Below, one piece after another: positions 1 to 64,000 of a DNA stretch of 64,000 nt. The position numbers and the translations under genes were made by a program. The stretch comes from a virus. The notes beneath the pieces are model-generated. The model was given only the letters and a program-made list of their open reading frames with translations, was not told where the DNA came from and made no database searches. The stretch lies in the IMG/VR virus record IMGVR_UViG_3300042463_000207, positions 1 through 64,000 of that record; one strand, written 5' to 3'. Within the stretch, counting starts at the first letter, position 1; the number at the start of each line of letters is the position of its first letter.

Positions 1-696
1 GATTACTCTCAAGAAATACTCTCAGAATTAGTTACAGCAAATCTCTACCAGTCTCTTAAAACAGATGCTCAAAGACTAGATAAAGTTCTTACAGAAGAAA
101 ATAAATCCTACTTTGATTTCTTAAAAGAAAGTCTTGATAAGACTATAGTAGATGAGGTTACTTTGAACAACTGCAAAGAATCTCTCATAGAACTAAAGTC
201 TAATCAAGCAGTAAGATCTCTTTTACAATTGGATAAAACTCCTAATGATGTTCACATAAAAACATTTAGTGAGCATATGATTAGTATTAATCAGGAGCAT
301 TTACCATTTGGCTATAAGGGTATCTTAGATAATGTGGTAATGGATTATGACACCAAGACCTTATTTATCAATGACTTGAAGACCACAGGTAAGGATATTG
401 CATCTTTCCCGGAGTCTGTAGGTTATTATAAGTATTGGATTCAGGCTGCCATTTATCACAAGCTTGCCTGGGAGAATTTTATTAAACCACTTCCAGATGC
501 TGTTGAATGGAATATAGTAATTACATTCATAGTAATTGATAAGTATAACCAAGTGTATCCTTACCAGGTAAGCAAAGAAACATTAGAAATGTGGTTAGCT
601 GACTTTGAAGACATAGAAGATAAACTAAGATATCACTATGAGAACAAGGAGTATAGACTGCCATATGAACTAGCTTTAGGTAATGTAACACTGTAA
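1..696 (+). CDS. PD-(D/E)XK nuclease, RecB/Cas4-like (5' partial)
   Basis: The reading frame is open from the first base of the window, so the gene starts outside it; the TTG at 163 is an internal codon rather than the start. The visible 231 codons show the PD-(D/E)XK order of RecB/Cas4/lambda-exonuclease-like nucleases: a G-x-L-D block with Asp at codon 110, then a DLKTTGK strand with Asp125 and Lys127, then Q-A-A-I-Y with Gln148 (motif QxxxY). These residues bind the metal ion and cut DNA in the family. In a phage replication module this is most likely a DNA-processing exonuclease acting in the host cytoplasm in recombination or replication, though the exact substrate cannot be told. The stop is followed after two bases by the next ATG, so it is probably co-transcribed with the downstream genes. 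Fold call is firm; specific function is inference. Confidence 0.8.
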   Translation, partial: DYSQEILSELVTANLYQSLKTDAQRLDKVLTEENKSYFDFLKESLDKTIVDEVTLNNCKESLIELKSNQAVRSLLQLDKTPNDVHIKTFSEHMISINQEHLPFGYKGILDNVVMDYDTKTLFINDLKTTGKDIASFPESVGYYKYWIQAAIYHKLAWENFIKPLPDAVEWNIVITFIVIDKYNQVYPYQVSKETLEMWLADFEDIEDKLRYHYENKEYRLPYELALGNVTL

Positions 697-698
697 TT

Positions 699-1265
699 AT
701 GGTAATTAATTCAATCTATAGGAAATACTTTCAGAAGTCTAAGATATTTTTATATCCGCTCTTAGACATTAAAAGGGGTACAAGTGTTGTGCCAGAAGAC
801 ACATATGTGGCATGGGATGACAAATATACCCCTGAGGATATGAAGCTTGTATGTGTGTATCATCACAGAACTGATAAAGAGTATCAGGACTTTGAAAAAC
901 AGGTGCTGATGAAGCATAACAGGCTGTTTGAATACGTTAAGGGAGACAAAGAGAAGAGCATCTTTGTATTTGACTTCTCTGATAAACAAGATGATTGGCA
1001 GAAGTTTCTAGATGGTAAGTATAGTAAACTATCAAAAGAGTCTAGAGATAAAGTTATAAACTTCTTTGAGAAGTATAGTGGCAACTATATTTATATCTAT
1101 AGTTATCTTAATCCGGAACTATGGTTTGAAAGATATGCAGAGCTATTAGATGTAGATAAAAGTGAGTTAGAAAGAGTAGGAGAGCTATGCAGTAAACCAG
1201 ATCTAGACAAAGAAAGATTAATTTTTATTGTTGCAGATTTGGAAAACATAGAAATTCTAGATTAA
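699..1265 (+). CDS. Conserved-looking phage protein of unknown function, 188 aa
   Basis: I do not recognise this protein. It is rich in Tyr, Phe, Lys and Asp, has no signal peptide or membrane segment, and looks like a soluble alpha/beta protein. No catalytic motif or metal-binding cluster stands out. The ATG lies two bases after the stop of the nuclease, which suggests translational coupling, and 20 bases separate its stop from the next ATG. Its place between a PD-(D/E)XK nuclease and a DNA polymerase suggests a role in replication or recombination, but that rests on position alone. The reading frame is clearly coding, because overlapping frames are broken by stops and the start fits the operon. 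Confidence 0.75.
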   Translation: MVINSIYRKYFQKSKIFLYPLLDIKRGTSVVPEDTYVAWDDKYTPEDMKLVCVYHHRTDKEYQDFEKQVLMKHNRLFEYVKGDKEKSIFVFDFSDKQDDWQKFLDGKYSKLSKESRDKVINFFEKYSGNYIYIYSYLNPELWFERYAELLDVDKSELERVGELCSKPDLDKERLIFIVADLENIEILD

Positions 1266-1285
1266 TTTGTATAAAAATAACCAAC

Positions 1286-1627
1286 ATGGAAAAAAATATG
1301 ATGCTTATAAGTTCAGAGTGGAACGGTAAAGCAAGTTTTAGAACAGTCCCTATGACTGTAGATTGCCCTTATGTAGAATGTATCTTTGACCCGGAAAGCA
1401 AAGTATTTGTAATTATCTCTAAGACAAAGAGAAATACATTACAGATGCTACCTAAACTTGATGAGTATGGAGTACCTGTTACAGGGACAAAAGGAAACAA
1501 ACAAGAAAGACATAAACTTGAAGTATTCCAGGAATACTATATCTCTGATCCAGAATCCATCAAAAGTTTTATTGGAGCTATTGCAGTTAATCCAGATTTT
1601 GACTATCTTAGTATCATGAATGCATAG
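1286..1627 (+). CDS. Small phage protein of unknown function, 113 aa
   Basis: A 113-residue soluble protein with no motif I can assign. It has a mixed beta/alpha look, with alternating hydrophobic strands such as FVIISKTK, and one Cys-Pro pair near the start. The ATG is preceded by an A-rich leader (tataaaaataacca) of the kind common in Bacteroidota and their phages, with no Shine-Dalgarno core. It is the last gene before a small intrinsic terminator, so it closes the transcription unit that begins with the nuclease. The tight operon context and even codon use make it a real gene; the function is unknown. Confidence 0.7.
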   Translation: MEKNMMLISSEWNGKASFRTVPMTVDCPYVECIFDPESKVFVIISKTKRNTLQMLPKLDEYGVPVTGTKGNKQERHKLEVFQEYYISDPESIKSFIGAIAVNPDFDYLSIMNA

Positions 1628-1656
1628 CATTTAGAGAGAAACAGCAAAAGAAAGGT

Positions 1657-1676
1657 GGCAGTAGCTGCCTTTTTTT
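1657..1676 (+). terminator. Intrinsic terminator after the first early unit
   Basis: A perfect 5-bp stem GGCAG/CTGCC with a TAG loop is followed directly by seven T residues. It lies 29 bases after the stop of the 113-aa gene and 32 bases before the DNA polymerase ATG. The stem is short, so termination may be partial and allow read-through into the polymerase gene. Confidence 0.65.
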
Positions 1677-1708
1677 ATGCACAAAAAGGGGGAACAGCTT
1701 AACTGAAC

Positions 1709-3616
1709 ATGTATATTATGAGACAACATTGGGTAATGGATTATGAAACTCTTAGTAATTGTTTCATAGGTGTATTTGAGGGTATCAAATCAGAAGATCA
1801 AGAAATATTTGTAGTTCATGAAAGTAGAAATGATATCAGGGAGCTAATAGAGTTCCTTGATAGAAATATCTATTATGAAGAGTGGCATGTTAGTTTCAAT
1901 GGTCTCGGGTTTGACAGTCAGATCACAGAAAGTATTATTAGAAATAAGGAGTGGTTAATTGAACAGAGTCCTGAAAAGATTGCCAAGTTTATTTATGGTA
2001 AAGCACAGGATGTTATCTACAAACAGAACAATGGAGAGTTCTTAGAGTACTCTCCACGGGATCTTAGTATTAGACAGCTTGATGTGTTCAAACTAAACCA
2101 CTGGGATAATAATGCTAAGAGAAGTTCTCTTAAATGGATTCAGTATACAATGGATTGGACTAATATTATTGATATGCCCATCCGTCATACTGAGCACATT
2201 GTAGAGGAACAGATACCGGAGATTATCAGATATTGTATTAATGATGTGAAGTCTACTAAACAGATCATGAATCTAAGTAAGAGTCAGATTGAGTTGAGAA
2301 GAACACTAACAGAAGAATATGGTATTGATTTGTACTCTGCATCTGAGCCAAGAATTTCTAAGGAACTATTCTTATTATTCTTAAGTCAGAAGACTGGCAT
2401 AAAGAAGTGGGATCTTAAACAGATGCGCACACATAGAGCCCGTATTACAGTAAAGAATATTATTCTACCCTACATTGAATTCAAGACAGCTACATTTCAG
2501 AACTTACTAAAGAAGTTTCAGGAGGTAGTTATCTATCCAGGAGAGACTAAGGGTGGTTTTAAATATTCTGTACAGTATAAGGGTGTCAAAACTGATTATG
2601 GTCTAGGTGGTATTCATGGTGCTAGGTCTACAAAGGTCTATGAGTCTAATGAGGATATGGTAATAATGACGTCTGACGTTACTAGTTTCTATCCTAACTT
2701 AGCTATTAGAAATAAGTGGGCACCAGCACATCTAGAACAAGATGATTTCTGTGATTTGTATGAGTGGTTCTTTGAAGAAAGGAAGAAGATTCCTAAGAAA
2801 GATCCTAAGAACTATGTGTACAAGATTATTCTAAACTCAACCTATGGTCTGAGTAATGATGAGAATAGTTTTCTGTATGATCCTGAGTTTACTATGAGGA
2901 TTACTATTAATGGTCAGCTTAGTCTGAGCATGTTGTATGAGATGATTTGTGAAGAGATTCCCAATGCAATACCACTAATGCAAAATACAGATGGTCTTGA
3001 GACATTGATCCCAAGAGAGTATGTAGATAAGTATATGGATATCTGCAAGAGATGGGAAGATATTACACAGCTTCAATTAGAGCATGACACTTATAGTAAG
3101 ATTATTCTTGGGGACGTGAATAATTATATTGCCATCACTGAAGATGGTAAATCTAAGTGCAAGGGTAGGTTTGAATATGATAACCTGGCCCTACATAAGA
3201 ATAAGAGTTTTCTTATTATACCTAAAGCAATACATGCATATTTTGTAGATGGTATCAAGCCCGAAGATTTTCTGGCTCAGAACCAAAACATATTTGATTA
3301 TTGTGGTGGTGTTAAGATTAAGGGAGACTGGAGTTTTTATGAACACCATATTGTTAATGGTGAGTATGAGGTTAAACCTTTACAGCATACAATAAGATAT
3401 TTTGTATCTAAATCCGGGTCAAAAATTATTAAAAAGAATAATACTGACGGAAGAGAAATCCAGGTTGAGGCTGGGAAATGGATGCAGACTACTCTTATTA
3501 ACTATACTGAGAAAGAATTCAGTGAGTATGATATCAATTATGATTACTACCTAGAGAATATTTACAAGGAGATAAGGAACCTTGAACCAATTATTACACA
3601 ACTTAAATTATTTTAA
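1709..3616 (+). CDS. Family B DNA polymerase with 3'-5' exonuclease
   Basis: Replicative polymerase of 635 aa, compact for family B and near the size of protein-primed enzymes such as phi29 (about 570 aa). Exonuclease motifs are all present: ExoI DYE (D11, E13), ExoII NGLGFD (N64, D69) and ExoIII YCIND (Y175, D179). Polymerase motifs follow: a YGLGGIHGA segment (297-305) in the place of the YxGG motif between the domains, motif A DVTSFYPN (D323), motif B KIILNSTYG (372-380) and motif C as NTDG (426-429). Motif C keeps the metal-binding second Asp (D428) but has Asn where DTD is usual. The ATG at 1709 or the in-frame one at 1718 could be the start. It sits behind a short terminator and ends one base before the next ATG. 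No terminal-protein gene is recognisable in the window, so the priming mode is open. Confidence 0.93.
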   Translation: MYIMRQHWVMDYETLSNCFIGVFEGIKSEDQEIFVVHESRNDIRELIEFLDRNIYYEEWHVSFNGLGFDSQITESIIRNKEWLIEQSPEKIAKFIYGKAQDVIYKQNNGEFLEYSPRDLSIRQLDVFKLNHWDNNAKRSSLKWIQYTMDWTNIIDMPIRHTEHIVEEQIPEIIRYCINDVKSTKQIMNLSKSQIELRRTLTEEYGIDLYSASEPRISKELFLLFLSQKTGIKKWDLKQMRTHRARITVKNIILPYIEFKTATFQNLLKKFQEVVIYPGETKGGFKYSVQYKGVKTDYGLGGIHGARSTKVYESNEDMVIMTSDVTSFYPNLAIRNKWAPAHLEQDDFCDLYEWFFEERKKIPKKDPKNYVYKIILNSTYGLSNDENSFLYDPEFTMRITINGQLSLSMLYEMICEEIPNAIPLMQNTDGLETLIPREYVDKYMDICKRWEDITQLQLEHDTYSKIILGDVNNYIAITEDGKSKCKGRFEYDNLALHKNKSFLIIPKAIHAYFVDGIKPEDFLAQNQNIFDYCGGVKIKGDWSFYEHHIVNGEYEVKPLQHTIRYFVSKSGSKIIKKNNTDGREIQVEAGKWMQTTLINYTEKEFSEYDINYDYYLENIYKEIRNLEPIITQLKLF

Positions 3617-3617
3617 A

Positions 3618-4805
3618 ATGCCAAAGAAGATTAGTGAGTGGAGTAAAGCACAGTTAGTTGCTGTTGATTTACCAACACATGGTGACAGTTATACTGTAAT
3701 TAGTCACCAGTCTGTAATTGATTATGTATATGCAGAGCTTGCAGTAGCAGGCTTTGGAGTTGTTTCTGAAACATTTAGAGCAACTGCAGATGGCCAGATT
3801 GCACATGGGATTCATGTGTTACAATATCAATCTGACCCAGAATTATCTATGATGTTTGCTTGGACTAATAGTTACAACAAACAAGTGAGATTTAAATGTG
3901 GAGTTGGTGCATATGTAAACCAAGCGGGTACATTCATGGTACACGGGGATATGGGTAGCTGGGCTAGAAAGCATACTGGTACCGCAGATGAGGAGACTGT
4001 AGAAACAATCAAGGGTCAGATTAAAGATGCCCAAATGTATTATGATCAGCTTAAGTCTGATAAAGATGCAATGAAGGAGATCAAGATGAATAAGAGAAAA
4101 CAAGCTCAACTTCTTGGTATTCTGTTTGCAGAGTATCAGATCTTAACTACTGAGCAGGCAAATATTGTAAGATCAGAAATGATGAAACCTACACATGTGT
4201 TTGAAGACACTAGTAGCTTGTGGGCTTTCTATAATTATGTAACTGGTGCACTACAAACTTCTCATCCGAAGACTTGGATGGAGGACCAGAGGGTTCTTCA
4301 CTATTTTATCTCTAGTGTAAATAACTTTTCTAAACCTTCTATTCCTCAACCAGTTGTAGAAGCTGAGATAGATCCGTTAACTACAAATTATGGTCAACCA
4401 GAGAATCAGACTAATCTTTTAGTTCAAATTGCAGAAGCAGAAGCTGAGACAGCAGAAGTAGAAGAAATAGAAGAAGTCAGGGAAGACAGGGTAGACAAGG
4501 TATGCGATGAAATAGTGACCTATACAGATCCTATGGGTAATACTTTTGAGACACCAGTAGTTATAGATTCTATTGAACTAAATAGAGAAACTAAAATGTC
4601 TGTTATAATCAGCCCATGTGCAGCTCATGATTTAGAAGCAGATGAGTTTATGGATGCTCCTGATGAAACAATAGAAGAGGTTCCATCTTTAGAACCAACT
4701 CCAGAAGATCATTTAGTGTTTGAAGCACAACAAGTAGAAACTGAAGATGATTTTGCATTTAATTTCTCAGATGATGAGGATGATGATGCAGCAGCATTCT
4801 TCTAA
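3618..4805 (+). CDS. Replication-module protein with acidic C-terminal tip (possible DUF932-like or ssDNA-binding protein)
   Basis: A 395-aa protein beginning MPKKISEW. I chose the ATG at 3618, one base after the polymerase stop, because an upstream in-frame ATG at 3582 would overlap the polymerase by 35 bases. The N-terminal 250 residues form a globular domain with weak resemblance to phage/plasmid DUF932 proteins (a gene-wide block around VGAYVNQAG and a later WAFYNYVTGAL helix). Residues beyond about 265 are disordered and Glu-rich, and the protein ends in a run of Asp followed by two Phe (DDEDDDAAAFF). Such acidic tips with terminal aromatics are the partner-binding tails of single-stranded DNA-binding proteins (bacterial SSB, T7 gp2.5). 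Position directly after the DNA polymerase agrees with an SSB-type role, but no OB fold can be proved by eye. A strong terminator follows. Confidence 0.6.
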   Translation: MPKKISEWSKAQLVAVDLPTHGDSYTVISHQSVIDYVYAELAVAGFGVVSETFRATADGQIAHGIHVLQYQSDPELSMMFAWTNSYNKQVRFKCGVGAYVNQAGTFMVHGDMGSWARKHTGTADEETVETIKGQIKDAQMYYDQLKSDKDAMKEIKMNKRKQAQLLGILFAEYQILTTEQANIVRSEMMKPTHVFEDTSSLWAFYNYVTGALQTSHPKTWMEDQRVLHYFISSVNNFSKPSIPQPVVEAEIDPLTTNYGQPENQTNLLVQIAEAEAETAEVEEIEEVREDRVDKVCDEIVTYTDPMGNTFETPVVIDSIELNRETKMSVIISPCAAHDLEADEFMDAPDETIEEVPSLEPTPEDHLVFEAQQVETEDDFAFNFSDDEDDDAAAFF

Positions 4806-4841
4806 GATCCTGAAAGGGAAACAATAATACACAAAAGAGAG

Positions 4842-4874
4842 GGGGGTGACTTTTTAGTCATCCCCTTTTTTTTT
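4842..4874 (+). terminator. Strong intrinsic terminator
   Basis: A 10-bp stem, GGGGGTGACT against AGTCATCCCC with one G-T wobble, has a TTTT loop and is followed by nine T residues. It lies 36 bases after the stop of the acidic-tail gene and 11 bases before the ATG of the MazG-like gene. This is the best plus-strand terminator in the window. Confidence 0.9.
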
Positions 4875-4885
4875 AACTTTGAAAT

Positions 4886-5272
4886 ATGAAAGAACAACTT
4901 AAAGCAGTGGAGACATTCCACAATGCATTTGGACAAGAGAATGGTAAATATCCGAGACCTTTAAATGAACATGAATTTAACCTTAGACACTCTCTTATGC
5001 AAGAAGAGAATGATGAATACCTAGAAGCTTGCTTTAAGAATTCATTAGTAGAAATTGCAGATGCATTGGGTGATCAATTATATATCCTCTGCGGAACTAT
5101 TCTTAAACATGGTATGCAACATGTTATAGAAGATGTATTTAATGAGATACAAGCAAGTAACATGAGTAAGTTAGGAGATGATGGCAAACCTGTTCTCCGT
5201 GAAGATGGTAAGATCTTAAAGGGACCTGGATACTTTAGACCCAATCTATCTAAATTTATAGAAGTAAAATGA
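4886..5272 (+). CDS. MazG-like NTP pyrophosphohydrolase
   Basis: A 128-aa all-alpha NTP pyrophosphatase of the MazG/phosphoribosyl-ATP pyrophosphohydrolase superfamily. The diagnostic metal-binding pattern ExxE...ExxD is present as E41-N-D-E44 and E56-I-A-D59, followed by an ALGDQLYILCG helix with a further Asp at 63. The enzyme class splits (d)NTPs to NMP and pyrophosphate in the cytoplasm. In phages it is thought to shape nucleotide pools or remove modified nucleotides, and in other systems it lowers the alarmone response. The exact substrate is not readable from sequence. The gene begins 11 bases after a strong terminator, so it must have its own promoter or rely on read-through. Its stop overlaps the next start as ATGA, which couples it to the thioesterase gene. 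Confidence 0.85.
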   Translation: MKEQLKAVETFHNAFGQENGKYPRPLNEHEFNLRHSLMQEENDEYLEACFKNSLVEIADALGDQLYILCGTILKHGMQHVIEDVFNEIQASNMSKLGDDGKPVLREDGKILKGPGYFRPNLSKFIEVK

Positions 5273-5697
5273 CTTTTCTTAATTCACATCCAATTAAGAA
5301 GTCAGACCTTGGCTTCCATGGTAATCTTTTTGGGGGCAAACTGCTTGCATGGATTGATGCAGCTGCTGCTGGTTATGCAATGCAGTTATGTGACACTCCA
5401 AGAATGGTTACTGTAAGTATTGATAAATGTAACTTTGAGAAACCTGCAAGAGAAAGTCAGTTACTTAAGATATATGGTAAACCTCATAAGGTTGGTAATA
5501 CATCTGTGTCACTTTACATGGAAGCAAGAGCACATAATGTTTACACCGGGGCCCAAACTTTGGTGCTGAAAACAAATATCACTTTTGTACACATTGATGA
5601 AGAAGGAAACCCTATTCCTATTGGAGAGAAGGGTAGACGTAGAATTACAAACTTAATAGAAGATGAGCCCACAACAACTAAAGAAACTCCTTATTGA
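5269..5697 (+). CDS. Hotdog-fold acyl-CoA thioesterase (YciA/BFIT type)
   Basis: A 142-aa single hotdog domain. The hallmark HGNLFGG-x6-D segment (residues 17-30, Asp30) matches the active-site helix of YciA-type acyl-CoA thioesterases, and the following strands (MVTVSIDKCNFEKPA, then GNTSVSLYMEA) match the family's core beta-sheet and its GxTS turn. These enzymes hydrolyse acyl-CoA to free fatty acid and CoA. A thioesterase is unusual in a phage replication module. It could alter host lipid or acyl-CoA pools, or hydrolyse a different thioester. Start is set by the ATGA overlap with the MazG-like gene. The 3' end is overlapped by 35 bases by the next small gene. Family assignment is firm, the biological role is inference. 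Confidence 0.85.
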   Translation: MTFLNSHPIKKSDLGFHGNLFGGKLLAWIDAAAAGYAMQLCDTPRMVTVSIDKCNFEKPARESQLLKIYGKPHKVGNTSVSLYMEARAHNVYTGAQTLVLKTNITFVHIDEEGNPIPIGEKGRRRITNLIEDEPTTTKETPY

Positions 5698-5833
5698 AGC
5701 TTACCTAGCCGGTGCTGAAAGTATGGCATGTGGTTGTTTACCTATGCAGACTAAAGCAGATGCAAGAGATTGGTTTGAGGAGAACCATCAGTTATTCCAG
5801 GAAACAGATAAGAAGAAAGATGGAAAGTCTTAA
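5663..5833 (+). CDS. Small 56-aa phage protein, helical
   Basis: An ATG inside the 3' end of the thioesterase gene opens a 56-codon frame ending in TAA at 5831-5833. The product starts MSPQQLKKLLIEAYLAG and continues with AESMACGCLPMQTKADARDWFEEN, which reads as two short helices round a CGC segment. It fills the otherwise empty 122-base gap between the thioesterase and the zinc-finger gene, and its last 14 bases overlap the ATG of that gene. Both overlaps are typical of tightly packed phage operons. The alternative, a longer zinc-finger protein starting at 5712, would give a Cys/Arg/Lys-rich N-terminus with no fold-like pattern. I do not recognise a function. Confidence 0.65.
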   Translation: MSPQQLKKLLIEAYLAGAESMACGCLPMQTKADARDWFEENHQLFQETDKKKDGKS

Positions 5834-6071
5834 GTGTTTTGAATGTAAGATAGAGAAGCCATTAGAGAAGTTTCCCCCCAATAGAAGGAAGTATCAGATT
5901 AAGTCTAGTAAAGGAAGATGTTTAGTCTGCAAAAGGTGTGTGTTACATAATGCCATCACCAAACTACAAGTAGTTAGATATAACTTTGATGAAAGCAAGT
6001 TTGAAATAATACACTTTAAAGATGCTAATGAAGCTGTAGAATATGTAAATAATGAGGAGGGGGAGTATTAA
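5820..6071 (+). CDS. Small zinc-finger protein, 83 aa
   Basis: Begins MESLKCFECKIEKPLEKF. Cysteines at 6, 9, 34, 37 and 40 give a CxxC-x24-CxxCxxC arrangement, and the CxxCxxxKPLxxF opening is the zinc-binding element seen in many small phage zinc-ribbon and HNH-associated proteins. No HNH catalytic histidines follow; the C-terminal half is a short alpha/beta segment, so it is more likely a DNA- or protein-binding finger than a nuclease. I place the start at 5820, overlapping the 56-aa gene by 14 bases, rather than at the in-frame ATG 5712. The stop lies inside the terminator stem at the end of the early strand. Confidence 0.65.
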   Translation: MESLKCFECKIEKPLEKFPPNRRKYQIKSSKGRCLVCKRCVLHNAITKLQVVRYNFDESKFEIIHFKDANEAVEYVNNEEGEY

Positions 6072-6079
6072 CTCCCCTC
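6057..6079. terminator. Bidirectional terminator in the convergent gap
   Basis: GAGGGGGAGT, loop ATTA, then ACTCCCCTC forms a 9-bp stem with one bulged G. It separates the plus-strand replication module from the minus-strand virion module and overlaps the last codons of the zinc-finger gene. The minus-strand stop codon is at 6081-6083. The T-tract is short on both sides (TTTATCT on plus), so efficiency is uncertain. Confidence 0.7.
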
Positions 6080-6080
6080 T

Positions 6081-9000
6081 TTATCTAGATAGACTACCTT
6101 CAAAGGCTTTAATAGCTTCTTCAGGACTCATTGTGTATCCTGTGATACCCATTAGTCTTAAGAAATAAGCCCAAGATTTATTGTCTCCTTTTTCCCATAC
6201 ACCAGTTCTTCTTTGGTATACTGCTTTTTCAGGATCTAATGATTGTATAAAAAACTGATCTGTAAATTTAATAGCTCTATCTATAGTAGTAGTAGCTGCA
6301 GATGGTGACTTAACAGTTCTATAGGCATCCCTAATACCATATATTGGTACATATTGAGATGTTTCACTCCGCATTCTGATTGCTTGATATAATACAAAGT
6401 TGTAAGCCCAGTTTTTCTTGAGCTCATCATCATCATCATCTGCCATACCTCTTAAGACCATAACTAATGCTGTAAGTGCTAGGATAAGTGTAGCTTCTGC
6501 AATTACTCTTTTAGTTTGAGCTTTTTCAAACGGAGACATATCTGCCCAGTTTTTAATGAGACTAGTCTTTAGAGTTACCAGGTTCTTGAGATAAAGATTC
6601 CAGAAAGTTTTATAGTAACCTTCTGTAGGTGCACCAAGTTCCTCATCATAGCCAAGATTCTTAAATCTTCTTTTGTAAGCTGGAACTAAATACTTTCTAT
6701 ACATGAAAGCAAGTTTACCTAGACTGTATCTTTGAGCCGTGGCTTTATCAAAATCATTATAGATACCATGCATTCTCTTATTGAGAGCATGTAGTCTATT
6801 CATTACATTCTGTCTTTTACCATCAGTGAAGTCTGTTTTGTTATAAATCTCCTCTACACCATATTTTTCATAGGCATCTAGTAGTGACATCTCCTGATTA
6901 GATTCATTGTCTATTACTGTAGTAGCATCAAGAAGTGCAAACAGGTTTGATACTTGTATTTCATGTTCACCAAAGTGTTGGTTAAAGAATAGTGTATCTA
7001 CTCTGAATAGTTTATTAGCTACTGAAGCAGTTACTAGTCTACCAAAGTTATCCATATAGTCACCCTGCATTGGATCATATAGGTCAAAGAGTTTACCACC
7101 AAGACTATCTGCAGTGAACTTACCAAAGTCTCCTAAGAAACCTGGTATAGATTTCATGTAGTATGATTTACCCCGCATAAGATTCTTTATGCTAAAGAAC
7201 TCTGAAGATGCTGCTTCAATTAGTACCTGGATATTACCTTGTAAGTTATTGGCAACACCCTTCATTATATCAGCTGCAATACTTGTTAGAGCTGCAAAAC
7301 CAATTAAACTTCCAGTAAGTTTATTTGCTGATAGACCAAGCACACTTTGTCTTGTATCCATCTCACCATAGATTATCATATCTATGAAGTCATTTACTCT
7401 TTTAGCAGAATAAGATTCTCCCTCTTTAGTAATGTATCTTTCTATACCAAGTCTTTTAGCAAGGGGATTTAATAATGGATCTCCCTTTACATTGGTCTCA
7501 GCTACATCACGTTCACCTACTATCTTCTTGTATAATACAACTTCAGAGTGGATATCATTTAGTGCTTTAAAGTTGTTGGACATACCAGCAAACATTAGAG
7601 TTGATCTCATTAAGTTGAGACTGACATCTTCTGGTTTGATACTCCAGGTATAGTATACAGGAATGAACTTCTCTTTAGTACCAGCAATAGTTGCTGGACC
7701 AAACTGAGTATCACCCTCCATAAAAGTAAACTGTTCTTGAAGACGTGTTTTAACTCCTCTTCTTGGATTGTCTATCATTCTCTCACCATTGGTCTTATAG
7801 ATTGATGGTAAAAGATATCCCGGTTGCTGTGCTTCTGGTAGACCTTCTTGATATGATAGATAAGTATCTGTTAACCACTTATGATACTTTCCTTTAGCAT
7901 TCTTAGGCTTACCATTCAGATCATATAATTCTAACCAAGCTTTGTTTAGGAACTTATTACTTGGTTCCGTTAACTCACCCATATAGACTAGTTGACCCGT
8001 AGCTGGATCTGTATACGCTACACTTGAGTACCAGTTATCATACTCATCTTGTGTAATAATTCTAGCATTGAGTTCTCTTTGCTTACCATTAAGTATCTGT
8101 TGAATCTCACTAGCTGACTTTGGCTGGGTATTCTCTTTAAACCAATCTCTTCTAGCAGCTTGTCTTATTCTATATGCATCAAGTTCAGGTGGGGATGGGT
8201 TATCAGATAGTACAAATGCTTGTGGTAAATTCTGTCTTTCAGCAAAGTACTTAGACATATCATATTTTTGTACATAAGATACTCTATCTTCATACTGAAT
8301 CTCACCTGCTATTCTTATCACCCTTCCAACAGCATCTCTTTGGGGTATTCTAATTGTCTCATACAGACCTCTGTTGAGCTCAGCAGGATTATCTCTATTA
8401 CCACCAACAGCACTTACGTATTCTTCAAATACTTTAGCAGCCTCTTGCTCAAGTTGTATATTCTTGATTCTGGCATTATCCATTTCTGTCTTTACAGCTT
8501 TTGCAAAGATTGAGAGAACCGGATCTGCAGCACTAATCATTGCCCCTGTTAGATATTCAAAGCCTGACATATCTCCAGAGATCTCACGTAGATATCTTAC
8601 AAGACTCTCCTTAGTTAGATTAAAGCCCTTTACTTTACTAAGTCTGTCTCTAAGTTTGGTTAGTTCTTTTTCCCTTACTTCATCAGATATTCTAGTATTA
8701 GCTTCTACTCTTGCAATATCAGCTTCAAGTGATTTTACTTCTTCACCAAGACCTTCTCTGGCTTCAGACTTATATGTCATTAACCAGTCAGCAATTAAAG
8801 GTATACCATATTGTGATACCTGTTGCTTGATCTGATTTCTTACACTAATAGCATAAGTAAGCTTTTGTTGTGGGGATTTAATTCCTGCAGCTTCTTGTTC
8901 CTCCGGAGACAAATCACTGGTAAAGTGCTCAAAGACATCTTCTTTGGATATTTCATCAAGTAGTTCATATCTGTTAGCAAAGTCATAGAATGCAATGAGC

Positions 9001-9449
9001 TGATCTATTGCAGCCTTACCTGACTGCTGGTTGATGGACTTTACAAATGATTTGAACTGTTTCTCTGCAACGGTAGCTTTATCATAAACGTCATCCACAA
9101 AGAGCATAATAGATTGTACACCTTGTACATCACGGACTTGTTCTACTAGTCTTTTGATTTCATTCTTAGTTCTTTCATAGTTCTGAACTTTTTTTCTCTG
9201 TAGTACAGCAAGCTTAGCTTCTAAGTTTAGAATTACATCATTTACTAGATCTTCAATAGGTGTTGTAGCCTTGTCAGCTTCAGTAACTTTATCTTCTTCT
9301 TCTGCCTCCGGATAATAGTTGAGATCATCACGGTCACCAAAACCTTCTCTATACCATTCTTGTTCAGCCAGTGCTTCATTACCATTGTTCTTGATTACAA
9401 GGTCCTTCCACTCCTGGCTGTTTTTATTTATGCACTTCTTAATTGACAT
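6081..9449 (-). CDS. Large virion protein next to the RNA polymerase, 1122 aa
   Basis: A mostly helical protein of 1122 aa. Residues 60-110 and 225-275 are charged, coiled-coil-like segments. Near the C-terminus one hydrophobic helix (AEATLILALTALVMVLRGM, about residues 984-1002) is followed by an acidic DDDDDE patch, and could cross or insert into a membrane. It is the last gene of the minus-strand virion block, three bases after the 4902-aa polymerase gene (TAA-ATC-ATG), so the two are made together. In crAss-like phages the genes beside the virion RNA polymerase encode large packaged proteins. A role as a co-packaged or membrane-inserting ejection protein fits but is inferred from context and the one hydrophobic helix. 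I see no enzymatic motif. Confidence 0.75.
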   Translation of the reverse strand: MSIKKCINKNSQEWKDLVIKNNGNEALAEQEWYREGFGDRDDLNYYPEAEEEDKVTEADKATTPIEDLVNDVILNLEAKLAVLQRKKVQNYERTKNEIKRLVEQVRDVQGVQSIMLFVDDVYDKATVAEKQFKSFVKSINQQSGKAAIDQLIAFYDFANRYELLDEISKEDVFEHFTSDLSPEEQEAAGIKSPQQKLTYAISVRNQIKQQVSQYGIPLIADWLMTYKSEAREGLGEEVKSLEADIARVEANTRISDEVREKELTKLRDRLSKVKGFNLTKESLVRYLREISGDMSGFEYLTGAMISAADPVLSIFAKAVKTEMDNARIKNIQLEQEAAKVFEEYVSAVGGNRDNPAELNRGLYETIRIPQRDAVGRVIRIAGEIQYEDRVSYVQKYDMSKYFAERQNLPQAFVLSDNPSPPELDAYRIRQAARRDWFKENTQPKSASEIQQILNGKQRELNARIITQDEYDNWYSSVAYTDPATGQLVYMGELTEPSNKFLNKAWLELYDLNGKPKNAKGKYHKWLTDTYLSYQEGLPEAQQPGYLLPSIYKTNGERMIDNPRRGVKTRLQEQFTFMEGDTQFGPATIAGTKEKFIPVYYTWSIKPEDVSLNLMRSTLMFAGMSNNFKALNDIHSEVVLYKKIVGERDVAETNVKGDPLLNPLAKRLGIERYITKEGESYSAKRVNDFIDMIIYGEMDTRQSVLGLSANKLTGSLIGFAALTSIAADIMKGVANNLQGNIQVLIEAASSEFFSIKNLMRGKSYYMKSIPGFLGDFGKFTADSLGGKLFDLYDPMQGDYMDNFGRLVTASVANKLFRVDTLFFNQHFGEHEIQVSNLFALLDATTVIDNESNQEMSLLDAYEKYGVEEIYNKTDFTDGKRQNVMNRLHALNKRMHGIYNDFDKATAQRYSLGKLAFMYRKYLVPAYKRRFKNLGYDEELGAPTEGYYKTFWNLYLKNLVTLKTSLIKNWADMSPFEKAQTKRVIAEATLILALTALVMVLRGMADDDDDELKKNWAYNFVLYQAIRMRSETSQYVPIYGIRDAYRTVKSPSAATTTIDRAIKFTDQFFIQSLDPEKAVYQRRTGVWEKGDNKSWAYFLRLMGITGYTMSPEEAIKAFEGSLSR

Positions 9450-9452
9450 GAT

Positions 9453-12400
9453 TTAGCAAGTATATTTTCTAATTATTTCTTCAATCCTTTCAACTTCACT
9501 CATAGTAGTAGCATTCTTGATGTCTTCCATTAACTGGAATATATTATACCCATCTTCTGCCATTGCAAGATCTAGACTCATTAGGTTTATCATTTCTTTG
9601 ATATCTCTAATTGACTGCTTCTTTCTTTCTTCTGTTACAGGTACAACTACTTCAGGAACTCTCTCAACTTTTCCAGTTCTGAGATCCATGTTTCTAAGAT
9701 ACATAGTTTTTCCATCAGGACTGACAAGATCATACAGATTGTTATCATTTAGTAAGTATCTTCTACCATTAGATGAATTGAATTCTTTAGGGAAAACACC
9801 ATTATTCTCCTCTAAATATGTATTGAATTCAGTAATTTCTGGATTTGCTTCAGGTGAAATAGAACCTTCAGAAACACTTCTAACACTATTTACCGGCTCT
9901 ACTTGGTAGACCTGTCTAGCCTGACCTTTATTTATGAAGCTAGCACTAAGGAGATTGTTCTTCTTAAAATCAGCAGCACTCTTAAATCCTTCTGATTTAG
10001 CAAATTGATCTAGAGTTCTATTTGTTTTAGAACCGGTCTCCTTATTTGTAATAGTAACAATATCTGTTTTGTTATTTACTGTAGCCTCACCAAGGTACTT
10101 AACTTTTACAATAGCACCATTGTCCATAGTATAGAACTCAGAATCTGTAGATAGAGCATTAATTCTATTAGTCATGGTCTTAGTACCATTCATAATCTTC
10201 TTAATATCTGACTCTGCAAGTGTAAGCCTAGGATATGTGTTCTCTTTTTTCTGTTGTGCACTAAAGTCTAGTCCAAATAGTAATGGTTGATTGAAATTAT
10301 AGTTTGTTAAATCAACTAAATAACCTCCAGTACTTCCTTTTAGACCATCAATTTTTGGTTGATACTGGAGTGATACACCCGGTACTTTACTTAACATAGT
10401 GTAAATAGCACCAACAGAAATTGGTGAACCTTGTGTTAATTGAACTTGTCTTTTTATTATATCATCATTAGTCTGCGGATTCTTTTTGGCTTCAGTTAGT
10501 GCTTTTAGAGCAAAGTCCATTTCATCTTGTGGAATTGGATCACCAGTTACACGATCTTTTTCTACAACAATATTGTAGTCATTCATCTTTAAAGTAAGTT
10601 GCTCATCATATGCTAGTTTATATTTGATCATGTCAACTTCTTCTCTTGAGTACTTAACCTCTTCAGGACCAGCATAGATTTGTGCTGTTCTTGGATTTGC
10701 TTGGGTTAACATAGTTGCATCAGAACCAGTAAAGAATAGAGGAGTCTCCTTACCATATTGTTTAATGTGTGTCTGGAGTACTTGATGAATTAGTGGCATG
10801 AAATACTGTAACTCAACATTTAAAAGTTTTTCAAGATCTGTTTTAGCAGCTTCAATAGCTTCAGTTTGATTTTCACTTAGTTCAGTTGCTCTTTTTATTA
10901 GCTCTTCTGAGTCAGCTTTTAAACTATCAAGGCGCCATGCCCCATAATTACTATCATAATCTTGTGCCATTCTCTCATTAAGAGCTATTGCAGATGCTTC
11001 ATCTCTTAGTCTTACAAGTTCATTATAGTTATAGTTAATATTATTTACTAATACATTGTACTCATCTCTTGTAAGCTTAAGCATTCTCTCAACAAAGTAT
11101 GCTTTATTTCTATTTGCAATATTAGATAGTACAAATTGCTTCTTGTTTGCAATATCTTTGTTAAGTGAATTAGTAATAGCATTTGGTAGTACAACTTTTA
11201 AGAAGTAGTTAACAGAAGTATTAAGCTGGGTTCTATTTGTTCTTGGTTGATATTGTGGTTTAATAACACCACCATATTGTTGGGAGAACATTGTATCAAA
11301 AGCTGCGCGGTCAAAAGCAGGGAACTTCTTTTGTATTTTTGAGAACATATCTTTATAGACTTGTTCTGGAAACTGAAAGCTTTGTCTATTATTACCAGTA
11401 GTTCTATTAGCATCTTCTATGGCTTTCTTTATCATCTGTTTATCATCTTCTGATAGGAACTGTTCAAAACCACCAGTAGATCTAATGCTATTTACTATTC
11501 TAGTTTGAGTATATAGACCATCAAGCAGTTCTTGTTGACGTCTTATAATGTCAGTATACTGAGATGGTTGTTCTAAGTAGACCTGATCATGCTGATAGAG
11601 ATCTCTAAACTGCTTATAACTAAAATCATCATCTTTTAATCTATTATCAATTACTCTTTGATAGACAGGAGATTTGAATATATTTAGATATTTAGGATCA
11701 TTAGATAATATTTCAAACCCACCTGTTGCTACTTGAGCCTCAGCATCTTTCATGACATCTGTCATTTCATCTACATATTTTTGTAGTGGATTTGATAATG
11801 TTTTAAGTCTTGATGTACCTTCTCTCAGTGTTTCAATCTGGTCATTTTGGATTTCATGTAATAATACAGCTACCCTTCCAGATTTATCTTGTGGGAATGC
11901 AGTTAAACTTGCAAATGCTGAAGGTGCAAGACTAAAGTGTGGAGCTCTCTTATAATATGTATCATTAAATCTTAGAGATATTTTTTGGTGGAGTACTGGG
12001 TCACCAGATGGTAACCGTGTATCTTCAAAGGTATTGTATACCATATAGTCCAAGTGATCTAGCTCATTAGCAAAGCCTAGCATGTAATTTGTTTCTAGGA
12101 AAACATATGCTTCATTAACAAATTCTTCTGCAGTGATGGACTTTTTATTAGGGTTTTCTGCCTTAATAGCTTCAATTACATTTTGTAGTAATGCCAGTTC
12201 TTCCTTCTTTACACCATCTACTTTTAGTTTTTCAGAAAGTGAAATTGGATTCTTCTTGTACTTGGTTAGTATCTGGGGAATTGCTTTTAGTGTAGGTGTA
12301 ATTGTTTGATAATCTCTTGCAGTTTCTAGATCTTTTCTTTCTTCTGGAGTTAGTTTCTTTGTTAAGCTTAAACTGCTACCAGTTGCAAACCTACTCTCTA

Positions 12401-15400
12401 CATTTTGTAAGTACATTGGAATAGTAGGCATTCCTTTATCATAGATACTATATAGTTTATTAAGGGTCTTTCTTAGATACCTTGTTTTTCTTTTATATGT
12501 TTTATTGAGAAGTCTATCTACAAACTTTTTCTGATCTTCTATCTGTTGGATTACTTGTTTAGAATCTTGAGCATAATTAGTATTAGCATATACCCAGCTA
12601 TCAAGTTCTTCTATTGTAGAGAACAGTGGTGAGTCTGCTACAGCAAAGAGGTTGTTACCTTCCTCATCTGTTGTGATCAACAAGTTATCTTGGAAGTATG
12701 CGTAGTCAACAGGATCTATAGAAGCTTCAGTTATTGCTGTATCAGGGAATGCTTGATTACTCAGCTCAAGATATTCTTCCCACGTCATTAGATCAGATAG
12801 ATCTGAGCTTAAGATCTTAATAGCAGCAACTTCAAATATATCTTCTTTGGTTTCATTTTGTTTATAGATACCAAGTACTCTCTTGATAAAGTTAATAAAC
12901 CTAGTAAAGAAAGACTTATCCTCCGGAGTGCTCTCTCTAGTTTCTACTCTCTTGATTGCAGCAGCAATTAACTGACCAATAGACTCCTCGGTAAGATCTT
13001 CTGGACTACTAACTAGATTACCATATTGGGTTCTGTATAGTTCATTATTCTTAACTGATGTTTCATGAGCATCCCATAGAGCCTTCTTAAGTGGACTATC
13101 AGCTTTTAACAATCTGTACCAGAAGTGAGCTGCCTCTTCAGGAAGTTTGTTCCATGCAAGAGGTCTCTTTTCAAATTGGTCTATGATGTCTACTGTACCC
13201 TGCATGAAATTGGCTACAGCAAGTGCATTATCTACAACAGAACCATTAGCAGATAGAATTTCTGGAACAAGTCTCTGCTCAATACCAACAGCATCAAGGA
13301 AATTAGATACTTGATTAAGTGTACCTGTTTGGAACTCAAGGTTTTGTTGGTTAGATATATCCAGACCAAACAGTTCATCACTAGCAGTACTATTGATATT
13401 GGAGAATCTAGACTTGAAGCTACTTTCACTTGATATATCAACTCCTGATATGTTTCTAAACTTCCAGCCCTTAGGTGCAAGAACAATTGTAGGTAAGCCT
13501 AATCTTATTCCAGCTTTTGCACCAGCTTCATCAAAACCAGTCTGACCACCACTTCTTACAGACTCAATCTTGTTATTTAGTCTAGGTGATTCTGTAACAG
13601 CTTTTAGAAGTCCGTATGTGAAATTGTCTATTTGAGCTTGAGTATATTTACCCCTCATTGTATAGATACCATTTCCAGCAATGTTCAGAGTTTTTGCATT
13701 GACAGAATTCAACATATCTACTATCCTATTTACTCTCTCAGCTGTAACTTCTATAGAACTAGCATCAATAGGAATGTACATTTTATTTTGAGCTAGCACA
13801 GAAGACTTAGTCAACTTTTCTCCAGCACTATTAAAATCAGTAGCTAGTGCTATAGTAGCATCAGCAGATGCATTTATTCTAGTTCTTGCAGCATAACCAG
13901 TATTTTGATCTTCTTGGAAGTCAATCTGATTTATAGGTGTAACAGGTTGAGTTTGTTGACCAACTGTACTTACAATTTCTTCTGGATCAAATGATGGCTC
14001 AATAACAGTTCTTACATTAGAAGGATTGTTAATTTGTACTGGAGTAAGTAAATAGTTCTTAAATAACTTACGGTTGTTCTCAATAGATACCAGCTTATCA
14101 AATATTAGATTAAGAGTATCTTGAGTCCAGTAGTTTAGTTTAAATAAATCTCCAGCATTTCTAGTGGCTGCAATAACAGTTTCTTGTGGTACTACTAGCT
14201 CTAATCCAAATGGAGTAGTTCCATTACCATGTTGATACACTGCTATTTTTGGAAGAAGACTGAAGATAGCACTAATTCTATTATTAGCATCTCCTCTAAC
14301 TTTCTGAATTCTTGGGTTACCAAGTGCTCTGATATTAGCAGCATACTGACTCTTAGTACTACCATCTACTACATCTCTGTCATTTAGAGTTAGAAGATAA
14401 CTATCTCTAGAAGCTCTAGCTGATAGTTGTTCTAATACAGGGTACTCAGATCTAAGACCAGGAAACTCATCAACAAGATCAAGTACCATTTTGGTATATG
14501 AGTATTCAGTATTTTTAGTAAGAGCACTTGGATTGTATACAGTCATTAGAGATACTTGGTTTAGTTGTAAACCAGTTAGACCCTGAGTCTTTTGGTATGC
14601 TCTTTCTAAAACGTATCTAATATACTGCTCTTCTGTAGTAAATGGATCTTCTGTAATATTAAATGGTTTTAGACCATCTCTATTTTTGTAAGCTGTGCCA
14701 GCCTCTGAATTAGCTAGATAAGCTTTTTCTCTGTAGTCTCTCTTGATGTTATCAAGGTTTATGATGAACCCTTTATCTGTATAGATAGCATCATTATCTA
14801 ATGCTTTATTGTTAGTAACATTTGCATCACGATAAGTTTCTGGTACAGAAATAATATTACCCCTTGCATCTACAAAATTTGATAAGTAGTTCTGGTATAT
14901 AAAGTTTACTATAGCATCTTTATAAGCATCAATGAAAGCTACAACACCATCTGTCCCAATACCAAAAGATGATATATCTCTGGTAGCAATAATTTCTTTA
15001 ATAGCATTATTGGTAATACTGTTGTTAATGAGATCCATCATTGGAGCAGCAACATCAGTGATGATGCTCTTATCAAAGAGTGAGCTTACAATACTTTGCT
15101 TGAATAGCCTTTCCTTAGTTACTTGATCAATCTTACTATTCTCATCTAAGAGATCTCTGTTTACATCATCTAGATATACCTGTTGGAAGTTACTATAGGT
15201 TTTTGTATCTGGTTTTAGAAGTCTCTTCATTGCAGATAGACCCATGAGTTGTTTTTGGATCTCATAGAAGTGTAAAAACATACCCATCTGAGCTATAATC
15301 TGCTCATTGTTGAGATCATTTACATTCTTTTTACCTTCAATGATATCCTGCATCATGTCTACTGAGAAGTTACCATCTACTCTTTCAGCTTTCTTTATAG

Positions 15401-18400
15401 CAAAATCAGCTGCATTATAGTATAATTGGTTTCTTAGATCTGGTGCAAAATAGATATCAGCTTTTGATGGTCCACCTTTTTCCGGATATATTCTCATTAT
15501 TTCAAGAGGATTAATATTTCCTCTCTGGATTTCTAGTGCAAGTTGTCTCTTCTTAACCTTAGTCATCACTGGTTTTGGCTGCTCTCTAAAGTCATCCACT
15601 GGTCTGAACTCAACATTGAATTCAATATCAGGTCTCACACCATCCATGATAGCATATAAATATCTTGCAGTATATTTATTTACTACATCTCTAGCAGATT
15701 GAAACTTAGTGAACTGTGATGCACTTGGTGCTATTCCTAAAATTGCACCATAGTCACCACCAATAAGTCTTTGCTGTTCTGCAAATTCACGGATCATTGG
15801 TTGTGATACAAAGTATGCTGCATCTCTTACAGGTACACCAGCTTTAATTAAGTATAGAAATGTTGGAGCAATCTCATAGTTACCTTGGATATAGAAGATC
15901 CACTCGTCTTTTTCTACATCTACCCAACCATTCATACCTTGAGAATATACATCAGCAATCTTATCAATACCATCAGCGGTATCAGTATCTGATATAGAAA
16001 TGTGATCTCCAATTTTATTGTGACGGAGATTCAGTCTCATATTGTATTCAGCAGGGTTCTTAGTATCTACAACATATCTACCATTTACATATTTGGTAGC
16101 TTTATACGTCAGTGGCATTTTACCACCAGCAGCATCAAACATTGGACTTAGTTTGTTTTCAATAGCTGCAATACCAAGTACTGCTTTACCAACTAAATTC
16201 TCCTCATGTTTGGCTAAATTGTATAGTGGCTCTAATGTAGTAGTAGGGCTAAGTATCTTTTTGTTACCCTTCATGTTAATCTCACCATTTTGTTTGGTGA
16301 ACTTATCATAAGTACTAACATCATCCTGCAGTTTATCAGCAAGATCTTTTAGTATATAGGTATCATTAGGTCTAACTAGTGGAGCATAGTTTTCAGGTAG
16401 CTCAAGGATAGATCTAATACTATCAATAAATTGATTTTGTGTAGCAAACTTCTGTTGTTCAATAAACTTCTTTCTAGCTTTCTTATCCTTAATCTTATTT
16501 GCTTCTGCCATGAAGTCTTTATTACTAGCAGGAGCTTTATATAGATTACCATTCTTATCAATGTTAGGGAAGAATGTGGTAAGTTTATCAACGTCAAAGT
16601 CACCACCAGACTTAGCAACAATCTCTGTTGGTAGCATGATTAGGTTACCTGCTGCTGGATCTAAGAACTCATATACTTCCATGAACTCCATAGAGTTGAG
16701 ACCCTGTACAGGAATACGTACAGCAGCCATAGTGATCTTCTTTCTGTTATCTTCAGTATCTAACCACTTTTCATTCTTGATCATCTCATTGAGTCTTTGT
16801 CTAGTCTCAATAGGTTTACCATCAATGTGTTTTAGATTCAGTAAGTTTTCAAAGTCACCCTGTAAAGCAATAGCAACTTTCATTGCATTGGTTTTACCAT
16901 CCTCACCAGGGTGGTAGAATGGAAGGTTATTAGTTCCTAGAAACTTCTTTCTCTCAGCATCAGTTGGTTTTTCAAATCTTGGTCCACCTGTAATTAGACC
17001 ATTACTGAATGTGCTGGCTACTTGTACAAGAGGTTCACCTTTGACATACTGTCTTACAAATCTTTTTTCTACAATAGATAGAATAGTTTTTTCAATAGTT
17101 TTTCTATCTATAAAGTATGATAGGTCACCCTTAAGTGTCCCATCACTATTTGTTTGTAGTTGTCTGAGTAAGTGATCTGGATAGTCTTTTCTTTCTAAGT
17201 TCTCTCTGATTAGTTTTAAGAACTTATCAGGTTTACCTACAAGCTTGTTACCGTCTTTATTATACTCAATCTCATTTAGTAGTTCATACTTAAGGAGATC
17301 AGTATAGAAGTCTACAGTCTCCTTATACTCATTTACAATTGGTGCATAATCTTTATTAACCAGCTGACCTTGTTGATATAAACCACTAGTAATTAGGGCT
17401 CTCAACTGTGTAGAGAATACAGTCTCACCCTTGTACTTACTATTTACAGAAGCAGCTTCTTTTAGAAATCCTGCATGTATTGTATTTACTGTAAACTTGA
17501 TATTCTTTTTAACAATAGTTTGAGCAGCATCTTCAAATACTATATCGGCTTTACTACCAGTAGGTGCAACATGACCTACTTTAGAACCAGACTCAAATGT
17601 AGCATAATGTACATTTTCCGTCATCATCTGTTTGTGAAGTGACTCAAAATCAGTTCCCTTAATCATACTTGGAATTAGAGGCATAAGTGCAAACTTGTGC
17701 ATTGCAGTTACAGGGAGTACTGTGCCTTCAACAAAACCAAAGTTCTGTAATTTATAAACCGGGAACATCTCAATAATCTCAGATGCTTTTACATCTTCTT
17801 TATTTACAATTCTCTGGTATAGATTTTCTTGTGGGTCAGACCATTTATTCTGTAATACCTTAAGCATTCTATATGCATCAAAGGTAATGTATCCTTGACC
17901 ATCTGCTTCTTTAAGTTCGTCAGCAGAATATTTAGCTACTTCCTTTTCAACACGTTCTTTAATAAGAGCTTCTTTATTTGGAATGTTTCTGTTCTTATAT
18001 CTTCTTTCATAATCAGCAGTAAGACCCTTACGGATTACATCAGCATAAATACTCTCTCTCTGTACTTCCTGCATAATAGCAGTATTAACATAACCCTTAT
18101 ACATAATAGGAGCCATGTTCTCACTTGCTGCATATGAAGTTTCTCCAAGATACTGACTGAATGTTTGTGCATCTAAATCACTTCTAACTCTAGGTCCATT
18201 TGATATGAGACCTGAAATTCTCTTATGTAGTTCTTGTTTCTTATGGTCATACTGAGCAATGTCACCCAAGAATAGGATACTGGTCTCCATATTATGGATC
18301 CAGTAGTTGTACATGAAAGCTTTTACTAATGTTTTTTCTCTTTGCTCATTGGTTAGATTATCAAACTTTAATCTATCCATGAGTGTTTTGTCAACAAATG

Positions 18401-21400
18401 GAGCTTGTTTTAAATAGTTATAGAGCTCATTTGTCTTGTTAGTAAAGTATCCCTTGATCTCAGCCTTTATCTTCTTTGCTAGTTCAGGATCTGTTTTAAG
18501 ATAGTCTTGTAATTTAACTCCAGGACTCTTAACCTTTTCTAGGATTTCATTTTGAGTATTTTCAGTTAGTATACCATCAAAGTAGACAAATGATTCACCA
18601 AAGGTTTTACCATTTTTAAACTCTCTGTTATAGCCGACATAGTTTTTAGCTTCAGGACTCTCATTGTAAATGTTAATTCTCTTGAGCTCAGAAGATAAAT
18701 ATGGAATCATAATGGTCTCTATAGTATCAGCTTCACCGGCTGTATTTGGTAGAAGAGACTCAATATCAACATAGAGATGTGCATCTTTTTTATTTATAGC
18801 ACTTGTAGCTATACCACCATCTATCTTCCAACCAAAAGATGAGTTCTTGGATCCAGGGCGCATTAGTTCTACTCTACCAGTCTTTAAGAACGTGTGCATC
18901 TCTTGGATGAACTTACCTCTCTTATCTAAAGATGTAGTATTTGAACCTGTGATAGCACCATCTCTAATAGAACCATTTTGACCAATTATAGTATTAATTG
19001 TTTGAGTACCAGAAATTGTCTCAACCATAACAGATCTATTAGGTCTCTTTGTATTATCTGGTAAGAACATTGATCTTATTGCAAGTGATGACTCTGCAAA
19101 TGGGTTTATAGAAGGATCAAGATGCTTTGCAGTTGAACCAAAACGGTACATATCAGTTCTACCATTAGCGGTATTTATAGCATCAGCAATAACTGTTAGT
19201 GAACTATCATTAACATGTTCATTAACCCTATTCTTTTCAGGGTTCTGTACTGAGAATGTAGAAGCAGTTGAACCAAATTTATTCTGTAGAGTTACAATTC
19301 TATCAATCTGGGTACTTTGTTTAGATCCTTTTTTAAATACAAAACTATCTTTCAGACCTATTACTCCAGGATCTATACCGTTCCTGAGTGCAGTAATTGG
19401 ATTCCTCATAAAATTATTAAGAATCCTTCTTGCTCCATCAGACATTGATCCAGCTTTCTGAGCATTATTTAGATCTTTAATTGTATCAAATATGTAACTA
19501 ACACCAAAATACTTGGCATTATTGGGATCAGATAGTTCTTGTTTGATCTTACCAAGGTCATCTAAGTTGAAGCCCATAGCATTTAAGAACAAGAACTCAC
19601 TGCCTGTTTTGAAGTTACCAGACCTATCTGAAAACTGTTCAATGATTTTATCAAGTTTTAGAATAGTATTGTTGTCAGCATCTCTTCTAGTAAATGCACT
19701 ATCTAGTCTTGCTGCAAAACTAGCCTCAAACTTACGGATGGTATTACTAATATCAGTAGATGCATTAGTTACTTCTACTCCACTTGTTTCAGATCTAGTT
19801 ATCTTTTTGTTTCCTTTATTATCAATCTCTTCATACTGATTTCTAAACACAGTAAGTTGCATGTATGGCACACGTGGTAAACTAAACACAGACCAGAAGG
19901 ATGTAACAATCCCAAATGATCTCATCTTGTTACCTATTGTACCCTCTGCACCAATTGATTCTGGATTCGGAAGTCTAAACTTAATAAGTTGTTCTAGTTC
20001 AGGATATGTAGCAATAGCATCTTGAATGTTCTTGTACATCTGTCTAGGATCCTTAGTACTATTTGTTGCTCTTACAACAGCATTCCAGACCTTTTTGTAA
20101 TTTGCAAGTTTCTTGTAACCAAGTTTATTGTACTCATAGATTGGTTTTCCTCTAGAGTCTCTTGTGACTGCAAACAAACTTTTTAGAATATAGACTACTT
20201 CTTTATCTACAATCTCTAGTAAATTTACATCAGCACCCTTATCAAATTTCTGGGACTTAGTTGCATCTAGTTGAGCATCTTCATCTTGAGTATCATTTTC
20301 TGGATCAGTTTCTTGAATCCTTACTTTTTTGGTCATTATATTAAATGAAGACTTCTCTTCAAAGTATTTAATAACCTTATCCCAGTTGTCTCTTGCCGCT
20401 TGTAAAACTCTTAGATTGTCTAAGAGAGCAGCCTGATCATAGTCAACTTCAAAAGCACCTACTGTTCTATCTGGAAAGAGCTCAATATCTGTAAAAGAAG
20501 TATCATCATCTTTTTCATATGCATCAAATTGGGCTTGAGCTTCTTCTAATGAATTTACAACAATGATGTCAACTGCATCTTTGTCTTTGGACTTAATAGT
20601 CTTATGACTATAGTAGTCACCTATAATCTCAATAGTACCTTTGTATAGTTCACCTTTAATTCTTTCACCACTCTTGGTATCTAAATTAAGATTACTAAAG
20701 TCTTCAACCTGACCTTTTAAGAAGATGTACTTATCATCTCCCTCTTTACTCCTAATAATAGCAACAGCATTATCTTCAAGGTTCTGAAGTGTTTCAAATG
20801 AGTTAAAAGATTTAGCTGGCTTTACATTAAGTTGACCTTGTATGTTTTCAATATCTTTTAGAAATCTCTTTCTTGCAAAATCAAAGAACTGGCTCTTATT
20901 ATTCTCATTACTAATAATAGATATTGCTGCATCTAGAGCTCCCTTTTTCTCAAATGTATTGTCAACAACTGTTGATAGAAGTGAGTCTAGTGATTCAATA
21001 ACAAGAGCAGAGTCAATCTCATCAAGAGCATCTTCTTGATTATTGTTGACTTGTTCTATACCACGGTTTAGCTCATCAAGTGCAACATTAGTAATTAATG
21101 GTGTATAGTTGTTGAGCAGTGCTGGATTCTTAGATGCAAAGTATAAGTTTTGGAATAGCTCACCTGCAACACCTTCTGTTGCAAGTTCTTCACCCCTAAT
21201 TAAATCAGCTGTAGAAGGTGTAATTCTAAATAACTTTTTGAGGAAGTTAAGTATTCTTCTAAAGAGTGTATTTCTTTTTGGTTGACCCTTAATTACTTTT
21301 GGATTAAGTGCATAAGATCTAAAATCTTCAGCTAACATTTCTTCTACTTCTCTTGCAGAGAGATTAGCATATTCAGGTTTTAGTTTTCTTACTTCATTAT

Positions 21401-24161
21401 ATAATGCAGTCTTCTCTTCTTTTGTTAGGAACAACTGAGAGAATACGTGCCATGCCTCATGATATGCATCTACCATTGTGCCGCCTGTGGTTGGATTGAT
21501 TAAGATAGCACCCATTTTACCGTCAAGGTCAAGGTTCATATCAGTAATTAATCTTGCACCAGCTGCAACAAACTTACCGTATACATTAGAGTTTACAATG
21601 TTAGCTGCAGGGAATAGTCTAATGTATTTACTAAGTGGAGAGTTTTTCCACCACTTGATTGCATTTTCTACTTGTGCTGCAGTTACACCATTTGGTAGAC
21701 TAGCTGATCTGTCTAGTTCAAAATTATCAATTAGATCACTTATATCTGTTGAATCCTCAGGTTGATTAGTATATGGTGGATTAGTAATATTTACATCACC
21801 AGCTTTAGCCTGATCCTCTGTTACAGTTTTGCTAAATGGTTCTACTGATTCTACAGCTTCATCTTCAGCTGCTCTCTCTGCAGTTACAGTTTGAACAGGA
21901 ATAGGTTCTCTTATAGGTTCATCAGCCTTAAAATCTCTTTCAGCAAGAGATCCCATATCATAGATTCTACCTTCTACTTCAGCATATGCTTTTACAACAT
22001 CTTTGAATAGGAACCCATTATCAATTACATCCCTGACTTCAAGATAGATCTTATCACCGACTTTTGCTTTACTACTTAGATAAAACTTATGTACTCCTTC
22101 TTGACCATCTATTTTTACATCTAGTGTATAAGTTGACCCATCTTTAGTTTGTGTTTCTCTAACTTCTACTACTTCTCCAGTAATACTTTTTGGATCAGCA
22201 AATAAAATTGCTTCAACCATCTTGTCTTTAAACTTACGGACTTCAGATCTATTATCTACTTCTTCAGATTGATCATTTGTAATTTCACCTAGTACTCCAG
22301 TTGGTAGACCAAATTTAACATAGGCATTAAATAATGGAACACCTTTTTTACCTAATATTATTTCTCCATCTTGTTGTCTCAGGAAGTCTATATAGTTTTT
22401 CTCTACACGCTCCCCATCTACATAGTCCATATATGTACCCTTACTTAATAAGGGCTGACTGTAATCAAACTTGGCTGCATAGTATTTTCCTGACTCAGAG
22501 GTCTTACCATTCATGAGAATTTCAAAGATCTTCTTCTTATTACTTTCTTTAAGATTCTTATCTTCTAGATTGAGTGTTGTGGATGGATTGACTTTTGAGT
22601 CACTTAATTCAACCTGTTTTCCTGTAAAAGCAAAGTACTTAAATGTAATCACATTAGTATCCCTATCAAAGTATACCTGATGTCTTCTAGTTGAATTGGG
22701 AATGTCTACTATCTCCTTTGCATAGAACTGACTATACCAGTCAAACTTTTGTGTAGGAGTTAGTTCATCTGAAGTTAGTACTTCAGCAATCTTGGTAGCT
22801 AAATCTGATTTGATATCAGATCTATCTAGTTGTACTATTGTACCATTGCCCAACTTTATGATAGTCTCACCACTACCAAAACCATAAGAGGGTTTATCTA
22901 GAGTTTGTATGTTACCAATAATTAGTTCACTAAGTGTTTTCCCATTAGATTCTCTTGCATAGAATGACTCAAGCTGATTTATCTTTAGGTTCTTGATACT
23001 AGTATTAGATACACCCTCACTAGCTCCAGTAATAGGTAGAATGAACTTCTCACCCTTAATTAACTTTTGTCTTAGATCATATAGCTGTTTAGCCTCTGCT
23101 TGTTGTTCTGCTTCAATTTCTGCAGCAAATTGCTGTATGGTCTTACCAGTTTTTGCTTTGAATTCAACGGGGGTTGAGTACCCCATTTCTTTCATGCGTA
23201 GTCTAGCTTCTTCTGCTGGTAAGATGATTTTATTTTCTATACCATACATATTGGTAACTACAAACTTACCACTACTATCTCGTCTTACTTCTCTAAGAGT
23301 CTGATAAGCATACTTACCATTTTCTTTTGTAGTAATATTACCATCCTCATCAAAGTAAAGTGGTTTGCCTTGTTTATCTGAGATAACAAGCATGAACACC
23401 TCACTTGGTAGGGTTACTTTTCCTGTACCCGTACCCTGGGCCTCAATAGAATTCATTCTAATTAGAAGATCAGATGTTTCTTTTGTCATCTGAGCATCTG
23501 GCATTCTATTTAATGCAATTGGAACAAGAGTAATTTCTTGTCCCTGGTATATAGGATTACCTAGAGTTGTATCAAACTGAAAAGTAGTTCTATGTATTCT
23601 AGAGATTGTATTGTAAATTCTTGTCTTATCTCTGTCAAGTCTTTCTACAGTAGTTTGTGTTTTCTTTGTTGGATCTAGAGTTATGAATTCCTGACCTGTT
23701 CCAGAAAAAATTGTTCTACTTTTTAGTTCAATCTCTTCAATCTCAGCATCCGGATCAATTGGATCTGATGTAGTTCCTACAGGATTGTTTGCTTTATAAT
23801 TAGCCTCTGCAGCTAGCTCCTCAGGAGTAAGTGGTGCTAAACCTAAATACTTTTCAATAGCAGATAAACCTGTATCAACATTTCTAAAAGCTCTTGTAAT
23901 TTGTCTTAGTTCTTCAATGGGCATATTCAAACTAAGTTCACCACCTAGTTGTGCTTCTACACTACCTATGATATATGGTATTTGTTGAATATACTGTAGT
24001 GCTACATCACTACCCTGGGCCTTTTTAAAACCATTGTACATATAATTTATGTACTGATTTACATCAAAAGTTTCTCCAGCAGGAGTAGTAAGCATCTTTT
24101 TATAGACAGCATCTAAAAGTTTGATAATATTATCACGACCAAGGGTACAAGTAATTGCCAT
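9453..24161 (-). CDS. Giant virion RNA polymerase / polyvalent protein, 4902 aa
   Basis: The largest gene here, 14.7 kb. Residues 2521-2525 read DFDVD within a GGDFDVDKL block, the DxDxD catalytic loop of the crAss-like virion RNA polymerase (compare gp66 of phage phi14:2), which transcribes early genes after injection. Other domains are visible. A zinc-peptidase motif HEAWH lies at 901-905, with a possible third ligand in EEMLAEDF about 50 residues later. SGGQTG at 3537-3542, followed by KAGIRLGLPTIV and APKGW, marks a SLOG/putative molybdenum-carrier-type nucleotide-binding domain. A GRVAVLLHEIQND block (EIQND at 4103-4107) resembles domains of large phage polyvalent proteins. An ASCH-like stretch (MNGTKTMTNR) lies near 4650-4760. 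The gene starts three bases after the 2235-aa gene (TAA-TCA-ATG). Polymerase identity is firm; the accessory domains are by motif only. The ends of the mature subunits are unknown, and it may be processed. Confidence 0.9.
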   Translation of the reverse strand: MAITCTLGRDNIIKLLDAVYKKMLTTPAGETFDVNQYINYMYNGFKKAQGSDVALQYIQQIPYIIGSVEAQLGGELSLNMPIEELRQITRAFRNVDTGLSAIEKYLGLAPLTPEELAAEANYKANNPVGTTSDPIDPDAEIEEIELKSRTIFSGTGQEFITLDPTKKTQTTVERLDRDKTRIYNTISRIHRTTFQFDTTLGNPIYQGQEITLVPIALNRMPDAQMTKETSDLLIRMNSIEAQGTGTGKVTLPSEVFMLVISDKQGKPLYFDEDGNITTKENGKYAYQTLREVRRDSSGKFVVTNMYGIENKIILPAEEARLRMKEMGYSTPVEFKAKTGKTIQQFAAEIEAEQQAEAKQLYDLRQKLIKGEKFILPITGASEGVSNTSIKNLKINQLESFYARESNGKTLSELIIGNIQTLDKPSYGFGSGETIIKLGNGTIVQLDRSDIKSDLATKIAEVLTSDELTPTQKFDWYSQFYAKEIVDIPNSTRRHQVYFDRDTNVITFKYFAFTGKQVELSDSKVNPSTTLNLEDKNLKESNKKKIFEILMNGKTSESGKYYAAKFDYSQPLLSKGTYMDYVDGERVEKNYIDFLRQQDGEIILGKKGVPLFNAYVKFGLPTGVLGEITNDQSEEVDNRSEVRKFKDKMVEAILFADPKSITGEVVEVRETQTKDGSTYTLDVKIDGQEGVHKFYLSSKAKVGDKIYLEVRDVIDNGFLFKDVVKAYAEVEGRIYDMGSLAERDFKADEPIREPIPVQTVTAERAAEDEAVESVEPFSKTVTEDQAKAGDVNITNPPYTNQPEDSTDISDLIDNFELDRSASLPNGVTAAQVENAIKWWKNSPLSKYIRLFPAANIVNSNVYGKFVAAGARLITDMNLDLDGKMGAILINPTTGGTMVDAYHEAWHVFSQLFLTKEEKTALYNEVRKLKPEYANLSAREVEEMLAEDFRSYALNPKVIKGQPKRNTLFRRILNFLKKLFRITPSTADLIRGEELATEGVAGELFQNLYFASKNPALLNNYTPLITNVALDELNRGIEQVNNNQEDALDEIDSALVIESLDSLLSTVVDNTFEKKGALDAAISIISNENNKSQFFDFARKRFLKDIENIQGQLNVKPAKSFNSFETLQNLEDNAVAIIRSKEGDDKYIFLKGQVEDFSNLNLDTKSGERIKGELYKGTIEIIGDYYSHKTIKSKDKDAVDIIVVNSLEEAQAQFDAYEKDDDTSFTDIELFPDRTVGAFEVDYDQAALLDNLRVLQAARDNWDKVIKYFEEKSSFNIMTKKVRIQETDPENDTQDEDAQLDATKSQKFDKGADVNLLEIVDKEVVYILKSLFAVTRDSRGKPIYEYNKLGYKKLANYKKVWNAVVRATNSTKDPRQMYKNIQDAIATYPELEQLIKFRLPNPESIGAEGTIGNKMRSFGIVTSFWSVFSLPRVPYMQLTVFRNQYEEIDNKGNKKITRSETSGVEVTNASTDISNTIRKFEASFAARLDSAFTRRDADNNTILKLDKIIEQFSDRSGNFKTGSEFLFLNAMGFNLDDLGKIKQELSDPNNAKYFGVSYIFDTIKDLNNAQKAGSMSDGARRILNNFMRNPITALRNGIDPGVIGLKDSFVFKKGSKQSTQIDRIVTLQNKFGSTASTFSVQNPEKNRVNEHVNDSSLTVIADAINTANGRTDMYRFGSTAKHLDPSINPFAESSLAIRSMFLPDNTKRPNRSVMVETISGTQTINTIIGQNGSIRDGAITGSNTTSLDKRGKFIQEMHTFLKTGRVELMRPGSKNSSFGWKIDGGIATSAINKKDAHLYVDIESLLPNTAGEADTIETIMIPYLSSELKRINIYNESPEAKNYVGYNREFKNGKTFGESFVYFDGILTENTQNEILEKVKSPGVKLQDYLKTDPELAKKIKAEIKGYFTNKTNELYNYLKQAPFVDKTLMDRLKFDNLTNEQREKTLVKAFMYNYWIHNMETSILFLGDIAQYDHKKQELHKRISGLISNGPRVRSDLDAQTFSQYLGETSYAASENMAPIMYKGYVNTAIMQEVQRESIYADVIRKGLTADYERRYKNRNIPNKEALIKERVEKEVAKYSADELKEADGQGYITFDAYRMLKVLQNKWSDPQENLYQRIVNKEDVKASEIIEMFPVYKLQNFGFVEGTVLPVTAMHKFALMPLIPSMIKGTDFESLHKQMMTENVHYATFESGSKVGHVAPTGSKADIVFEDAAQTIVKKNIKFTVNTIHAGFLKEAASVNSKYKGETVFSTQLRALITSGLYQQGQLVNKDYAPIVNEYKETVDFYTDLLKYELLNEIEYNKDGNKLVGKPDKFLKLIRENLERKDYPDHLLRQLQTNSDGTLKGDLSYFIDRKTIEKTILSIVEKRFVRQYVKGEPLVQVASTFSNGLITGGPRFEKPTDAERKKFLGTNNLPFYHPGEDGKTNAMKVAIALQGDFENLLNLKHIDGKPIETRQRLNEMIKNEKWLDTEDNRKKITMAAVRIPVQGLNSMEFMEVYEFLDPAAGNLIMLPTEIVAKSGGDFDVDKLTTFFPNIDKNGNLYKAPASNKDFMAEANKIKDKKARKKFIEQQKFATQNQFIDSIRSILELPENYAPLVRPNDTYILKDLADKLQDDVSTYDKFTKQNGEINMKGNKKILSPTTTLEPLYNLAKHEENLVGKAVLGIAAIENKLSPMFDAAGGKMPLTYKATKYVNGRYVVDTKNPAEYNMRLNLRHNKIGDHISISDTDTADGIDKIADVYSQGMNGWVDVEKDEWIFYIQGNYEIAPTFLYLIKAGVPVRDAAYFVSQPMIREFAEQQRLIGGDYGAILGIAPSASQFTKFQSARDVVNKYTARYLYAIMDGVRPDIEFNVEFRPVDDFREQPKPVMTKVKKRQLALEIQRGNINPLEIMRIYPEKGGPSKADIYFAPDLRNQLYYNAADFAIKKAERVDGNFSVDMMQDIIEGKKNVNDLNNEQIIAQMGMFLHFYEIQKQLMGLSAMKRLLKPDTKTYSNFQQVYLDDVNRDLLDENSKIDQVTKERLFKQSIVSSLFDKSIITDVAAPMMDLINNSITNNAIKEIIATRDISSFGIGTDGVVAFIDAYKDAIVNFIYQNYLSNFVDARGNIISVPETYRDANVTNNKALDNDAIYTDKGFIINLDNIKRDYREKAYLANSEAGTAYKNRDGLKPFNITEDPFTTEEQYIRYVLERAYQKTQGLTGLQLNQVSLMTVYNPSALTKNTEYSYTKMVLDLVDEFPGLRSEYPVLEQLSARASRDSYLLTLNDRDVVDGSTKSQYAANIRALGNPRIQKVRGDANNRISAIFSLLPKIAVYQHGNGTTPFGLELVVPQETVIAATRNAGDLFKLNYWTQDTLNLIFDKLVSIENNRKLFKNYLLTPVQINNPSNVRTVIEPSFDPEEIVSTVGQQTQPVTPINQIDFQEDQNTGYAARTRINASADATIALATDFNSAGEKLTKSSVLAQNKMYIPIDASSIEVTAERVNRIVDMLNSVNAKTLNIAGNGIYTMRGKYTQAQIDNFTYGLLKAVTESPRLNNKIESVRSGGQTGFDEAGAKAGIRLGLPTIVLAPKGWKFRNISGVDISSESSFKSRFSNINSTASDELFGLDISNQQNLEFQTGTLNQVSNFLDAVGIEQRLVPEILSANGSVVDNALAVANFMQGTVDIIDQFEKRPLAWNKLPEEAAHFWYRLLKADSPLKKALWDAHETSVKNNELYRTQYGNLVSSPEDLTEESIGQLIAAAIKRVETRESTPEDKSFFTRFINFIKRVLGIYKQNETKEDIFEVAAIKILSSDLSDLMTWEEYLELSNQAFPDTAITEASIDPVDYAYFQDNLLITTDEEGNNLFAVADSPLFSTIEELDSWVYANTNYAQDSKQVIQQIEDQKKFVDRLLNKTYKRKTRYLRKTLNKLYSIYDKGMPTIPMYLQNVESRFATGSSLSLTKKLTPEERKDLETARDYQTITPTLKAIPQILTKYKKNPISLSEKLKVDGVKKEELALLQNVIEAIKAENPNKKSITAEEFVNEAYVFLETNYMLGFANELDHLDYMVYNTFEDTRLPSGDPVLHQKISLRFNDTYYKRAPHFSLAPSAFASLTAFPQDKSGRVAVLLHEIQNDQIETLREGTSRLKTLSNPLQKYVDEMTDVMKDAEAQVATGGFEILSNDPKYLNIFKSPVYQRVIDNRLKDDDFSYKQFRDLYQHDQVYLEQPSQYTDIIRRQQELLDGLYTQTRIVNSIRSTGGFEQFLSEDDKQMIKKAIEDANRTTGNNRQSFQFPEQVYKDMFSKIQKKFPAFDRAAFDTMFSQQYGGVIKPQYQPRTNRTQLNTSVNYFLKVVLPNAITNSLNKDIANKKQFVLSNIANRNKAYFVERMLKLTRDEYNVLVNNINYNYNELVRLRDEASAIALNERMAQDYDSNYGAWRLDSLKADSEELIKRATELSENQTEAIEAAKTDLEKLLNVELQYFMPLIHQVLQTHIKQYGKETPLFFTGSDATMLTQANPRTAQIYAGPEEVKYSREEVDMIKYKLAYDEQLTLKMNDYNIVVEKDRVTGDPIPQDEMDFALKALTEAKKNPQTNDDIIKRQVQLTQGSPISVGAIYTMLSKVPGVSLQYQPKIDGLKGSTGGYLVDLTNYNFNQPLLFGLDFSAQQKKENTYPRLTLAESDIKKIMNGTKTMTNRINALSTDSEFYTMDNGAIVKVKYLGEATVNNKTDIVTITNKETGSKTNRTLDQFAKSEGFKSAADFKKNNLLSASFINKGQARQVYQVEPVNSVRSVSEGSISPEANPEITEFNTYLEENNGVFPKEFNSSNGRRYLLNDNNLYDLVSPDGKTMYLRNMDLRTGKVERVPEVVVPVTEERKKQSIRDIKEMINLMSLDLAMAEDGYNIFQLMEDIKNATTMSEVERIEEIIRKYTC

Positions 24162-24164
24162 TGA

Positions 24165-27100
24165 TTAACAAGGTTTTGAGTTAAATGCATCAGTTTCTAA
24201 GTCCTCAAGCTTAGCATCTTTGATTCTATCTTCAACATTATTTATTTCTGTTTTGATAACCTCCTGCGTTAGATCAGAACTTTCTTTTAGTACTGCTTTA
24301 GTATCATCAGTTTGTTTTACCACTGGTGCTTGGGGTTTGATTGCTGTGCTCATTTCTGTTTGAGAAGTTAATTGATTGAAAGTAATAAAGATACTGCTTT
24401 TGCCATTGATTCTGCTAACATTTATTCCTTTATCTGTAATAGATGTAATAGTAATTGGGTCACCCGGAAGTGCCCAGAACCTACCATTATTGTCTGTCAT
24501 GGGTTGTGTCACAACTCTATTAGCATATTGTTCTTTTGGAATACCGTTCTTTATAATATACTCAATTTCTGCTTTAGGTAATAAATTAATTGTAGAATCA
24601 CTATAACCCATTAGGTTTAACTGATTTCTAAGATCTTTTTGTATACTAGTTACAACTTTGATTCCTGTAGCAGCTTGTGGACTACTTTGTACTTGTTGTG
24701 AAGTAGATTGTTGTTCAATAAGAACTGCAGTAGCACCAACAGCATCCTGCGGAGTAATCTCTACACCAGATAGTACATCAATAGTTCTTGTACTATTTCC
24801 CCCTGCATCATAGTCTAATGCAATTGGTAATACAGCAAGTGTTCTAGCTTTAAGACCATGAGTATTATTTAGTAGGATTCTATATAATGATAACTGTTCT
24901 GTATGCTGTTCACGTTTAGATTTACCAAACCTCTTAGATTCATATTTAACTAGGTTCTCACCTTCATATGTTTCAGCAAACTGATTACCTCTCATTGTTT
25001 TGATGTCATAGATTCTTACATCACCATTTCTATCAAAGGTTAATAAATCTACAGTACCTGCAATACCAAGTTCATCATTGTATAGTACAACATTATTAGC
25101 TAAAACTATTTCTCCTCTTGCATCAAGAGAAGCTTTAATAGTCTCTAGTCTGGCTTTAAGTTTTTCTATTTCTTCAACTGGAGCAAATGTATACTTACTA
25201 GTATCTTTTAGTTTACCAGCAAAGAAGTCTCTAATATAATCATCAATAGCATTGCCAAGAGTAGTAGAACTTGCAAGTAATAGTTTATTATTAATGTCTT
25301 TATCACTATAACCTAGATCTTTAAGTCTTCTTGTATAGTCTTCCATAGACTCAGTTTCCAACTTAGGATCTTTGATCTCATCTTCTTTAGTGTAACTGGT
25401 AACCCGCATATACTCTTTACCAGTTCTGGTATTAATATACTTGGTACCATCTTCAGTCAGTTTAATGAAGGATGCATTTTTAAGAACTTCTCTGATAGTA
25501 CTTCTTACAGAATCAAGTTTTTGTTCTTGTGCTGTAAGTGGTCTACCTGCTTTTTCACTTAGTGCTTGATCTAGATCAGCAATGTCAGCAAGGGAGAATG
25601 TAGAAATAATAGTTTTTTCTTCTTCATCTTCAAATACCTGTTCAACAGTTTGTGCCCTTACTTCAGTAGGAACTGGACTCTGAACGTCTCCGCTACTAAT
25701 TGGTTCTCTAATAATATCTCCAGCAACCGGTTCAAGTAGATCATATAGATATCTAAGTTGATCTTGATACTTCTGTAGAGCTGCTTCTAGCTCCATCATT
25801 CTATTTGTCTCTTGTTCTCTAACCTCATCAATGAACTCTACATCATCCATAGCTTGATTTATTTCTCTTTCAAGTCTCTGGAGTTCAGCTTTATTTTGTG
25901 CATACTCATCAAGTCTAGGATCATTTGTTCCTCTCAACTGAGTTAGTGTGTAATCTGAAAGTTCTTTATATCCTGAGTTCTTAAACTTACTTAAAGCTTT
26001 ATCATGTGTTTGCCAGATTTTTAAGTATTCTCTAAGATATTCTAAAGAACTAGCAATAGCTTTTCTTAGAATATCAATAAGTCTCTGGATTGTACCCATC
26101 TTCTTCTCAATCTTCTTGATCTTATTGCGGATATCAGTTTTAGTAAATAGATCAAAGTTAGGATCAGCAAGTAGATTTCTATAGTAGTCAGCTTGTTTTT
26201 TAAGATCCTTTTTAATTGGAATAAGAATTTTTTCTATCTCTGCTTTATAGATATTTATTTGATTCTGAATTTCATTTGCTACTGCAAATTCTCTTCTAAC
26301 CTGACCCTTATAAGCATTAATTCTTTCTCTTATTTTAGCAGCAAGTTTCTTTTGACTATTAGATTTTATTAATTGGAAGTTAGTCTTTTCCAGTTGTGTA
26401 ATTTTATTTAGTATATCTTCAATTTGTACACCACTTAGTTCTACAGTATTGTCAAGAAGTTGTTGTAGGTAGTCAAGAGTGTCTCTAATCTCAGCCTCTT
26501 CTTTTTCAATTAGTGCTCTCTTTTCTTCAACAAGGGCTATTCTTCTTTGAAGTGCTTGCTCTGCTAATTGTTTACGTTTTGCAGTTTCAGCAGCAAGTTG
26601 TTCTGCATCAGAAGAAAATTCTTTCTCGGCAACCTCAGCTTGTTCACCATAAGCTTCTACATCAGCAATGTATCTTCTTAGACGTGCGATGTTGAGCTCA
26701 TCTATAAGTAGATCTTCTTTCTCTTCATCAGTTAGTTCTTTCTGTGATCTAATAGCATACTGTGATTCTAGATCTGCAAGAATTTCTTTAGCTTGTTCTA
26801 GAGTGTACATAGCCATATCCATCTCCTTGCCATTGTAGTCAATGATAGGTGGTATAATACTTATAGCCTGTTCTTCAAGCTTTCTGGCCTGCATTTCTTT
26901 ATTGTAGTTCTCAATAACTTCTTTGGCTTTTGGATTTGTTCTAACAAACTCTTCAAATTTATCAAGGAGTTCCTCTTCAGTTAGTCTAGAATAAACATCT
27001 ATTAATGGTTCCCCATTCTCATCTTTGTTAATATAGTTTCCATCCTTATCTTGTTCTGCCACAAAGTCATTAAACTCAACTTGTAGATCTGTATATAAAC

Positions 27101-30100
27101 CTCTATCAAGTTGATCAAGTGGTGTATTTACTGTAAATGGTACAAAGTCTTCTGTCTTAACTTGTGGTGTAGATTTTATATCAGCAATAGCATTACGGAT
27201 AGCTTCTTCTCTTTTCTGAGCATATTTGTTCTTGATCTTCTGTGCTTCAATTGCATCTGCAGGAACTTTTTCAATAGTAAAAATCTTACCATCTATAATA
27301 TCATATGAAAGTTGTGGTACATCTATTACCTCACCGTTCTTATCATTAAACCTAATTACATCACCATCTCTATAGACTATTAACTCATTTGGTTGCCCAT
27401 CTACTAGATAGAATGCAGTAAGAGTATCTCCACTCTGTAGTTGACTAGCAACTTCGGATAACTTTACAGTTTCCTTACCAAGCATGTCAAGATCACCTTT
27501 CTCTTTTCTCTGTTCTTTTTGTGGTAGTGCAGCTAGTTCTTCTTGTTCCTGAACAGCTAGTTGCATTAGTTCCATACCTAATTTCTCATTAGTATCTTTT
27601 CTAGCTTTTGGATTTAGATTTTTTAACTTAACAGCCTCCAAGAATAGCATAGCATATTGATCATATTCTGGACTACCTCTTCTAATGACTATTTTTCTAC
27701 CATTGTCAAAGAACTCATCCGGGATCTTATTGTTTCTACGGAACTCATAGATGTCATCAGCACTAACATAGACGTTTTTATCAGCTAGTTCATTAAGAAG
27801 AGCATTGAGTTCTATGTCACTGAGTTCTTGATTTACAAGTTCATCATAGTATTGTTTTCTATTCTGATATGCTTGGGTCATCCATGCATAGTTCCTTTCA
27901 ACATGGTCGAGAAACTCATTTGGATTGTACAGTAAGTTAATGTACTTGTTTAGAGTAGATACCTCTCTACCTAGTCTATAGTTATCTAAGATGTATTCAA
28001 ATGCCTTGTCAGCATTTTTTTCTAAGTACTCATCTTTTCTTACATCAGCAATTGACTTCAGATATTCCTTATATGCAAGTTCTAAATCTGATTCAGCTCT
28101 TGTTGTATTCTGATCATTTTTTTCCTTTATATTGTATCTCTTTTGGAGAATCTCTCTTGTTCTTGCTTCTGCTTCTTCTTCATCAAGGACAACACCTTCA
28201 TCTGATACATTCTTAAACATGCCCTGTTCGCGCATATTAGAGATTGTAGCCTCTAGTTCAGCACTATCGTATCTGTAGTAGTACTCTACTTTATCCTGTA
28301 AGTCCTGCATAGCAGCAAGAACTCTTTCTTTTTTCTTTAGCTCGGCAGCAGAAACTAAACCCTTACTAGATTCAATTTCAGTTTTAAGCATACCAATTTC
28401 AGAAGTAAGCCTATCTGTATCAAATAGAACCATTAGTTCTGTATCAGACATCTTATTTAGTGGCTTCTCAGATCTTACTGTTGATGCCATACTGTCCATT
28501 CTAAACTTGTGTCTTCTGTGTGTTTGACCTAAGAATATTACATTGTTTCTAGCAGTTGTCCATGCAGATAAATATAGAGCAGCTTTGTTATAAGCTTCAG
28601 TACCTTTTTTATAACCTGCTAGATCTATGGGATCTGGATATCTTTCATAGTTTTCCTTGTAATCTGCTTCTATCTCATCTATTCTTTGTAAAACAGAGTC
28701 AATCTTAGATAGGGATTTCTTACCAGTCCCCTTTTCAAGTTTAAAGGCATCTTCAAATTCTTGTTCTGTTAGATTTTTATATGATGCAATTTGTTCTTTA
28801 AAAGCACCAATAGAGTCTGTCATCATAGCTGTAATAACAGCAGATGTAAAAGCTCTTTCTGAAGCATCTGTTGTAAGCTTTCTAGAACCAGAACCCTTCA
28901 TCTTATTTGCATCTTCTTGGATTGCTAGATTTAGAAGCTTTTGGTTTATTACATTTATAGGATCTTTAAACAAGTTGTTATTAAGTGTAGCAGCAAGTTT
29001 CTCACCATAGGCATTTTTACCATCAATATACTCTTGATATTTTTCAGGCTTAAACAGTCTATTATAGCTCTTGGATACAAATCCAGGAACCATATTCATA
29101 CCGCCACCAAAAATACCCATGACAAATCCAGTAGCAAAAGTTTCAAAACCTCTTTCTGTAAATGGATTCTGTTCCCCCCAGGCATCTGAGTAGTAGGAGA
29201 ACTTATCTCTCATACCAGCTGTTTGTGCAGCTCTAGCAAATAGATGGCTCTTTACAGCCTGACTATTATACATATCTACGTAGTAGTTTTCTGTTGCTTG
29301 AGCAATAGTTTCTTGAGCATTTTCTTGAAGACCTTCTGCAACATTTGCTCTAGTGTATCTACCAACAGCACCCAATGTTTTCTGTAATGGTGCTTCTTTA
29401 AATGCTTTTATACTTTCTTTCCAACTATTTTGAATGTACTTAGCTTCAGCTTGTATAGCTTTACCACCTGCAATTTTAGTTGACTCAATTACCATTCTAC
29501 CCTCAGCTGTACGCATTAGATCTGCAGTCTTACCCTCAAGTAATCTACCAAACCCACCTTTTGGTTTAAAGATATTACCAAAAGTTATGTTGTTTGATAG
29601 GTACACAAGACCTGTATTCCACCCAATAGTTTCTGCAGATGCTTCTTTTGACATCTTACGCATCTTGTAATCTTCTTCATCAGAAGGGGCTTTACCATTC
29701 TTATCCCAGTATTCATTGTAGAGTCTATCATACATGTTATTCTCTACAAGAGCACCCTCAAGTCTACCTTCAGAAAAAGCCGCATTTAGGTTTCTAACAT
29801 CTGCGTAAAAACCACCTGCAGTTTTAGATATTTTAGCTAGACCTGTTAGGTTATCAAACTTACTTATCTTAGATACATTATTGACAGCTTCAAATGTATT
29901 AGATAACGGGTTAAAGAATCTACCCATTGGGGTATTAGCAGCCTTCCAAAAATTTCTAGCTGCTTCTGTATTCTTCAAACTTGTCAAAGATTTACCAAGT
30001 ACATTAGCAAATCTATCCATGTAAAAGGCTTGTGAGAATCCCTTTCCTATTCTTGATAGGTTACTTGCTGTTCTTACAGCAGCAACACCTCCGGCAGCAC

Positions 30101-30872
30101 CACCAGTTACTCCTGTTAGTGCACCAAGAACAAGTTCTTCAGCCATGACTTCACCAATGATACCAGCAGTGTATCCGAAGTTCATTAGTGCATTATTGAA
30201 GAATGAACCAACCCCACCTCTAGAAGAGTAACCAATTGATGTAGCTTCTTCATATGCTTTTGCTTCTTGTAGATCTCCACCGAAGTCACCACCAATTGCT
30301 TTTAGTAAGCTCTTAGGACCTGATACAAGACCTAAACCAGCTAATGGAAGAAAGGAGTAGTTGACCATTCTTTGAAAGTCATCCCAACCTGTAGTGCCAG
30401 CATTAAAGTTAGCTTCATTATCTCTTAATGGAGTGAAACCAATTTTATCAAATGTTTTTTGGCCAAGTGCAGCATATCTATCATAGTATGCATTACCCTT
30501 AGAGCTTGAATCATATTGATAGATTCTAGCATAGGTATTTTTATCTTGAGATGCTTTTATACTACTGTGTATATAATCACCAAATCCAGACAAGATATCT
30601 TTTGTTGAAGCACTTTTTGGTGGACCGGGTTTTCCTGGTGAATTACCAACAATATTTTGTTTTACATTAAGCTGTTCTTGATTTAGTTTATCAAACTGTG
30701 GTAGAACAGGAGTAAAAGAATCTGGTGTAGGAAAATTTATCTCAGGCATTTGTATTCTATCTCCTCCAAAAGGAAGCATAGACTGTGGAGTATTAGGAAG
30801 GTTTAGATCTCCATAACCTGCACCTAAATTATCTAGAGGGCTAAAGCCTTCAGTGTTATTTTCAGTAGCCAT
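24165..30872 (-). CDS. Giant cargo protein with C-terminal PD-(D/E)XK nuclease domain, 2235 aa
   Basis: Residues 1-100 are Pro/Gly-rich and probably flexible. Two hydrophobic, Gly/Ala-rich segments (about 235-275, with LGALTGVTGG, and 578-595, with FVMGIFGGG) could insert into a membrane. The middle, especially 1450-1630, is long charged coiled coil. Near residues 1880-2030 is a nuclease signature: AIDDYIRDFF, then GIAGTVDLLTF, then IYDIKTM (D1956, K1958), then EQLSLYRIL, which follow the PD-(D/E)XK order G-x-x-D, D-x-K, QxxxY. It sits between the 1006-aa cargo-type protein (11-base overlap) and the RNA polymerase gene, so it is likely packaged and injected. It may be an RNA polymerase partner, a pilot protein, a DNA-protecting or host-attacking nuclease. 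The nuclease call is good; the rest is inference. Confidence 0.8.
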   Translation of the reverse strand: MATENNTEGFSPLDNLGAGYGDLNLPNTPQSMLPFGGDRIQMPEINFPTPDSFTPVLPQFDKLNQEQLNVKQNIVGNSPGKPGPPKSASTKDILSGFGDYIHSSIKASQDKNTYARIYQYDSSSKGNAYYDRYAALGQKTFDKIGFTPLRDNEANFNAGTTGWDDFQRMVNYSFLPLAGLGLVSGPKSLLKAIGGDFGGDLQEAKAYEEATSIGYSSRGGVGSFFNNALMNFGYTAGIIGEVMAEELVLGALTGVTGGAAGGVAAVRTASNLSRIGKGFSQAFYMDRFANVLGKSLTSLKNTEAARNFWKAANTPMGRFFNPLSNTFEAVNNVSKISKFDNLTGLAKISKTAGGFYADVRNLNAAFSEGRLEGALVENNMYDRLYNEYWDKNGKAPSDEEDYKMRKMSKEASAETIGWNTGLVYLSNNITFGNIFKPKGGFGRLLEGKTADLMRTAEGRMVIESTKIAGGKAIQAEAKYIQNSWKESIKAFKEAPLQKTLGAVGRYTRANVAEGLQENAQETIAQATENYYVDMYNSQAVKSHLFARAAQTAGMRDKFSYYSDAWGEQNPFTERGFETFATGFVMGIFGGGMNMVPGFVSKSYNRLFKPEKYQEYIDGKNAYGEKLAATLNNNLFKDPINVINQKLLNLAIQEDANKMKGSGSRKLTTDASERAFTSAVITAMMTDSIGAFKEQIASYKNLTEQEFEDAFKLEKGTGKKSLSKIDSVLQRIDEIEADYKENYERYPDPIDLAGYKKGTEAYNKAALYLSAWTTARNNVIFLGQTHRRHKFRMDSMASTVRSEKPLNKMSDTELMVLFDTDRLTSEIGMLKTEIESSKGLVSAAELKKKERVLAAMQDLQDKVEYYYRYDSAELEATISNMREQGMFKNVSDEGVVLDEEEAEARTREILQKRYNIKEKNDQNTTRAESDLELAYKEYLKSIADVRKDEYLEKNADKAFEYILDNYRLGREVSTLNKYINLLYNPNEFLDHVERNYAWMTQAYQNRKQYYDELVNQELSDIELNALLNELADKNVYVSADDIYEFRRNNKIPDEFFDNGRKIVIRRGSPEYDQYAMLFLEAVKLKNLNPKARKDTNEKLGMELMQLAVQEQEELAALPQKEQRKEKGDLDMLGKETVKLSEVASQLQSGDTLTAFYLVDGQPNELIVYRDGDVIRFNDKNGEVIDVPQLSYDIIDGKIFTIEKVPADAIEAQKIKNKYAQKREEAIRNAIADIKSTPQVKTEDFVPFTVNTPLDQLDRGLYTDLQVEFNDFVAEQDKDGNYINKDENGEPLIDVYSRLTEEELLDKFEEFVRTNPKAKEVIENYNKEMQARKLEEQAISIIPPIIDYNGKEMDMAMYTLEQAKEILADLESQYAIRSQKELTDEEKEDLLIDELNIARLRRYIADVEAYGEQAEVAEKEFSSDAEQLAAETAKRKQLAEQALQRRIALVEEKRALIEKEEAEIRDTLDYLQQLLDNTVELSGVQIEDILNKITQLEKTNFQLIKSNSQKKLAAKIRERINAYKGQVRREFAVANEIQNQINIYKAEIEKILIPIKKDLKKQADYYRNLLADPNFDLFTKTDIRNKIKKIEKKMGTIQRLIDILRKAIASSLEYLREYLKIWQTHDKALSKFKNSGYKELSDYTLTQLRGTNDPRLDEYAQNKAELQRLEREINQAMDDVEFIDEVREQETNRMMELEAALQKYQDQLRYLYDLLEPVAGDIIREPISSGDVQSPVPTEVRAQTVEQVFEDEEEKTIISTFSLADIADLDQALSEKAGRPLTAQEQKLDSVRSTIREVLKNASFIKLTEDGTKYINTRTGKEYMRVTSYTKEDEIKDPKLETESMEDYTRRLKDLGYSDKDINNKLLLASSTTLGNAIDDYIRDFFAGKLKDTSKYTFAPVEEIEKLKARLETIKASLDARGEIVLANNVVLYNDELGIAGTVDLLTFDRNGDVRIYDIKTMRGNQFAETYEGENLVKYESKRFGKSKREQHTEQLSLYRILLNNTHGLKARTLAVLPIALDYDAGGNSTRTIDVLSGVEITPQDAVGATAVLIEQQSTSQQVQSSPQAATGIKVVTSIQKDLRNQLNLMGYSDSTINLLPKAEIEYIIKNGIPKEQYANRVVTQPMTDNNGRFWALPGDPITITSITDKGINVSRINGKSSIFITFNQLTSQTEMSTAIKPQAPVVKQTDDTKAVLKESSDLTQEVIKTEINNVEDRIKDAKLEDLETDAFNSKPC

Positions 30873-33800
30873 TTACACGTTGATTGTTTACTTGTTTTGC
30901 TCCATTAAAACCTTGGATAATGTTGTCTCTAAGATCACTTAAGTTTTGCTTAGCATTATCTGCAATAGTGGTATAGTTACCTATTTGCCATGTGTTAGTT
31001 TCTGTATCAAATACAGGGAGACTGTAGTCCATTTGATAACTACCATCACCACCAATTGAAGACTGACTGATATCAATTTTATATCTACTATCAGTAGGGT
31101 CTGACCAGTTATATGTATTATCTCTATCTACATAAGCAGCTAGTGGATCTACAAACATACTATTATACATATCACTATTGAATGCTTTTCTGTTCATTAT
31201 AACAGATAGACCATTCTCCATAAGTTGTGTTGCTTGACTTGGAGATAATAGACCACCTTCTACATCACCTTCATCATTCTCTTTACCAGTAAGTTTTTTA
31301 ATTAATTCTGGTGGAAGTTGAAATATATATGCAGACTTACCAGCATTATTCATAGCAATAGGTGCTACACCAAGTCTAAAGTTAAAACCTTTAGGTGCAG
31401 CATCCATAGATCTTTGTAGTTCAGCAAGTATTGCTCTTGTAGTATCATCTGATAGTTTGTTTTCTGCACCACTTTGACTAATACCTCCTATACTTAGAGT
31501 AACATTTTTAGCATCTCCTAGATCTTGTGATCTAATATTATTTAGTACTTGACCATAATGATATGTACCCCAGGAACTCTTTGGATTAATAACAGTAAAC
31601 TGTGCTTTACCAAACATACCTGAACCATCAGAAATCTTTTCTAATCCTGGTATTGTTTTTCTACCAGTTATTTTAGATACCACAGTTGGATCACTTACTA
31701 TTTGACTTGCTGCTGTAATAGCTTCTTTATAGTAATTACCATAGAGCTTAGATTCAATTATCTGGTCGAGCCAGTTACCTGGTCCAATTCTATCAGCATT
31801 TGCAACTGTTTTAGCAACAGTTCCTAATATTTTATCAGTAACTGACCAACCAGTCATTCCACGTGTTACAGCATCAAGTACAATATTTTTTCCTGTTCTA
31901 TTAGCAGTTTCTCTCTTGATTCTATTAATATTATCCATCTCTTCTTTGGATAACTGACCTGATTTCATGAGTGCTTCAAAGAATTGTTTTTCATTTCTCT
32001 TATTACCCTTCTCATCATATAATAGATCGGCTCCTTTAATACCTTGTTTTGCAAGTTCTTTTTCTACTCCGGTAGCAAGATCTCTCTCAAACTTCTTGCT
32101 TTCTCCAAGGAACAACAGATAGTCATCAAACTTAGTAGATGTAGTAGCTAATTGATCTTGTACATTTTTTATACTAGATAGTTCAGAGTTTTCACTAACA
32201 AAAGTTTTAAATCTAGTATTAATGGCCTTCATCCAATTAATACCAACTTTATCTGCCAAGAATGTATTTGGGTTAGATTGAATTTGTTTTGCCCATTTGT
32301 TTAGATCAGCATACTTATCTTCATTACCATTGATGATATAGTTAATCTGTTTCTGAGTTAACTTAGCTCCGGCAGTACTGCCTTCAGTAAGCACTCTCAT
32401 CATGGTATTGAAATATGGTACAGCATAGTTTTGAGTATATCTTTGCTGAACTACTTCATTCTCTGCTCTTAAATTTGTTTTAGATGTTGCAGTACCTGCA
32501 TCAAGAACTTCTGTAAAGAAGTGAGCTTGGTCAAACTTTTCTACTAACTCACCTTTTTCATTTAAGTAGTGTGTTCCAGCATCAAGTTTGTATTTTCTAT
32601 CATCAAGTTTTTGTTTTAACCCAGCTTTGTATTCAGCAAGTGCTGCCTCATTTTGATACTTCTTGTTCATCAAAGATAAGTTCTGAGCATACTTTTCATT
32701 ATTTACTTGATATGGGTTGGCATCCATATCTTGGAAATAGTTTCTAAATGCGTACACGTGAGCTGCTTCACCAAGTTTTTTACTCATTAGATCAGCTGCC
32801 ACACCAGAGTCTACCTTATATCTAAAAGACTTGATATCTCCATATGGATTATTCTGATCTGCACCTTGATTACTATTAAAGAGATCATTTTCTTTTTTTA
32901 CTCTTTCAAGTACTTGATCATTAATTTCTTTGTTCATTAAATACTGATCAAGAGCCTTTTTTAATTTTGGATCTTTATTACCAGCATCTATCTGACCCTT
33001 AATGTCAGCTATCTTATTATCATAAACTACACTCTGCTCCTGCATTTGTTTGTAAGCAGCTTGGTTTTTTATCTTCATAACATTAAACTTATCTTGAAGA
33101 TAACTCATCTCAGCAGCATTCTTATCACCATTAAATTGAGCAGCATTGTATTCAGCATAGTTCTTTCTTTCTACATATGCTTGAGTTTTAAAATATGCCT
33201 GTACAGATGGATCACTACCTAGTCTAGCTTGAAATAATTTTTCTAGTGGTTCTTCAAGCTGTTCACCATTTTTTGTTTTGATTACCCATCTATTATCACC
33301 ACTAATAGTTACAGATTGTACATCACCAAAGTCTTTTGCAATTTCATTAGCTCTACCTAGGATGTCTACATTTGGTGTATACTTTACATTAGCAAATGAC
33401 ATTGCTTCCTCATCAGTAGCATTTTTAAACTCTTCAGTTTTGTACATTATTTCTTGTACTCCCGGCTCCCAGTACTTTTTATTCATCTCAGGATCCAACG
33501 AGTTTCTAAAAGAATCAGCACCAGCAAGTTCAGTGTTCCTGTTTTTAGTCCAAGCCATGTCTTTCATGAGATCTTTATTCTCATAGAAAGGTCTAAACAC
33601 TTGAGTAGCTTGTCTTACATTCTGCTCAAGAGAAAGATCTAATTGTGATATTCTTTTTAGATTAAACTGGGCATCTTTGATAAATGCATCTCTTGAAGCA
33701 ACATTTTTATCACGGGTAAGCTCTGCATAATAGTACTTACTGTACATATTGTTGAGAGCTTTCCAGTTATTGTCATACTGAGTCTGCTTTGTTTGTAAAA

Positions 33801-33882
33801 CATTACCATAGAAATTAAGGTCAGGCTGAAAAGGCTGAAACTGTGGTATGAAATCTGTAACTCCCTGTAAGTAGGTTGCCAT
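30862..33882 (-). CDS. Virion cargo-type protein, 1006 aa
   Basis: A 1006-aa, Asn/Lys/Gln-rich, mainly helical protein starting MATYLQGVTDFIPQFQPFQPDLNFY, an N-terminus I associate with the conserved cargo-type protein upstream of the polymerase block in crAss-like phages. It has no signal peptide, no transmembrane helix and no enzymatic motif. Charged helices such as residues 20-130 and 280-340 suggest extended alpha-helical packing. The start is supported by a 66-base upstream gap containing AT-rich promoter-like sequence, and the end overlaps the start of the 2235-aa gene by 11 bases, so it heads the giant-protein transcription unit. Role in DNA or cargo packing in the capsid is inferred from position and family memory, not proved from sequence. 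Confidence 0.75.
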   Translation of the reverse strand: MATYLQGVTDFIPQFQPFQPDLNFYGNVLQTKQTQYDNNWKALNNMYSKYYYAELTRDKNVASRDAFIKDAQFNLKRISQLDLSLEQNVRQATQVFRPFYENKDLMKDMAWTKNRNTELAGADSFRNSLDPEMNKKYWEPGVQEIMYKTEEFKNATDEEAMSFANVKYTPNVDILGRANEIAKDFGDVQSVTISGDNRWVIKTKNGEQLEEPLEKLFQARLGSDPSVQAYFKTQAYVERKNYAEYNAAQFNGDKNAAEMSYLQDKFNVMKIKNQAAYKQMQEQSVVYDNKIADIKGQIDAGNKDPKLKKALDQYLMNKEINDQVLERVKKENDLFNSNQGADQNNPYGDIKSFRYKVDSGVAADLMSKKLGEAAHVYAFRNYFQDMDANPYQVNNEKYAQNLSLMNKKYQNEAALAEYKAGLKQKLDDRKYKLDAGTHYLNEKGELVEKFDQAHFFTEVLDAGTATSKTNLRAENEVVQQRYTQNYAVPYFNTMMRVLTEGSTAGAKLTQKQINYIINGNEDKYADLNKWAKQIQSNPNTFLADKVGINWMKAINTRFKTFVSENSELSSIKNVQDQLATTSTKFDDYLLFLGESKKFERDLATGVEKELAKQGIKGADLLYDEKGNKRNEKQFFEALMKSGQLSKEEMDNINRIKRETANRTGKNIVLDAVTRGMTGWSVTDKILGTVAKTVANADRIGPGNWLDQIIESKLYGNYYKEAITAASQIVSDPTVVSKITGRKTIPGLEKISDGSGMFGKAQFTVINPKSSWGTYHYGQVLNNIRSQDLGDAKNVTLSIGGISQSGAENKLSDDTTRAILAELQRSMDAAPKGFNFRLGVAPIAMNNAGKSAYIFQLPPELIKKLTGKENDEGDVEGGLLSPSQATQLMENGLSVIMNRKAFNSDMYNSMFVDPLAAYVDRDNTYNWSDPTDSRYKIDISQSSIGGDGSYQMDYSLPVFDTETNTWQIGNYTTIADNAKQNLSDLRDNIIQGFNGAKQVNNQRVNGY

Positions 33883-33948
33883 ATGTAATTCTTTATATTA
33901 TAAAAATATCAAAATTTTTTAAGTTTAATAAACTTAAAAAGTTTAAGA
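33883..33948 (-). promoter_or_regulatory. AT-rich gap with inverted repeats and promoter-like sequence
   Basis: This 66-base gap lies before the 1006-aa cargo gene. On the minus strand it reads, after the stop of the 763-aa gene, TTAAACTTTTTAAGTTTATTAAACTT, two mutually exclusive hairpins made of AAACTT/AAGTTT units, then a TATTTTTATAATATAAAG stretch and a short leader to the ATG. The layout, hairpin followed by a TATAATATA element, recurs before the major capsid gene. It may combine a weak terminator with a late promoter for the giant-protein genes. No experimental support; the base composition makes chance matches easy. Confidence 0.4.
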
Positions 33949-36240
33949 CTAGAGACTTATGGCTGGAAACACAGTGTAGATAAAGCCTCCATCACGGAAT
34001 GTTGTCCCTCCACCAAATCTTTTACCATACTTTATTTTGATGGCTTCTCTAAGCAAATCTTTGTCCATACCCTTGTTAGCTTCAATGTACTCTTCCATTG
34101 TCATTTCTGGTTTAGTTGCAGTAGGATCTTTAGCACCCGGAGCTGCATAGACTCTACCACCAGAAGCAGGAGATACTTGATAGTCTGGGTACATTTGATT
34201 AAGAGCATCAGTCTTCCACTTATTAGTAACTGCAGTATTGTAAGCTTGAGCCATGTTTGCTCTACCAGCTCTCTTAGCATTTTGGAACTGCTGATCTGCA
34301 ATTACATTTTTGTCATAGACTCTATTAGCCATTTGTTGGTTCATCAACTGTTCTTGGTTTCTAATACCTACTTGTTGTCCTTCAAACTGATTAGCAATGC
34401 CAACATTCTGATTATTAATTCTAGATAGGGTATCTGCAGCAGCTGCTGCTCCCTTACCTTGAATAGCAGATAGTCTAGAACCAAGAGCTTGTGGTCCGGC
34501 AAACTGTGCAGAAGCCTGAGCAGCAATATTAGCTTGTTCAGATTGTGCAGCAAGTTCTCTTGTAGGATCTAAGAATGTAGGTCTTGGTTCTTCAAGATCA
34601 ACTCTTGCTTCCCACGGCATTCTTTTTCTAATGCCCATAAGATCACCAAAAGCACCTGCAGCATTTACTGTATCTTGCAACCACCATTCAGCTTCTCTTA
34701 TTGGTGGTTTTTCAACTGACATTTCATCACCGTCTTCAGTTGTTTCTTCAGAACACTTCTCACAATTACCATCTTTATCTTTACCAACAGTATATGTACT
34801 ACCATCAGATTTTTTACAAGTACATTCTTCAAGACATGGTTTACAGTTACCGTTTTCATCTTTCTGCGCAAACTTACCAGGTATTACATTACCTTGTGCA
34901 TCTTTACATGGACAATCTTGTGCTGGTGGTTTTTGTTCAGTAGCAATAGCATCTATCGTAGTTACTTCACCTTTTTGTTCACAGGCTTGAAGTTTTACAA
35001 GATTTGTATTATATATTGATGTACCTGGTCTATAACCTGCATATGCCAGAACTTCAGCAGCAGTTTTACCATAGTGTCTGCTACCCTTAGTTTTCATATT
35101 TCTACATAGATCATTGATAAGATTAGGATTTGAACCACCAGAAGGAGCTCTTTGTCTTTCATATTCTTTTCTACCTTCTACTTGACCACGAGTTTCTTTA
35201 ATTTTATACTCTCCTTGCTCATCTTTTCTTGTTTCATAATCGGTAGCTTTATTATATTCTTCAGTACCTACTTTTCGTATTTCTTTAGGTCTTGGAGTAC
35301 CATCAATTGCAATTGGTAAATCTCCACCCATAGCATACATTCTTCTCCTATTTCCCATATAGTTTTGAGACATACCTGTACCCATTGGCATACCATATTC
35401 TGCTTCTGGTAGGTCATAGAATGGCATATCATAACCACCCATAGACATACCATATTGAGCCATTGGTGCCATACCAGGTTCTGGCATTTGTTGAGGCATT
35501 GGTTGTGGTTGTGCAATAGGTTGACCATCAGGCATTTGTTGCGGAAACTCTTCTTCTACTTCCTCCATTTCCTGCATAGGCATCTGCTGTTCTTGCTGCA
35601 TTGCAAGTTCTGGTATAAGATCTTCATCTCTTAGACCCATAGCTTCCATGTAGGGTCTAGCAATTAATGGGATACCTTGTGGGAATGCTTTCTTAGATTC
35701 TTGTGCTAAAGCAAGTGCACCAAGTTTCATTACATAGTTCTTGATCATAATCTCAGCAGTAGTTCTAGCTATCTTATCCGAGTTAGGATCTTGAAGTATT
35801 TTTCTATAGTTATTTATATCATATTTCTTAGATAGTTCTGCTGGAGTATAGCCACCTTTCTTAGGCTTTACACCAAACATATCTAGTACTTTAGGATCTG
35901 AAATCTTCATGGATTTAGTATCACTATAGATAAAACTATCTTCAGGTAATAATAGTGGTACACCACCATTAGAGTGTCTTGGACCCTTAATAGTTTTAAA
36001 TGATGGCATCTTACTACCATCTAGGTTACCTACTACAGTCTCACCACCCTCTGCTTCTAAGTTTGCAGCTGATCTAGGAACAGCAGTTAGAGTTTTAGAA
36101 ACCTGTGGTTTATGTGTTCCTATATAGGCATTGTAATCTGCCCCACCAAATGCAGGTACATCATTAGCAAGAGAACCTTGTACTTGATACCCGGTTCTTG
36201 CTTTTGGAACAGACTTGATTATTTTTACTTTTCTTAACAT
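33949..36240 (-). CDS. Repeat-rich virion protein with Cys modules, 763 aa
   Basis: The basic N-terminus MLRKVKIIKSVPKARTGYQV resembles that of the next upstream gene (MKKKVRIYKAPDGKGKY). Residues 10-210 look globular. Residues 210-320 are very Met/Pro/Gln/Gly-rich (PMPQQMPEPGM and similar). Residues 440-497 hold two tandem Cys modules (CPCK...DENGNCKPC and CTCK...DKDGNCEKC), each ending D-x-[DN]-G-N-C-x-x-C, which could bind metal or form disulfides. A Gln/Ala-rich helical stretch near 570-680 follows. The C-terminus carries FGGGTTFRDGGF, related to Gly-Gly motifs of the neighbours. A short 9-base gap separates it from the 1530-aa gene. Probably a virion cargo or internal head protein, judged only from its place in the operon. 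Confidence 0.7.
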   Translation of the reverse strand: MLRKVKIIKSVPKARTGYQVQGSLANDVPAFGGADYNAYIGTHKPQVSKTLTAVPRSAANLEAEGGETVVGNLDGSKMPSFKTIKGPRHSNGGVPLLLPEDSFIYSDTKSMKISDPKVLDMFGVKPKKGGYTPAELSKKYDINNYRKILQDPNSDKIARTTAEIMIKNYVMKLGALALAQESKKAFPQGIPLIARPYMEAMGLRDEDLIPELAMQQEQQMPMQEMEEVEEEFPQQMPDGQPIAQPQPMPQQMPEPGMAPMAQYGMSMGGYDMPFYDLPEAEYGMPMGTGMSQNYMGNRRRMYAMGGDLPIAIDGTPRPKEIRKVGTEEYNKATDYETRKDEQGEYKIKETRGQVEGRKEYERQRAPSGGSNPNLINDLCRNMKTKGSRHYGKTAAEVLAYAGYRPGTSIYNTNLVKLQACEQKGEVTTIDAIATEQKPPAQDCPCKDAQGNVIPGKFAQKDENGNCKPCLEECTCKKSDGSTYTVGKDKDGNCEKCSEETTEDGDEMSVEKPPIREAEWWLQDTVNAAGAFGDLMGIRKRMPWEARVDLEEPRPTFLDPTRELAAQSEQANIAAQASAQFAGPQALGSRLSAIQGKGAAAAADTLSRINNQNVGIANQFEGQQVGIRNQEQLMNQQMANRVYDKNVIADQQFQNAKRAGRANMAQAYNTAVTNKWKTDALNQMYPDYQVSPASGGRVYAAPGAKDPTATKPEMTMEEYIEANKGMDKDLLREAIKIKYGKRFGGGTTFRDGGFIYTVFPAISL

Positions 36241-36249
36241 GATATAAAG

Positions 36250-39200
36250 TTAAATAAATTCTATTTGGCCACCATTTGCCATGTACTCCCTGATCTCTTC
36301 ATCTGTCATGTAAACTTCTTCTCCATCTTCAAAGTCATCATCTACATAACCACCCATTTGTGCAGATCTACCATACCAGGTCTGACCTTGTTCATCCGGT
36401 CTGTATAGTCCAGATTCTGCATAGTCACCACGGTCTCTACTTGGATCAGAAGCATAAAGATTATCAGCAGTAAGGTTATCATAGAAACCTTCCATCTGTT
36501 TAGTATCATCTATTCTATTCTTGTATCCAGCAATTCCGCGTAGTAGTGAATTACCTGCAATTAGTCTAGCCTCTCTTTCACCCTGTGAAAGTTTGTTCTT
36601 AACATCAATTGCTAGGGGTTCAGAGTATGTTTTATCAACTTGGTATTCTTCTTTTTGCATTGGATCAATCCTAATCTCAGTAGGTTGAGTTCCTTTATAA
36701 GAAGCATCAACACCATAAGATCTTGTACCATCATTATTTTGTTGCGTAACCGTATTAGTTGGAGAAAGTTGTCCCCAATTAACTTGACCCTGTGCACCCT
36801 GAATTCCTGAATTTAAACTGATGAGATCTAAATCAGACTTGCCCTGCATTAGAGGATTATTAGTATAAGCTACAGGATTCTCACCCGTAAACGGTTGGTT
36901 ATTTCCACCATTTACAAACCTACTTAGAGCACCACCATATTTACGACTATTTGCAGCTCTGTCAATAACATCCCATCTTTGTTGCATTTGTAAGACAACT
37001 TTCTCTCTAGCTTTATTTTTTTCAGCAGCTGATGCTGAACTATTCATAATTTGATTTATAGCTCTCTGAGCTTGAGAAGCAATCCTATCTTTTTCTTGTT
37101 GAGCTTGTTTTTGTTTAAAGATTCTTATAGCATTTTCAGATTCTTGATTAGTTACAACACCATCTTTGCCTGCAGCTTGCATTGCCCTTATATAGTCAGG
37201 ATCTTTTTGCATACCTGTCATATTAGGCTTATAGGTATAGGTCTTACCATAGTTAGGACGTTTTCTTTCACTAGCTTTCCATTCATCAAGAGTCTGTCTT
37301 TTATTTTGGTTAGGTTTTACGGATGGTTTAACAGGTTGTATAACTGGTTGTGCAAATGGAGGATAGTATTCCTCACCTCCACCTACAGGTAGTTCAAATG
37401 GATTTACACCAGGTTCAAGTATATCAGCTGGACCAGACATACCAGACCATGCTCCCATATCAGTCATAGGATTAAGTTCTTGCAACCTTGCATTGTATGC
37501 AGCTTCAGGATCTTGAATGAAATTATAGTCAATCATTCCTGGAGTAACTAAAGCAGTATTAGGATCATATGGTGTTGAATCTCCCATATACTCTTGTGCA
37601 AACTGAGCTCTAGCTGCAGCATCTTCTTCTGGAGTTAACTGATCTTCTTCACCAGCAACAGGACCCACATTAGACATAAGGTCTCCAAACCCTACTGTTG
37701 GATATGGGACATCTCCTTCTTGAACCATGTCATTTCCTTCAACAACATCTTCTTGCTGAGTGTTAACCGGACCTTTATTAAAGCCCATGAACATAGGATT
37801 TCTCTGTAGATTGCTTTGATTGATCTTTTCTTGTTCTGGAGATGCAAAGAATGATGGATCTGGACCCATATCTCTTGCTCTTTGTTCAAGTAGTTCAGCT
37901 ACCTTATCATCTATTTGTTCAGGTGTAGGATCTGTCTTTAAAAACTCATCAAGATTTGTTTGAAGATCTGGATTAAGATCCCCTCTAACATCTCCCCAAG
38001 AAGTAGTTAAATAATCTTGTGCAGATAATTTAGGCTTTGGTTGAGTATAATCAAAAGGAGCATTCTGATCAATTGCCGTAAACTCTACACTAGTAGGATC
38101 TACTTCATATAGTTTTTTAAGATCTCTGTCTCTTTGTCTTTCTCCTTGTCTAATAGCTCTTTTAGATTTTCCTTTAAGACCAGATACATCAGTTCTATCA
38201 CCGTAACCTGCATTTTCTAGTGCTTGTTGTTTTTGAGATTTTTGTGTTGTTTTAGTATCCTTACCTTTTGCTCCATCAAGAGTAATTAAGTTTTCATATC
38301 TTGGATCACCTTCAGAACCGTAGTAAATAGTATATTTTTTAGGTCGTCCTGTTATACCTCTTTTTCTTACATCAATAGCAGATATATAATTACCAGCACC
38401 AGGACCACCTTGTCTTGTCTGACCAGTAACTGGATTATATATTCTTTGAACTACATCATTTTGTGCACTCCTTGTAAGATTAGCGGGAATAAAGTTTTTA
38501 ATAAAACCACCACCTTGCATATAAGCATCAGTAATATCTTTAGAATTCATATACTGAATATTGTCTTCAGTAAGATCTGGAATAGATGGATCATATCCAC
38601 CACCTACAAATTTTTGCAATGGTTCAAGTGGATTGGAAAAAGGGTTTTCAATAGTACCTCCATATTGTAGTACTCCAGCATCTCTAAGTTTTTTAAGATA
38701 GTCATCAAGATTACCTGCCATAGGAGCTACAGTAGGTAATAAAGTTTCACTTACTTTTATATTCTTAGCAACATAGTTATATTCTTTGTCACCCTTTTTA
38801 ATTGTAGTAATAGGTTGTTTGGACCTTGTATGTTTTGCAGGATCACCTTTAAACTTAATAAATGATCCATCATTTGCAATTCTGTAATAGTATCCTGGTT
38901 TGTCTTTTAAAGTACCAAATGCAGCAGATCTAGCTTTACCAGCTTCTAGTGCTTCTAGTCTATTTTTATCACTAGAAGGTTTAAACTTACCAGCTTTTTC
39001 ATCATAGTAAACCCAATTACCAAAAGCATCTTTTGAATACGTTGTATTTACACCAGGTAGTTTTTGGTAGTTAAGTACTTTACTTTCTTTAAGTTGTTTA
39101 ATTCTAGCGGGATCTACAATTTCAAAGTAATCTTGACCTACTTGTTTATAGTATCTACCGTTTTCTTTATAGTAATTACCTTCTGGATTAGCTGCAGAAT

Positions 39201-40842
39201 ATAACCGTGTTGCAGCCGCACTTGGTTCATAGTTACTAGCCTCAGTAAATACTTTTTTACTTTCATCAAATCCATACCATCTATCACCAGGTTGACGTCC
39301 CCATGCATCTACACTTTCTACAACAACTGGAGTAGCTGAACTAGAAGAAGAATTTGATTGATTTCTCTGTACATTAGATACTGTAGCTACAGGTGTTTCC
39401 TTACCTTTTTGTTCATTAACAGTAGTAGATTTATTTTCAGGAGTATTTTTATCTACTTCCTTGAGTGATTCCTGGTTAACTGCATCTGCTGCAAGATTAG
39501 TATATGTTTTAACAGCATCAAAAGTTCTTGTATATTTTCTTGCTGCTGTATTACCTGATCCATAACCATAAACTTGTGCAGCCATTGGGTTGCTTAATTG
39601 TTGTAATGGTAATGGGTCAAAGTACATTGTGTACTGTTTTGGACCAAAGAGCCCGGACTTTCTTACATCAACTTCTCTAAGGTTTGGAATGTTACCAAAT
39701 CTTTTCATAGCTCTTCTATAAAAACCTTTAGGAAGATCATCTCCTACAATCATACCATTCTGAGCTTTTATTGTTTCATTCATTGGCTCACCAAAAATTC
39801 CGCTAGCAGTTTGAGAATATAATTGTAAGTGGTGCATTGGATTCTCTACATCCTGTTCTGGCATAGGTACACCACCTTCCTGCATCATCTGATCATACTG
39901 TTGTTCAATCTGATTTTGCATTGCTGACATCTGTGCATCATTCTTTATAGAATCTGTAAACAATTTTAGTCTACCCTCTCTAAAGTTTGCTCCTGTTGGA
40001 TCACCTTGATTTGGATCTACATCACTTCCATTTGTTCCTCCCATTTGTTTTTTAAGGAGGCCCATAACAGAGGTTACATATTTCTTTTTTGCTTTTTTAT
40101 AAGCACCACCATTTTGTAACTTAGAATAATCTAAAGTTGTATTAGCATATTCTTTTTGAGCATACGGTGACATTGATTCCTCTCCAGAGTTCCAGGCCAT
40201 TCGTGAAACTAAATCATAACCAGTCATTGGTTGTACCAGATCTTCGTAGTTATCTGCACTTGGTAAAGCAACATCATATTCTCCACCACTCTGATATCTT
40301 CTCATTGTAGAACCACCATATCTTTGTTCAGCAAGTGGATCTAAAGCCTCATCAAGAATATCTGGACCTTGATCTGAATCATCCATTACAATATCTGAAC
40401 CAGTATCATCAAATAGATCATAGTCAGTTTCTTGTTCAGGATTTTCTGTAATTACGGCATCTTTTGTTAGAGGATTCTCTTTTATTCTTGGCTGACCTGT
40501 TTCCTCCTCATAAGTTTTATCATCTTCTCTTTCAATATCCTCTGTGAGTTTTTCAGCAATTGTAACATATAGTTCAGTAGCTGCATCAACAGGCACACCC
40601 ATAATATTTACCAACTTAAATAGCGTCTCTTCTTTTGCTACTTGGTTAGTAATATCATTAACAACAAATTGAATTATCTGTCCTGATTTATCTTGTTGTT
40701 GGGTTGGTTGTGCGCCAGGGTATCCTAGCATAGATGGATCTGGAGTACCTCCCATTTGTGCCTTAGCAAGGAACTTAGAGGTCTTGTTCACATACTTTCC
40801 TTTGCCATCCGGAGCCTTATAAATTCTTACTTTTTTCTTCAT
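36250..40842 (-). CDS. Large repeat-containing virion protein, 1530 aa
   Basis: A low-complexity, Gln/Pro/Asp-rich protein punctuated by short Gly-Gly motifs: AQMGGT, RYGGS, YQSGGE, LQNGGA, KQMGGT, MQEGGV, LQYGGT, YMQGGG, KYGGA, AQMGGY and, at the very end, EIREYMANGGQIEF. Two copies of a small module are visible: EVDVRKSGLFGPKQYTMYF near residue 391 and AIDVRKRGITGRPKKYTIYY near residue 825. Residues 560-680 contain Tyr-rich strands (YYKENGRYYKQV, FGNWVYYDEKAGKF). No enzymatic motif. The start is preceded by TTTAGTATATAC, close to an element found at two other late genes. The context, between the tail lysin and the cargo genes, suggests a packaged or structural protein of unknown role. It could be a substrate that is cleaved at its GG motifs. 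Confidence 0.7.
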   Translation of the reverse strand: MKKKVRIYKAPDGKGKYVNKTSKFLAKAQMGGTPDPSMLGYPGAQPTQQQDKSGQIIQFVVNDITNQVAKEETLFKLVNIMGVPVDAATELYVTIAEKLTEDIEREDDKTYEEETGQPRIKENPLTKDAVITENPEQETDYDLFDDTGSDIVMDDSDQGPDILDEALDPLAEQRYGGSTMRRYQSGGEYDVALPSADNYEDLVQPMTGYDLVSRMAWNSGEESMSPYAQKEYANTTLDYSKLQNGGAYKKAKKKYVTSVMGLLKKQMGGTNGSDVDPNQGDPTGANFREGRLKLFTDSIKNDAQMSAMQNQIEQQYDQMMQEGGVPMPEQDVENPMHHLQLYSQTASGIFGEPMNETIKAQNGMIVGDDLPKGFYRRAMKRFGNIPNLREVDVRKSGLFGPKQYTMYFDPLPLQQLSNPMAAQVYGYGSGNTAARKYTRTFDAVKTYTNLAADAVNQESLKEVDKNTPENKSTTVNEQKGKETPVATVSNVQRNQSNSSSSSATPVVVESVDAWGRQPGDRWYGFDESKKVFTEASNYEPSAAATRLYSAANPEGNYYKENGRYYKQVGQDYFEIVDPARIKQLKESKVLNYQKLPGVNTTYSKDAFGNWVYYDEKAGKFKPSSDKNRLEALEAGKARSAAFGTLKDKPGYYYRIANDGSFIKFKGDPAKHTRSKQPITTIKKGDKEYNYVAKNIKVSETLLPTVAPMAGNLDDYLKKLRDAGVLQYGGTIENPFSNPLEPLQKFVGGGYDPSIPDLTEDNIQYMNSKDITDAYMQGGGFIKNFIPANLTRSAQNDVVQRIYNPVTGQTRQGGPGAGNYISAIDVRKRGITGRPKKYTIYYGSEGDPRYENLITLDGAKGKDTKTTQKSQKQQALENAGYGDRTDVSGLKGKSKRAIRQGERQRDRDLKKLYEVDPTSVEFTAIDQNAPFDYTQPKPKLSAQDYLTTSWGDVRGDLNPDLQTNLDEFLKTDPTPEQIDDKVAELLEQRARDMGPDPSFFASPEQEKINQSNLQRNPMFMGFNKGPVNTQQEDVVEGNDMVQEGDVPYPTVGFGDLMSNVGPVAGEEDQLTPEEDAAARAQFAQEYMGDSTPYDPNTALVTPGMIDYNFIQDPEAAYNARLQELNPMTDMGAWSGMSGPADILEPGVNPFELPVGGGEEYYPPFAQPVIQPVKPSVKPNQNKRQTLDEWKASERKRPNYGKTYTYKPNMTGMQKDPDYIRAMQAAGKDGVVTNQESENAIRIFKQKQAQQEKDRIASQAQRAINQIMNSSASAAEKNKAREKVVLQMQQRWDVIDRAANSRKYGGALSRFVNGGNNQPFTGENPVAYTNNPLMQGKSDLDLISLNSGIQGAQGQVNWGQLSPTNTVTQQNNDGTRSYGVDASYKGTQPTEIRIDPMQKEEYQVDKTYSEPLAIDVKNKLSQGEREARLIAGNSLLRGIAGYKNRIDDTKQMEGFYDNLTADNLYASDPSRDRGDYAESGLYRPDEQGQTWYGRSAQMGGYVDDDFEDGEEVYMTDEEIREYMANGGQIEFI

Positions 40843-40904
40843 TACACAGTGTATATACTAAATATAGTAAATTAAAATTTAAACTGTAAACTTATTTAGT
40901 TTAC
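40843..40904 (-). promoter_or_regulatory. Hairpin plus TTAGTATATA element before the 1530-aa gene
   Basis: At the 3' end of the tail-lysin gene GTAAACT/AGTTTAC form a 7-bp hairpin with a 5-base loop (40886-40904) that includes the lysin stop codon. On the minus strand an AT-rich stretch follows and then TTTAGTATATAC at about 40850-40862, nine bases before the ATG at 40842. The hairpin has only an interrupted T-tract, so termination may be weak; the second element resembles the exact 11-mer at 55134 and 57464. Confidence 0.4.
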
Positions 40905-43900
40905 TTATATCCTCTGCTCTTTAAGTACTTGAGAATTCTTCTGTACTCACTATCAGTTATATCTGGTTTTCTACCTGGTGCAACCATAGCGTGCGTAATA
41001 ATATCTTCAGTACTTACATTATACTTTCTAGCAAGTTGGTCAAAGTACTCTACAAAAGATTTAATCTGAGCACTTGTTAGTGGCTTAACATTTGTATCTC
41101 CTTGGAACTCAACACCAATACCAAAGTCATTCACATTACTTCTACCATCCCATGATGATTTTCCGGCATGAAAAGTTACTTGATCTGGAGATGCATAGAT
41201 AGTTCTTTGTCCATCTTCTTCAATTACAATATGTGCTGATGTTTCACTACTAGGATTCATGAAGTGATTGTATACATATTTGTTATTGTTCTTCTCATCA
41301 GTAGAACCTGTATGGTGAAGAACCACTTTCTTCACTTCATTTTTTAAAGGACTACCCTGTATAAAACTCTGACTTTTAGTAGTTCTAATATTTGGCATTC
41401 CCTCAACCATTACCTCAGGATATTTATAAGATGGAGTACTTTCTATTTCTATTTTCCTTTGACTAGCTTCAATTTGTTTTCTAAGTTTTTGAGCCTTAGC
41501 AATTCTATCTTGTTCCTGTTTATTAATAATAGTTTGAAAACTATCAACAGTCATAATAGGTGATGAGTTACTAACATCATATTTGTTTAATATAGTAGAC
41601 ATACTATCTACACTAACCTCAGGAACTGGTTTTGGTTTTGGCTTAAGAGTCTCTTGTGGTTTTGGACTAGTTGTAGGTCTAGGAGTTGTACTTTGAGTTT
41701 TTAGAGATGCTGAAGGTTTGTAAGACAGCCCCTCAGTATTAAGGTTAATACTTGGAGCAACAGTAACTTTTGGTTTAGAAGTAGTTCTCGGAGTATATCC
41801 TACATTTGATGTAGTGGTTTTTTTATTTACAGCTTTACCAGCATCTGGTTTGTAATCTAGTTCTTCTACTACAAAACCACCATTAGCATATTGTTGTATT
41901 TCATCATCAGATAACTCCATTATAATACCACCATCCTGGTATTCCATATCTTGTTGCATCTCTTCTTGACCTGCAAGACCAGTAGCTCCAACACCAAGAC
42001 CAACAGGTATGGCATATGGTGCAATACCCTTAATCTTATTAAGATTTTTAGAAAGGGTCTTAAATGATTTTTCAGTAGGCTTCATAATGTCAAAGATCCT
42101 AAGATCTAAGAATTTGAATTCTGGATTAGACATGTATGCTTCATAAAGTTTTTCCAACATCTCTGGTGTAACTTTATCAAAATCATTTTTAATTAACCCA
42201 ATTCTCTTTAGAGCAGGACGTAGTTCAACTGCAAAAGCAGTTGGTTCCATACTACCAAAATTATTACCTCCTTCTAAGAAATATTCTTTTGAACTATTAA
42301 AGTATCCATCTGGATCTTTATACTTTTTTATTCCTTGACTAGTAAGATTATATGGGGCTGTTTCAGATAGTACTTTATTTGGATCAATAGACTGAAATAA
42401 GTATTCCGGTGCTTCATCTAAAAGATCAATATTATCAATTAGATCTCTATCAATTGCTGAATTTGAATTGAGTGGTATGAATGAACCTTCTGTTATATGC
42501 CCAAATTCATGATACATAGTTGGTTCTAGGTTTCCAATACTTGTATACGGGTTACCAAGATTTATTGAGTTTTCTAGTAAGTCTGCATTTGCATTACTTC
42601 TATTTAAATACTGAGTTGCATTTTTTAAACTAGCTTCAGCATTTTTTAATTGTAGTTCTAGATCTAGAACATCTTGATTAAGTACTCTTTGAGTTTTCTT
42701 ATAGTCTGCTTGAGATATATTACCCGCATCGTATTCTCTTCTTAATTGGTTCCTTTCATTAACCTTATCTTTTAGACTTTTCCCTATGTTTTTAACACGC
42801 ATTTCTTCACCTGAAATTTGCATGAACATGTCATCATATTGAGTTTCTTCAATACGTTTAATATAGTCATCAACTGTAAGTTTTGTAAAACCCTCTGTAT
42901 TTCTTGGATCTGTTTTAGCAAGAGAACCTGATATAGTTTGCTTTAATATCACATCATTAATACCATTAGGATTAACTATTCTTTCAAGATCTGCAGCAGT
43001 TAATTCATCCCATGACCCTAATCCAGAGTTCTTAGCAGCTCTAGTGCCCATAAGTCCTCTGTTATTTTGATAATTTTTAACTCTCTCAATTATACTATTA
43101 ATTTCATTAGCATCTGAATTTTTAATTATTTCTGGAAGTTTTACTTTATACTCATCTTCTAATTGAAGATAATTGCCCTCATCATATGATCCTTTTAGAT
43201 TGTTATCATCAATGAATTCTTGAATTCTACGTCTTCCTTCCGGGGTATTAAGATCTTTTAATTTTTGTTCTTGCAAGTCATTAAATGTAAGGAATGCTTC
43301 ATCTTGACCCATTATGGTTTGTTTTCTAAGAGTTTCTAGATCTGACAATGCATTCTGTTGTGCAGTTCCTCTTGGAAGTCTAGGACTTGGTGTCGGTGTT
43401 TCTGGAACCGCATTTAATGATATACGGTTGCCTCCAGGTCTGATCTGTTCTAGACCAGCATATCTAACTGGTATTCTTGGTGTATCTGGAAAGTCATCCA
43501 TCTTAAACTTAAGATCATCACCCATAATAAGTTTCTTAAAAGCTTCATTAGTTACTTTAGACTTATCAATCTTATCTAGAGCTTCTTTTGCACCAAATCC
43601 TGATAGTTCATCAGATACAGCTTTTAGTTCTTTAAGTTCTTGTTGTAAGTTATCATAGAGCTCTTTATTTTTTGGATTAAACCACTCATATTGTCCAGCA
43701 GGTAGTTCTAGTGGTTGTTGTCCAGTAAATCTACGTAGTGCCTCTGCTTGTTGTACAGCTGCTTCTGATGTACCAAGTGCTCTATTACCAGTAAGATAAT
43801 AACTTTGGAATGGGGTAGTTGCTGTGTTACCTCTTAGAGCTTCAATAGCTCTTAGATCATCAAGTGTTGCTGCAGGCTTGCCAAGATTTTTAGCTATACC

Positions 43901-46900
43901 AAATCCAGGAGCAACAGATAAAGCTGTCATGCCAGCATCAAATAGGGCATCTCCTGTATTTTCCCAAGATGGATTTTCAAATGCTCTACCAATACTATTT
44001 ACTGTACCAGGAATCATTTTGAGTCCTTGAGCAACCATACCTGGGCCTATAAAATATGATGCAAAGTCAATAGCTTTATTTACATTATTGTTTGCAGTAA
44101 CAGGATCTTCAAGTCCGGCAGCTTCTAATCTATTCTCATAGTTAGTCATGTTCCATGGAGTAGTAACTGTACCCTTTGGTCTTAATGCATATGATGCATA
44201 GTCAAGTGGATTAGTTACTACATCCCAACCTTTATCTACATAGTCACCTAGTGTTAAATTCTTTGGAGCCTTTCCTGGATCTAATGAGACCAGGTTCTTT
44301 CTCTCTTTAGTAGTTCCATATGGATTAATAGTAGGACCACTCATAGTAGGCTTATACACTCCAGCATCTACATAAGCTCTATTGTAGATATCCTGGTAAG
44401 CATCATCGTATTCTTCTTGAGTTAATGGTTTACCAGTTTGTTGTTGATGGTATTTAGCATAATCATCTGCAGTCTTTTGAATCTTATCTTCTACAACTTC
44501 CATTTTACTCTTACCGGTAACTTGAAAGTTCTTGTCAAATTGTTCCTGTGCAGCTTTATCTTGAACAGTAGGTTTTTTAGCTGGGGTAGGTTTTGGTGCG
44601 GCTGTATATGCACTTCTCTGAGTTGCATATAGGTCATCATATGTAGCATCATATAATGGTTTAGCTTTCTTATCTAGTACAGCTGCTCTCTTTTTTACAT
44701 CACCTTTTGATAAGGGTTGAAACTTTCCAGATCTATTCCAGTCTACTTCCCATCTACCATTTACTTTTCTATAGACACCTCCGCTACCTTCAACTGTATA
44801 GAAATTAGTTCTTGGATCTGGTGAACCACCTTCTTGTGCAACATTAAGTTCTGGTTTATTATCTTCAGTTTTAGACATATTATTTAGCAACCAGATAATC
44901 TCTTCATCACTAAATGTATCTTGGAGTTGTCTCATTGGATCAAAACCTGATTTGTCACCTTTTTCAAACTGATAGTTCTTTAGTTTTTTATAGTACAAAT
45001 CTGGTGAAACACCTTGTGTAAATGGATCATATAGGCCAGCTTCTTTTGATAACTGTCTAATAGCATTAAGTCTTGCTCTTACTTCAGTTGGTTCACCTAC
45101 ATAGTCTGATGAGAATTCTTTAAAATTGTCATCTACTTGTTCTTTATATTCAGGGTATTCTTTAAACATAGGATCATACTCATCTTTATAGTTATGGTAT
45201 GCCCTACTATCTGCAATAGTCTTTGCCTTGTTTTTATTTACATAATCAACATCTCTCTGTGGAATTAATCTACTTCTCTTACCCCTAACTGGTCTATCAG
45301 AAGAATGGGATAACTCATGAGAGTGAGTACCGCGTGTACGGAATCCTTCAGGAAGAATTACAATCTGACCAGTAGCATTCATTGAGTAACCACCTGTATT
45401 TGGCTCATCTTCTGGTTGTGGTAATATTTGCAATGGTGGAGTTGAATCAAGTTGTTGTTGACGCATCTTCTTCATGTACTCATAAGACTCAGGACTTCTT
45501 GCACCTGCTTTTAACATCTTATCATACATAGGAGAATTTTGCCAATCTTTCATAAACTGATATCCCTCATAGTATCTTCTATTTTCTCTAAGCGCATCAT
45601 CTACATTAATGTCATCTTTTTCAGCTGCTCTATTTAGTCTGTAAGCATGTTCAGGTACACATCTACCTGCTTTTGGATCAAATATATATCCAGGAGGACA
45701 CGGTCTAGCAACTTCATTTGTAGCATCAACATCTTCTACTATATACCCACCCATTTGATATTGTTCAATTTCTTCTGGAGAAAGTTCTAGTTCTATTGCT
45801 CCTTCAGGTCCACCTTCTATTTGTGGTAATACTACATTAGTTGCATCAGGAACATTAGCTAATGGAATTGTTACACCATTACTTGGTTTCTCAGGTATAG
45901 GTTGTGTTAGATTATCAATAACATTTAGTGTCCACTGATTTCTTCTAGTAAGTGGATCTTTGCCGCCATATCTTGTATGTTCAGCTATCATAGTCTTAGT
46001 ATCTCCTTCAACAACAGCTTTAACAAACTTTGGGAATTCTGCTAAAGTACCAAGATTATATTGGTAGTCTACCAAGAGCATTTGTCTATCTTGTGGTAGT
46101 GAGTCAAATGTACCTTCTCCAAATTTAGCATCTACTTGTTTTTTAGCTAGTGCTTGGTTTTGTAGTACATCTTTTAATAATAGTGCTTCTGCTTGTTCAT
46201 CTGATATACCTTGATAGTATGGACTATTTCTTGAAGTAAGTTTATGTCCATAAGCAATGGTATCTAAACCTCCTTCAGGACTAGGATGAGGATACCATTT
46301 ACCACTTCTGTAACCCTTTTTAATATTGTTTTCTTGGTTTTTAAGATCAGCAAGATATCTCTTCATTGTTTTTGGATCAAGATCAAAAGGAGATGCTGCT
46401 GCTCCACCTATTTGATATTCTTTTCTATAAGATGGATCTGGTGTTACTTCTTTATAATGTTCTGCAAAGTACTGTGCATCATCTGGATTATCAAACCGCA
46501 TGGCTTCTGCAGACTCAGGTCCAAAATCACCAAGCATAAGTTGACCATTAACATCTTGTATTAATGGTACGGCATAGTTATCCATAGATGCCATAAAATG
46601 AGTTCCAGTATCCCCGTCATCAAATACATATGGTTGATCAGGAGCTACTACCATTCTTTGTGCTGCAGGATTACCATGCATGTAAGCATAAGCTAATCTT
46701 GCTTTCATCATAGCATTATTAGCATCATCAATAGCTTCCTGTGTGCTTATACCACCCTCTTGATAATATGCAGCATTGGGGTCAAATACTTTTCTTTTTC
46801 TAGACTTTGGTTTTGCAAAGAGATAGTTTTCAGTAAATAATTTGTTGGTAGCTTCTAGACTCCTTGAAAATTTTTTAGATGCTAGACCTTTCTTACTTGG

Positions 46901-47209
46901 CTTTGGCATCTTAACTAGACTCTTAGGTGTACCACCTTTTTTCATTTGTGGATACTCATCTACATAGTCTGCTCCAGGAAATACGTAATCTTGTCCTGGA
47001 TACATCATTTGTGGTTCTCCCATATTAGGGTATGCCATAACAGGATATGGTACACCCTGCATTGTAATTTTATCAGATGGAATTCTAGTTATCTCACCTG
47101 GGTATGCCCATTGACCTCTTGGATCTTCAATAATATTTTTAGGTGCAGCAAATCTCTTAGTCTTATTTAACTCTCTAGTAGCTTTGCTTAATACTTTTTT
47201 GTTACCCAT
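40901..47209 (-). CDS. Giant tail lysin: lysozyme, two zinc-peptidase motifs, amidase; 2102 aa
   Basis: Several catalytic domains lie in one chain. (1) A GH24/T4-lysozyme-like domain at about 285-440: Glu293, then GGLDTIAYGHKLT with Thr317 and Gly321-His322, as in T4 lysozyme. (2) HELSH at 631-635, with PTEVRARL about 90 residues on as a possible third ligand, a zincin. (3) HEFGH at 1567-1571, with EPTAFAVELRP downstream, a second zincin-like motif. (4) A C-terminal N-acetylmuramoyl-L-alanine amidase_2/PGRP domain, about 1940-2102: HHTG (1965-1968), SAHIVIEEDG, and HAMVAPGRKPD (H2073, D2083). The domains are separated by linkers with Gly-Gly motifs (YQIGG, YQMGG, YQDGG). The gene overlaps the muzzle gene as TAATG. 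It presumably opens the cell wall during entry and may also act at exit; being virion-borne is inferred from the operon. Confidence 0.85.
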   Translation of the reverse strand: MGNKKVLSKATRELNKTKRFAAPKNIIEDPRGQWAYPGEITRIPSDKITMQGVPYPVMAYPNMGEPQMMYPGQDYVFPGADYVDEYPQMKKGGTPKSLVKMPKPSKKGLASKKFSRSLEATNKLFTENYLFAKPKSRKRKVFDPNAAYYQEGGISTQEAIDDANNAMMKARLAYAYMHGNPAAQRMVVAPDQPYVFDDGDTGTHFMASMDNYAVPLIQDVNGQLMLGDFGPESAEAMRFDNPDDAQYFAEHYKEVTPDPSYRKEYQIGGAAASPFDLDPKTMKRYLADLKNQENNIKKGYRSGKWYPHPSPEGGLDTIAYGHKLTSRNSPYYQGISDEQAEALLLKDVLQNQALAKKQVDAKFGEGTFDSLPQDRQMLLVDYQYNLGTLAEFPKFVKAVVEGDTKTMIAEHTRYGGKDPLTRRNQWTLNVIDNLTQPIPEKPSNGVTIPLANVPDATNVVLPQIEGGPEGAIELELSPEEIEQYQMGGYIVEDVDATNEVARPCPPGYIFDPKAGRCVPEHAYRLNRAAEKDDINVDDALRENRRYYEGYQFMKDWQNSPMYDKMLKAGARSPESYEYMKKMRQQQLDSTPPLQILPQPEDEPNTGGYSMNATGQIVILPEGFRTRGTHSHELSHSSDRPVRGKRSRLIPQRDVDYVNKNKAKTIADSRAYHNYKDEYDPMFKEYPEYKEQVDDNFKEFSSDYVGEPTEVRARLNAIRQLSKEAGLYDPFTQGVSPDLYYKKLKNYQFEKGDKSGFDPMRQLQDTFSDEEIIWLLNNMSKTEDNKPELNVAQEGGSPDPRTNFYTVEGSGGVYRKVNGRWEVDWNRSGKFQPLSKGDVKKRAAVLDKKAKPLYDATYDDLYATQRSAYTAAPKPTPAKKPTVQDKAAQEQFDKNFQVTGKSKMEVVEDKIQKTADDYAKYHQQQTGKPLTQEEYDDAYQDIYNRAYVDAGVYKPTMSGPTINPYGTTKERKNLVSLDPGKAPKNLTLGDYVDKGWDVVTNPLDYASYALRPKGTVTTPWNMTNYENRLEAAGLEDPVTANNNVNKAIDFASYFIGPGMVAQGLKMIPGTVNSIGRAFENPSWENTGDALFDAGMTALSVAPGFGIAKNLGKPAATLDDLRAIEALRGNTATTPFQSYYLTGNRALGTSEAAVQQAEALRRFTGQQPLELPAGQYEWFNPKNKELYDNLQQELKELKAVSDELSGFGAKEALDKIDKSKVTNEAFKKLIMGDDLKFKMDDFPDTPRIPVRYAGLEQIRPGGNRISLNAVPETPTPSPRLPRGTAQQNALSDLETLRKQTIMGQDEAFLTFNDLQEQKLKDLNTPEGRRRIQEFIDDNNLKGSYDEGNYLQLEDEYKVKLPEIIKNSDANEINSIIERVKNYQNNRGLMGTRAAKNSGLGSWDELTAADLERIVNPNGINDVILKQTISGSLAKTDPRNTEGFTKLTVDDYIKRIEETQYDDMFMQISGEEMRVKNIGKSLKDKVNERNQLRREYDAGNISQADYKKTQRVLNQDVLDLELQLKNAEASLKNATQYLNRSNANADLLENSINLGNPYTSIGNLEPTMYHEFGHITEGSFIPLNSNSAIDRDLIDNIDLLDEAPEYLFQSIDPNKVLSETAPYNLTSQGIKKYKDPDGYFNSSKEYFLEGGNNFGSMEPTAFAVELRPALKRIGLIKNDFDKVTPEMLEKLYEAYMSNPEFKFLDLRIFDIMKPTEKSFKTLSKNLNKIKGIAPYAIPVGLGVGATGLAGQEEMQQDMEYQDGGIIMELSDDEIQQYANGGFVVEELDYKPDAGKAVNKKTTTSNVGYTPRTTSKPKVTVAPSINLNTEGLSYKPSASLKTQSTTPRPTTSPKPQETLKPKPKPVPEVSVDSMSTILNKYDVSNSSPIMTVDSFQTIINKQEQDRIAKAQKLRKQIEASQRKIEIESTPSYKYPEVMVEGMPNIRTTKSQSFIQGSPLKNEVKKVVLHHTGSTDEKNNNKYVYNHFMNPSSETSAHIVIEEDGQRTIYASPDQVTFHAGKSSWDGRSNVNDFGIGVEFQGDTNVKPLTSAQIKSFVEYFDQLARKYNVSTEDIITHAMVAPGRKPDITDSEYRRILKYLKSRGYK

Positions 47210-50200
47210 TATCTGAGAGATATTTGATTTTTACTATTTACAATTTTTAAGATCATGTTAGTATCTGAACTGTCTTCTCTAATTAAAGTTAAGTAATTTA
47301 AGTAATGTCTAAACTTCTTTCTTTGTAGTTCAGGTTTGTTGTAGTCTAAGTTTGTTGGATTAAGAGTTCTCTTATAACCATTTGATTCAGTAAACCAGAT
47401 GTTTCTATCTGCATAATTACCTTGTAGTACTGTTGTACCTGGAATGACTGGTCCTGTTGGTGGATAGTCTGATCCAATTGGAAACTCTGATCTATCTCTA
47501 GTAATATCCCAGAACTGGTTAAATCTATACTTGTTCTCTTCTTTACTAAATAAGATATCAAAAGAAGATAAGTTAGATTGATTTACCTTAGGATAAGTCT
47601 CACTTAGAGTTACATTGTTCTTAGGAAAGATATTAAGATTTAAGTATCCTGATACTTGTTCAGAATTGTATACTACAGCTTTATCAAAGTTATAATCTAA
47701 GACATGGAACTGATCAATACAGTTTTGTGGTCTTCTTCTATAACACTCTAATATGTATTCAATAGATTTAACAGTGGTAACTGTTTGGCCAGTAATAATT
47801 GGCATCTCTATTTCAAACGGATACTGATCACCATAGAAGTTACAGAAACTTGTACAACCTTCATTATGTTTCCAGATACCGTTCTTCTTAGTAGTTAAGA
47901 ATACATCTTTGGTACCCATGTTTAGATCAGGATGCCAGTCATGGAAAGAAATCCAGAATTCATTCTTAGGGTCATAACTTATTGTCCAGGATGCATCTTC
48001 AAATAGTAACGGATTACCAAGTTGATATATACCAGGTTGTATAGTACCATTAGCATTCTGTATTTGGAAATAGTCTCCCTGACCTTTCTTAGGTCCTGAT
48101 GTAATTAGAGGCACATATATAATTGTACCTGTAAAGTTTGGAGACTTCCATTTTTCTAATAGTTGGTAATCTCTTTTAGAAAAATACAAGATACTGTTTT
48201 CATTATCATATATAGACTGACAACCAATACCAGATACAGGGTTATCCTGATATGGGTAATCTGGGAAGTCATCAGTTAACTTATAAGGTAAGAAATTATT
48301 AAACCACCATTTGAGACCAATCTGAGAGATCTCTTTTAGATTGCTTCCTAGTGAGAATATCTTAGCTTGGTTCTGTGAGATGTAATAAATACCAGCTGGA
48401 GTAGAAATTACAGATAGTCTATTCTGTGATGAACCATATTCATAAGACTGATCTGCATTAATCACAGACTGTCCCGGTTGACTAAATAGACCACCATCTC
48501 CAATAGTAATCTTAGTACCAAGATCTGTTTGTAGAGTATCTACACCTTGATACATCAATGGACTATTGTTCTTAAATGTAATTACAATACCATTTTTATT
48601 AATAGCCTTAACACCTGAAATCTGTGACTGGAATTCTTTGTAATTATTTACTAAGAATACAAACCAACTATCTTTAATTGCCTCCTGTTGTTGTGGAAGA
48701 GAATAGATAATTCTATCAGGAAAATAAGTATAACACAGTTTGGCAATATTTGGATTATAGTATCTGCTCTGTAAGTTACCAGCTGAGAAGTACTGACTAA
48801 ATGCTTTAGTAATACTCAATGAATAATCATACCTATATTCATTACCTCTAGTAATAATTTGTGGGTCCATATTAAACATACTGATGAGATCCGTATATCC
48901 ATATGGGTCATAATATTTTTCTGCTTCAGTAATACCTTGAATTCTAAAATCTACAAGTACTTCTGATTCTACAAAGAAATCTCTCACTGAAGAAACAGCT
49001 AGGTAGAAGTAACAATCTTTTGGTCTAAAAATACCAGGGTAGTTTCCAGCTGTATTGTCTCTATAATCAAAGCCCTTAAAGTCCATTGAATAGAACTGAG
49101 TAGGTTTCCAACCAGTTCCCGGAGGAGTACCACCATTAAAGAACTGAGTAAGTATATTTGAAAAATCAGATACGTCATACTTAGTTGAGTTAACCCAGAA
49201 CTTAGGTTCCGGTATCATCTGTCTTAGTAGATAGTTAAATTCAAAACCATCTGGTTGACCATATAACCAGTCATAGAAAAAGAACATTGAGTTCTTCTCA
49301 GTGTATCTGTTTACAAAAGTATCTCCGCCAAAGAATATTGGTGTAAGAGTAATTTTATTTATAGTGTATTGAATACCTGTTGAACACGTGTACTGCTCTG
49401 GCCATATATGATTTGCATAATAACTATCATCTAGTTTTTGCTCACATGGGGTTATTGCAATTTGTTTTACAGATTCAAGTTGACCATACTGGTTTCTTTT
49501 TCTAACTTTAATAGCACCATAGTGACTTGCAATTGGAAGAGAGAATGGTGTTGAAATACTTCTATCATCAAAAGATGGTCCAGAAATATTACCCCAGGCA
49601 TTACCTTGACCAGAAGCATTATTCTCAAAGTATGACATTGTCACAAGTGACTGGTCATAGTATTTGTTAGAACTATTTAAAATAAACTTAGGACCTAGAT
49701 CTACACCGTTAGGATATGCTGGTTGAAAGTATGGACCACTAAGAGTTCTTAAAACAACTGAGTCAGATCTTTTAAGATTGTTAATAGAGTATCTATTATT
49801 TACAACAGCAGGCCACTGAGATTGATAATATGGAACTTCTTGTATATTACCTCTAATATAAAAAGCATCATCTATTTTTAATCTAGTAACGTATGGTTGA
49901 TTTGATCTCTGAATAAAACTAGGTGGTAAGAAACTATCATACAACCCATGTGATATCATTTGGAGTGCGTACTGATCAAAAGGTAGAAATGCATAAATTA
50001 CACCAAGTGTTGCATCAGCACCTTCTGAGAAGTAATAGAAAAATTTATTTAGAGCACCAAGAACATTACTTACAGCACCAAAAAAAGATACGTTACCAGA
50101 AGATTCTAAGTATGTTGCTGCAGATAATTCTACATCAATATCAGGAGCTGTAAATGTTCCTCCCATTTTAAATCCAACGTCATAGTTGAAACCTTCAAAT

Positions 50201-52803
50201 ATTTGATCAAGTGTATTAGTTCCACCAAATACATTAGTAATAATACTACCCTGATTAAAATATGTTTTTAATTTTTGAAAATATGATCCTGGTATTGCCA
50301 CACCTGTTGGATTACCTACATCTAAGTTCTTAATTTGAGTTTGTGCAATTTGATTAGGAGCTTCATAGAAGGGATCCGTAGGATTAGTTAGAGTAACCCC
50401 AGGTCCAGTACTTACTAGATTTAAAACAGGTTGTGTAGTAAAACTAGCACCAGGTTGTCTCATTACTTTTTTACCTGTAAGTGAAACAAGTGCTTCTGCA
50501 AAACCTATTAGTAGTGCTAGGCCCATAGCAGCATCACTTATCAACTTAAACTTAGGATGCTCATCCGGATACTTAAATGATTGAAATGAATAACCACTAA
50601 GTGCACCATATAGTTTTAGTTCAGTCCCTTCTAAGAAAGGAGTTCTAAACATTGTATCTGGAGAGTGAAAAGTATTTATTTCAATAGGTACAGTTTGACT
50701 ATAACCCTGGTCTAATTTAATATATGGATCATTAAACCGATAGTTTGCTTCTGAAGAGTTACCTGTATTCATTGGTGTTTGAATACAGTTAAAAGGATAG
50801 TTAGGATATAGTCCAGTTCTATTTCTAGCAACATCTCCTTTGATCTTATAGGTTCTCATGTTATTGAGCATACCCTTTGCCACAATTGATCTGTTACCTT
50901 CTCTTGAACCTCTTAAGATTTCATAACCTACAATACCTGGAATATCATTACCGTCATTATCTTTTGGTAATGCTATGTTCTCAAATACTACTCCCATTAA
51001 TCTGATATTCAGATTGTTAGAGTCTCCTGGTACAGAAGCTGTACTTGGTCTATAGTGTAAAGTATTAGCACTTAAATGATTATCTGGAAACTTATGGTGT
51101 CTAATATTGAGACCACAAAGATCATTAATGTAAATAGTATTTCCTTGTGGATCTATATAACTAGCATGTCCATCTGAACCAGTCCAACAGTGCTCAGTAG
51201 AATTCCATATCTCTGGTTGTCTATCTGGATATATCTCAGATGACTCCCAGTAACCCATTTCTCCAGAGGCAATTACAGTGCCACCATCATTTGTAGTTGT
51301 ACCAAGAATAGATGCAACACCATTGGTATTAGCAGTATTATACATCTCAAATAGTTGATCACTATTTGTTAAAGTATTTACATCATTAATAGTATTTGTT
51401 CTCTCATTACCTGATACTGTAGTATTTGTTCCTGTAAGGATATAACTATAATCTTGAGGAGGTCTTCCTGGAATGTGATATGATGCAGACTTGTCTCCAG
51501 TATTATATACCCAACGAATAAAGAATGCATATACTTCATCTCTTAAGTAACTACCTTTATTACCACCCTTTACATAATAGTCTGCAGGATATTCTACAGA
51601 TACCCATTTAGCTCTAATTATGTTTGCTAGTGGTTGGTAGTTAAAGTCAAATCTTGTTCTTGGACCAACTCTAAGTAAGTAACTATTTACATCTGTAATC
51701 TGATCTGATGTTTCATAGATTGGATTGGTAATTGGAAGAAATTCTAGTGGGACAGTTATTAAGTCATCTTTTATTTGATCTAACTCAATAACATTAGTCT
51801 TTGTAGAGTATGTACCAATTTGTTTTGCAACAGTACCCTGATTAATATTCTGTACAACTACTAATACAAACTCATCAAAGTTTTCTTGATCTGCTTCTAC
51901 ATTAATTGTAATAGCTCCTTGTAGATCATCAGGAAAATAAATTGGTTGGGTATTACTTGGAGAAAAATAATCTGTAACTCTCTGACCCTTTATTAAATAA
52001 GCAATAACAGCAAAGTATGTTCCATTTCTAAGTGTCCCACCAGACTCACCTCTTTGAATAGAAAGACATGGTGTTTGTACAAGTCTTGCAAGTCTAATAC
52101 GATCACAATCTAATTCATTAGTGTCATCACAGGTTGTACAGTTTACATTAGTGGAACAGTCTTGCACCCATGCTACACCAGGCCATAGTGTCAGATCACC
52201 TGTAGAGTTTACATACTGGTTTACTGATGTATTATAAACAGCTGGAGTAGGGTTAGTAATAGTATTAAGTAGCCACTGATAGTCATTAGATGGCCAAGTT
52301 TGTGGATCTCCTACATTTAAAAATCTATCTGGATTTAAACCATCAGCCCAATATACTTGCCATGAGCAGTCTTCTTTTTCTCTAGATGATCCTGATATAA
52401 GAAATCTCTTATCAAAACCTAAGCATTCATCTTGAACAATAGGTCTGTAAATACATCTCTCTTCTTCTAGTAAACCAATCTCTGACATAACAGGCTTACC
52501 ATTTAAAGCATGACCTGCAGAATAGATGATCCACTTATCTGAGTAGAGATGAATTGCTCCTATTATATAAACATCTGTTACTCCATTTGCACCAGTTGTA
52601 GGCATAGTAACTCCGGCTACAGCACATAGCACATTAGATGCTTCATTTGATAGAGTACCTAAATTACCTTCTGATGTATTGTTAGTTGCATTACGGGCAT
52701 GTATCCACATACCTTCTGATACAAATGAAGGATCTGAATCTTTATTAAGACCCTTTACAAATGTGTGCGTAACACTCTGAGATGTATCCTGAAGTTTTGC
52801 CAT
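47209..52803 (-). CDS. Muzzle/tail protein, 1864 aa (P22 gp10-like stabilisation family)
   Basis: A long, Asn/Tyr/Thr-rich, beta-rich protein with few Lys runs and many aromatic residues. It begins MAKLQDTSQSVTHTFVKGLNKDSDPSFV, the conserved opening I associate with the crAss-like tail stabilisation/muzzle protein, often compared with P22 gp10. The N-terminal 50-250 region has Cys pairs (NCTTCDDTNELDCD). There is one hydrophobic helix near residue 770 (MGLALLIGFAEALVSL). The size agrees with muzzle proteins that form the distal end of the short tail. Both ends overlap the neighbours as TAATG, placing it in the connector operon with the ring-type genes and followed by the tail lysin. The family call is from memory of crAss-like genomes; individual domains cannot be drawn. 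Confidence 0.75.
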   Translation of the reverse strand: MAKLQDTSQSVTHTFVKGLNKDSDPSFVSEGMWIHARNATNNTSEGNLGTLSNEASNVLCAVAGVTMPTTGANGVTDVYIIGAIHLYSDKWIIYSAGHALNGKPVMSEIGLLEEERCIYRPIVQDECLGFDKRFLISGSSREKEDCSWQVYWADGLNPDRFLNVGDPQTWPSNDYQWLLNTITNPTPAVYNTSVNQYVNSTGDLTLWPGVAWVQDCSTNVNCTTCDDTNELDCDRIRLARLVQTPCLSIQRGESGGTLRNGTYFAVIAYLIKGQRVTDYFSPSNTQPIYFPDDLQGAITINVEADQENFDEFVLVVVQNINQGTVAKQIGTYSTKTNVIELDQIKDDLITVPLEFLPITNPIYETSDQITDVNSYLLRVGPRTRFDFNYQPLANIIRAKWVSVEYPADYYVKGGNKGSYLRDEVYAFFIRWVYNTGDKSASYHIPGRPPQDYSYILTGTNTTVSGNERTNTINDVNTLTNSDQLFEMYNTANTNGVASILGTTTNDGGTVIASGEMGYWESSEIYPDRQPEIWNSTEHCWTGSDGHASYIDPQGNTIYINDLCGLNIRHHKFPDNHLSANTLHYRPSTASVPGDSNNLNIRLMGVVFENIALPKDNDGNDIPGIVGYEILRGSREGNRSIVAKGMLNNMRTYKIKGDVARNRTGLYPNYPFNCIQTPMNTGNSSEANYRFNDPYIKLDQGYSQTVPIEINTFHSPDTMFRTPFLEGTELKLYGALSGYSFQSFKYPDEHPKFKLISDAAMGLALLIGFAEALVSLTGKKVMRQPGASFTTQPVLNLVSTGPGVTLTNPTDPFYEAPNQIAQTQIKNLDVGNPTGVAIPGSYFQKLKTYFNQGSIITNVFGGTNTLDQIFEGFNYDVGFKMGGTFTAPDIDVELSAATYLESSGNVSFFGAVSNVLGALNKFFYYFSEGADATLGVIYAFLPFDQYALQMISHGLYDSFLPPSFIQRSNQPYVTRLKIDDAFYIRGNIQEVPYYQSQWPAVVNNRYSINNLKRSDSVVLRTLSGPYFQPAYPNGVDLGPKFILNSSNKYYDQSLVTMSYFENNASGQGNAWGNISGPSFDDRSISTPFSLPIASHYGAIKVRKRNQYGQLESVKQIAITPCEQKLDDSYYANHIWPEQYTCSTGIQYTINKITLTPIFFGGDTFVNRYTEKNSMFFFYDWLYGQPDGFEFNYLLRQMIPEPKFWVNSTKYDVSDFSNILTQFFNGGTPPGTGWKPTQFYSMDFKGFDYRDNTAGNYPGIFRPKDCYFYLAVSSVRDFFVESEVLVDFRIQGITEAEKYYDPYGYTDLISMFNMDPQIITRGNEYRYDYSLSITKAFSQYFSAGNLQSRYYNPNIAKLCYTYFPDRIIYSLPQQQEAIKDSWFVFLVNNYKEFQSQISGVKAINKNGIVITFKNNSPLMYQGVDTLQTDLGTKITIGDGGLFSQPGQSVINADQSYEYGSSQNRLSVISTPAGIYYISQNQAKIFSLGSNLKEISQIGLKWWFNNFLPYKLTDDFPDYPYQDNPVSGIGCQSIYDNENSILYFSKRDYQLLEKWKSPNFTGTIIYVPLITSGPKKGQGDYFQIQNANGTIQPGIYQLGNPLLFEDASWTISYDPKNEFWISFHDWHPDLNMGTKDVFLTTKKNGIWKHNEGCTSFCNFYGDQYPFEIEMPIITGQTVTTVKSIEYILECYRRRPQNCIDQFHVLDYNFDKAVVYNSEQVSGYLNLNIFPKNNVTLSETYPKVNQSNLSSFDILFSKEENKYRFNQFWDITRDRSEFPIGSDYPPTGPVIPGTTVLQGNYADRNIWFTESNGYKRTLNPTNLDYNKPELQRKKFRHYLNYLTLIREDSSDTNMILKIVNSKNQISLR

Positions 52804-53882
52804 TACATGTATCTTCTATTGTAACCATTGGTACCATTGTAACCATTATTTCTATAGTATCTATTATCTGGAGAATAACTCTCAAACATATAATAATATT
52901 TACCGTACATAGCTTTTCTATTAGCCCACCACATATCAGCCATCTCTCTAAAGTTTGGAGTATTGACAAGACTTAATGCAGCATTTCTAGCTACTCTTAC
53001 TCTCTGTTCAATAAGCTGCATTCTTTGTGCTACATCCTCTCCATTCAAATAAAGGTTTTCCATGATTCTTGCTTTTAATGCATACTCATAGTATTCATTA
53101 AGTAGATCATGATCTGGAACTAATAGGTTACCATTCTCATCCTCCATTTGACCTTGGTAGTTTAAATATACTTTACCAGTATCAAAGGTTGTGAATAAGA
53201 ACCCATCTTTGATCCAACCTTCATTTGGGGTGTTCCAATAAAGATTTGGACAGTCACATTCTATATTCTGACTAGTCTTCATTCTTAATGGAAAGAGTTG
53301 TGTATAAACTCTTGTAGATCCTGGATTACTAATTACTTGAACAAGTTCATACTTATCTCCTTTACAGTTCATAAAAACCCTTGGTCTTGTACAAACATCT
53401 CCATAAGGAGCTAAAGGATCATACTCAGTTGGAATAGGATTGGGAGCACATGTAGCAGGACATGTATTGTCTGGACATGCTGCAGTATGGTTACATGGGT
53501 TTGCATTACATGTAGCACAGTTTACTGTAATTGGTGCACATACATCTACGGTAGCTGGAGTCTCTACATATGGTACTTCTTGGATATTAGTACCACCCAC
53601 CCATCCATTATAACCCACGTGTTCAGTAAAGTGACCACAGATAAATGCAAAGTTGAATGTGTAGAAATCATCTGGTAGTTTTACTTTACCATGACACACA
53701 TCAAGAATTACTTCTCTTTGTTGATTGATTCTTAAACCAAGATCATAGTTTAATTTCTTCACCAGTTTAATTAACTGCTGTGGCTCTATCATATTTTCTA
53801 GAGCAAATGTATTTAAGTCAACTGTTACATCTTCTAACAATTGATTAAATGTTCTGTACCGGAGTGTGTAATTAAAGTCCAT
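52803..53882 (-). CDS. Connector/tail-ring type protein, 359 aa
   Basis: Starts MDFNYTLRYRTFNQLLEDVTVDLNTFA. It is soluble, with an N-terminal helical bundle (to about 75) and a central Cys-rich insertion (about 110-150: CAPITVNCATCNANPCNHTAACPDN in outline, at least nine Cys) that may be a zinc or disulfide module. The C-terminal region is helical and basic and ends with Tyr/Asn-rich RRYM. It is joined by TAATG overlaps to the genes on both sides. Order (193-220-359-1864 aa) matches the ring/tail-stub block seen in crAss-like phages between capsid and muzzle genes, hence the call. The precise ring position cannot be read from the sequence. Confidence 0.6.
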   Translation of the reverse strand: MDFNYTLRYRTFNQLLEDVTVDLNTFALENMIEPQQLIKLVKKLNYDLGLRINQQREVILDVCHGKVKLPDDFYTFNFAFICGHFTEHVGYNGWVGGTNIQEVPYVETPATVDVCAPITVNCATCNANPCNHTAACPDNTCPATCAPNPIPTEYDPLAPYGDVCTRPRVFMNCKGDKYELVQVISNPGSTRVYTQLFPLRMKTSQNIECDCPNLYWNTPNEGWIKDGFLFTTFDTGKVYLNYQGQMEDENGNLLVPDHDLLNEYYEYALKARIMENLYLNGEDVAQRMQLIEQRVRVARNAALSLVNTPNFREMADMWWANRKAMYGKYYYMFESYSPDNRYYRNNGYNGTNGYNRRYM

Positions 53883-54544
53883 TATCTAAGAGTGTTTTGG
53901 CTATCATCTATATTATCTGAAGGAGCCTGTAATGATATGGTTAATTCTTTAACAGTATACTGTTCAATTTCAGAGAACAGATATTCTGGAAATGGTAATG
54001 GTTGATCTTGTCTTATAAGACAATCATCTGTAGTACATGTGTCTGCTTGACCTTCAAAGATTGCTTCTATTCTAACAGCATCCCAATCTACATTAGGAAA
54101 GTATACATAACCATTTAAGTACCAAAAATAAATACTTCTATTGTACTTAAAGGTTGTAGTTTTAGTCATAGAAACCCAAGTACCAGGATCTGTACGGAAT
54201 AACTCTATTGTACCATCTATTGAAGATACAGTACGTATAATTGGACCAAATACACCATTTAAAATAGTTGGTAGTTTTTCTTTTGATCTTTTAAAATAAC
54301 AACCTGAGTAAACACCAATACATCCAGCTTCCACCTTGTCTACATCAATGAGTTCAACATAAGGCAGTACTTGGAAGATAGAACTAATTTTCATCAGCCT
54401 GAACTGATTGTCTTCTCTCTTAAGCAATGTTTGCCCATACTTAGTCAGTAGAAAGTATATGTTTCTATCAGTTAAGAAAGCATCTTCCTTTACTGCTTTG
54501 AGTGTATTTCTAACTCTTGAGATTGCTTCTCCAATTGTGGTCAT
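53882..54544 (-). CDS. Head-tail connector/ring-type protein, 220 aa
   Basis: A 220-aa protein with a helical N-terminus (MTTIGEAISRVRNTLKAVKEDAFLTDRNIYFLL) followed by mixed beta strands (FKYNRSIYFWYLNGYVYF). The length and operon position fit the small ring proteins under the portal, functionally like P22 gp4-type tail accessory factors, but sequence alone does not prove this. It overlaps the 193-aa gene by ATGA and the 359-aa gene by TAATG, so all three are expected to be made in fixed ratio. No enzymatic motif is visible. Confidence 0.6.
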   Translation of the reverse strand: MTTIGEAISRVRNTLKAVKEDAFLTDRNIYFLLTKYGQTLLKREDNQFRLMKISSIFQVLPYVELIDVDKVEAGCIGVYSGCYFKRSKEKLPTILNGVFGPIIRTVSSIDGTIELFRTDPGTWVSMTKTTTFKYNRSIYFWYLNGYVYFPNVDWDAVRIEAIFEGQADTCTTDDCLIRQDQPLPFPEYLFSEIEQYTVKELTISLQAPSDNIDDSQNTLR

Positions 54545-55122
54545 AGATCAAATTCATTATAGTCTTTTAAACCATCTTGTTGCTGCTTTAAAAGAACACT
54601 TTTATAATACTGTTTTCTATTCTCTAGTCTTAGTTTTTTTGTAGGATCAACTACAATATAAGTATTCCAGTTTTCAGGATAGGATTTAGCAACAGATCTT
54701 TTAAAGTCTCTATTGGCCACAAACTTCCACAACTCTCTATTCTTCATCTTGTGTTTAATTGCAAAACTGGTAAAGAATATCTTAGCTAGTTTACCATCTG
54801 TTTCCCAATTCTTGTTTGTAACTTTTACACCATATTTCTTGGACTTGGCATAATCAATATTTTCTTTCCTACTATTGTCACACGAACCAATAAAAAGCCA
54901 ACCTACAGAGTTTGGTAATTGCATACCATCTCTTGTATCTATTACTTTTGTCCAAACACTTTTATTAAAAGATCTAATAATCTTTCTTAGTGTGTCATTA
55001 TCCACATCCTTGTATCTGGGATACTTTTTTCTAAAACTATCAAAGAACTCTTTGTTCAACATAGTATGGACTTTAGGTCTGTATCTTGGGCCTGTCAAAT
55101 CCGGGCTCTTAAATTCCTTCAT
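54541..55122 (-). CDS. Basic structural-block protein of unknown function, 193 aa
   Basis: First gene of the tail-connector operon, right after an intrinsic terminator and a candidate promoter. The 193-aa product is strongly basic (many Lys/Arg) and aromatic, with a conserved-looking central part (GWLFIGSCDNSRKENIDYAKSKKYGVKV) and helical C-terminus with Lys/Gln runs. It might bind DNA or the capsid interior. I do not recognise a family. The start ATG at 55120-55122 is preceded by TATGG-TATG and an A-rich leader. Strand, overlap with the next gene (ATGA) and length leave little doubt that it is coding. Confidence 0.6.
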   Translation of the reverse strand: MKEFKSPDLTGPRYRPKVHTMLNKEFFDSFRKKYPRYKDVDNDTLRKIIRSFNKSVWTKVIDTRDGMQLPNSVGWLFIGSCDNSRKENIDYAKSKKYGVKVTNKNWETDGKLAKIFFTSFAIKHKMKNRELWKFVANRDFKRSVAKSYPENWNTYIVVDPTKKLRLENRKQYYKSVLLKQQQDGLKDYNEFDL

Positions 55123-55133
55123 ACCATATAGAT

Positions 55134-55144
55134 TAATATACTAA
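55134..55144 (-). promoter_or_regulatory. Candidate late promoter element TTAGTATATTA
   Basis: On the minus strand the 11-mer TTAGTATATTA lies 11 bases before the ATG at 55122 and about 30 bases after an intrinsic terminator, which makes a new transcription start here necessary for the connector operon. The same 11-mer stands before the fibre gene at 57458, and a near copy before the 1530-aa gene. It may be a promoter for the phage polymerase or the host. Confidence 0.5.
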
Positions 55145-55173
55145 AAATTATGCACTTTAGCAAATATAAGCAT

Positions 55174-55200
55174 AAAACAAAACCCCCGCTAGTGCGAGGG
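55174..55200 (-). terminator. Strong intrinsic terminator after the fibre genes
   Basis: On the minus strand CCCTCGC, loop ACTA, GCGGGGG (7 bp, one G-T wobble) is followed by TTTTGTTTT. It lies 39 bases downstream of the stop of the 181-aa fibre gene and ends that transcription unit. The GC-rich stem stands out in this A+T-rich DNA. Confidence 0.92.
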
Positions 55201-55239
55201 CTTTGCCTTGTTGTCACAGAAACCAACAACTGTAACTTC

Positions 55240-55785
55240 TTAGAATATTAATACGGCTCTTAACCTTGTTGTTGTACCCATAGGTCTTACAATACCAATA
55301 GTAATTAAACCTGTTGTATCATTTACAGATACACCATAGAATTCTGTTGGAGATTCATATGGTTGAAGGAGTTTCCAAACACCTGCAGAAAGATACCAAA
55401 GACTAATAACAAAATCTGAAGGTTCAGAACCACTTAAACTACATAGAGATGGTGTAATACCGCATGCTGCTAATTCAGCTTGTGTAATTGTAAGTGTTGT
55501 ATTATCAAAGTTTGTATTAATCTCTTTTACATATCTTAACTTCTGTTGAGTAAGTTCTTGACAGAAGTATGTAGTAATTTCATTTAGAGCAACTGCTACA
55601 TTAGTATCTGATGTTACTACTGTATCATCACCACATTCAATATCTGCACCGGTGTATATAATACACTGTGCATCAAAGACCTCAGAACACGGTTCTGGAT
55701 CTGGGCATCCGGCTGGAGTTGGGCATGGTGGAAGAGTTACTAGTGCATCATCACACCCACAATTTTGACATTTATTTAGTGACAT
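55240..55785 (-). CDS. Small fibre-type virion protein, 181 aa
   Basis: A Cys/Pro-rich N-terminus (CQNCGCDDALVTLPPCPTPAGCPDPEPC, in short: five Cys pairs or singles in the first 35 residues) is followed by CIIYTGADIEC and NVAVALNEITTYFCQEL, then a beta-rich C-terminal domain. The block C-[VI]-I-[WY]-x-G-x-D-I-x-C followed by a helix also occurs in the next upstream gene, suggesting a common anchor to the capsid or a shared fibre shaft start. C-terminal strands (WYLSAGVWKLLQPY) fit a receptor- or partner-binding knob. It is the last gene before a terminator. Role as a short head or tail fibre is inference. Confidence 0.6.
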   Translation of the reverse strand: MSLNKCQNCGCDDALVTLPPCPTPAGCPDPEPCSEVFDAQCIIYTGADIECGDDTVVTSDTNVAVALNEITTYFCQELTQQKLRYVKEINTNFDNTTLTITQAELAACGITPSLCSLSGSEPSDFVISLWYLSAGVWKLLQPYESPTEFYGVSVNDTTGLITIGIVRPMGTTTRLRAVLIF

Positions 55786-55796
55786 ATCTTATATTA

Positions 55797-57458
55797 TTAT
55801 GGACATACAATTGATAAGCCCGTTTCAGTATTACATGGATCTAGATATGCAATCATACCATCTAGACTAAGTTCAAAACCACCAATCTGATCTGGTTGAG
55901 CAGCATCACAACTAAAGTTCCAAGTATTATTAAATGTATTAGATACTAACGGAAAGTTTGCATTAGATGGTGCATTATGAATATCAGAAGCTGCTGCAAT
56001 ATAATTTGGTAAATATTCACCAGATCTAATGTTAGATGTTATAAATCTAAATGGACTATTACCTACTGCAGAAGTTCCTATTGTTGTTTCTTCAATATCT
56101 AATAGAGTTTGGATTTGGAGTTGTTTAGTAGATGTAATAAATATATTTACAATACTAGTTAAAGCTGTACCAGTAGACCCTCCTACATTAATTTGTCTTG
56201 CAATTGGTTGCCATCCTGATCTATACAGTCCATCAAAGTTACCAGCAGTAATTGAAGTTGGTACCACTGAAGCACCATTATTAAAAGTAATTGAACCACT
56301 AGCATTGATTGAACATCCACCAACACCACTCCATGTAGTACATCCTTGAATTGAATTATATGCATTCAATGAAGTAAAAGGAATAACAGATCCTGGAGAT
56401 GCTGGATTTTCTAAAGGAATATACACATTACCTCTAAAATGAACTTGATTACCAATTCTTCTACACTGTGGTTTTGTTACTCCAGAGTAATAAGCAAAAC
56501 CATTAAGATCTACCCAACCAGTATCTGTAATATTTGCTGTAATTACATTACCTGTGTTATCTAAATTTACAGTAGCGGTGTCAGCTACTGTAATTGAGAA
56601 TGTACTTACATAATTATATACATCACAGATTGCAATCCATAAGTTATTAATTGCCTCTGCTGCTGTATTTAAATTAGCTGATGTTACCCATGTACCTGCA
56701 TATGCTACAGAAAATGCTGTACCAAATACAAGTGATGTATCTGCATCAGTAATACATTGAGATAATACTGCTGCAGTTATTGCAGATGCTTCTCCCGTTG
56801 CTGCTTTTAATGCACAGTAACCATAAGTATTATCATTAAGTAATGCATTTAAAACTGTATCAATAGGATAGTTACCTGGAGATACAACTGTTCCACTTAA
56901 TGTACAATCTACCGGAATAGAAGGTAATGTAAATGTAGGAACTGGTGCAGACTCTAAAGCTGTAACTCTAAGATCTAAACTTGTTATACTAGCTTGAATA
57001 GTTGCAATTTCTGTTACAAGGGAACAAACTTTAATACCGATTGCTTGAGCATATTGAGAAACAGTCATTACTGTTACACCACCTACTACAAAACATGGTG
57101 CAACTGTAACTAATGTATCAGCACCTGTAGATTTAGTTGTATTTACAATAGGACTTGTTGATGGATCTGCAATAGTATTTATTTCAGTTTGTAGTGCACA
57201 AATTCTTTCAATTAAAAACTGAATAAGTGCTGTAAAATCATTTGGTGCACAGGCAGTTAAATTGAAACATGACAAATCATAATTTGTTACATTCAAGATA
57301 TCTAGAACAGTACATAGTTCTGCAGCAAGCTTAGCTACTACATCAGATACTGTATCACCCGCACATAGTTTAATGCACGGAATATCAGGACCCTGCCAAA
57401 TAACACAGTTAGATGAAATTGGGCTGCAAGGTTTGTTATCTAGATTCAAAGGTTTCAT
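55797..57458 (-). CDS. Head/tail fibre protein, 553 aa
   Basis: The N-terminal segment has C-[VI]-I-W-x-G-x-D-I-x-C and a following helix (residues 8-52), shared with the 181-aa protein. Residues 110-330 are Thr/Val/Ala-rich with regular short strands, the look of a trimeric beta shaft. A C-terminal domain begins near VDLNGFAYYSG, with GNQVHFRGNVYIPL strands, a pattern common in phage fibre tips that contact the host. There is no signal or membrane segment. It lies in the transcription unit between capsid and connector genes, 11 bases upstream of the 181-aa gene. The start is supported by a TTAGTATATTA element five bases ahead of it. The call is by composition and context. Confidence 0.7.
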   Translation of the reverse strand: MKPLNLDNKPCSPISSNCVIWQGPDIPCIKLCAGDTVSDVVAKLAAELCTVLDILNVTNYDLSCFNLTACAPNDFTALIQFLIERICALQTEINTIADPSTSPIVNTTKSTGADTLVTVAPCFVVGGVTVMTVSQYAQAIGIKVCSLVTEIATIQASITSLDLRVTALESAPVPTFTLPSIPVDCTLSGTVVSPGNYPIDTVLNALLNDNTYGYCALKAATGEASAITAAVLSQCITDADTSLVFGTAFSVAYAGTWVTSANLNTAAEAINNLWIAICDVYNYVSTFSITVADTATVNLDNTGNVITANITDTGWVDLNGFAYYSGVTKPQCRRIGNQVHFRGNVYIPLENPASPGSVIPFTSLNAYNSIQGCTTWSGVGGCSINASGSITFNNGASVVPTSITAGNFDGLYRSGWQPIARQINVGGSTGTALTSIVNIFITSTKQLQIQTLLDIEETTIGTSAVGNSPFRFITSNIRSGEYLPNYIAAASDIHNAPSNANFPLVSNTFNNTWNFSCDAAQPDQIGGFELSLDGMIAYLDPCNTETGLSIVCP

Positions 57459-57463
57459 ATCTA

Positions 57464-57474
57464 TAATATACTAA
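57464..57474 (-). promoter_or_regulatory. Candidate late element TTAGTATATTA before the fibre gene
   Basis: An exact copy of the 11-mer at 55134-55144, on the minus strand, five bases before the ATG at 57458. A spacing this short would give an almost leaderless message, or the element may instead act as an operator or translation signal. Exact identity at two start sites suggests it is not random. Confidence 0.4.
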
Positions 57475-57477
57475 TTA

Positions 57478-59367
57478 TTAATGAGAATTACAAGTTCTAA
57501 GTGTTGTTCCACAGCTACATCCACATGTTGAAGGTGGGCAGTCACATGTGTTTACTTCACACATATATTCTGGATCTCTTAGAGCTTCTAAATCTATAAG
57601 TTCTTTTTTAATTAACCACTTGTTATCTTCTTCAGGACAACAGTTACTAATGCCATATCTTAATTCAAGTACAGATTTGTATAATACTTCTGCAGACTTA
57701 CAAGTTATCTTTTCATATTTTTCTGTACTACAGATTGGTGTTACATATCCTGGTTCAACATTTCTCTTTGGATAGATTTGAGGAGGACATACACCATTAG
57801 TACAATTACCAAATGTTTCAACATAATCTGTTGCAAAAGAAGTAAGAAGTAACTTCATGCAAATTCTATCAGATCTTTCTCCTGAAAGAAGTGATATAGT
57901 TTGTACTACACCATTGCAATCTACATAATCATAGTTATGAGCTACTGCATCATGATTTTTAATTCTTTTACAAACACATGGAAAACTATTAAGACATTCT
58001 AAACATGAACTATATTCATTTAGTATATCTCCAAGAACTCCAGATCCTGTACTTGTTTGAGAAACAGAAACTGTCCAGCAAGTAGTAGGACACCATTCAA
58101 GAATGATAGTACTTCCTACATAATCAGAAAGATCTGTTGATGTAATTATAGGGGCTTCTGTATCTGTACAATCTGTAAGTTGATAATAAGTAGTCTTACA
58201 TGCTTCACAATCTGTAAATTCCTGAGCTACAGTTACATCTACATCTGATGGAATTGGATTTGGATAGACATCTACAATCCAACAACCTGGACAATCTGGA
58301 CTGAGTTCTACTACTTGACCTACATATCCACTAAGATCATTTGAAGTATAAATAGTAGTACCCAAATCATCACAGTTTGTAAGTGTGTAATTTGGACCTG
58401 CTGTACATGTAGCACAATCTGCAAATGCTTGAGTTACAACAACATCAATTGCACAGTCACAATCTACAACATCATTTACAGTCCAACAGTTAGTATAACC
58501 ATCTATAATTACTACTTGACCTAATGTGGCAAATGGTGATAATGATTGAGCTGTTGTATAAATAGGATCTTCTATACCAGCACAGTCTACAAGTTCATAA
58601 CATTCTGTAGGACATAAACCATCTATACAATCACCATGATTTATAATTGTAAGATTTGGTCCAGCAGCTGGAGTTGTAAATGGATATACTTTAGAACAAT
58701 CTTTCCAATAACCATTTACAAATGTGCTTACTGGATTGCCATCACAGTCAACATAATCTAGTTTTGCTGTACCAATTATTTCATAACACTCACATGCACA
58801 TGGACATGGTATATCTCCATCTACAACTACAGTAATTGCATTATCACAATCCGGAGCAAGAGTTACCATGTAACAATCAAACCCAAGATCTGCATCTACT
58901 TGTATTGATGCACTACCACCAACATATGCTGATAAATCTGTATTAGTAGTAAGTGGTGGAACACTACCATCACATGAGTATATAGTATAACACTGAGCTA
59001 CACAATCTGGACAAAATCCAGGTTCTTCATCACCACATGGTGTTTCATATGTAGTAGTACTATCCCAAATATAGTTACCTCCAAAATTAGTGGGTACTAT
59101 TTGTAAGTTTCCATAATTAGACCCATTAATTGGATTTCCTGGAGCTGAAGCATCACCTCTAAATATTCTATAACATTGATTTGTTAAAGGGACATAAGTA
59201 TCAGTTAATGGATCATAACCAATTGCTGGAGGACCATTGTATATATTAATACCTAAGTTAGGTTGTACAGTTGTACCATTAAAACTAAAGTACACCGTAT
59301 TTCCTCCACAGCAGGGTTCAAAACCAAAGTATGATGCAGAGAGTCCAGGAGGAGGAAATTTTGTCAT
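57478..59367 (-). CDS. Cys-rich tandem-repeat virion protein, 629 aa
   Basis: Made of two kinds of about 60-residue module. Type A occurs at about 126-190, 256-321, 327-390 and 395-458, with consensus C-Y-x-L-x-x-C ... T-x-x-D-L-S-x-Y-V-G ... C-W-x-V ... D-C-x-x-C. Type B occurs at about 194-253 and 465-529, with YxDYVDCxG or LDYVDCDG and an end GxCxxGxCP. The Cys spacing repeats from module to module, so either disulfides or metal sites hold each unit. N- and C-terminal parts are also Cys-rich. Such beta-repeat proteins in phages usually form surface fibres or adhesins that bind host polysaccharide or capsule. Placed between capsid genes and the fibre genes, it is most likely a head or tail appendage. 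Confidence 0.65.
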   Translation of the reverse strand: MTKFPPPGLSASYFGFEPCCGGNTVYFSFNGTTVQPNLGINIYNGPPAIGYDPLTDTYVPLTNQCYRIFRGDASAPGNPINGSNYGNLQIVPTNFGGNYIWDSTTTYETPCGDEEPGFCPDCVAQCYTIYSCDGSVPPLTTNTDLSAYVGGSASIQVDADLGFDCYMVTLAPDCDNAITVVVDGDIPCPCACECYEIIGTAKLDYVDCDGNPVSTFVNGYWKDCSKVYPFTTPAAGPNLTIINHGDCIDGLCPTECYELVDCAGIEDPIYTTAQSLSPFATLGQVVIIDGYTNCWTVNDVVDCDCAIDVVVTQAFADCATCTAGPNYTLTNCDDLGTTIYTSNDLSGYVGQVVELSPDCPGCWIVDVYPNPIPSDVDVTVAQEFTDCEACKTTYYQLTDCTDTEAPIITSTDLSDYVGSTIILEWCPTTCWTVSVSQTSTGSGVLGDILNEYSSCLECLNSFPCVCKRIKNHDAVAHNYDYVDCNGVVQTISLLSGERSDRICMKLLLTSFATDYVETFGNCTNGVCPPQIYPKRNVEPGYVTPICSTEKYEKITCKSAEVLYKSVLELRYGISNCCPEEDNKWLIKKELIDLEALRDPEYMCEVNTCDCPPSTCGCSCGTTLRTCNSH

Positions 59368-59370
59368 AGT

Positions 59371-59556
59371 TTATTTATTATATCTATCTTTTCCCCAGAC
59401 TTGATTTGTCTGAGATACTGTTGCCATTGTTTGTCTTTGTTTTAATTGTTCTTCGTATGTATTAGCACACTTAGAACATACAGTTTTGCCATCTGATGCT
59501 TGTCTCTTCTGACACCCGCATGACATTTTGTTTCTACAGTTTGGACATGTTGCCAT
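59371..59556 (-). CDS. Small zinc-ribbon protein, 61 aa
   Basis: Cysteines at 4, 7, 13, 15, 27 and 30 form CPNC-x5-CGC-x11-CSKC, a rubredoxin/zinc-ribbon-like arrangement able to bind at least one zinc. The C-terminal half is Gln/Thr-rich and helical. It lies in the capsid unit, three bases upstream of the 629-aa gene. The function is not recognised; it could be an assembly or structural factor. The short length makes the gene call moderate, but operon spacing and the Cys pattern support it. Confidence 0.7.
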   Translation of the reverse strand: MATCPNCRNKMSCGCQKRQASDGKTVCSKCANTYEEQLKQRQTMATVSQTNQVWGKDRYNK

Positions 59557-59577
59557 ATTTTGTTGGTTTTAAAATTG

Positions 59578-60138
59578 TTAACAGTTTACACAATCTAATT
59601 TGTTTAGAAGTTTAAGTGCATAGTTATATAATGACATTCCCTTTTGTGGCTCATGACAGTATTCTACTTTAGCCTTAGCAGCTTCTAAATACATTTTAAT
59701 TAGACCTAGTGCTTCAAGTCTTTGTTTAGTTTTGAGAGGTGGTTCACATGCATTTGCATCTACCTCACATAAAGTTTTATAATATCTATTGAGAGCATAG
59801 CTTATTCTCATATGATTGTATTCTACAAACACCTGATCATTGGGAGATACACTATACTTAATTACATAAATACCATCTGGCAGATTTGCATACTGTGTCC
59901 CACAATTACTTGTTTGTAAGTTAAGATCACATGCCGTTAATGTAATATGCCCACTAGCTACAAACTCAGTCATCTGAGTTCCTTCAAGTTGAACTGAATA
60001 TGCAAACCCAGGAACAGTTACATTTAATGTAGGACAAGTTACTGGCAACAGATCAAAGTATACACTTGTGTCCATAATCTTTAGAACACAGGTATTCATT
60101 ACTGTTGGAACTTCTAAACTTAATACGTGATTAGCCAT
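59578..60138 (-). CDS. Capsid-associated protein, 186 aa
   Basis: First gene after the major capsid terminator. The N-terminal 110 residues are beta-rich (VLKIMDTSVYFDLLPV, FVASGHITLTACDLNL) like an immunoglobulin or fibronectin type domain, and the rest is helical (LNRYYKTLCEVDANACEPPLK, then LEAAKAKVEYC) with a C-terminal CVNC. Conserved genes of this size follow the capsid gene in crAss-like phages and may be head auxiliary or decoration proteins, but I cannot assign it firmly. Expression after a strong terminator would need its own start or partial read-through. Confidence 0.6.
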   Translation of the reverse strand: MANHVLSLEVPTVMNTCVLKIMDTSVYFDLLPVTCPTLNVTVPGFAYSVQLEGTQMTEFVASGHITLTACDLNLQTSNCGTQYANLPDGIYVIKYSVSPNDQVFVEYNHMRISYALNRYYKTLCEVDANACEPPLKTKQRLEALGLIKMYLEAAKAKVEYCHEPQKGMSLYNYALKLLNKLDCVNC

Positions 60139-60151
60139 AGGTATTTAATAA

Positions 60152-60188
60152 AAAAGGGGATAGGAGTTTAGAACTCTTCTCCCCTTTT
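60152..60188 (-). terminator. Terminator of the major capsid gene
   Basis: On the minus strand AAAAGGGGA pairs with TCCCCTTTT, with an imperfect inner stem AGAGTT/AACTCC, and a TTTTTTATT run follows. It lies 20 bases after the capsid stop. A terminator right behind the capsid gene is a usual way to obtain extra capsid message. Confidence 0.88.
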
Positions 60189-60207
60189 GTTTAAGTTTTA
60201 ATTATTC

Positions 60208-61872
60208 TTAGTTACAAGAAACTACATTGTAAGGATTGTACAATGGAAGTGCTGGGAAATTAACACCAACATTACATACAGTATTACAAGTAAATGCTTC
60301 AACATTACATGCATTATCACAACCAGTTAACCAAGCAGTCACATCACTTACAAAAGTAGGAATTGGATTAGTTGAGAAAATAGTCAATGCATACTGATCA
60401 TTATCAAATACACCAGTTGGGTTATTGAAACGTGGTACATTGTGAATAAGTACATATCTGTAGTATAATGCTCCACGGTCAATTGCACCAATGATCTGGT
60501 TACCTTGAGTAATCTCACGGATACGGAAATCAGTAGCCAAGAAGTTTTGTCTGTAAGACTCAGAAAGAACAAGTTCTCTAAGAACTGTTTCACCAAGACC
60601 TTGAACTTGAAGACCATCACATTGTGTAACTACACAAAGTGTTTGGAACAAACAAGGCTCACCTGTATAGTCTACTTCAGAAGCATAAAGTTTAACTGGC
60701 TCTTTTTCATAGAAGTCAGAAACTTGGAATGTACAGTCACCAAATCTTGTGTCAACATAAGCACCGTTAAGGATAAGACCAGCACATCTACCATCTACGT
60801 GAGCAGTAGCAGGATATAGATCCCAAGTAGTTGCACCATTTGCAGCTAAGAAAGCAGCAGATGTTCCTGGAGCATATAGTAATTGACCATTTTCAGCTTG
60901 TACAACTGGTTGAATAAATGGAGCAATGATTGGGTTATTTACAATTGCATTAGCCCATTTGATCATTACTTCAGTTGAGTCAACTGCAGTTGGAGCAATA
61001 GCATCTGGTGCACAACATCCTGTGTATGCATCAACAGTTGCATAAGCATTGTGATTTAAGAAACGTAATGCAGGAGAACCTTTTACATCCAAACGAAGGT
61101 AGTAAGTCTCACCACATAAAAATTCTTTGCAGCAGTCAGCATCAGTACCACAACCAACTTGCGGATGTGCATCAGTTACATCAGTAATTGTATATACTGC
61201 AAGAGTACCAGGAGTTCCTGAAGGTGAGTTGATTGTTACAGTGTTACCTACAACATATCCTTTACCTGGATTAACAATACCTGTTACTGTTGGTACACCA
61301 GCAGCAATAGTAATTGCTAATTCTAAACCTATACCTGTACCAGTTACGTTAGTTGTATTAACTCCTACAGCTGTAGTAGAGTTAGGTGCATAACCAACAC
61401 CTGGAGTAGTAATAGAACCAGCTTCTACACCACCACCTGCAGTCCAGAATGTAGAACCTACGTGGATCACATTGTTTTGTGGAACACATGGAGCTACAGA
61501 ATAGAAACGTGATACATACTTAGGGTTGATCATTTTAGACTTGTTAGTCTCTTGATAACCACCTGCTAAAGGACCAATCTTATCATTGTCATAAATTGCA
61601 GAACCTGCAAGATATACATTACAACAAGAAGATGGAGTAATAGTCAAGTTAGTTGATGGGCTAAAGATACCAAAGTAACCATTTGCATACTCAGAAGCAG
61701 CAGATGCTTTTAATTGGTTCAAACCGTAAGTTGGTACACCATCAGTAGTAACATAACCAAACTCAGTGGAAGTAGAAATAGGTGTAGTACCCAATCTATC
61801 AACCGCAACACTTGCGCGAGTAGCACCAGTGCCTAAGAAAGCTTTTTGAAAAGCATGATTAAAATAAGCCAT
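60208..61872 (-). CDS. Major capsid protein, 554 aa
   Basis: The N-terminus MAYFNHAFQKAFLGTGAT is the conserved start of crAss-like (HK97-fold) capsid proteins. The order of segments fits that fold: a PTYGLNQLKASAASEYANGYFGIF region, then a long body with TRFYSVAPCVPQNNVIHVG-type strands, then late basic helices round QNFLATDFRIREITQGNQIIGAIDRGALYYRYVL. Residues about 143-232 are a Gly/Thr-rich, beta-type insertion with two copies of I-x-x-P-G-x-G-Y. The protein has many Cys (CC pairs near 83, 247). It forms the icosahedral shell. Its start is preceded by a promoter-like AT-rich gap and it is followed by a strong terminator. Confidence 0.93.
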   Translation of the reverse strand: MAYFNHAFQKAFLGTGATRASVAVDRLGTTPISTSTEFGYVTTDGVPTYGLNQLKASAASEYANGYFGIFSPSTNLTITPSSCCNVYLAGSAIYDNDKIGPLAGGYQETNKSKMINPKYVSRFYSVAPCVPQNNVIHVGSTFWTAGGGVEAGSITTPGVGYAPNSTTAVGVNTTNVTGTGIGLELAITIAAGVPTVTGIVNPGKGYVVGNTVTINSPSGTPGTLAVYTITDVTDAHPQVGCGTDADCCKEFLCGETYYLRLDVKGSPALRFLNHNAYATVDAYTGCCAPDAIAPTAVDSTEVMIKWANAIVNNPIIAPFIQPVVQAENGQLLYAPGTSAAFLAANGATTWDLYPATAHVDGRCAGLILNGAYVDTRFGDCTFQVSDFYEKEPVKLYASEVDYTGEPCLFQTLCVVTQCDGLQVQGLGETVLRELVLSESYRQNFLATDFRIREITQGNQIIGAIDRGALYYRYVLIHNVPRFNNPTGVFDNDQYALTIFSTNPIPTFVSDVTAWLTGCDNACNVEAFTCNTVCNVGVNFPALPLYNPYNVVSCN

Positions 61873-61936
61873 TTTTTCTAATTTTTAATTAATAAACATA
61901 TATTATAATATAGTGAAAGTTTTTAAAACTTCCAAA
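61873..61936 (-). promoter_or_regulatory. Promoter-like gap upstream of the capsid gene
   Basis: The minus strand reads GGAAGTTTTAAAAACTTTC, an inverted repeat, then CTATATTATAATATATG and an A-rich leader (TTAGAAAAA) before the ATG. The hairpin followed by TATAATATA matches the order seen before the 1006-aa cargo gene. A strong late promoter here is expected for the most abundant virion protein, but no TAnnTTTG host consensus is clear. The inverted repeat could also end the Dps-like gene's message. Confidence 0.45.
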
Positions 61937-62455
61937 TTATTTCAAGAAAAGTAATTTATACTTAGTTGAATTAATAGAGTCTTTAACAAGATCCAGATTA
62001 TTTACTATCTCTGAGTAAGGCATCATACCTTGGAGCTTGTTAATTGTATTATATAGATCTCTTAAATAACCTACAGCATCTGCAGTAGTATCTAGAGTTC
62101 TAATTGGCATGTCTGTATATTTCAGAAGTTTTTCTGCTATACCTTGATATCCTTCTACAAGAGTATCTGCATGTCCATGTAATCCTTCATAAAATTCTCC
62201 TAGTGCTTTGTGTGCAGCATAAGAACCATCACCAGTAACTTTTAAATGAAGTCTGTGAAAACTAGTTGCAGCATTCATCATTTCTGTAGCACATGCTGCT
62301 GTCATTGTATCTAATGAACTACCACCAACTCCAGCATCTGGAGTAGGTTGTGGTTTAGCTGGTTCACTCTTAGGTTGTGTAACAGTGACTTGTGGTCTGC
62401 TAAGTGTTTTAGCTGGCTCTGGATTTCTTTTTAATAGTCTTGTTTTATTTTCCAT
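61937..62455 (-). CDS. Ferritin/Dps-like virion-block protein, 172 aa
   Basis: The first 50 residues are Pro/Lys/Thr-rich and disordered. The rest is a four-helix bundle with a Dps-like segment FHRLHLKVTGDGSYAAHKALGEFYEGLHGHADTL, given here in outline: the His, Glu and Asp spacing resembles the first helices of Dps/ferritin-like domains (also DUF5856-type phage proteins). Iron-binding ligands are only partly conserved by eye. Sitting directly before the capsid gene, it may be a scaffold or internal head protein rather than an iron store. A 3-base gap follows the 232-aa gene. Confidence 0.6.
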   Translation of the reverse strand: MENKTRLLKRNPEPAKTLSRPQVTVTQPKSEPAKPQPTPDAGVGGSSLDTMTAACATEMMNAATSFHRLHLKVTGDGSYAAHKALGEFYEGLHGHADTLVEGYQGIAEKLLKYTDMPIRTLDTTADAVGYLRDLYNTINKLQGMMPYSEIVNNLDLVKDSINSTKYKLLFLK

Positions 62456-62457
62456 GA

Positions 62458-63156
62458 TTAATTGTTACGTTCTGCTGTTTCTGTACCTCTAGAGAATTGG
62501 TTTCCTGACTCAATGTCTCCAGCAAGAATACTTGCTGCTTCATCAATTATTAATTCTACTATATCATCCTTAAATTCACATTCTACATTCTGTGTAGATT
62601 GTACACTTGTATATGGGTCTACACATCCTTGTATCTGAATTTTAATTGGCTGTCTATAATAAATTAGATCTGCACTCTGTATTTCAAATTCATTGTTAGT
62701 ATAGATATGTGTGGTATTACCAATGAGAGTAGCAAATGTTTCACCCCACTCAAAGTTTGGCTGCTTACCCTTGTCTCTTAGAAGAACATTAAGATCTCCT
62801 TCTTGAGCAAGATATACTGTCATTCTTCTTTTCTCACAGCATTCTTGTTTAGCAAGAACATCTACTCTTTTCCACTGTAAATAGTTTTCAGGAAGATTGC
62901 CAAAGTAATAATATTCTTTATCTGAAAGTGTAAGTGGTTCTCTATTAAGTAATACTTGTAGATCATCTTTTCTACGAGTAGAACCTTCATCACCTTCTTT
63001 AACCAAGTTAATGCCATGCAATTGTCTTCTAGCCCACTCAACCTGTGCTTTATTAAATGCCTCAACTATTTGCCAACATTCAATGTTGTCATAGTCCTGG
63101 CTATCTAATTTATTTAGCCGTTGCTTGATCTTTATTTCAATTGTACTATTTAACAT
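62458..63156 (-). CDS. Conserved crAss-type structural protein, 232 aa
   Basis: Begins MLNSTIEIKIKQRLNKLDSQDYDNIECW, a highly conserved-looking N-terminus that I recall from crAss-like structural modules. The first 85 residues are helical (QIVEAFNKAQVEWARRQLHGINLV) and the C-terminal half has strands (YLQWKRVDVLAKQECC, RMTVYLAQEGDL). No enzymatic motif. Position between the small basic proteins and the capsid gene and co-directional spacing of 3 bases suggest a head-tail adaptor or connector component. This function is inferred, not proven. Confidence 0.7.
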   Translation of the reverse strand: MLNSTIEIKIKQRLNKLDSQDYDNIECWQIVEAFNKAQVEWARRQLHGINLVKEGDEGSTRRKDDLQVLLNREPLTLSDKEYYYFGNLPENYLQWKRVDVLAKQECCEKRRMTVYLAQEGDLNVLLRDKGKQPNFEWGETFATLIGNTTHIYTNNEFEIQSADLIYYRQPIKIQIQGCVDPYTSVQSTQNVECEFKDDIVELIIDEAASILAGDIESGNQFSRGTETAERNN

Positions 63157-63159
63157 TTC

Positions 63160-63519
63160 TTATCTTTTTTTAGCCATCTTTTTTAAAGTAATAGCAAGTG
63201 CTTTTCTCTTTGGGGTACAAGTAGATTTAGTCATTGGAGTGCAGTAACCCTTATGTGCAGGATTAATTGCTTTCTGTATCCACTTTTTATCACCAGTAGA
63301 TCCGCCTTTTTTTGCATATCTTAGAGGTTCTTCTTTAATTAATGGAGCTGTGCCAGAACTAGGCTTTGCAACTTTATTAATTACACCTTTAACAGTTCTT
63401 GTTTCTTTAACTGTTTCTGGTGCACCATATCTTTTCTTAACTGTTGTTTTATAATTACCGTCAGGTGAATAAAACTTTTGTTTAGACTCTCTTGGTGAAG
63501 TACTCTTTTTAACAGGCAT
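63160..63519 (-). CDS. Small basic virion protein, 119 aa
   Basis: A very basic, Lys/Thr/Pro-rich protein ending with a conserved-type block: YAKKGGSTGDKKWIQKAI, then KGYCTPMTKSTCTPKRKALA and MAKKR. This WIQ...KGYC.P...CTP.RKALA motif is widespread in virion-linked proteins of crAss-like and related phages, and its two Cys and many Lys suggest capsid or DNA contact. The N-terminal 60 residues are disordered. The KKGG pair resembles the Gly-Gly motifs in the larger virion proteins. Gap of two bases to the next gene. Confidence 0.65.
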   Translation of the reverse strand: MPVKKSTSPRESKQKFYSPDGNYKTTVKKRYGAPETVKETRTVKGVINKVAKPSSGTAPLIKEEPLRYAKKGGSTGDKKWIQKAINPAHKGYCTPMTKSTCTPKRKALAITLKKMAKKR

Positions 63520-63521
63520 GA

Positions 63522-63824
63522 CTATTTTCTTTTAGTAGTTGTACGTTTTGCAACTGCACCACCTCTTTTTGCAATAAGATCAGAATTTTTCTTAGCTGCT
63601 CTTTTTGCTTGTCTAACAGGTTTGTTCTCCTTTATGTTTTTTGCAACTCTGGTTCCAATTGCAGCAAGACCTGCTCCAATAATGCCGGCACCAATTTTTG
63701 CACTTGTATTACCAAGTATTCCTGGTTTTTTTGCCCATGGAACACACTTACCATCTACACAACCATGTTGTGGAGGACAGTCTGATCCGTAATTACAATC
63801 CTGACTTTTTTTACTTACTGCCAT
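63522..63824 (-). CDS. Small Cys-motif virion protein with hydrophobic segment, 100 aa
   Basis: The N-terminal region has four cysteines, C-x5-C-x5-C-x4-C (CNYGSDCPPQHGCVDGKC), similar in spacing to EB-like disulfide modules. Residues 38-62 (NTSAKIGAGIIGAGLAAIGTRVA) are a Gly/Ala-rich hydrophobic segment that could insert in a membrane, and the C-terminus is strongly basic with an AKRGGAVAKR motif. The arrangement is that of a small structural or ejection protein. Function unknown. Start is two bases after the stop of the next gene. Confidence 0.6.
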   Translation of the reverse strand: MAVSKKSQDCNYGSDCPPQHGCVDGKCVPWAKKPGILGNTSAKIGAGIIGAGLAAIGTRVAKNIKENKPVRQAKRAAKKNSDLIAKRGGAVAKRTTTKRK

Positions 63825-63826
63825 AA

Positions 63827-64000
63827 CTATTTCTTTTTTCTAATTGTACCCCCCATTTTCTTACGTGTACCTACAGGAACAGTACCTACACCAGATGAAG
63901 ATCTAACTCTACCTGGAGCTGGAGAACGTTGTACTGGAACAGATGCTCCAAACTTAGCTTTCTTTTTAGCACCAACAATTCTGTCTGCTGCAGTAGGCTT
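63827..64000 (-). CDS. Basic virion-block protein, C-terminal part (gene enters from the right edge)
   Basis: On the minus strand 57 codons are open from the window edge to a TAG at 63827-63829. The product is Lys/Arg/Ser/Gly-rich and ends with RKKMGGTIRKKK, again a Gly-Gly motif flanked by basic residues. It is two bases upstream of the 100-aa gene and clearly belongs to the same operon. The use of TAG here shows TAG acts as a stop in this phage. The start lies outside the window. Confidence 0.6.
   Translation of the reverse strand, partial: KPTAADRIVGAKKKAKFGASVPVQRSPAPGRVRSSSGVGTVPVGTRKKMGGTIRKKK

Follow-up and report, generated by a model that had tools for sequence, protein, structure and literature searches.

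Sequence analysis of a 4902-residue crassvirus RNA polymerase with an exchangeable cassette slot and cysteines at the chain ends

Crassviruses are abundant in the human gut. Their RNA polymerases reach giant size, up to ~6000 aa (PMC10136315), and fusions of these enzymes with large proteins of unknown function are already known (PMC10770324), as are polyvalent proteins, including polymerases of the N4 type (PMC5512222). How polymerases wider than the tail channel enter the cell is an open question for both crAss001 (PMC10172136) and N4 (PMC12633501). The locus examined here encodes a polymerase of 4902 aa (P0001; Table 1) and raises the questions of which accessory domains are joined to it, whether the chain is cut by a protease of its own and how it is delivered. 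It lies in a window of 64,000 nucleotides, the whole stretch of DNA that was analyzed, which derives from a 67,036-base virus contig in IMG/VR. An earlier note on this DNA had described a multi-domain polyvalent protein; the exchangeability of the accessory part and the cysteine pattern reported below were both absent from it.

The polymerase core and its accessory domains

The uninterrupted single frame of 4902 aa is real, and it runs on the minus strand, which the earlier note had left unstated. A tail ring protein encoded at 53882-54544 matches the crAss001 ring protein gp40 (7qog_C, E 1.4e-7) and, in a small comparison set, the partner proteins P0002 and P0003 match crAss001 gp47 (300 aa, E 3e-19) and gp49 (E 3e-60), respectively. 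Because of these matches, the source virus is, by homology, a crassvirus. A PDB search with P0001 as a single sequence gave no match below E 0.77. A five-row profile of residues 1800-2850 found the phi14:2 RNAP (6vr4_A; E 3.6e-19), its one other match being a chain with a chance-level E of 0.13, and homology to phi14:2 gp66 was also detected by tblastn (E 3e-7). No T7-like single-subunit polymerase chain (N4 type) was among the core-profile PDB matches, an absence that is no proof. The DFDVD loop had been placed correctly at residue 2521 and is the sole DxDxD in P0001; a DxDxD catalytic loop is found in all 21 aligned sequences, the window included, one of which reads DFDGD. The profile comparison confirmed P0001 as a homologue of the crassvirus virion-type RNA polymerases, in agreement with the earlier identification, and packaging of P0001 in the virion would follow by analogy with phi14:2 and crAss001. 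Two unusual polymerase genes were encountered among the retrieved loci. A 6381-aa frame without internal stop in L038/L058 (record G001:C1:33395-52540) holds two polymerase cores (HMM E 0 and 2.9e-48; loops DFDGD and DFDID), between which lies an ART-like stretch, and the polymerase gene of cr108_1 (L012:11590-23180) is split at the catalytic loop by a ~290-base gap that resembles an intron site.

The proposed zinc-peptidase motif, HEAWH, stands at residue 901 and is conserved without exception in the 18 sequences aligned; the identity of the region as a zincin is supported by sequence only. HEAWH is the sole HExxH in P0001, a pattern present in 18 of 1000 shuffled sequences of the same composition, and H901, E902 and H905 are accompanied by the downstream glutamates E940, E941 and E945, all of them invariant in the same 18 sequences, window included. 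A structure model of residues 1-1200 (mean pLDDT 65, usable in parts) yielded no zincin among its fold matches, the listing being filled by another domain at residues 637-741. Foldseek found nothing at E 0.001 or better with this model, the toxin chains in its listing having a probability of 0.08 or less, and VIA-align gave weak small-barrel matches only, the best at Z 5.3. Since these searches returned only such matches at residues 637-741, no fold is claimed for the zincin-like region.

The SLOG domain was confirmed by Pfam cpYpsA (38.7 bits; cut-off 26.2) and PHROG 10774 (E 5.8e-28), although the residue number given earlier for its motif (3537) was off by one, GGQTGFD being at 3538. The same domain is 58% identical in the relative L035, where it precedes the zincin rather than following the core, and 43% identical in Bcn2_81, where it is N-terminal too. 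The EIQND motif had been assigned correctly to residue 4103. It belongs to a module of ~1050 aa with no Pfam match over the cut-off and no PHROG match, which occurs in seven further contigs besides one carrying the window's own gene. The module is 36-38% identical behind a far more distant polymerase (L045, L046, L049; core 24-27% identical), and the polymerase of L057 is followed by it as well; 98 pattern matches in bacterial genome contigs included no relative. A structure model of residues 3595-4790 (six rows) had a mean pLDDT of 47.5, too low for use. The EEAAH motif at residue 3675 was considered as a degenerate copy of the zincin and rejected, as the profile-profile probability was 29% and the alignment lay only downstream of the motif. 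In L054 and L055, the EIQND module is part of a frame, its start cut by the contig end, that extends a further ~1300 aa and includes an HEVGH region resembling SprT (Pfam E 0.0026, under the cut-off).

The ASCH-like stretch suggested for the C-terminal region was not borne out: five of ten aligned C-terminal parts match ASCH weakly (best 15.6 bits against a cut-off of 21.2), and that of the window does not match. DUF669 was likewise rejected, with L023 barely over the cut-off (21.3 versus 21.0 bits), L024 and L025 under it and no match in the window. A PDB search with a profile of this region gave no match at E 10. The C-terminal HMM blocks contained a misaligned L038 row, and the resulting "Cterm" matches of L038 were excluded. 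Collectively, the occurrence of a polymerase core, a significant SLOG domain and a zincin motif in one chain agrees with the multi-domain architecture described earlier, and the sequence comparisons support P0001 as a crass-type polymerase fused to accessory domains in a polyvalent arrangement.

Table 1. Features of the polymerase locus and their positions in the window
Feature	Position	Strand	Basis
P0001, 4902-aa crassvirus virion-type RNA polymerase with accessory cassette	9453..24161	-	Open reading frame, core profile, relatives
Cys5, first of two cysteines in P0001	24147..24149	-	Residue count
Putative small beta-barrel/OB-like domain, residues 637-741	21939..22253	-	Model; weak, best Z 5.3
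Zincin-like region, residues 780-1010 (HEAWH 901-905)	21132..21824	-	Motif and conservation
Polymerase core, residues 1800-2810	15732..18764	-	Alignment, core profile, DFDVD
DFDVD loop, residues 2521-2525	16587-16601	-	Motif position
Conserved post-core region, residues 2811-3396	13974..15731	-	Alignment with relatives
Exchangeable cassette, residues 3397-4640	10242..13973	-	Comparison with relatives
cpYpsA SLOG domain, residues 3412-3578	13428..13928	-	Pfam, PHROG
EIQND module, ~1050 aa, residues 3595-4640	10242..13379	-	Relatives; no Pfam match over cut-off, no PHROG match
EEAAH motif, residue 3675	13125-13139	-	Motif position
EIQND motif, residue 4103	11841-11855	-	Motif position
Conserved C-terminal region, residues 4643-4902	9456..10235	-	Alignment; ASCH-like below cut-off
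Cys4902, final residue of P0001	9456..9458	-	Residue count
P0002, 2235 aa, upstream partner, exonuclease-like region 1810-2015	24165..30872	-	gp47 similarity over ~300 aa
P0003, 1122 aa, downstream partner	6081..9449	-	Homologue of crAss001 gp49 and phi14:2 g065

Cysteines at the ends of three cargo proteins

P0001 contains only two cysteines, C5 and C4902, where 63 would be expected in 4902 residues (Poisson P 7e-25; expectation from nine other window proteins, the Cys-rich 57478 and 60208 left out). The sole cysteine of P0002 is its final residue (24168-24170), and that of P0003 is residue 6 (9432-9434). Exactly two cysteines were counted in 18 of 20 polymerases, the exceptions being L041 with three and L033 with one, the start of which is probably mis-set; a cysteine lies at most four residues from the C-end in all 20 and within the first five residues in 19. 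Because the cysteines are confined to the chain ends, the exchanged cassettes described below are cysteine-free in these 20 polymerases. The partner proteins in loci besides the window follow suit, with a cysteine in the last nine residues of the upstream partner in 18 of 18 loci (read in the C-terminal part only, 184 to 1765 aa, and with the 55-aa piece of the L033 locus set aside) and in the first nine residues of the downstream partner in 19 of 19. In L030, L033, L034 and L042, the next gene is a short insertion (244 to 655 aa) with a cysteine at both ends, and the N-terminal-only cysteine predicted for the gene after it was found in 4/4 cases, one of them read only in part. Similar counts were obtained with the frames that carry the linker described below, a set overlapping the 20: a cysteine is in the last nine residues in 43 of 46 frames with a true C-end (three without) and in the first eight residues in 37 of 42 following frames (five without), and interior cysteines were seen in five of 41 frames open at the 5' end, eight in 57,830 residues. 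Many rows are related, and all counts given here on cassettes, linkers and cysteines are of non-independent events.

Named phages display the same arrangement. Phi14:2 gp66 (6VR4), with g065 and g067, resembles the window in its homologous core, partner order and terminal cysteines (g067, only C1797 of 1797; g066, C3 and C2179 of 2180; g065, only C3) and is packaged according to record notes citing MS/MS. Unlike P0001, gp66 has 2180 aa and no HExxH in the chain, and no comparable cassette was seen. CrAss001 has partners similar to those of the window and the same end-cysteine pattern (gp47, only C2339 of 2341; gp50, C5, C1334 and C2404 of 2412; gp49, only C5), although its gp47 is on the other strand and its gp50, of 2412 aa, has one extra interior cysteine. 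One further interior cysteine was found in Bcn2_81. In Bcn2, a near relative of crAss001, the zincin-like block is, in contrast to the window, in the gp47 homologue (Bcn2_78; L183:12676-19701) and absent from the polymerase chain, which amounts to a shift of the boundary between these partners.

Four polymerases (cr108_1, cr118_1, cr10_1 and cr56_1) have long extra sequence before the polymerase, and in these the N-terminal cysteine is absent. The extra sequence of cr108_1 is similar to g067 and gp47, and that of cr118_1 and cr10_1 resembles g067, gp47 or P0002 more weakly (E 1e-4 to 4e-4, and 3e-5 outside the zincin); for cr56_1, the similarity is confined to the zincin region, so that a fusion is suggested by its length. 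The remaining joint keeps its cysteines in cr108 (gp53, C797 of 798; gp52, C5), cr56 (gp39, three from the end; gp38, C6) and cr118 (gp14, three from the end; gp15, C3), and cr10 gp32 has a cysteine 10 from the end, its partner lying outside the retrieved stretch. With the exception of cr118 gp15, the chains of these four phages also contain interior cysteines, four to seven in the fused chains of the three Suoliviridae and two in cr108_1.

Studies of crAss001 showed that disulfides are present in its tail and portal vertex, that gp47, gp49 and gp50 are all detected in virions by MS, for which both reduced and untreated samples were run, and that the cargo must cross constrictions under 50 A partly unfolded (PMC10172136). 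The simplest reading of the cysteine positions is one disulfide per joint, coupling the cargo proteins, and it is from these positions that we infer the disulfides. The same data would also fit terminal cysteines that are not joints and instead bind metal, serve as an anchor to the portal or to some other protein of the virion, or close a ring within their own chain. This is possible, although we lean against it, as the upstream partner has its only cysteine at the C-end and the downstream partner at the N-end, inserted genes bring one at each end, and the N-end cysteine is missing in the four chains with extra sequence before the polymerase; ring closure would, moreover, require two cysteines per protein. 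The available portions of PMC10172136 and PMC12633501, the sole places searched for it, do not mention the cysteine rule, of which an earlier mention elsewhere is possible.

The cassette slot and the in-frame linker

Relatives of the gene were retrieved from IMG/VR, giving 21 distinct genes including that of the window, three of them partial in the retrieved DNA; L014 (the window's own phage) and L020 (truncated) were left out, and L001, L005, L008 and L009 of one scan are L015, L019, L022 and L021 of the other. The alignment with L001, L005 and L009 covers residues 1-3396 and about 4640-4902, and the intervening stretch is replaced. At the DNA level, identity to the closest relative is 86% until gene nucleotide 10186, and the next match starts at 14028. 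The downstream neighbor is 1122 aa long in the window and in L001, L005 and L009, regardless of the cassette, indicating that the variation is local. In a joint alignment, the longest non-core segment falls in the same slot in all 21 genes and ranges from 63 to ~2450 aa, with the reservation that L021, whose slot is the 63-aa one, has longer non-core segments elsewhere. By this comparison, residues ~3397-4640 are an exchangeable cassette.

The slot contents across the 21 genes include ART, kinase, SLOG, NADAR, AlkB, helicase, a second polymerase core or nothing recognized. By Pfam, the cassette of L019 contains an AAA_33 kinase and ART-PolyVal above the cut-off, and those of L015 (E 1.4e-4) and L038 contain ART-PolyVal below it; L022 has a helicase and an AlkB-like oxygenase, L034 AlkB-like, SLOG and NADAR domains, L040 AlkB-like, NADAR and helicase domains and L041 an AlkB-like domain. 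A helicase was found in L023, L024, L025, L026, L032 and L033, and no Pfam domain in the cassettes of L021, L030, L035, L036 and L042. On a core tree of 19 rows (the near twins L028 and L031 dropped from the tree and the pair comparison), these contents are scattered. The window, with SLOG and the EIQND module, is sister to L015 with ART, and a core identity of 93% links L030 (no domain), L033 (a helicase) and L040 (three domains); unrelated cassettes occur in phages with 91-93% identical cores. In contrast, a helicase is common to a group of five close relatives (L023 to L026 and L032). Among pairs of cassettes of at least 60 aa (which leaves out L021), 38 of 153 have any similarity at E 1e-5, and among pairs with a core identity of at least 60%, 14 of 28 are without cassette similarity, three of these 14 involving L021, whose 42-aa slot is too short for comparison.

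It has been considered whether the cassette domains aid the polymerase in its own transcription or DNA handling, with no counter-defense role and with swapping as neutral accretion. The many cassettes with Dda-like helicase or AlkB-like domains would suit such a role, and replacement of the whole content between close phages argues against it, so that we think it somewhat unlikely. We know of no role of NADAR, ART or SLOG domains in transcription. Proposed roles of these domains in viruses are given in PMC9503650. Mosaicism of phage proteins has been surveyed in PMC10684548, the available text of which contains neither "crass" nor "linker", and no prior mention of the cassette slot or linker was found in the literature searched, although an earlier one is possible.

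In many relatives, cassette modules of ~130-330 aa are separated by a near-identical in-frame linker of ~21 bp. In L040, a ~22-bp version of it stands between the modules, in seven copies. L053 and L056 are 98% identical over 2603 residues, after which a single extra domain (DUF7831, E 2e-8) follows in L053, bordered on each side by an 18-bp direct repeat of which L056 has one copy. The linker is absent from the window gene itself, so that its clade would need another route, perhaps recombination in the flanking arms. A search of IMG/VR started from the exact 20-mer gave 63 stretches, in which sites were allowed up to two mismatches; all 101 sites, in 63 frames, are in frame. Polymerase-gene HMMs match 40 of these frames, and 19 of the other 23 are open at the 5' end. 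In the 40 mapped frames, 54 linker peptides lie after the core, 11 before it and none inside, the final 25 residues of the last core match being counted as after; the chance of all 65 being outside is ~1e-21 under uniform placement, the rows being related. The median spacing is 160 aa over 38 intervals, and the frames form 45 groups at 90% identity. No exact match was found in bacterial genome contigs. In L085 (1516-2923) and L068, a second linker-bordered slot is situated upstream of the zincin, and the L085 stretch matched nothing in Pfam at E 0.01.

Near-identical peptides between modules raise the possibility of a polyprotein, in which the embedded zincin would cut at the linkers before or after injection and free the modules, TQ[PS]STSV being the cleavage site. 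The invariance of HExxH and the downstream glutamates in 18/18 sequences would favor this reading, and the same idea was put forward for polyvalent proteins by Iyer et al. 2017 (PMC5512222). However, the zincin motif and glutamates are retained even in genes with hardly any cassette and without linker (L021, L042), and the N4 polymerase, which has a metallopeptidase domain, is packaged unprocessed (PMC5512222). Conservation, moreover, extends to the codons. A codon-degenerate search, with serines limited to TCN and AGY and designed to separate conservation of the peptide from that of the DNA, found 104 loci with 111 sites. Of the sites in polymerase genes, 43/43 are in frame and 35 have the exact consensus codons, for which codon usage predicts about 6%; other frames contribute 68 sites, and the 13 exact ones among them are all in frame. 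In 16 loci that contain both elements, codon identity is 0.96 in the linker against 0.64 in the catalytic loop, many of these loci being from the exact search, which favors the linker. These codon comparisons indicate that the codons of the linker are conserved beyond its residues alone, and a polyprotein is in our view unlikely.

Exchange by homology in the linkers, the route proposed here, may be compared with a second mechanism, in which the linker is the target of a site-specific recombinase. A near-invariant unit of ~21-26 bp with up to seven repeats per gene would be suited to this, yet tyrosine and serine recombinase families were unmatched in 10/10 records (several of them fragments) and no inverted repeat is visible by eye, making such a target quite improbable. 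Finally, the cassette-bearing relatives are metagenome contigs, and chimeric assembly would be hardly credible as an explanation, given identical genes in separate contigs (L015 to L018; L022 and L029; L026, L027 and L037; L036 and L039) and a cysteine rule that also holds in named phages.

A model for delivery of the cargo

P0001 comprises a conserved polymerase frame with one cassette slot in a cysteine-depleted chain, and we consider it fairly probable that a three-protein disulfide train delivers the cassette enzymes. P0001 would be the central cargo protein of a crassvirus, in which a single in-frame slot separates the polymerase-bearing frame (residues 1-3396) from the C-terminal end. 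Its end-cysteines are complementary to the single end-cysteines of P0002 and P0003, and the three proteins would be packaged together, joined head to tail via disulfides from the C-end of P0002 to the N-end of P0001 and from the C-end of P0001 to the N-end of P0003. The joined chain may be extruded through the tail partly unfolded, and reduction in the host cytoplasm would separate its proteins. The core would then transcribe early genes in the host, and the enzymes of the cassette (SLOG in this phage, and ART, NADAR, AlkB, kinase or helicase in others) would act at once, possibly on NAD/ADP-ribose signals or damaged nucleic acid. Cassettes would be swapped by recombination in the linkers or in the flanking conserved arms. 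With slightly less than even confidence, we extend the model to crassvirus cargo as a train of giant proteins nearly without interior cysteine, coupled by one virion-formed disulfide per joint that is undone in the reducing cytoplasm, the middle carriage having a domain slot that is shuffled like gene cassettes and is often bordered by the ~21-bp linker.

Compared to known systems, P0001 exhibits both shared and distinct features. First, polyvalent proteins (PMC5512222) likewise combine unrelated enzyme domains with a metallopeptidase motif, and ART-PolyVal occurs in relatives of P0001; however, the RNAP type there is N4-like, "crass" is absent from the available text, and a fixed cassette slot, linker repeat and end-cysteines are not described in its sections 8, 18 and 34. 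Second, the P23-45 virion RNAP is a giant fused protein of 5002 aa but, unlike P0001, is fused to the tail tape measure (PMC10770324). Third, the N4 virion RNAP is giant and packaged, with HExxH and extra C-terminal domains (PMC12633501, PMC5512222), but is of the single-subunit polymerase type.

The end-cysteine rule provides a directly testable model of coupling and order from sequence alone, and the disulfide chain, if true, would represent a categorically new way of arranging delivery. Through the cassette slot, the arsenal that crassviruses package in advance for the first minute of infection would become readable from genomes, and the linkers represent naturally evolved in-frame module linkers.

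Several other large proteins are encoded in the window. Two near the cargo genes, of 1006 and 1530 aa (30862-33882 and 36250-40842), have no cysteine. A 2102-aa protein at 40901-47209 has a C-terminal amidase/endolysin-like region and two HExxH motifs, and a 629-aa protein at 57478-59367, unlike the cysteine-poor cargo, contains 52 cysteines (8%).
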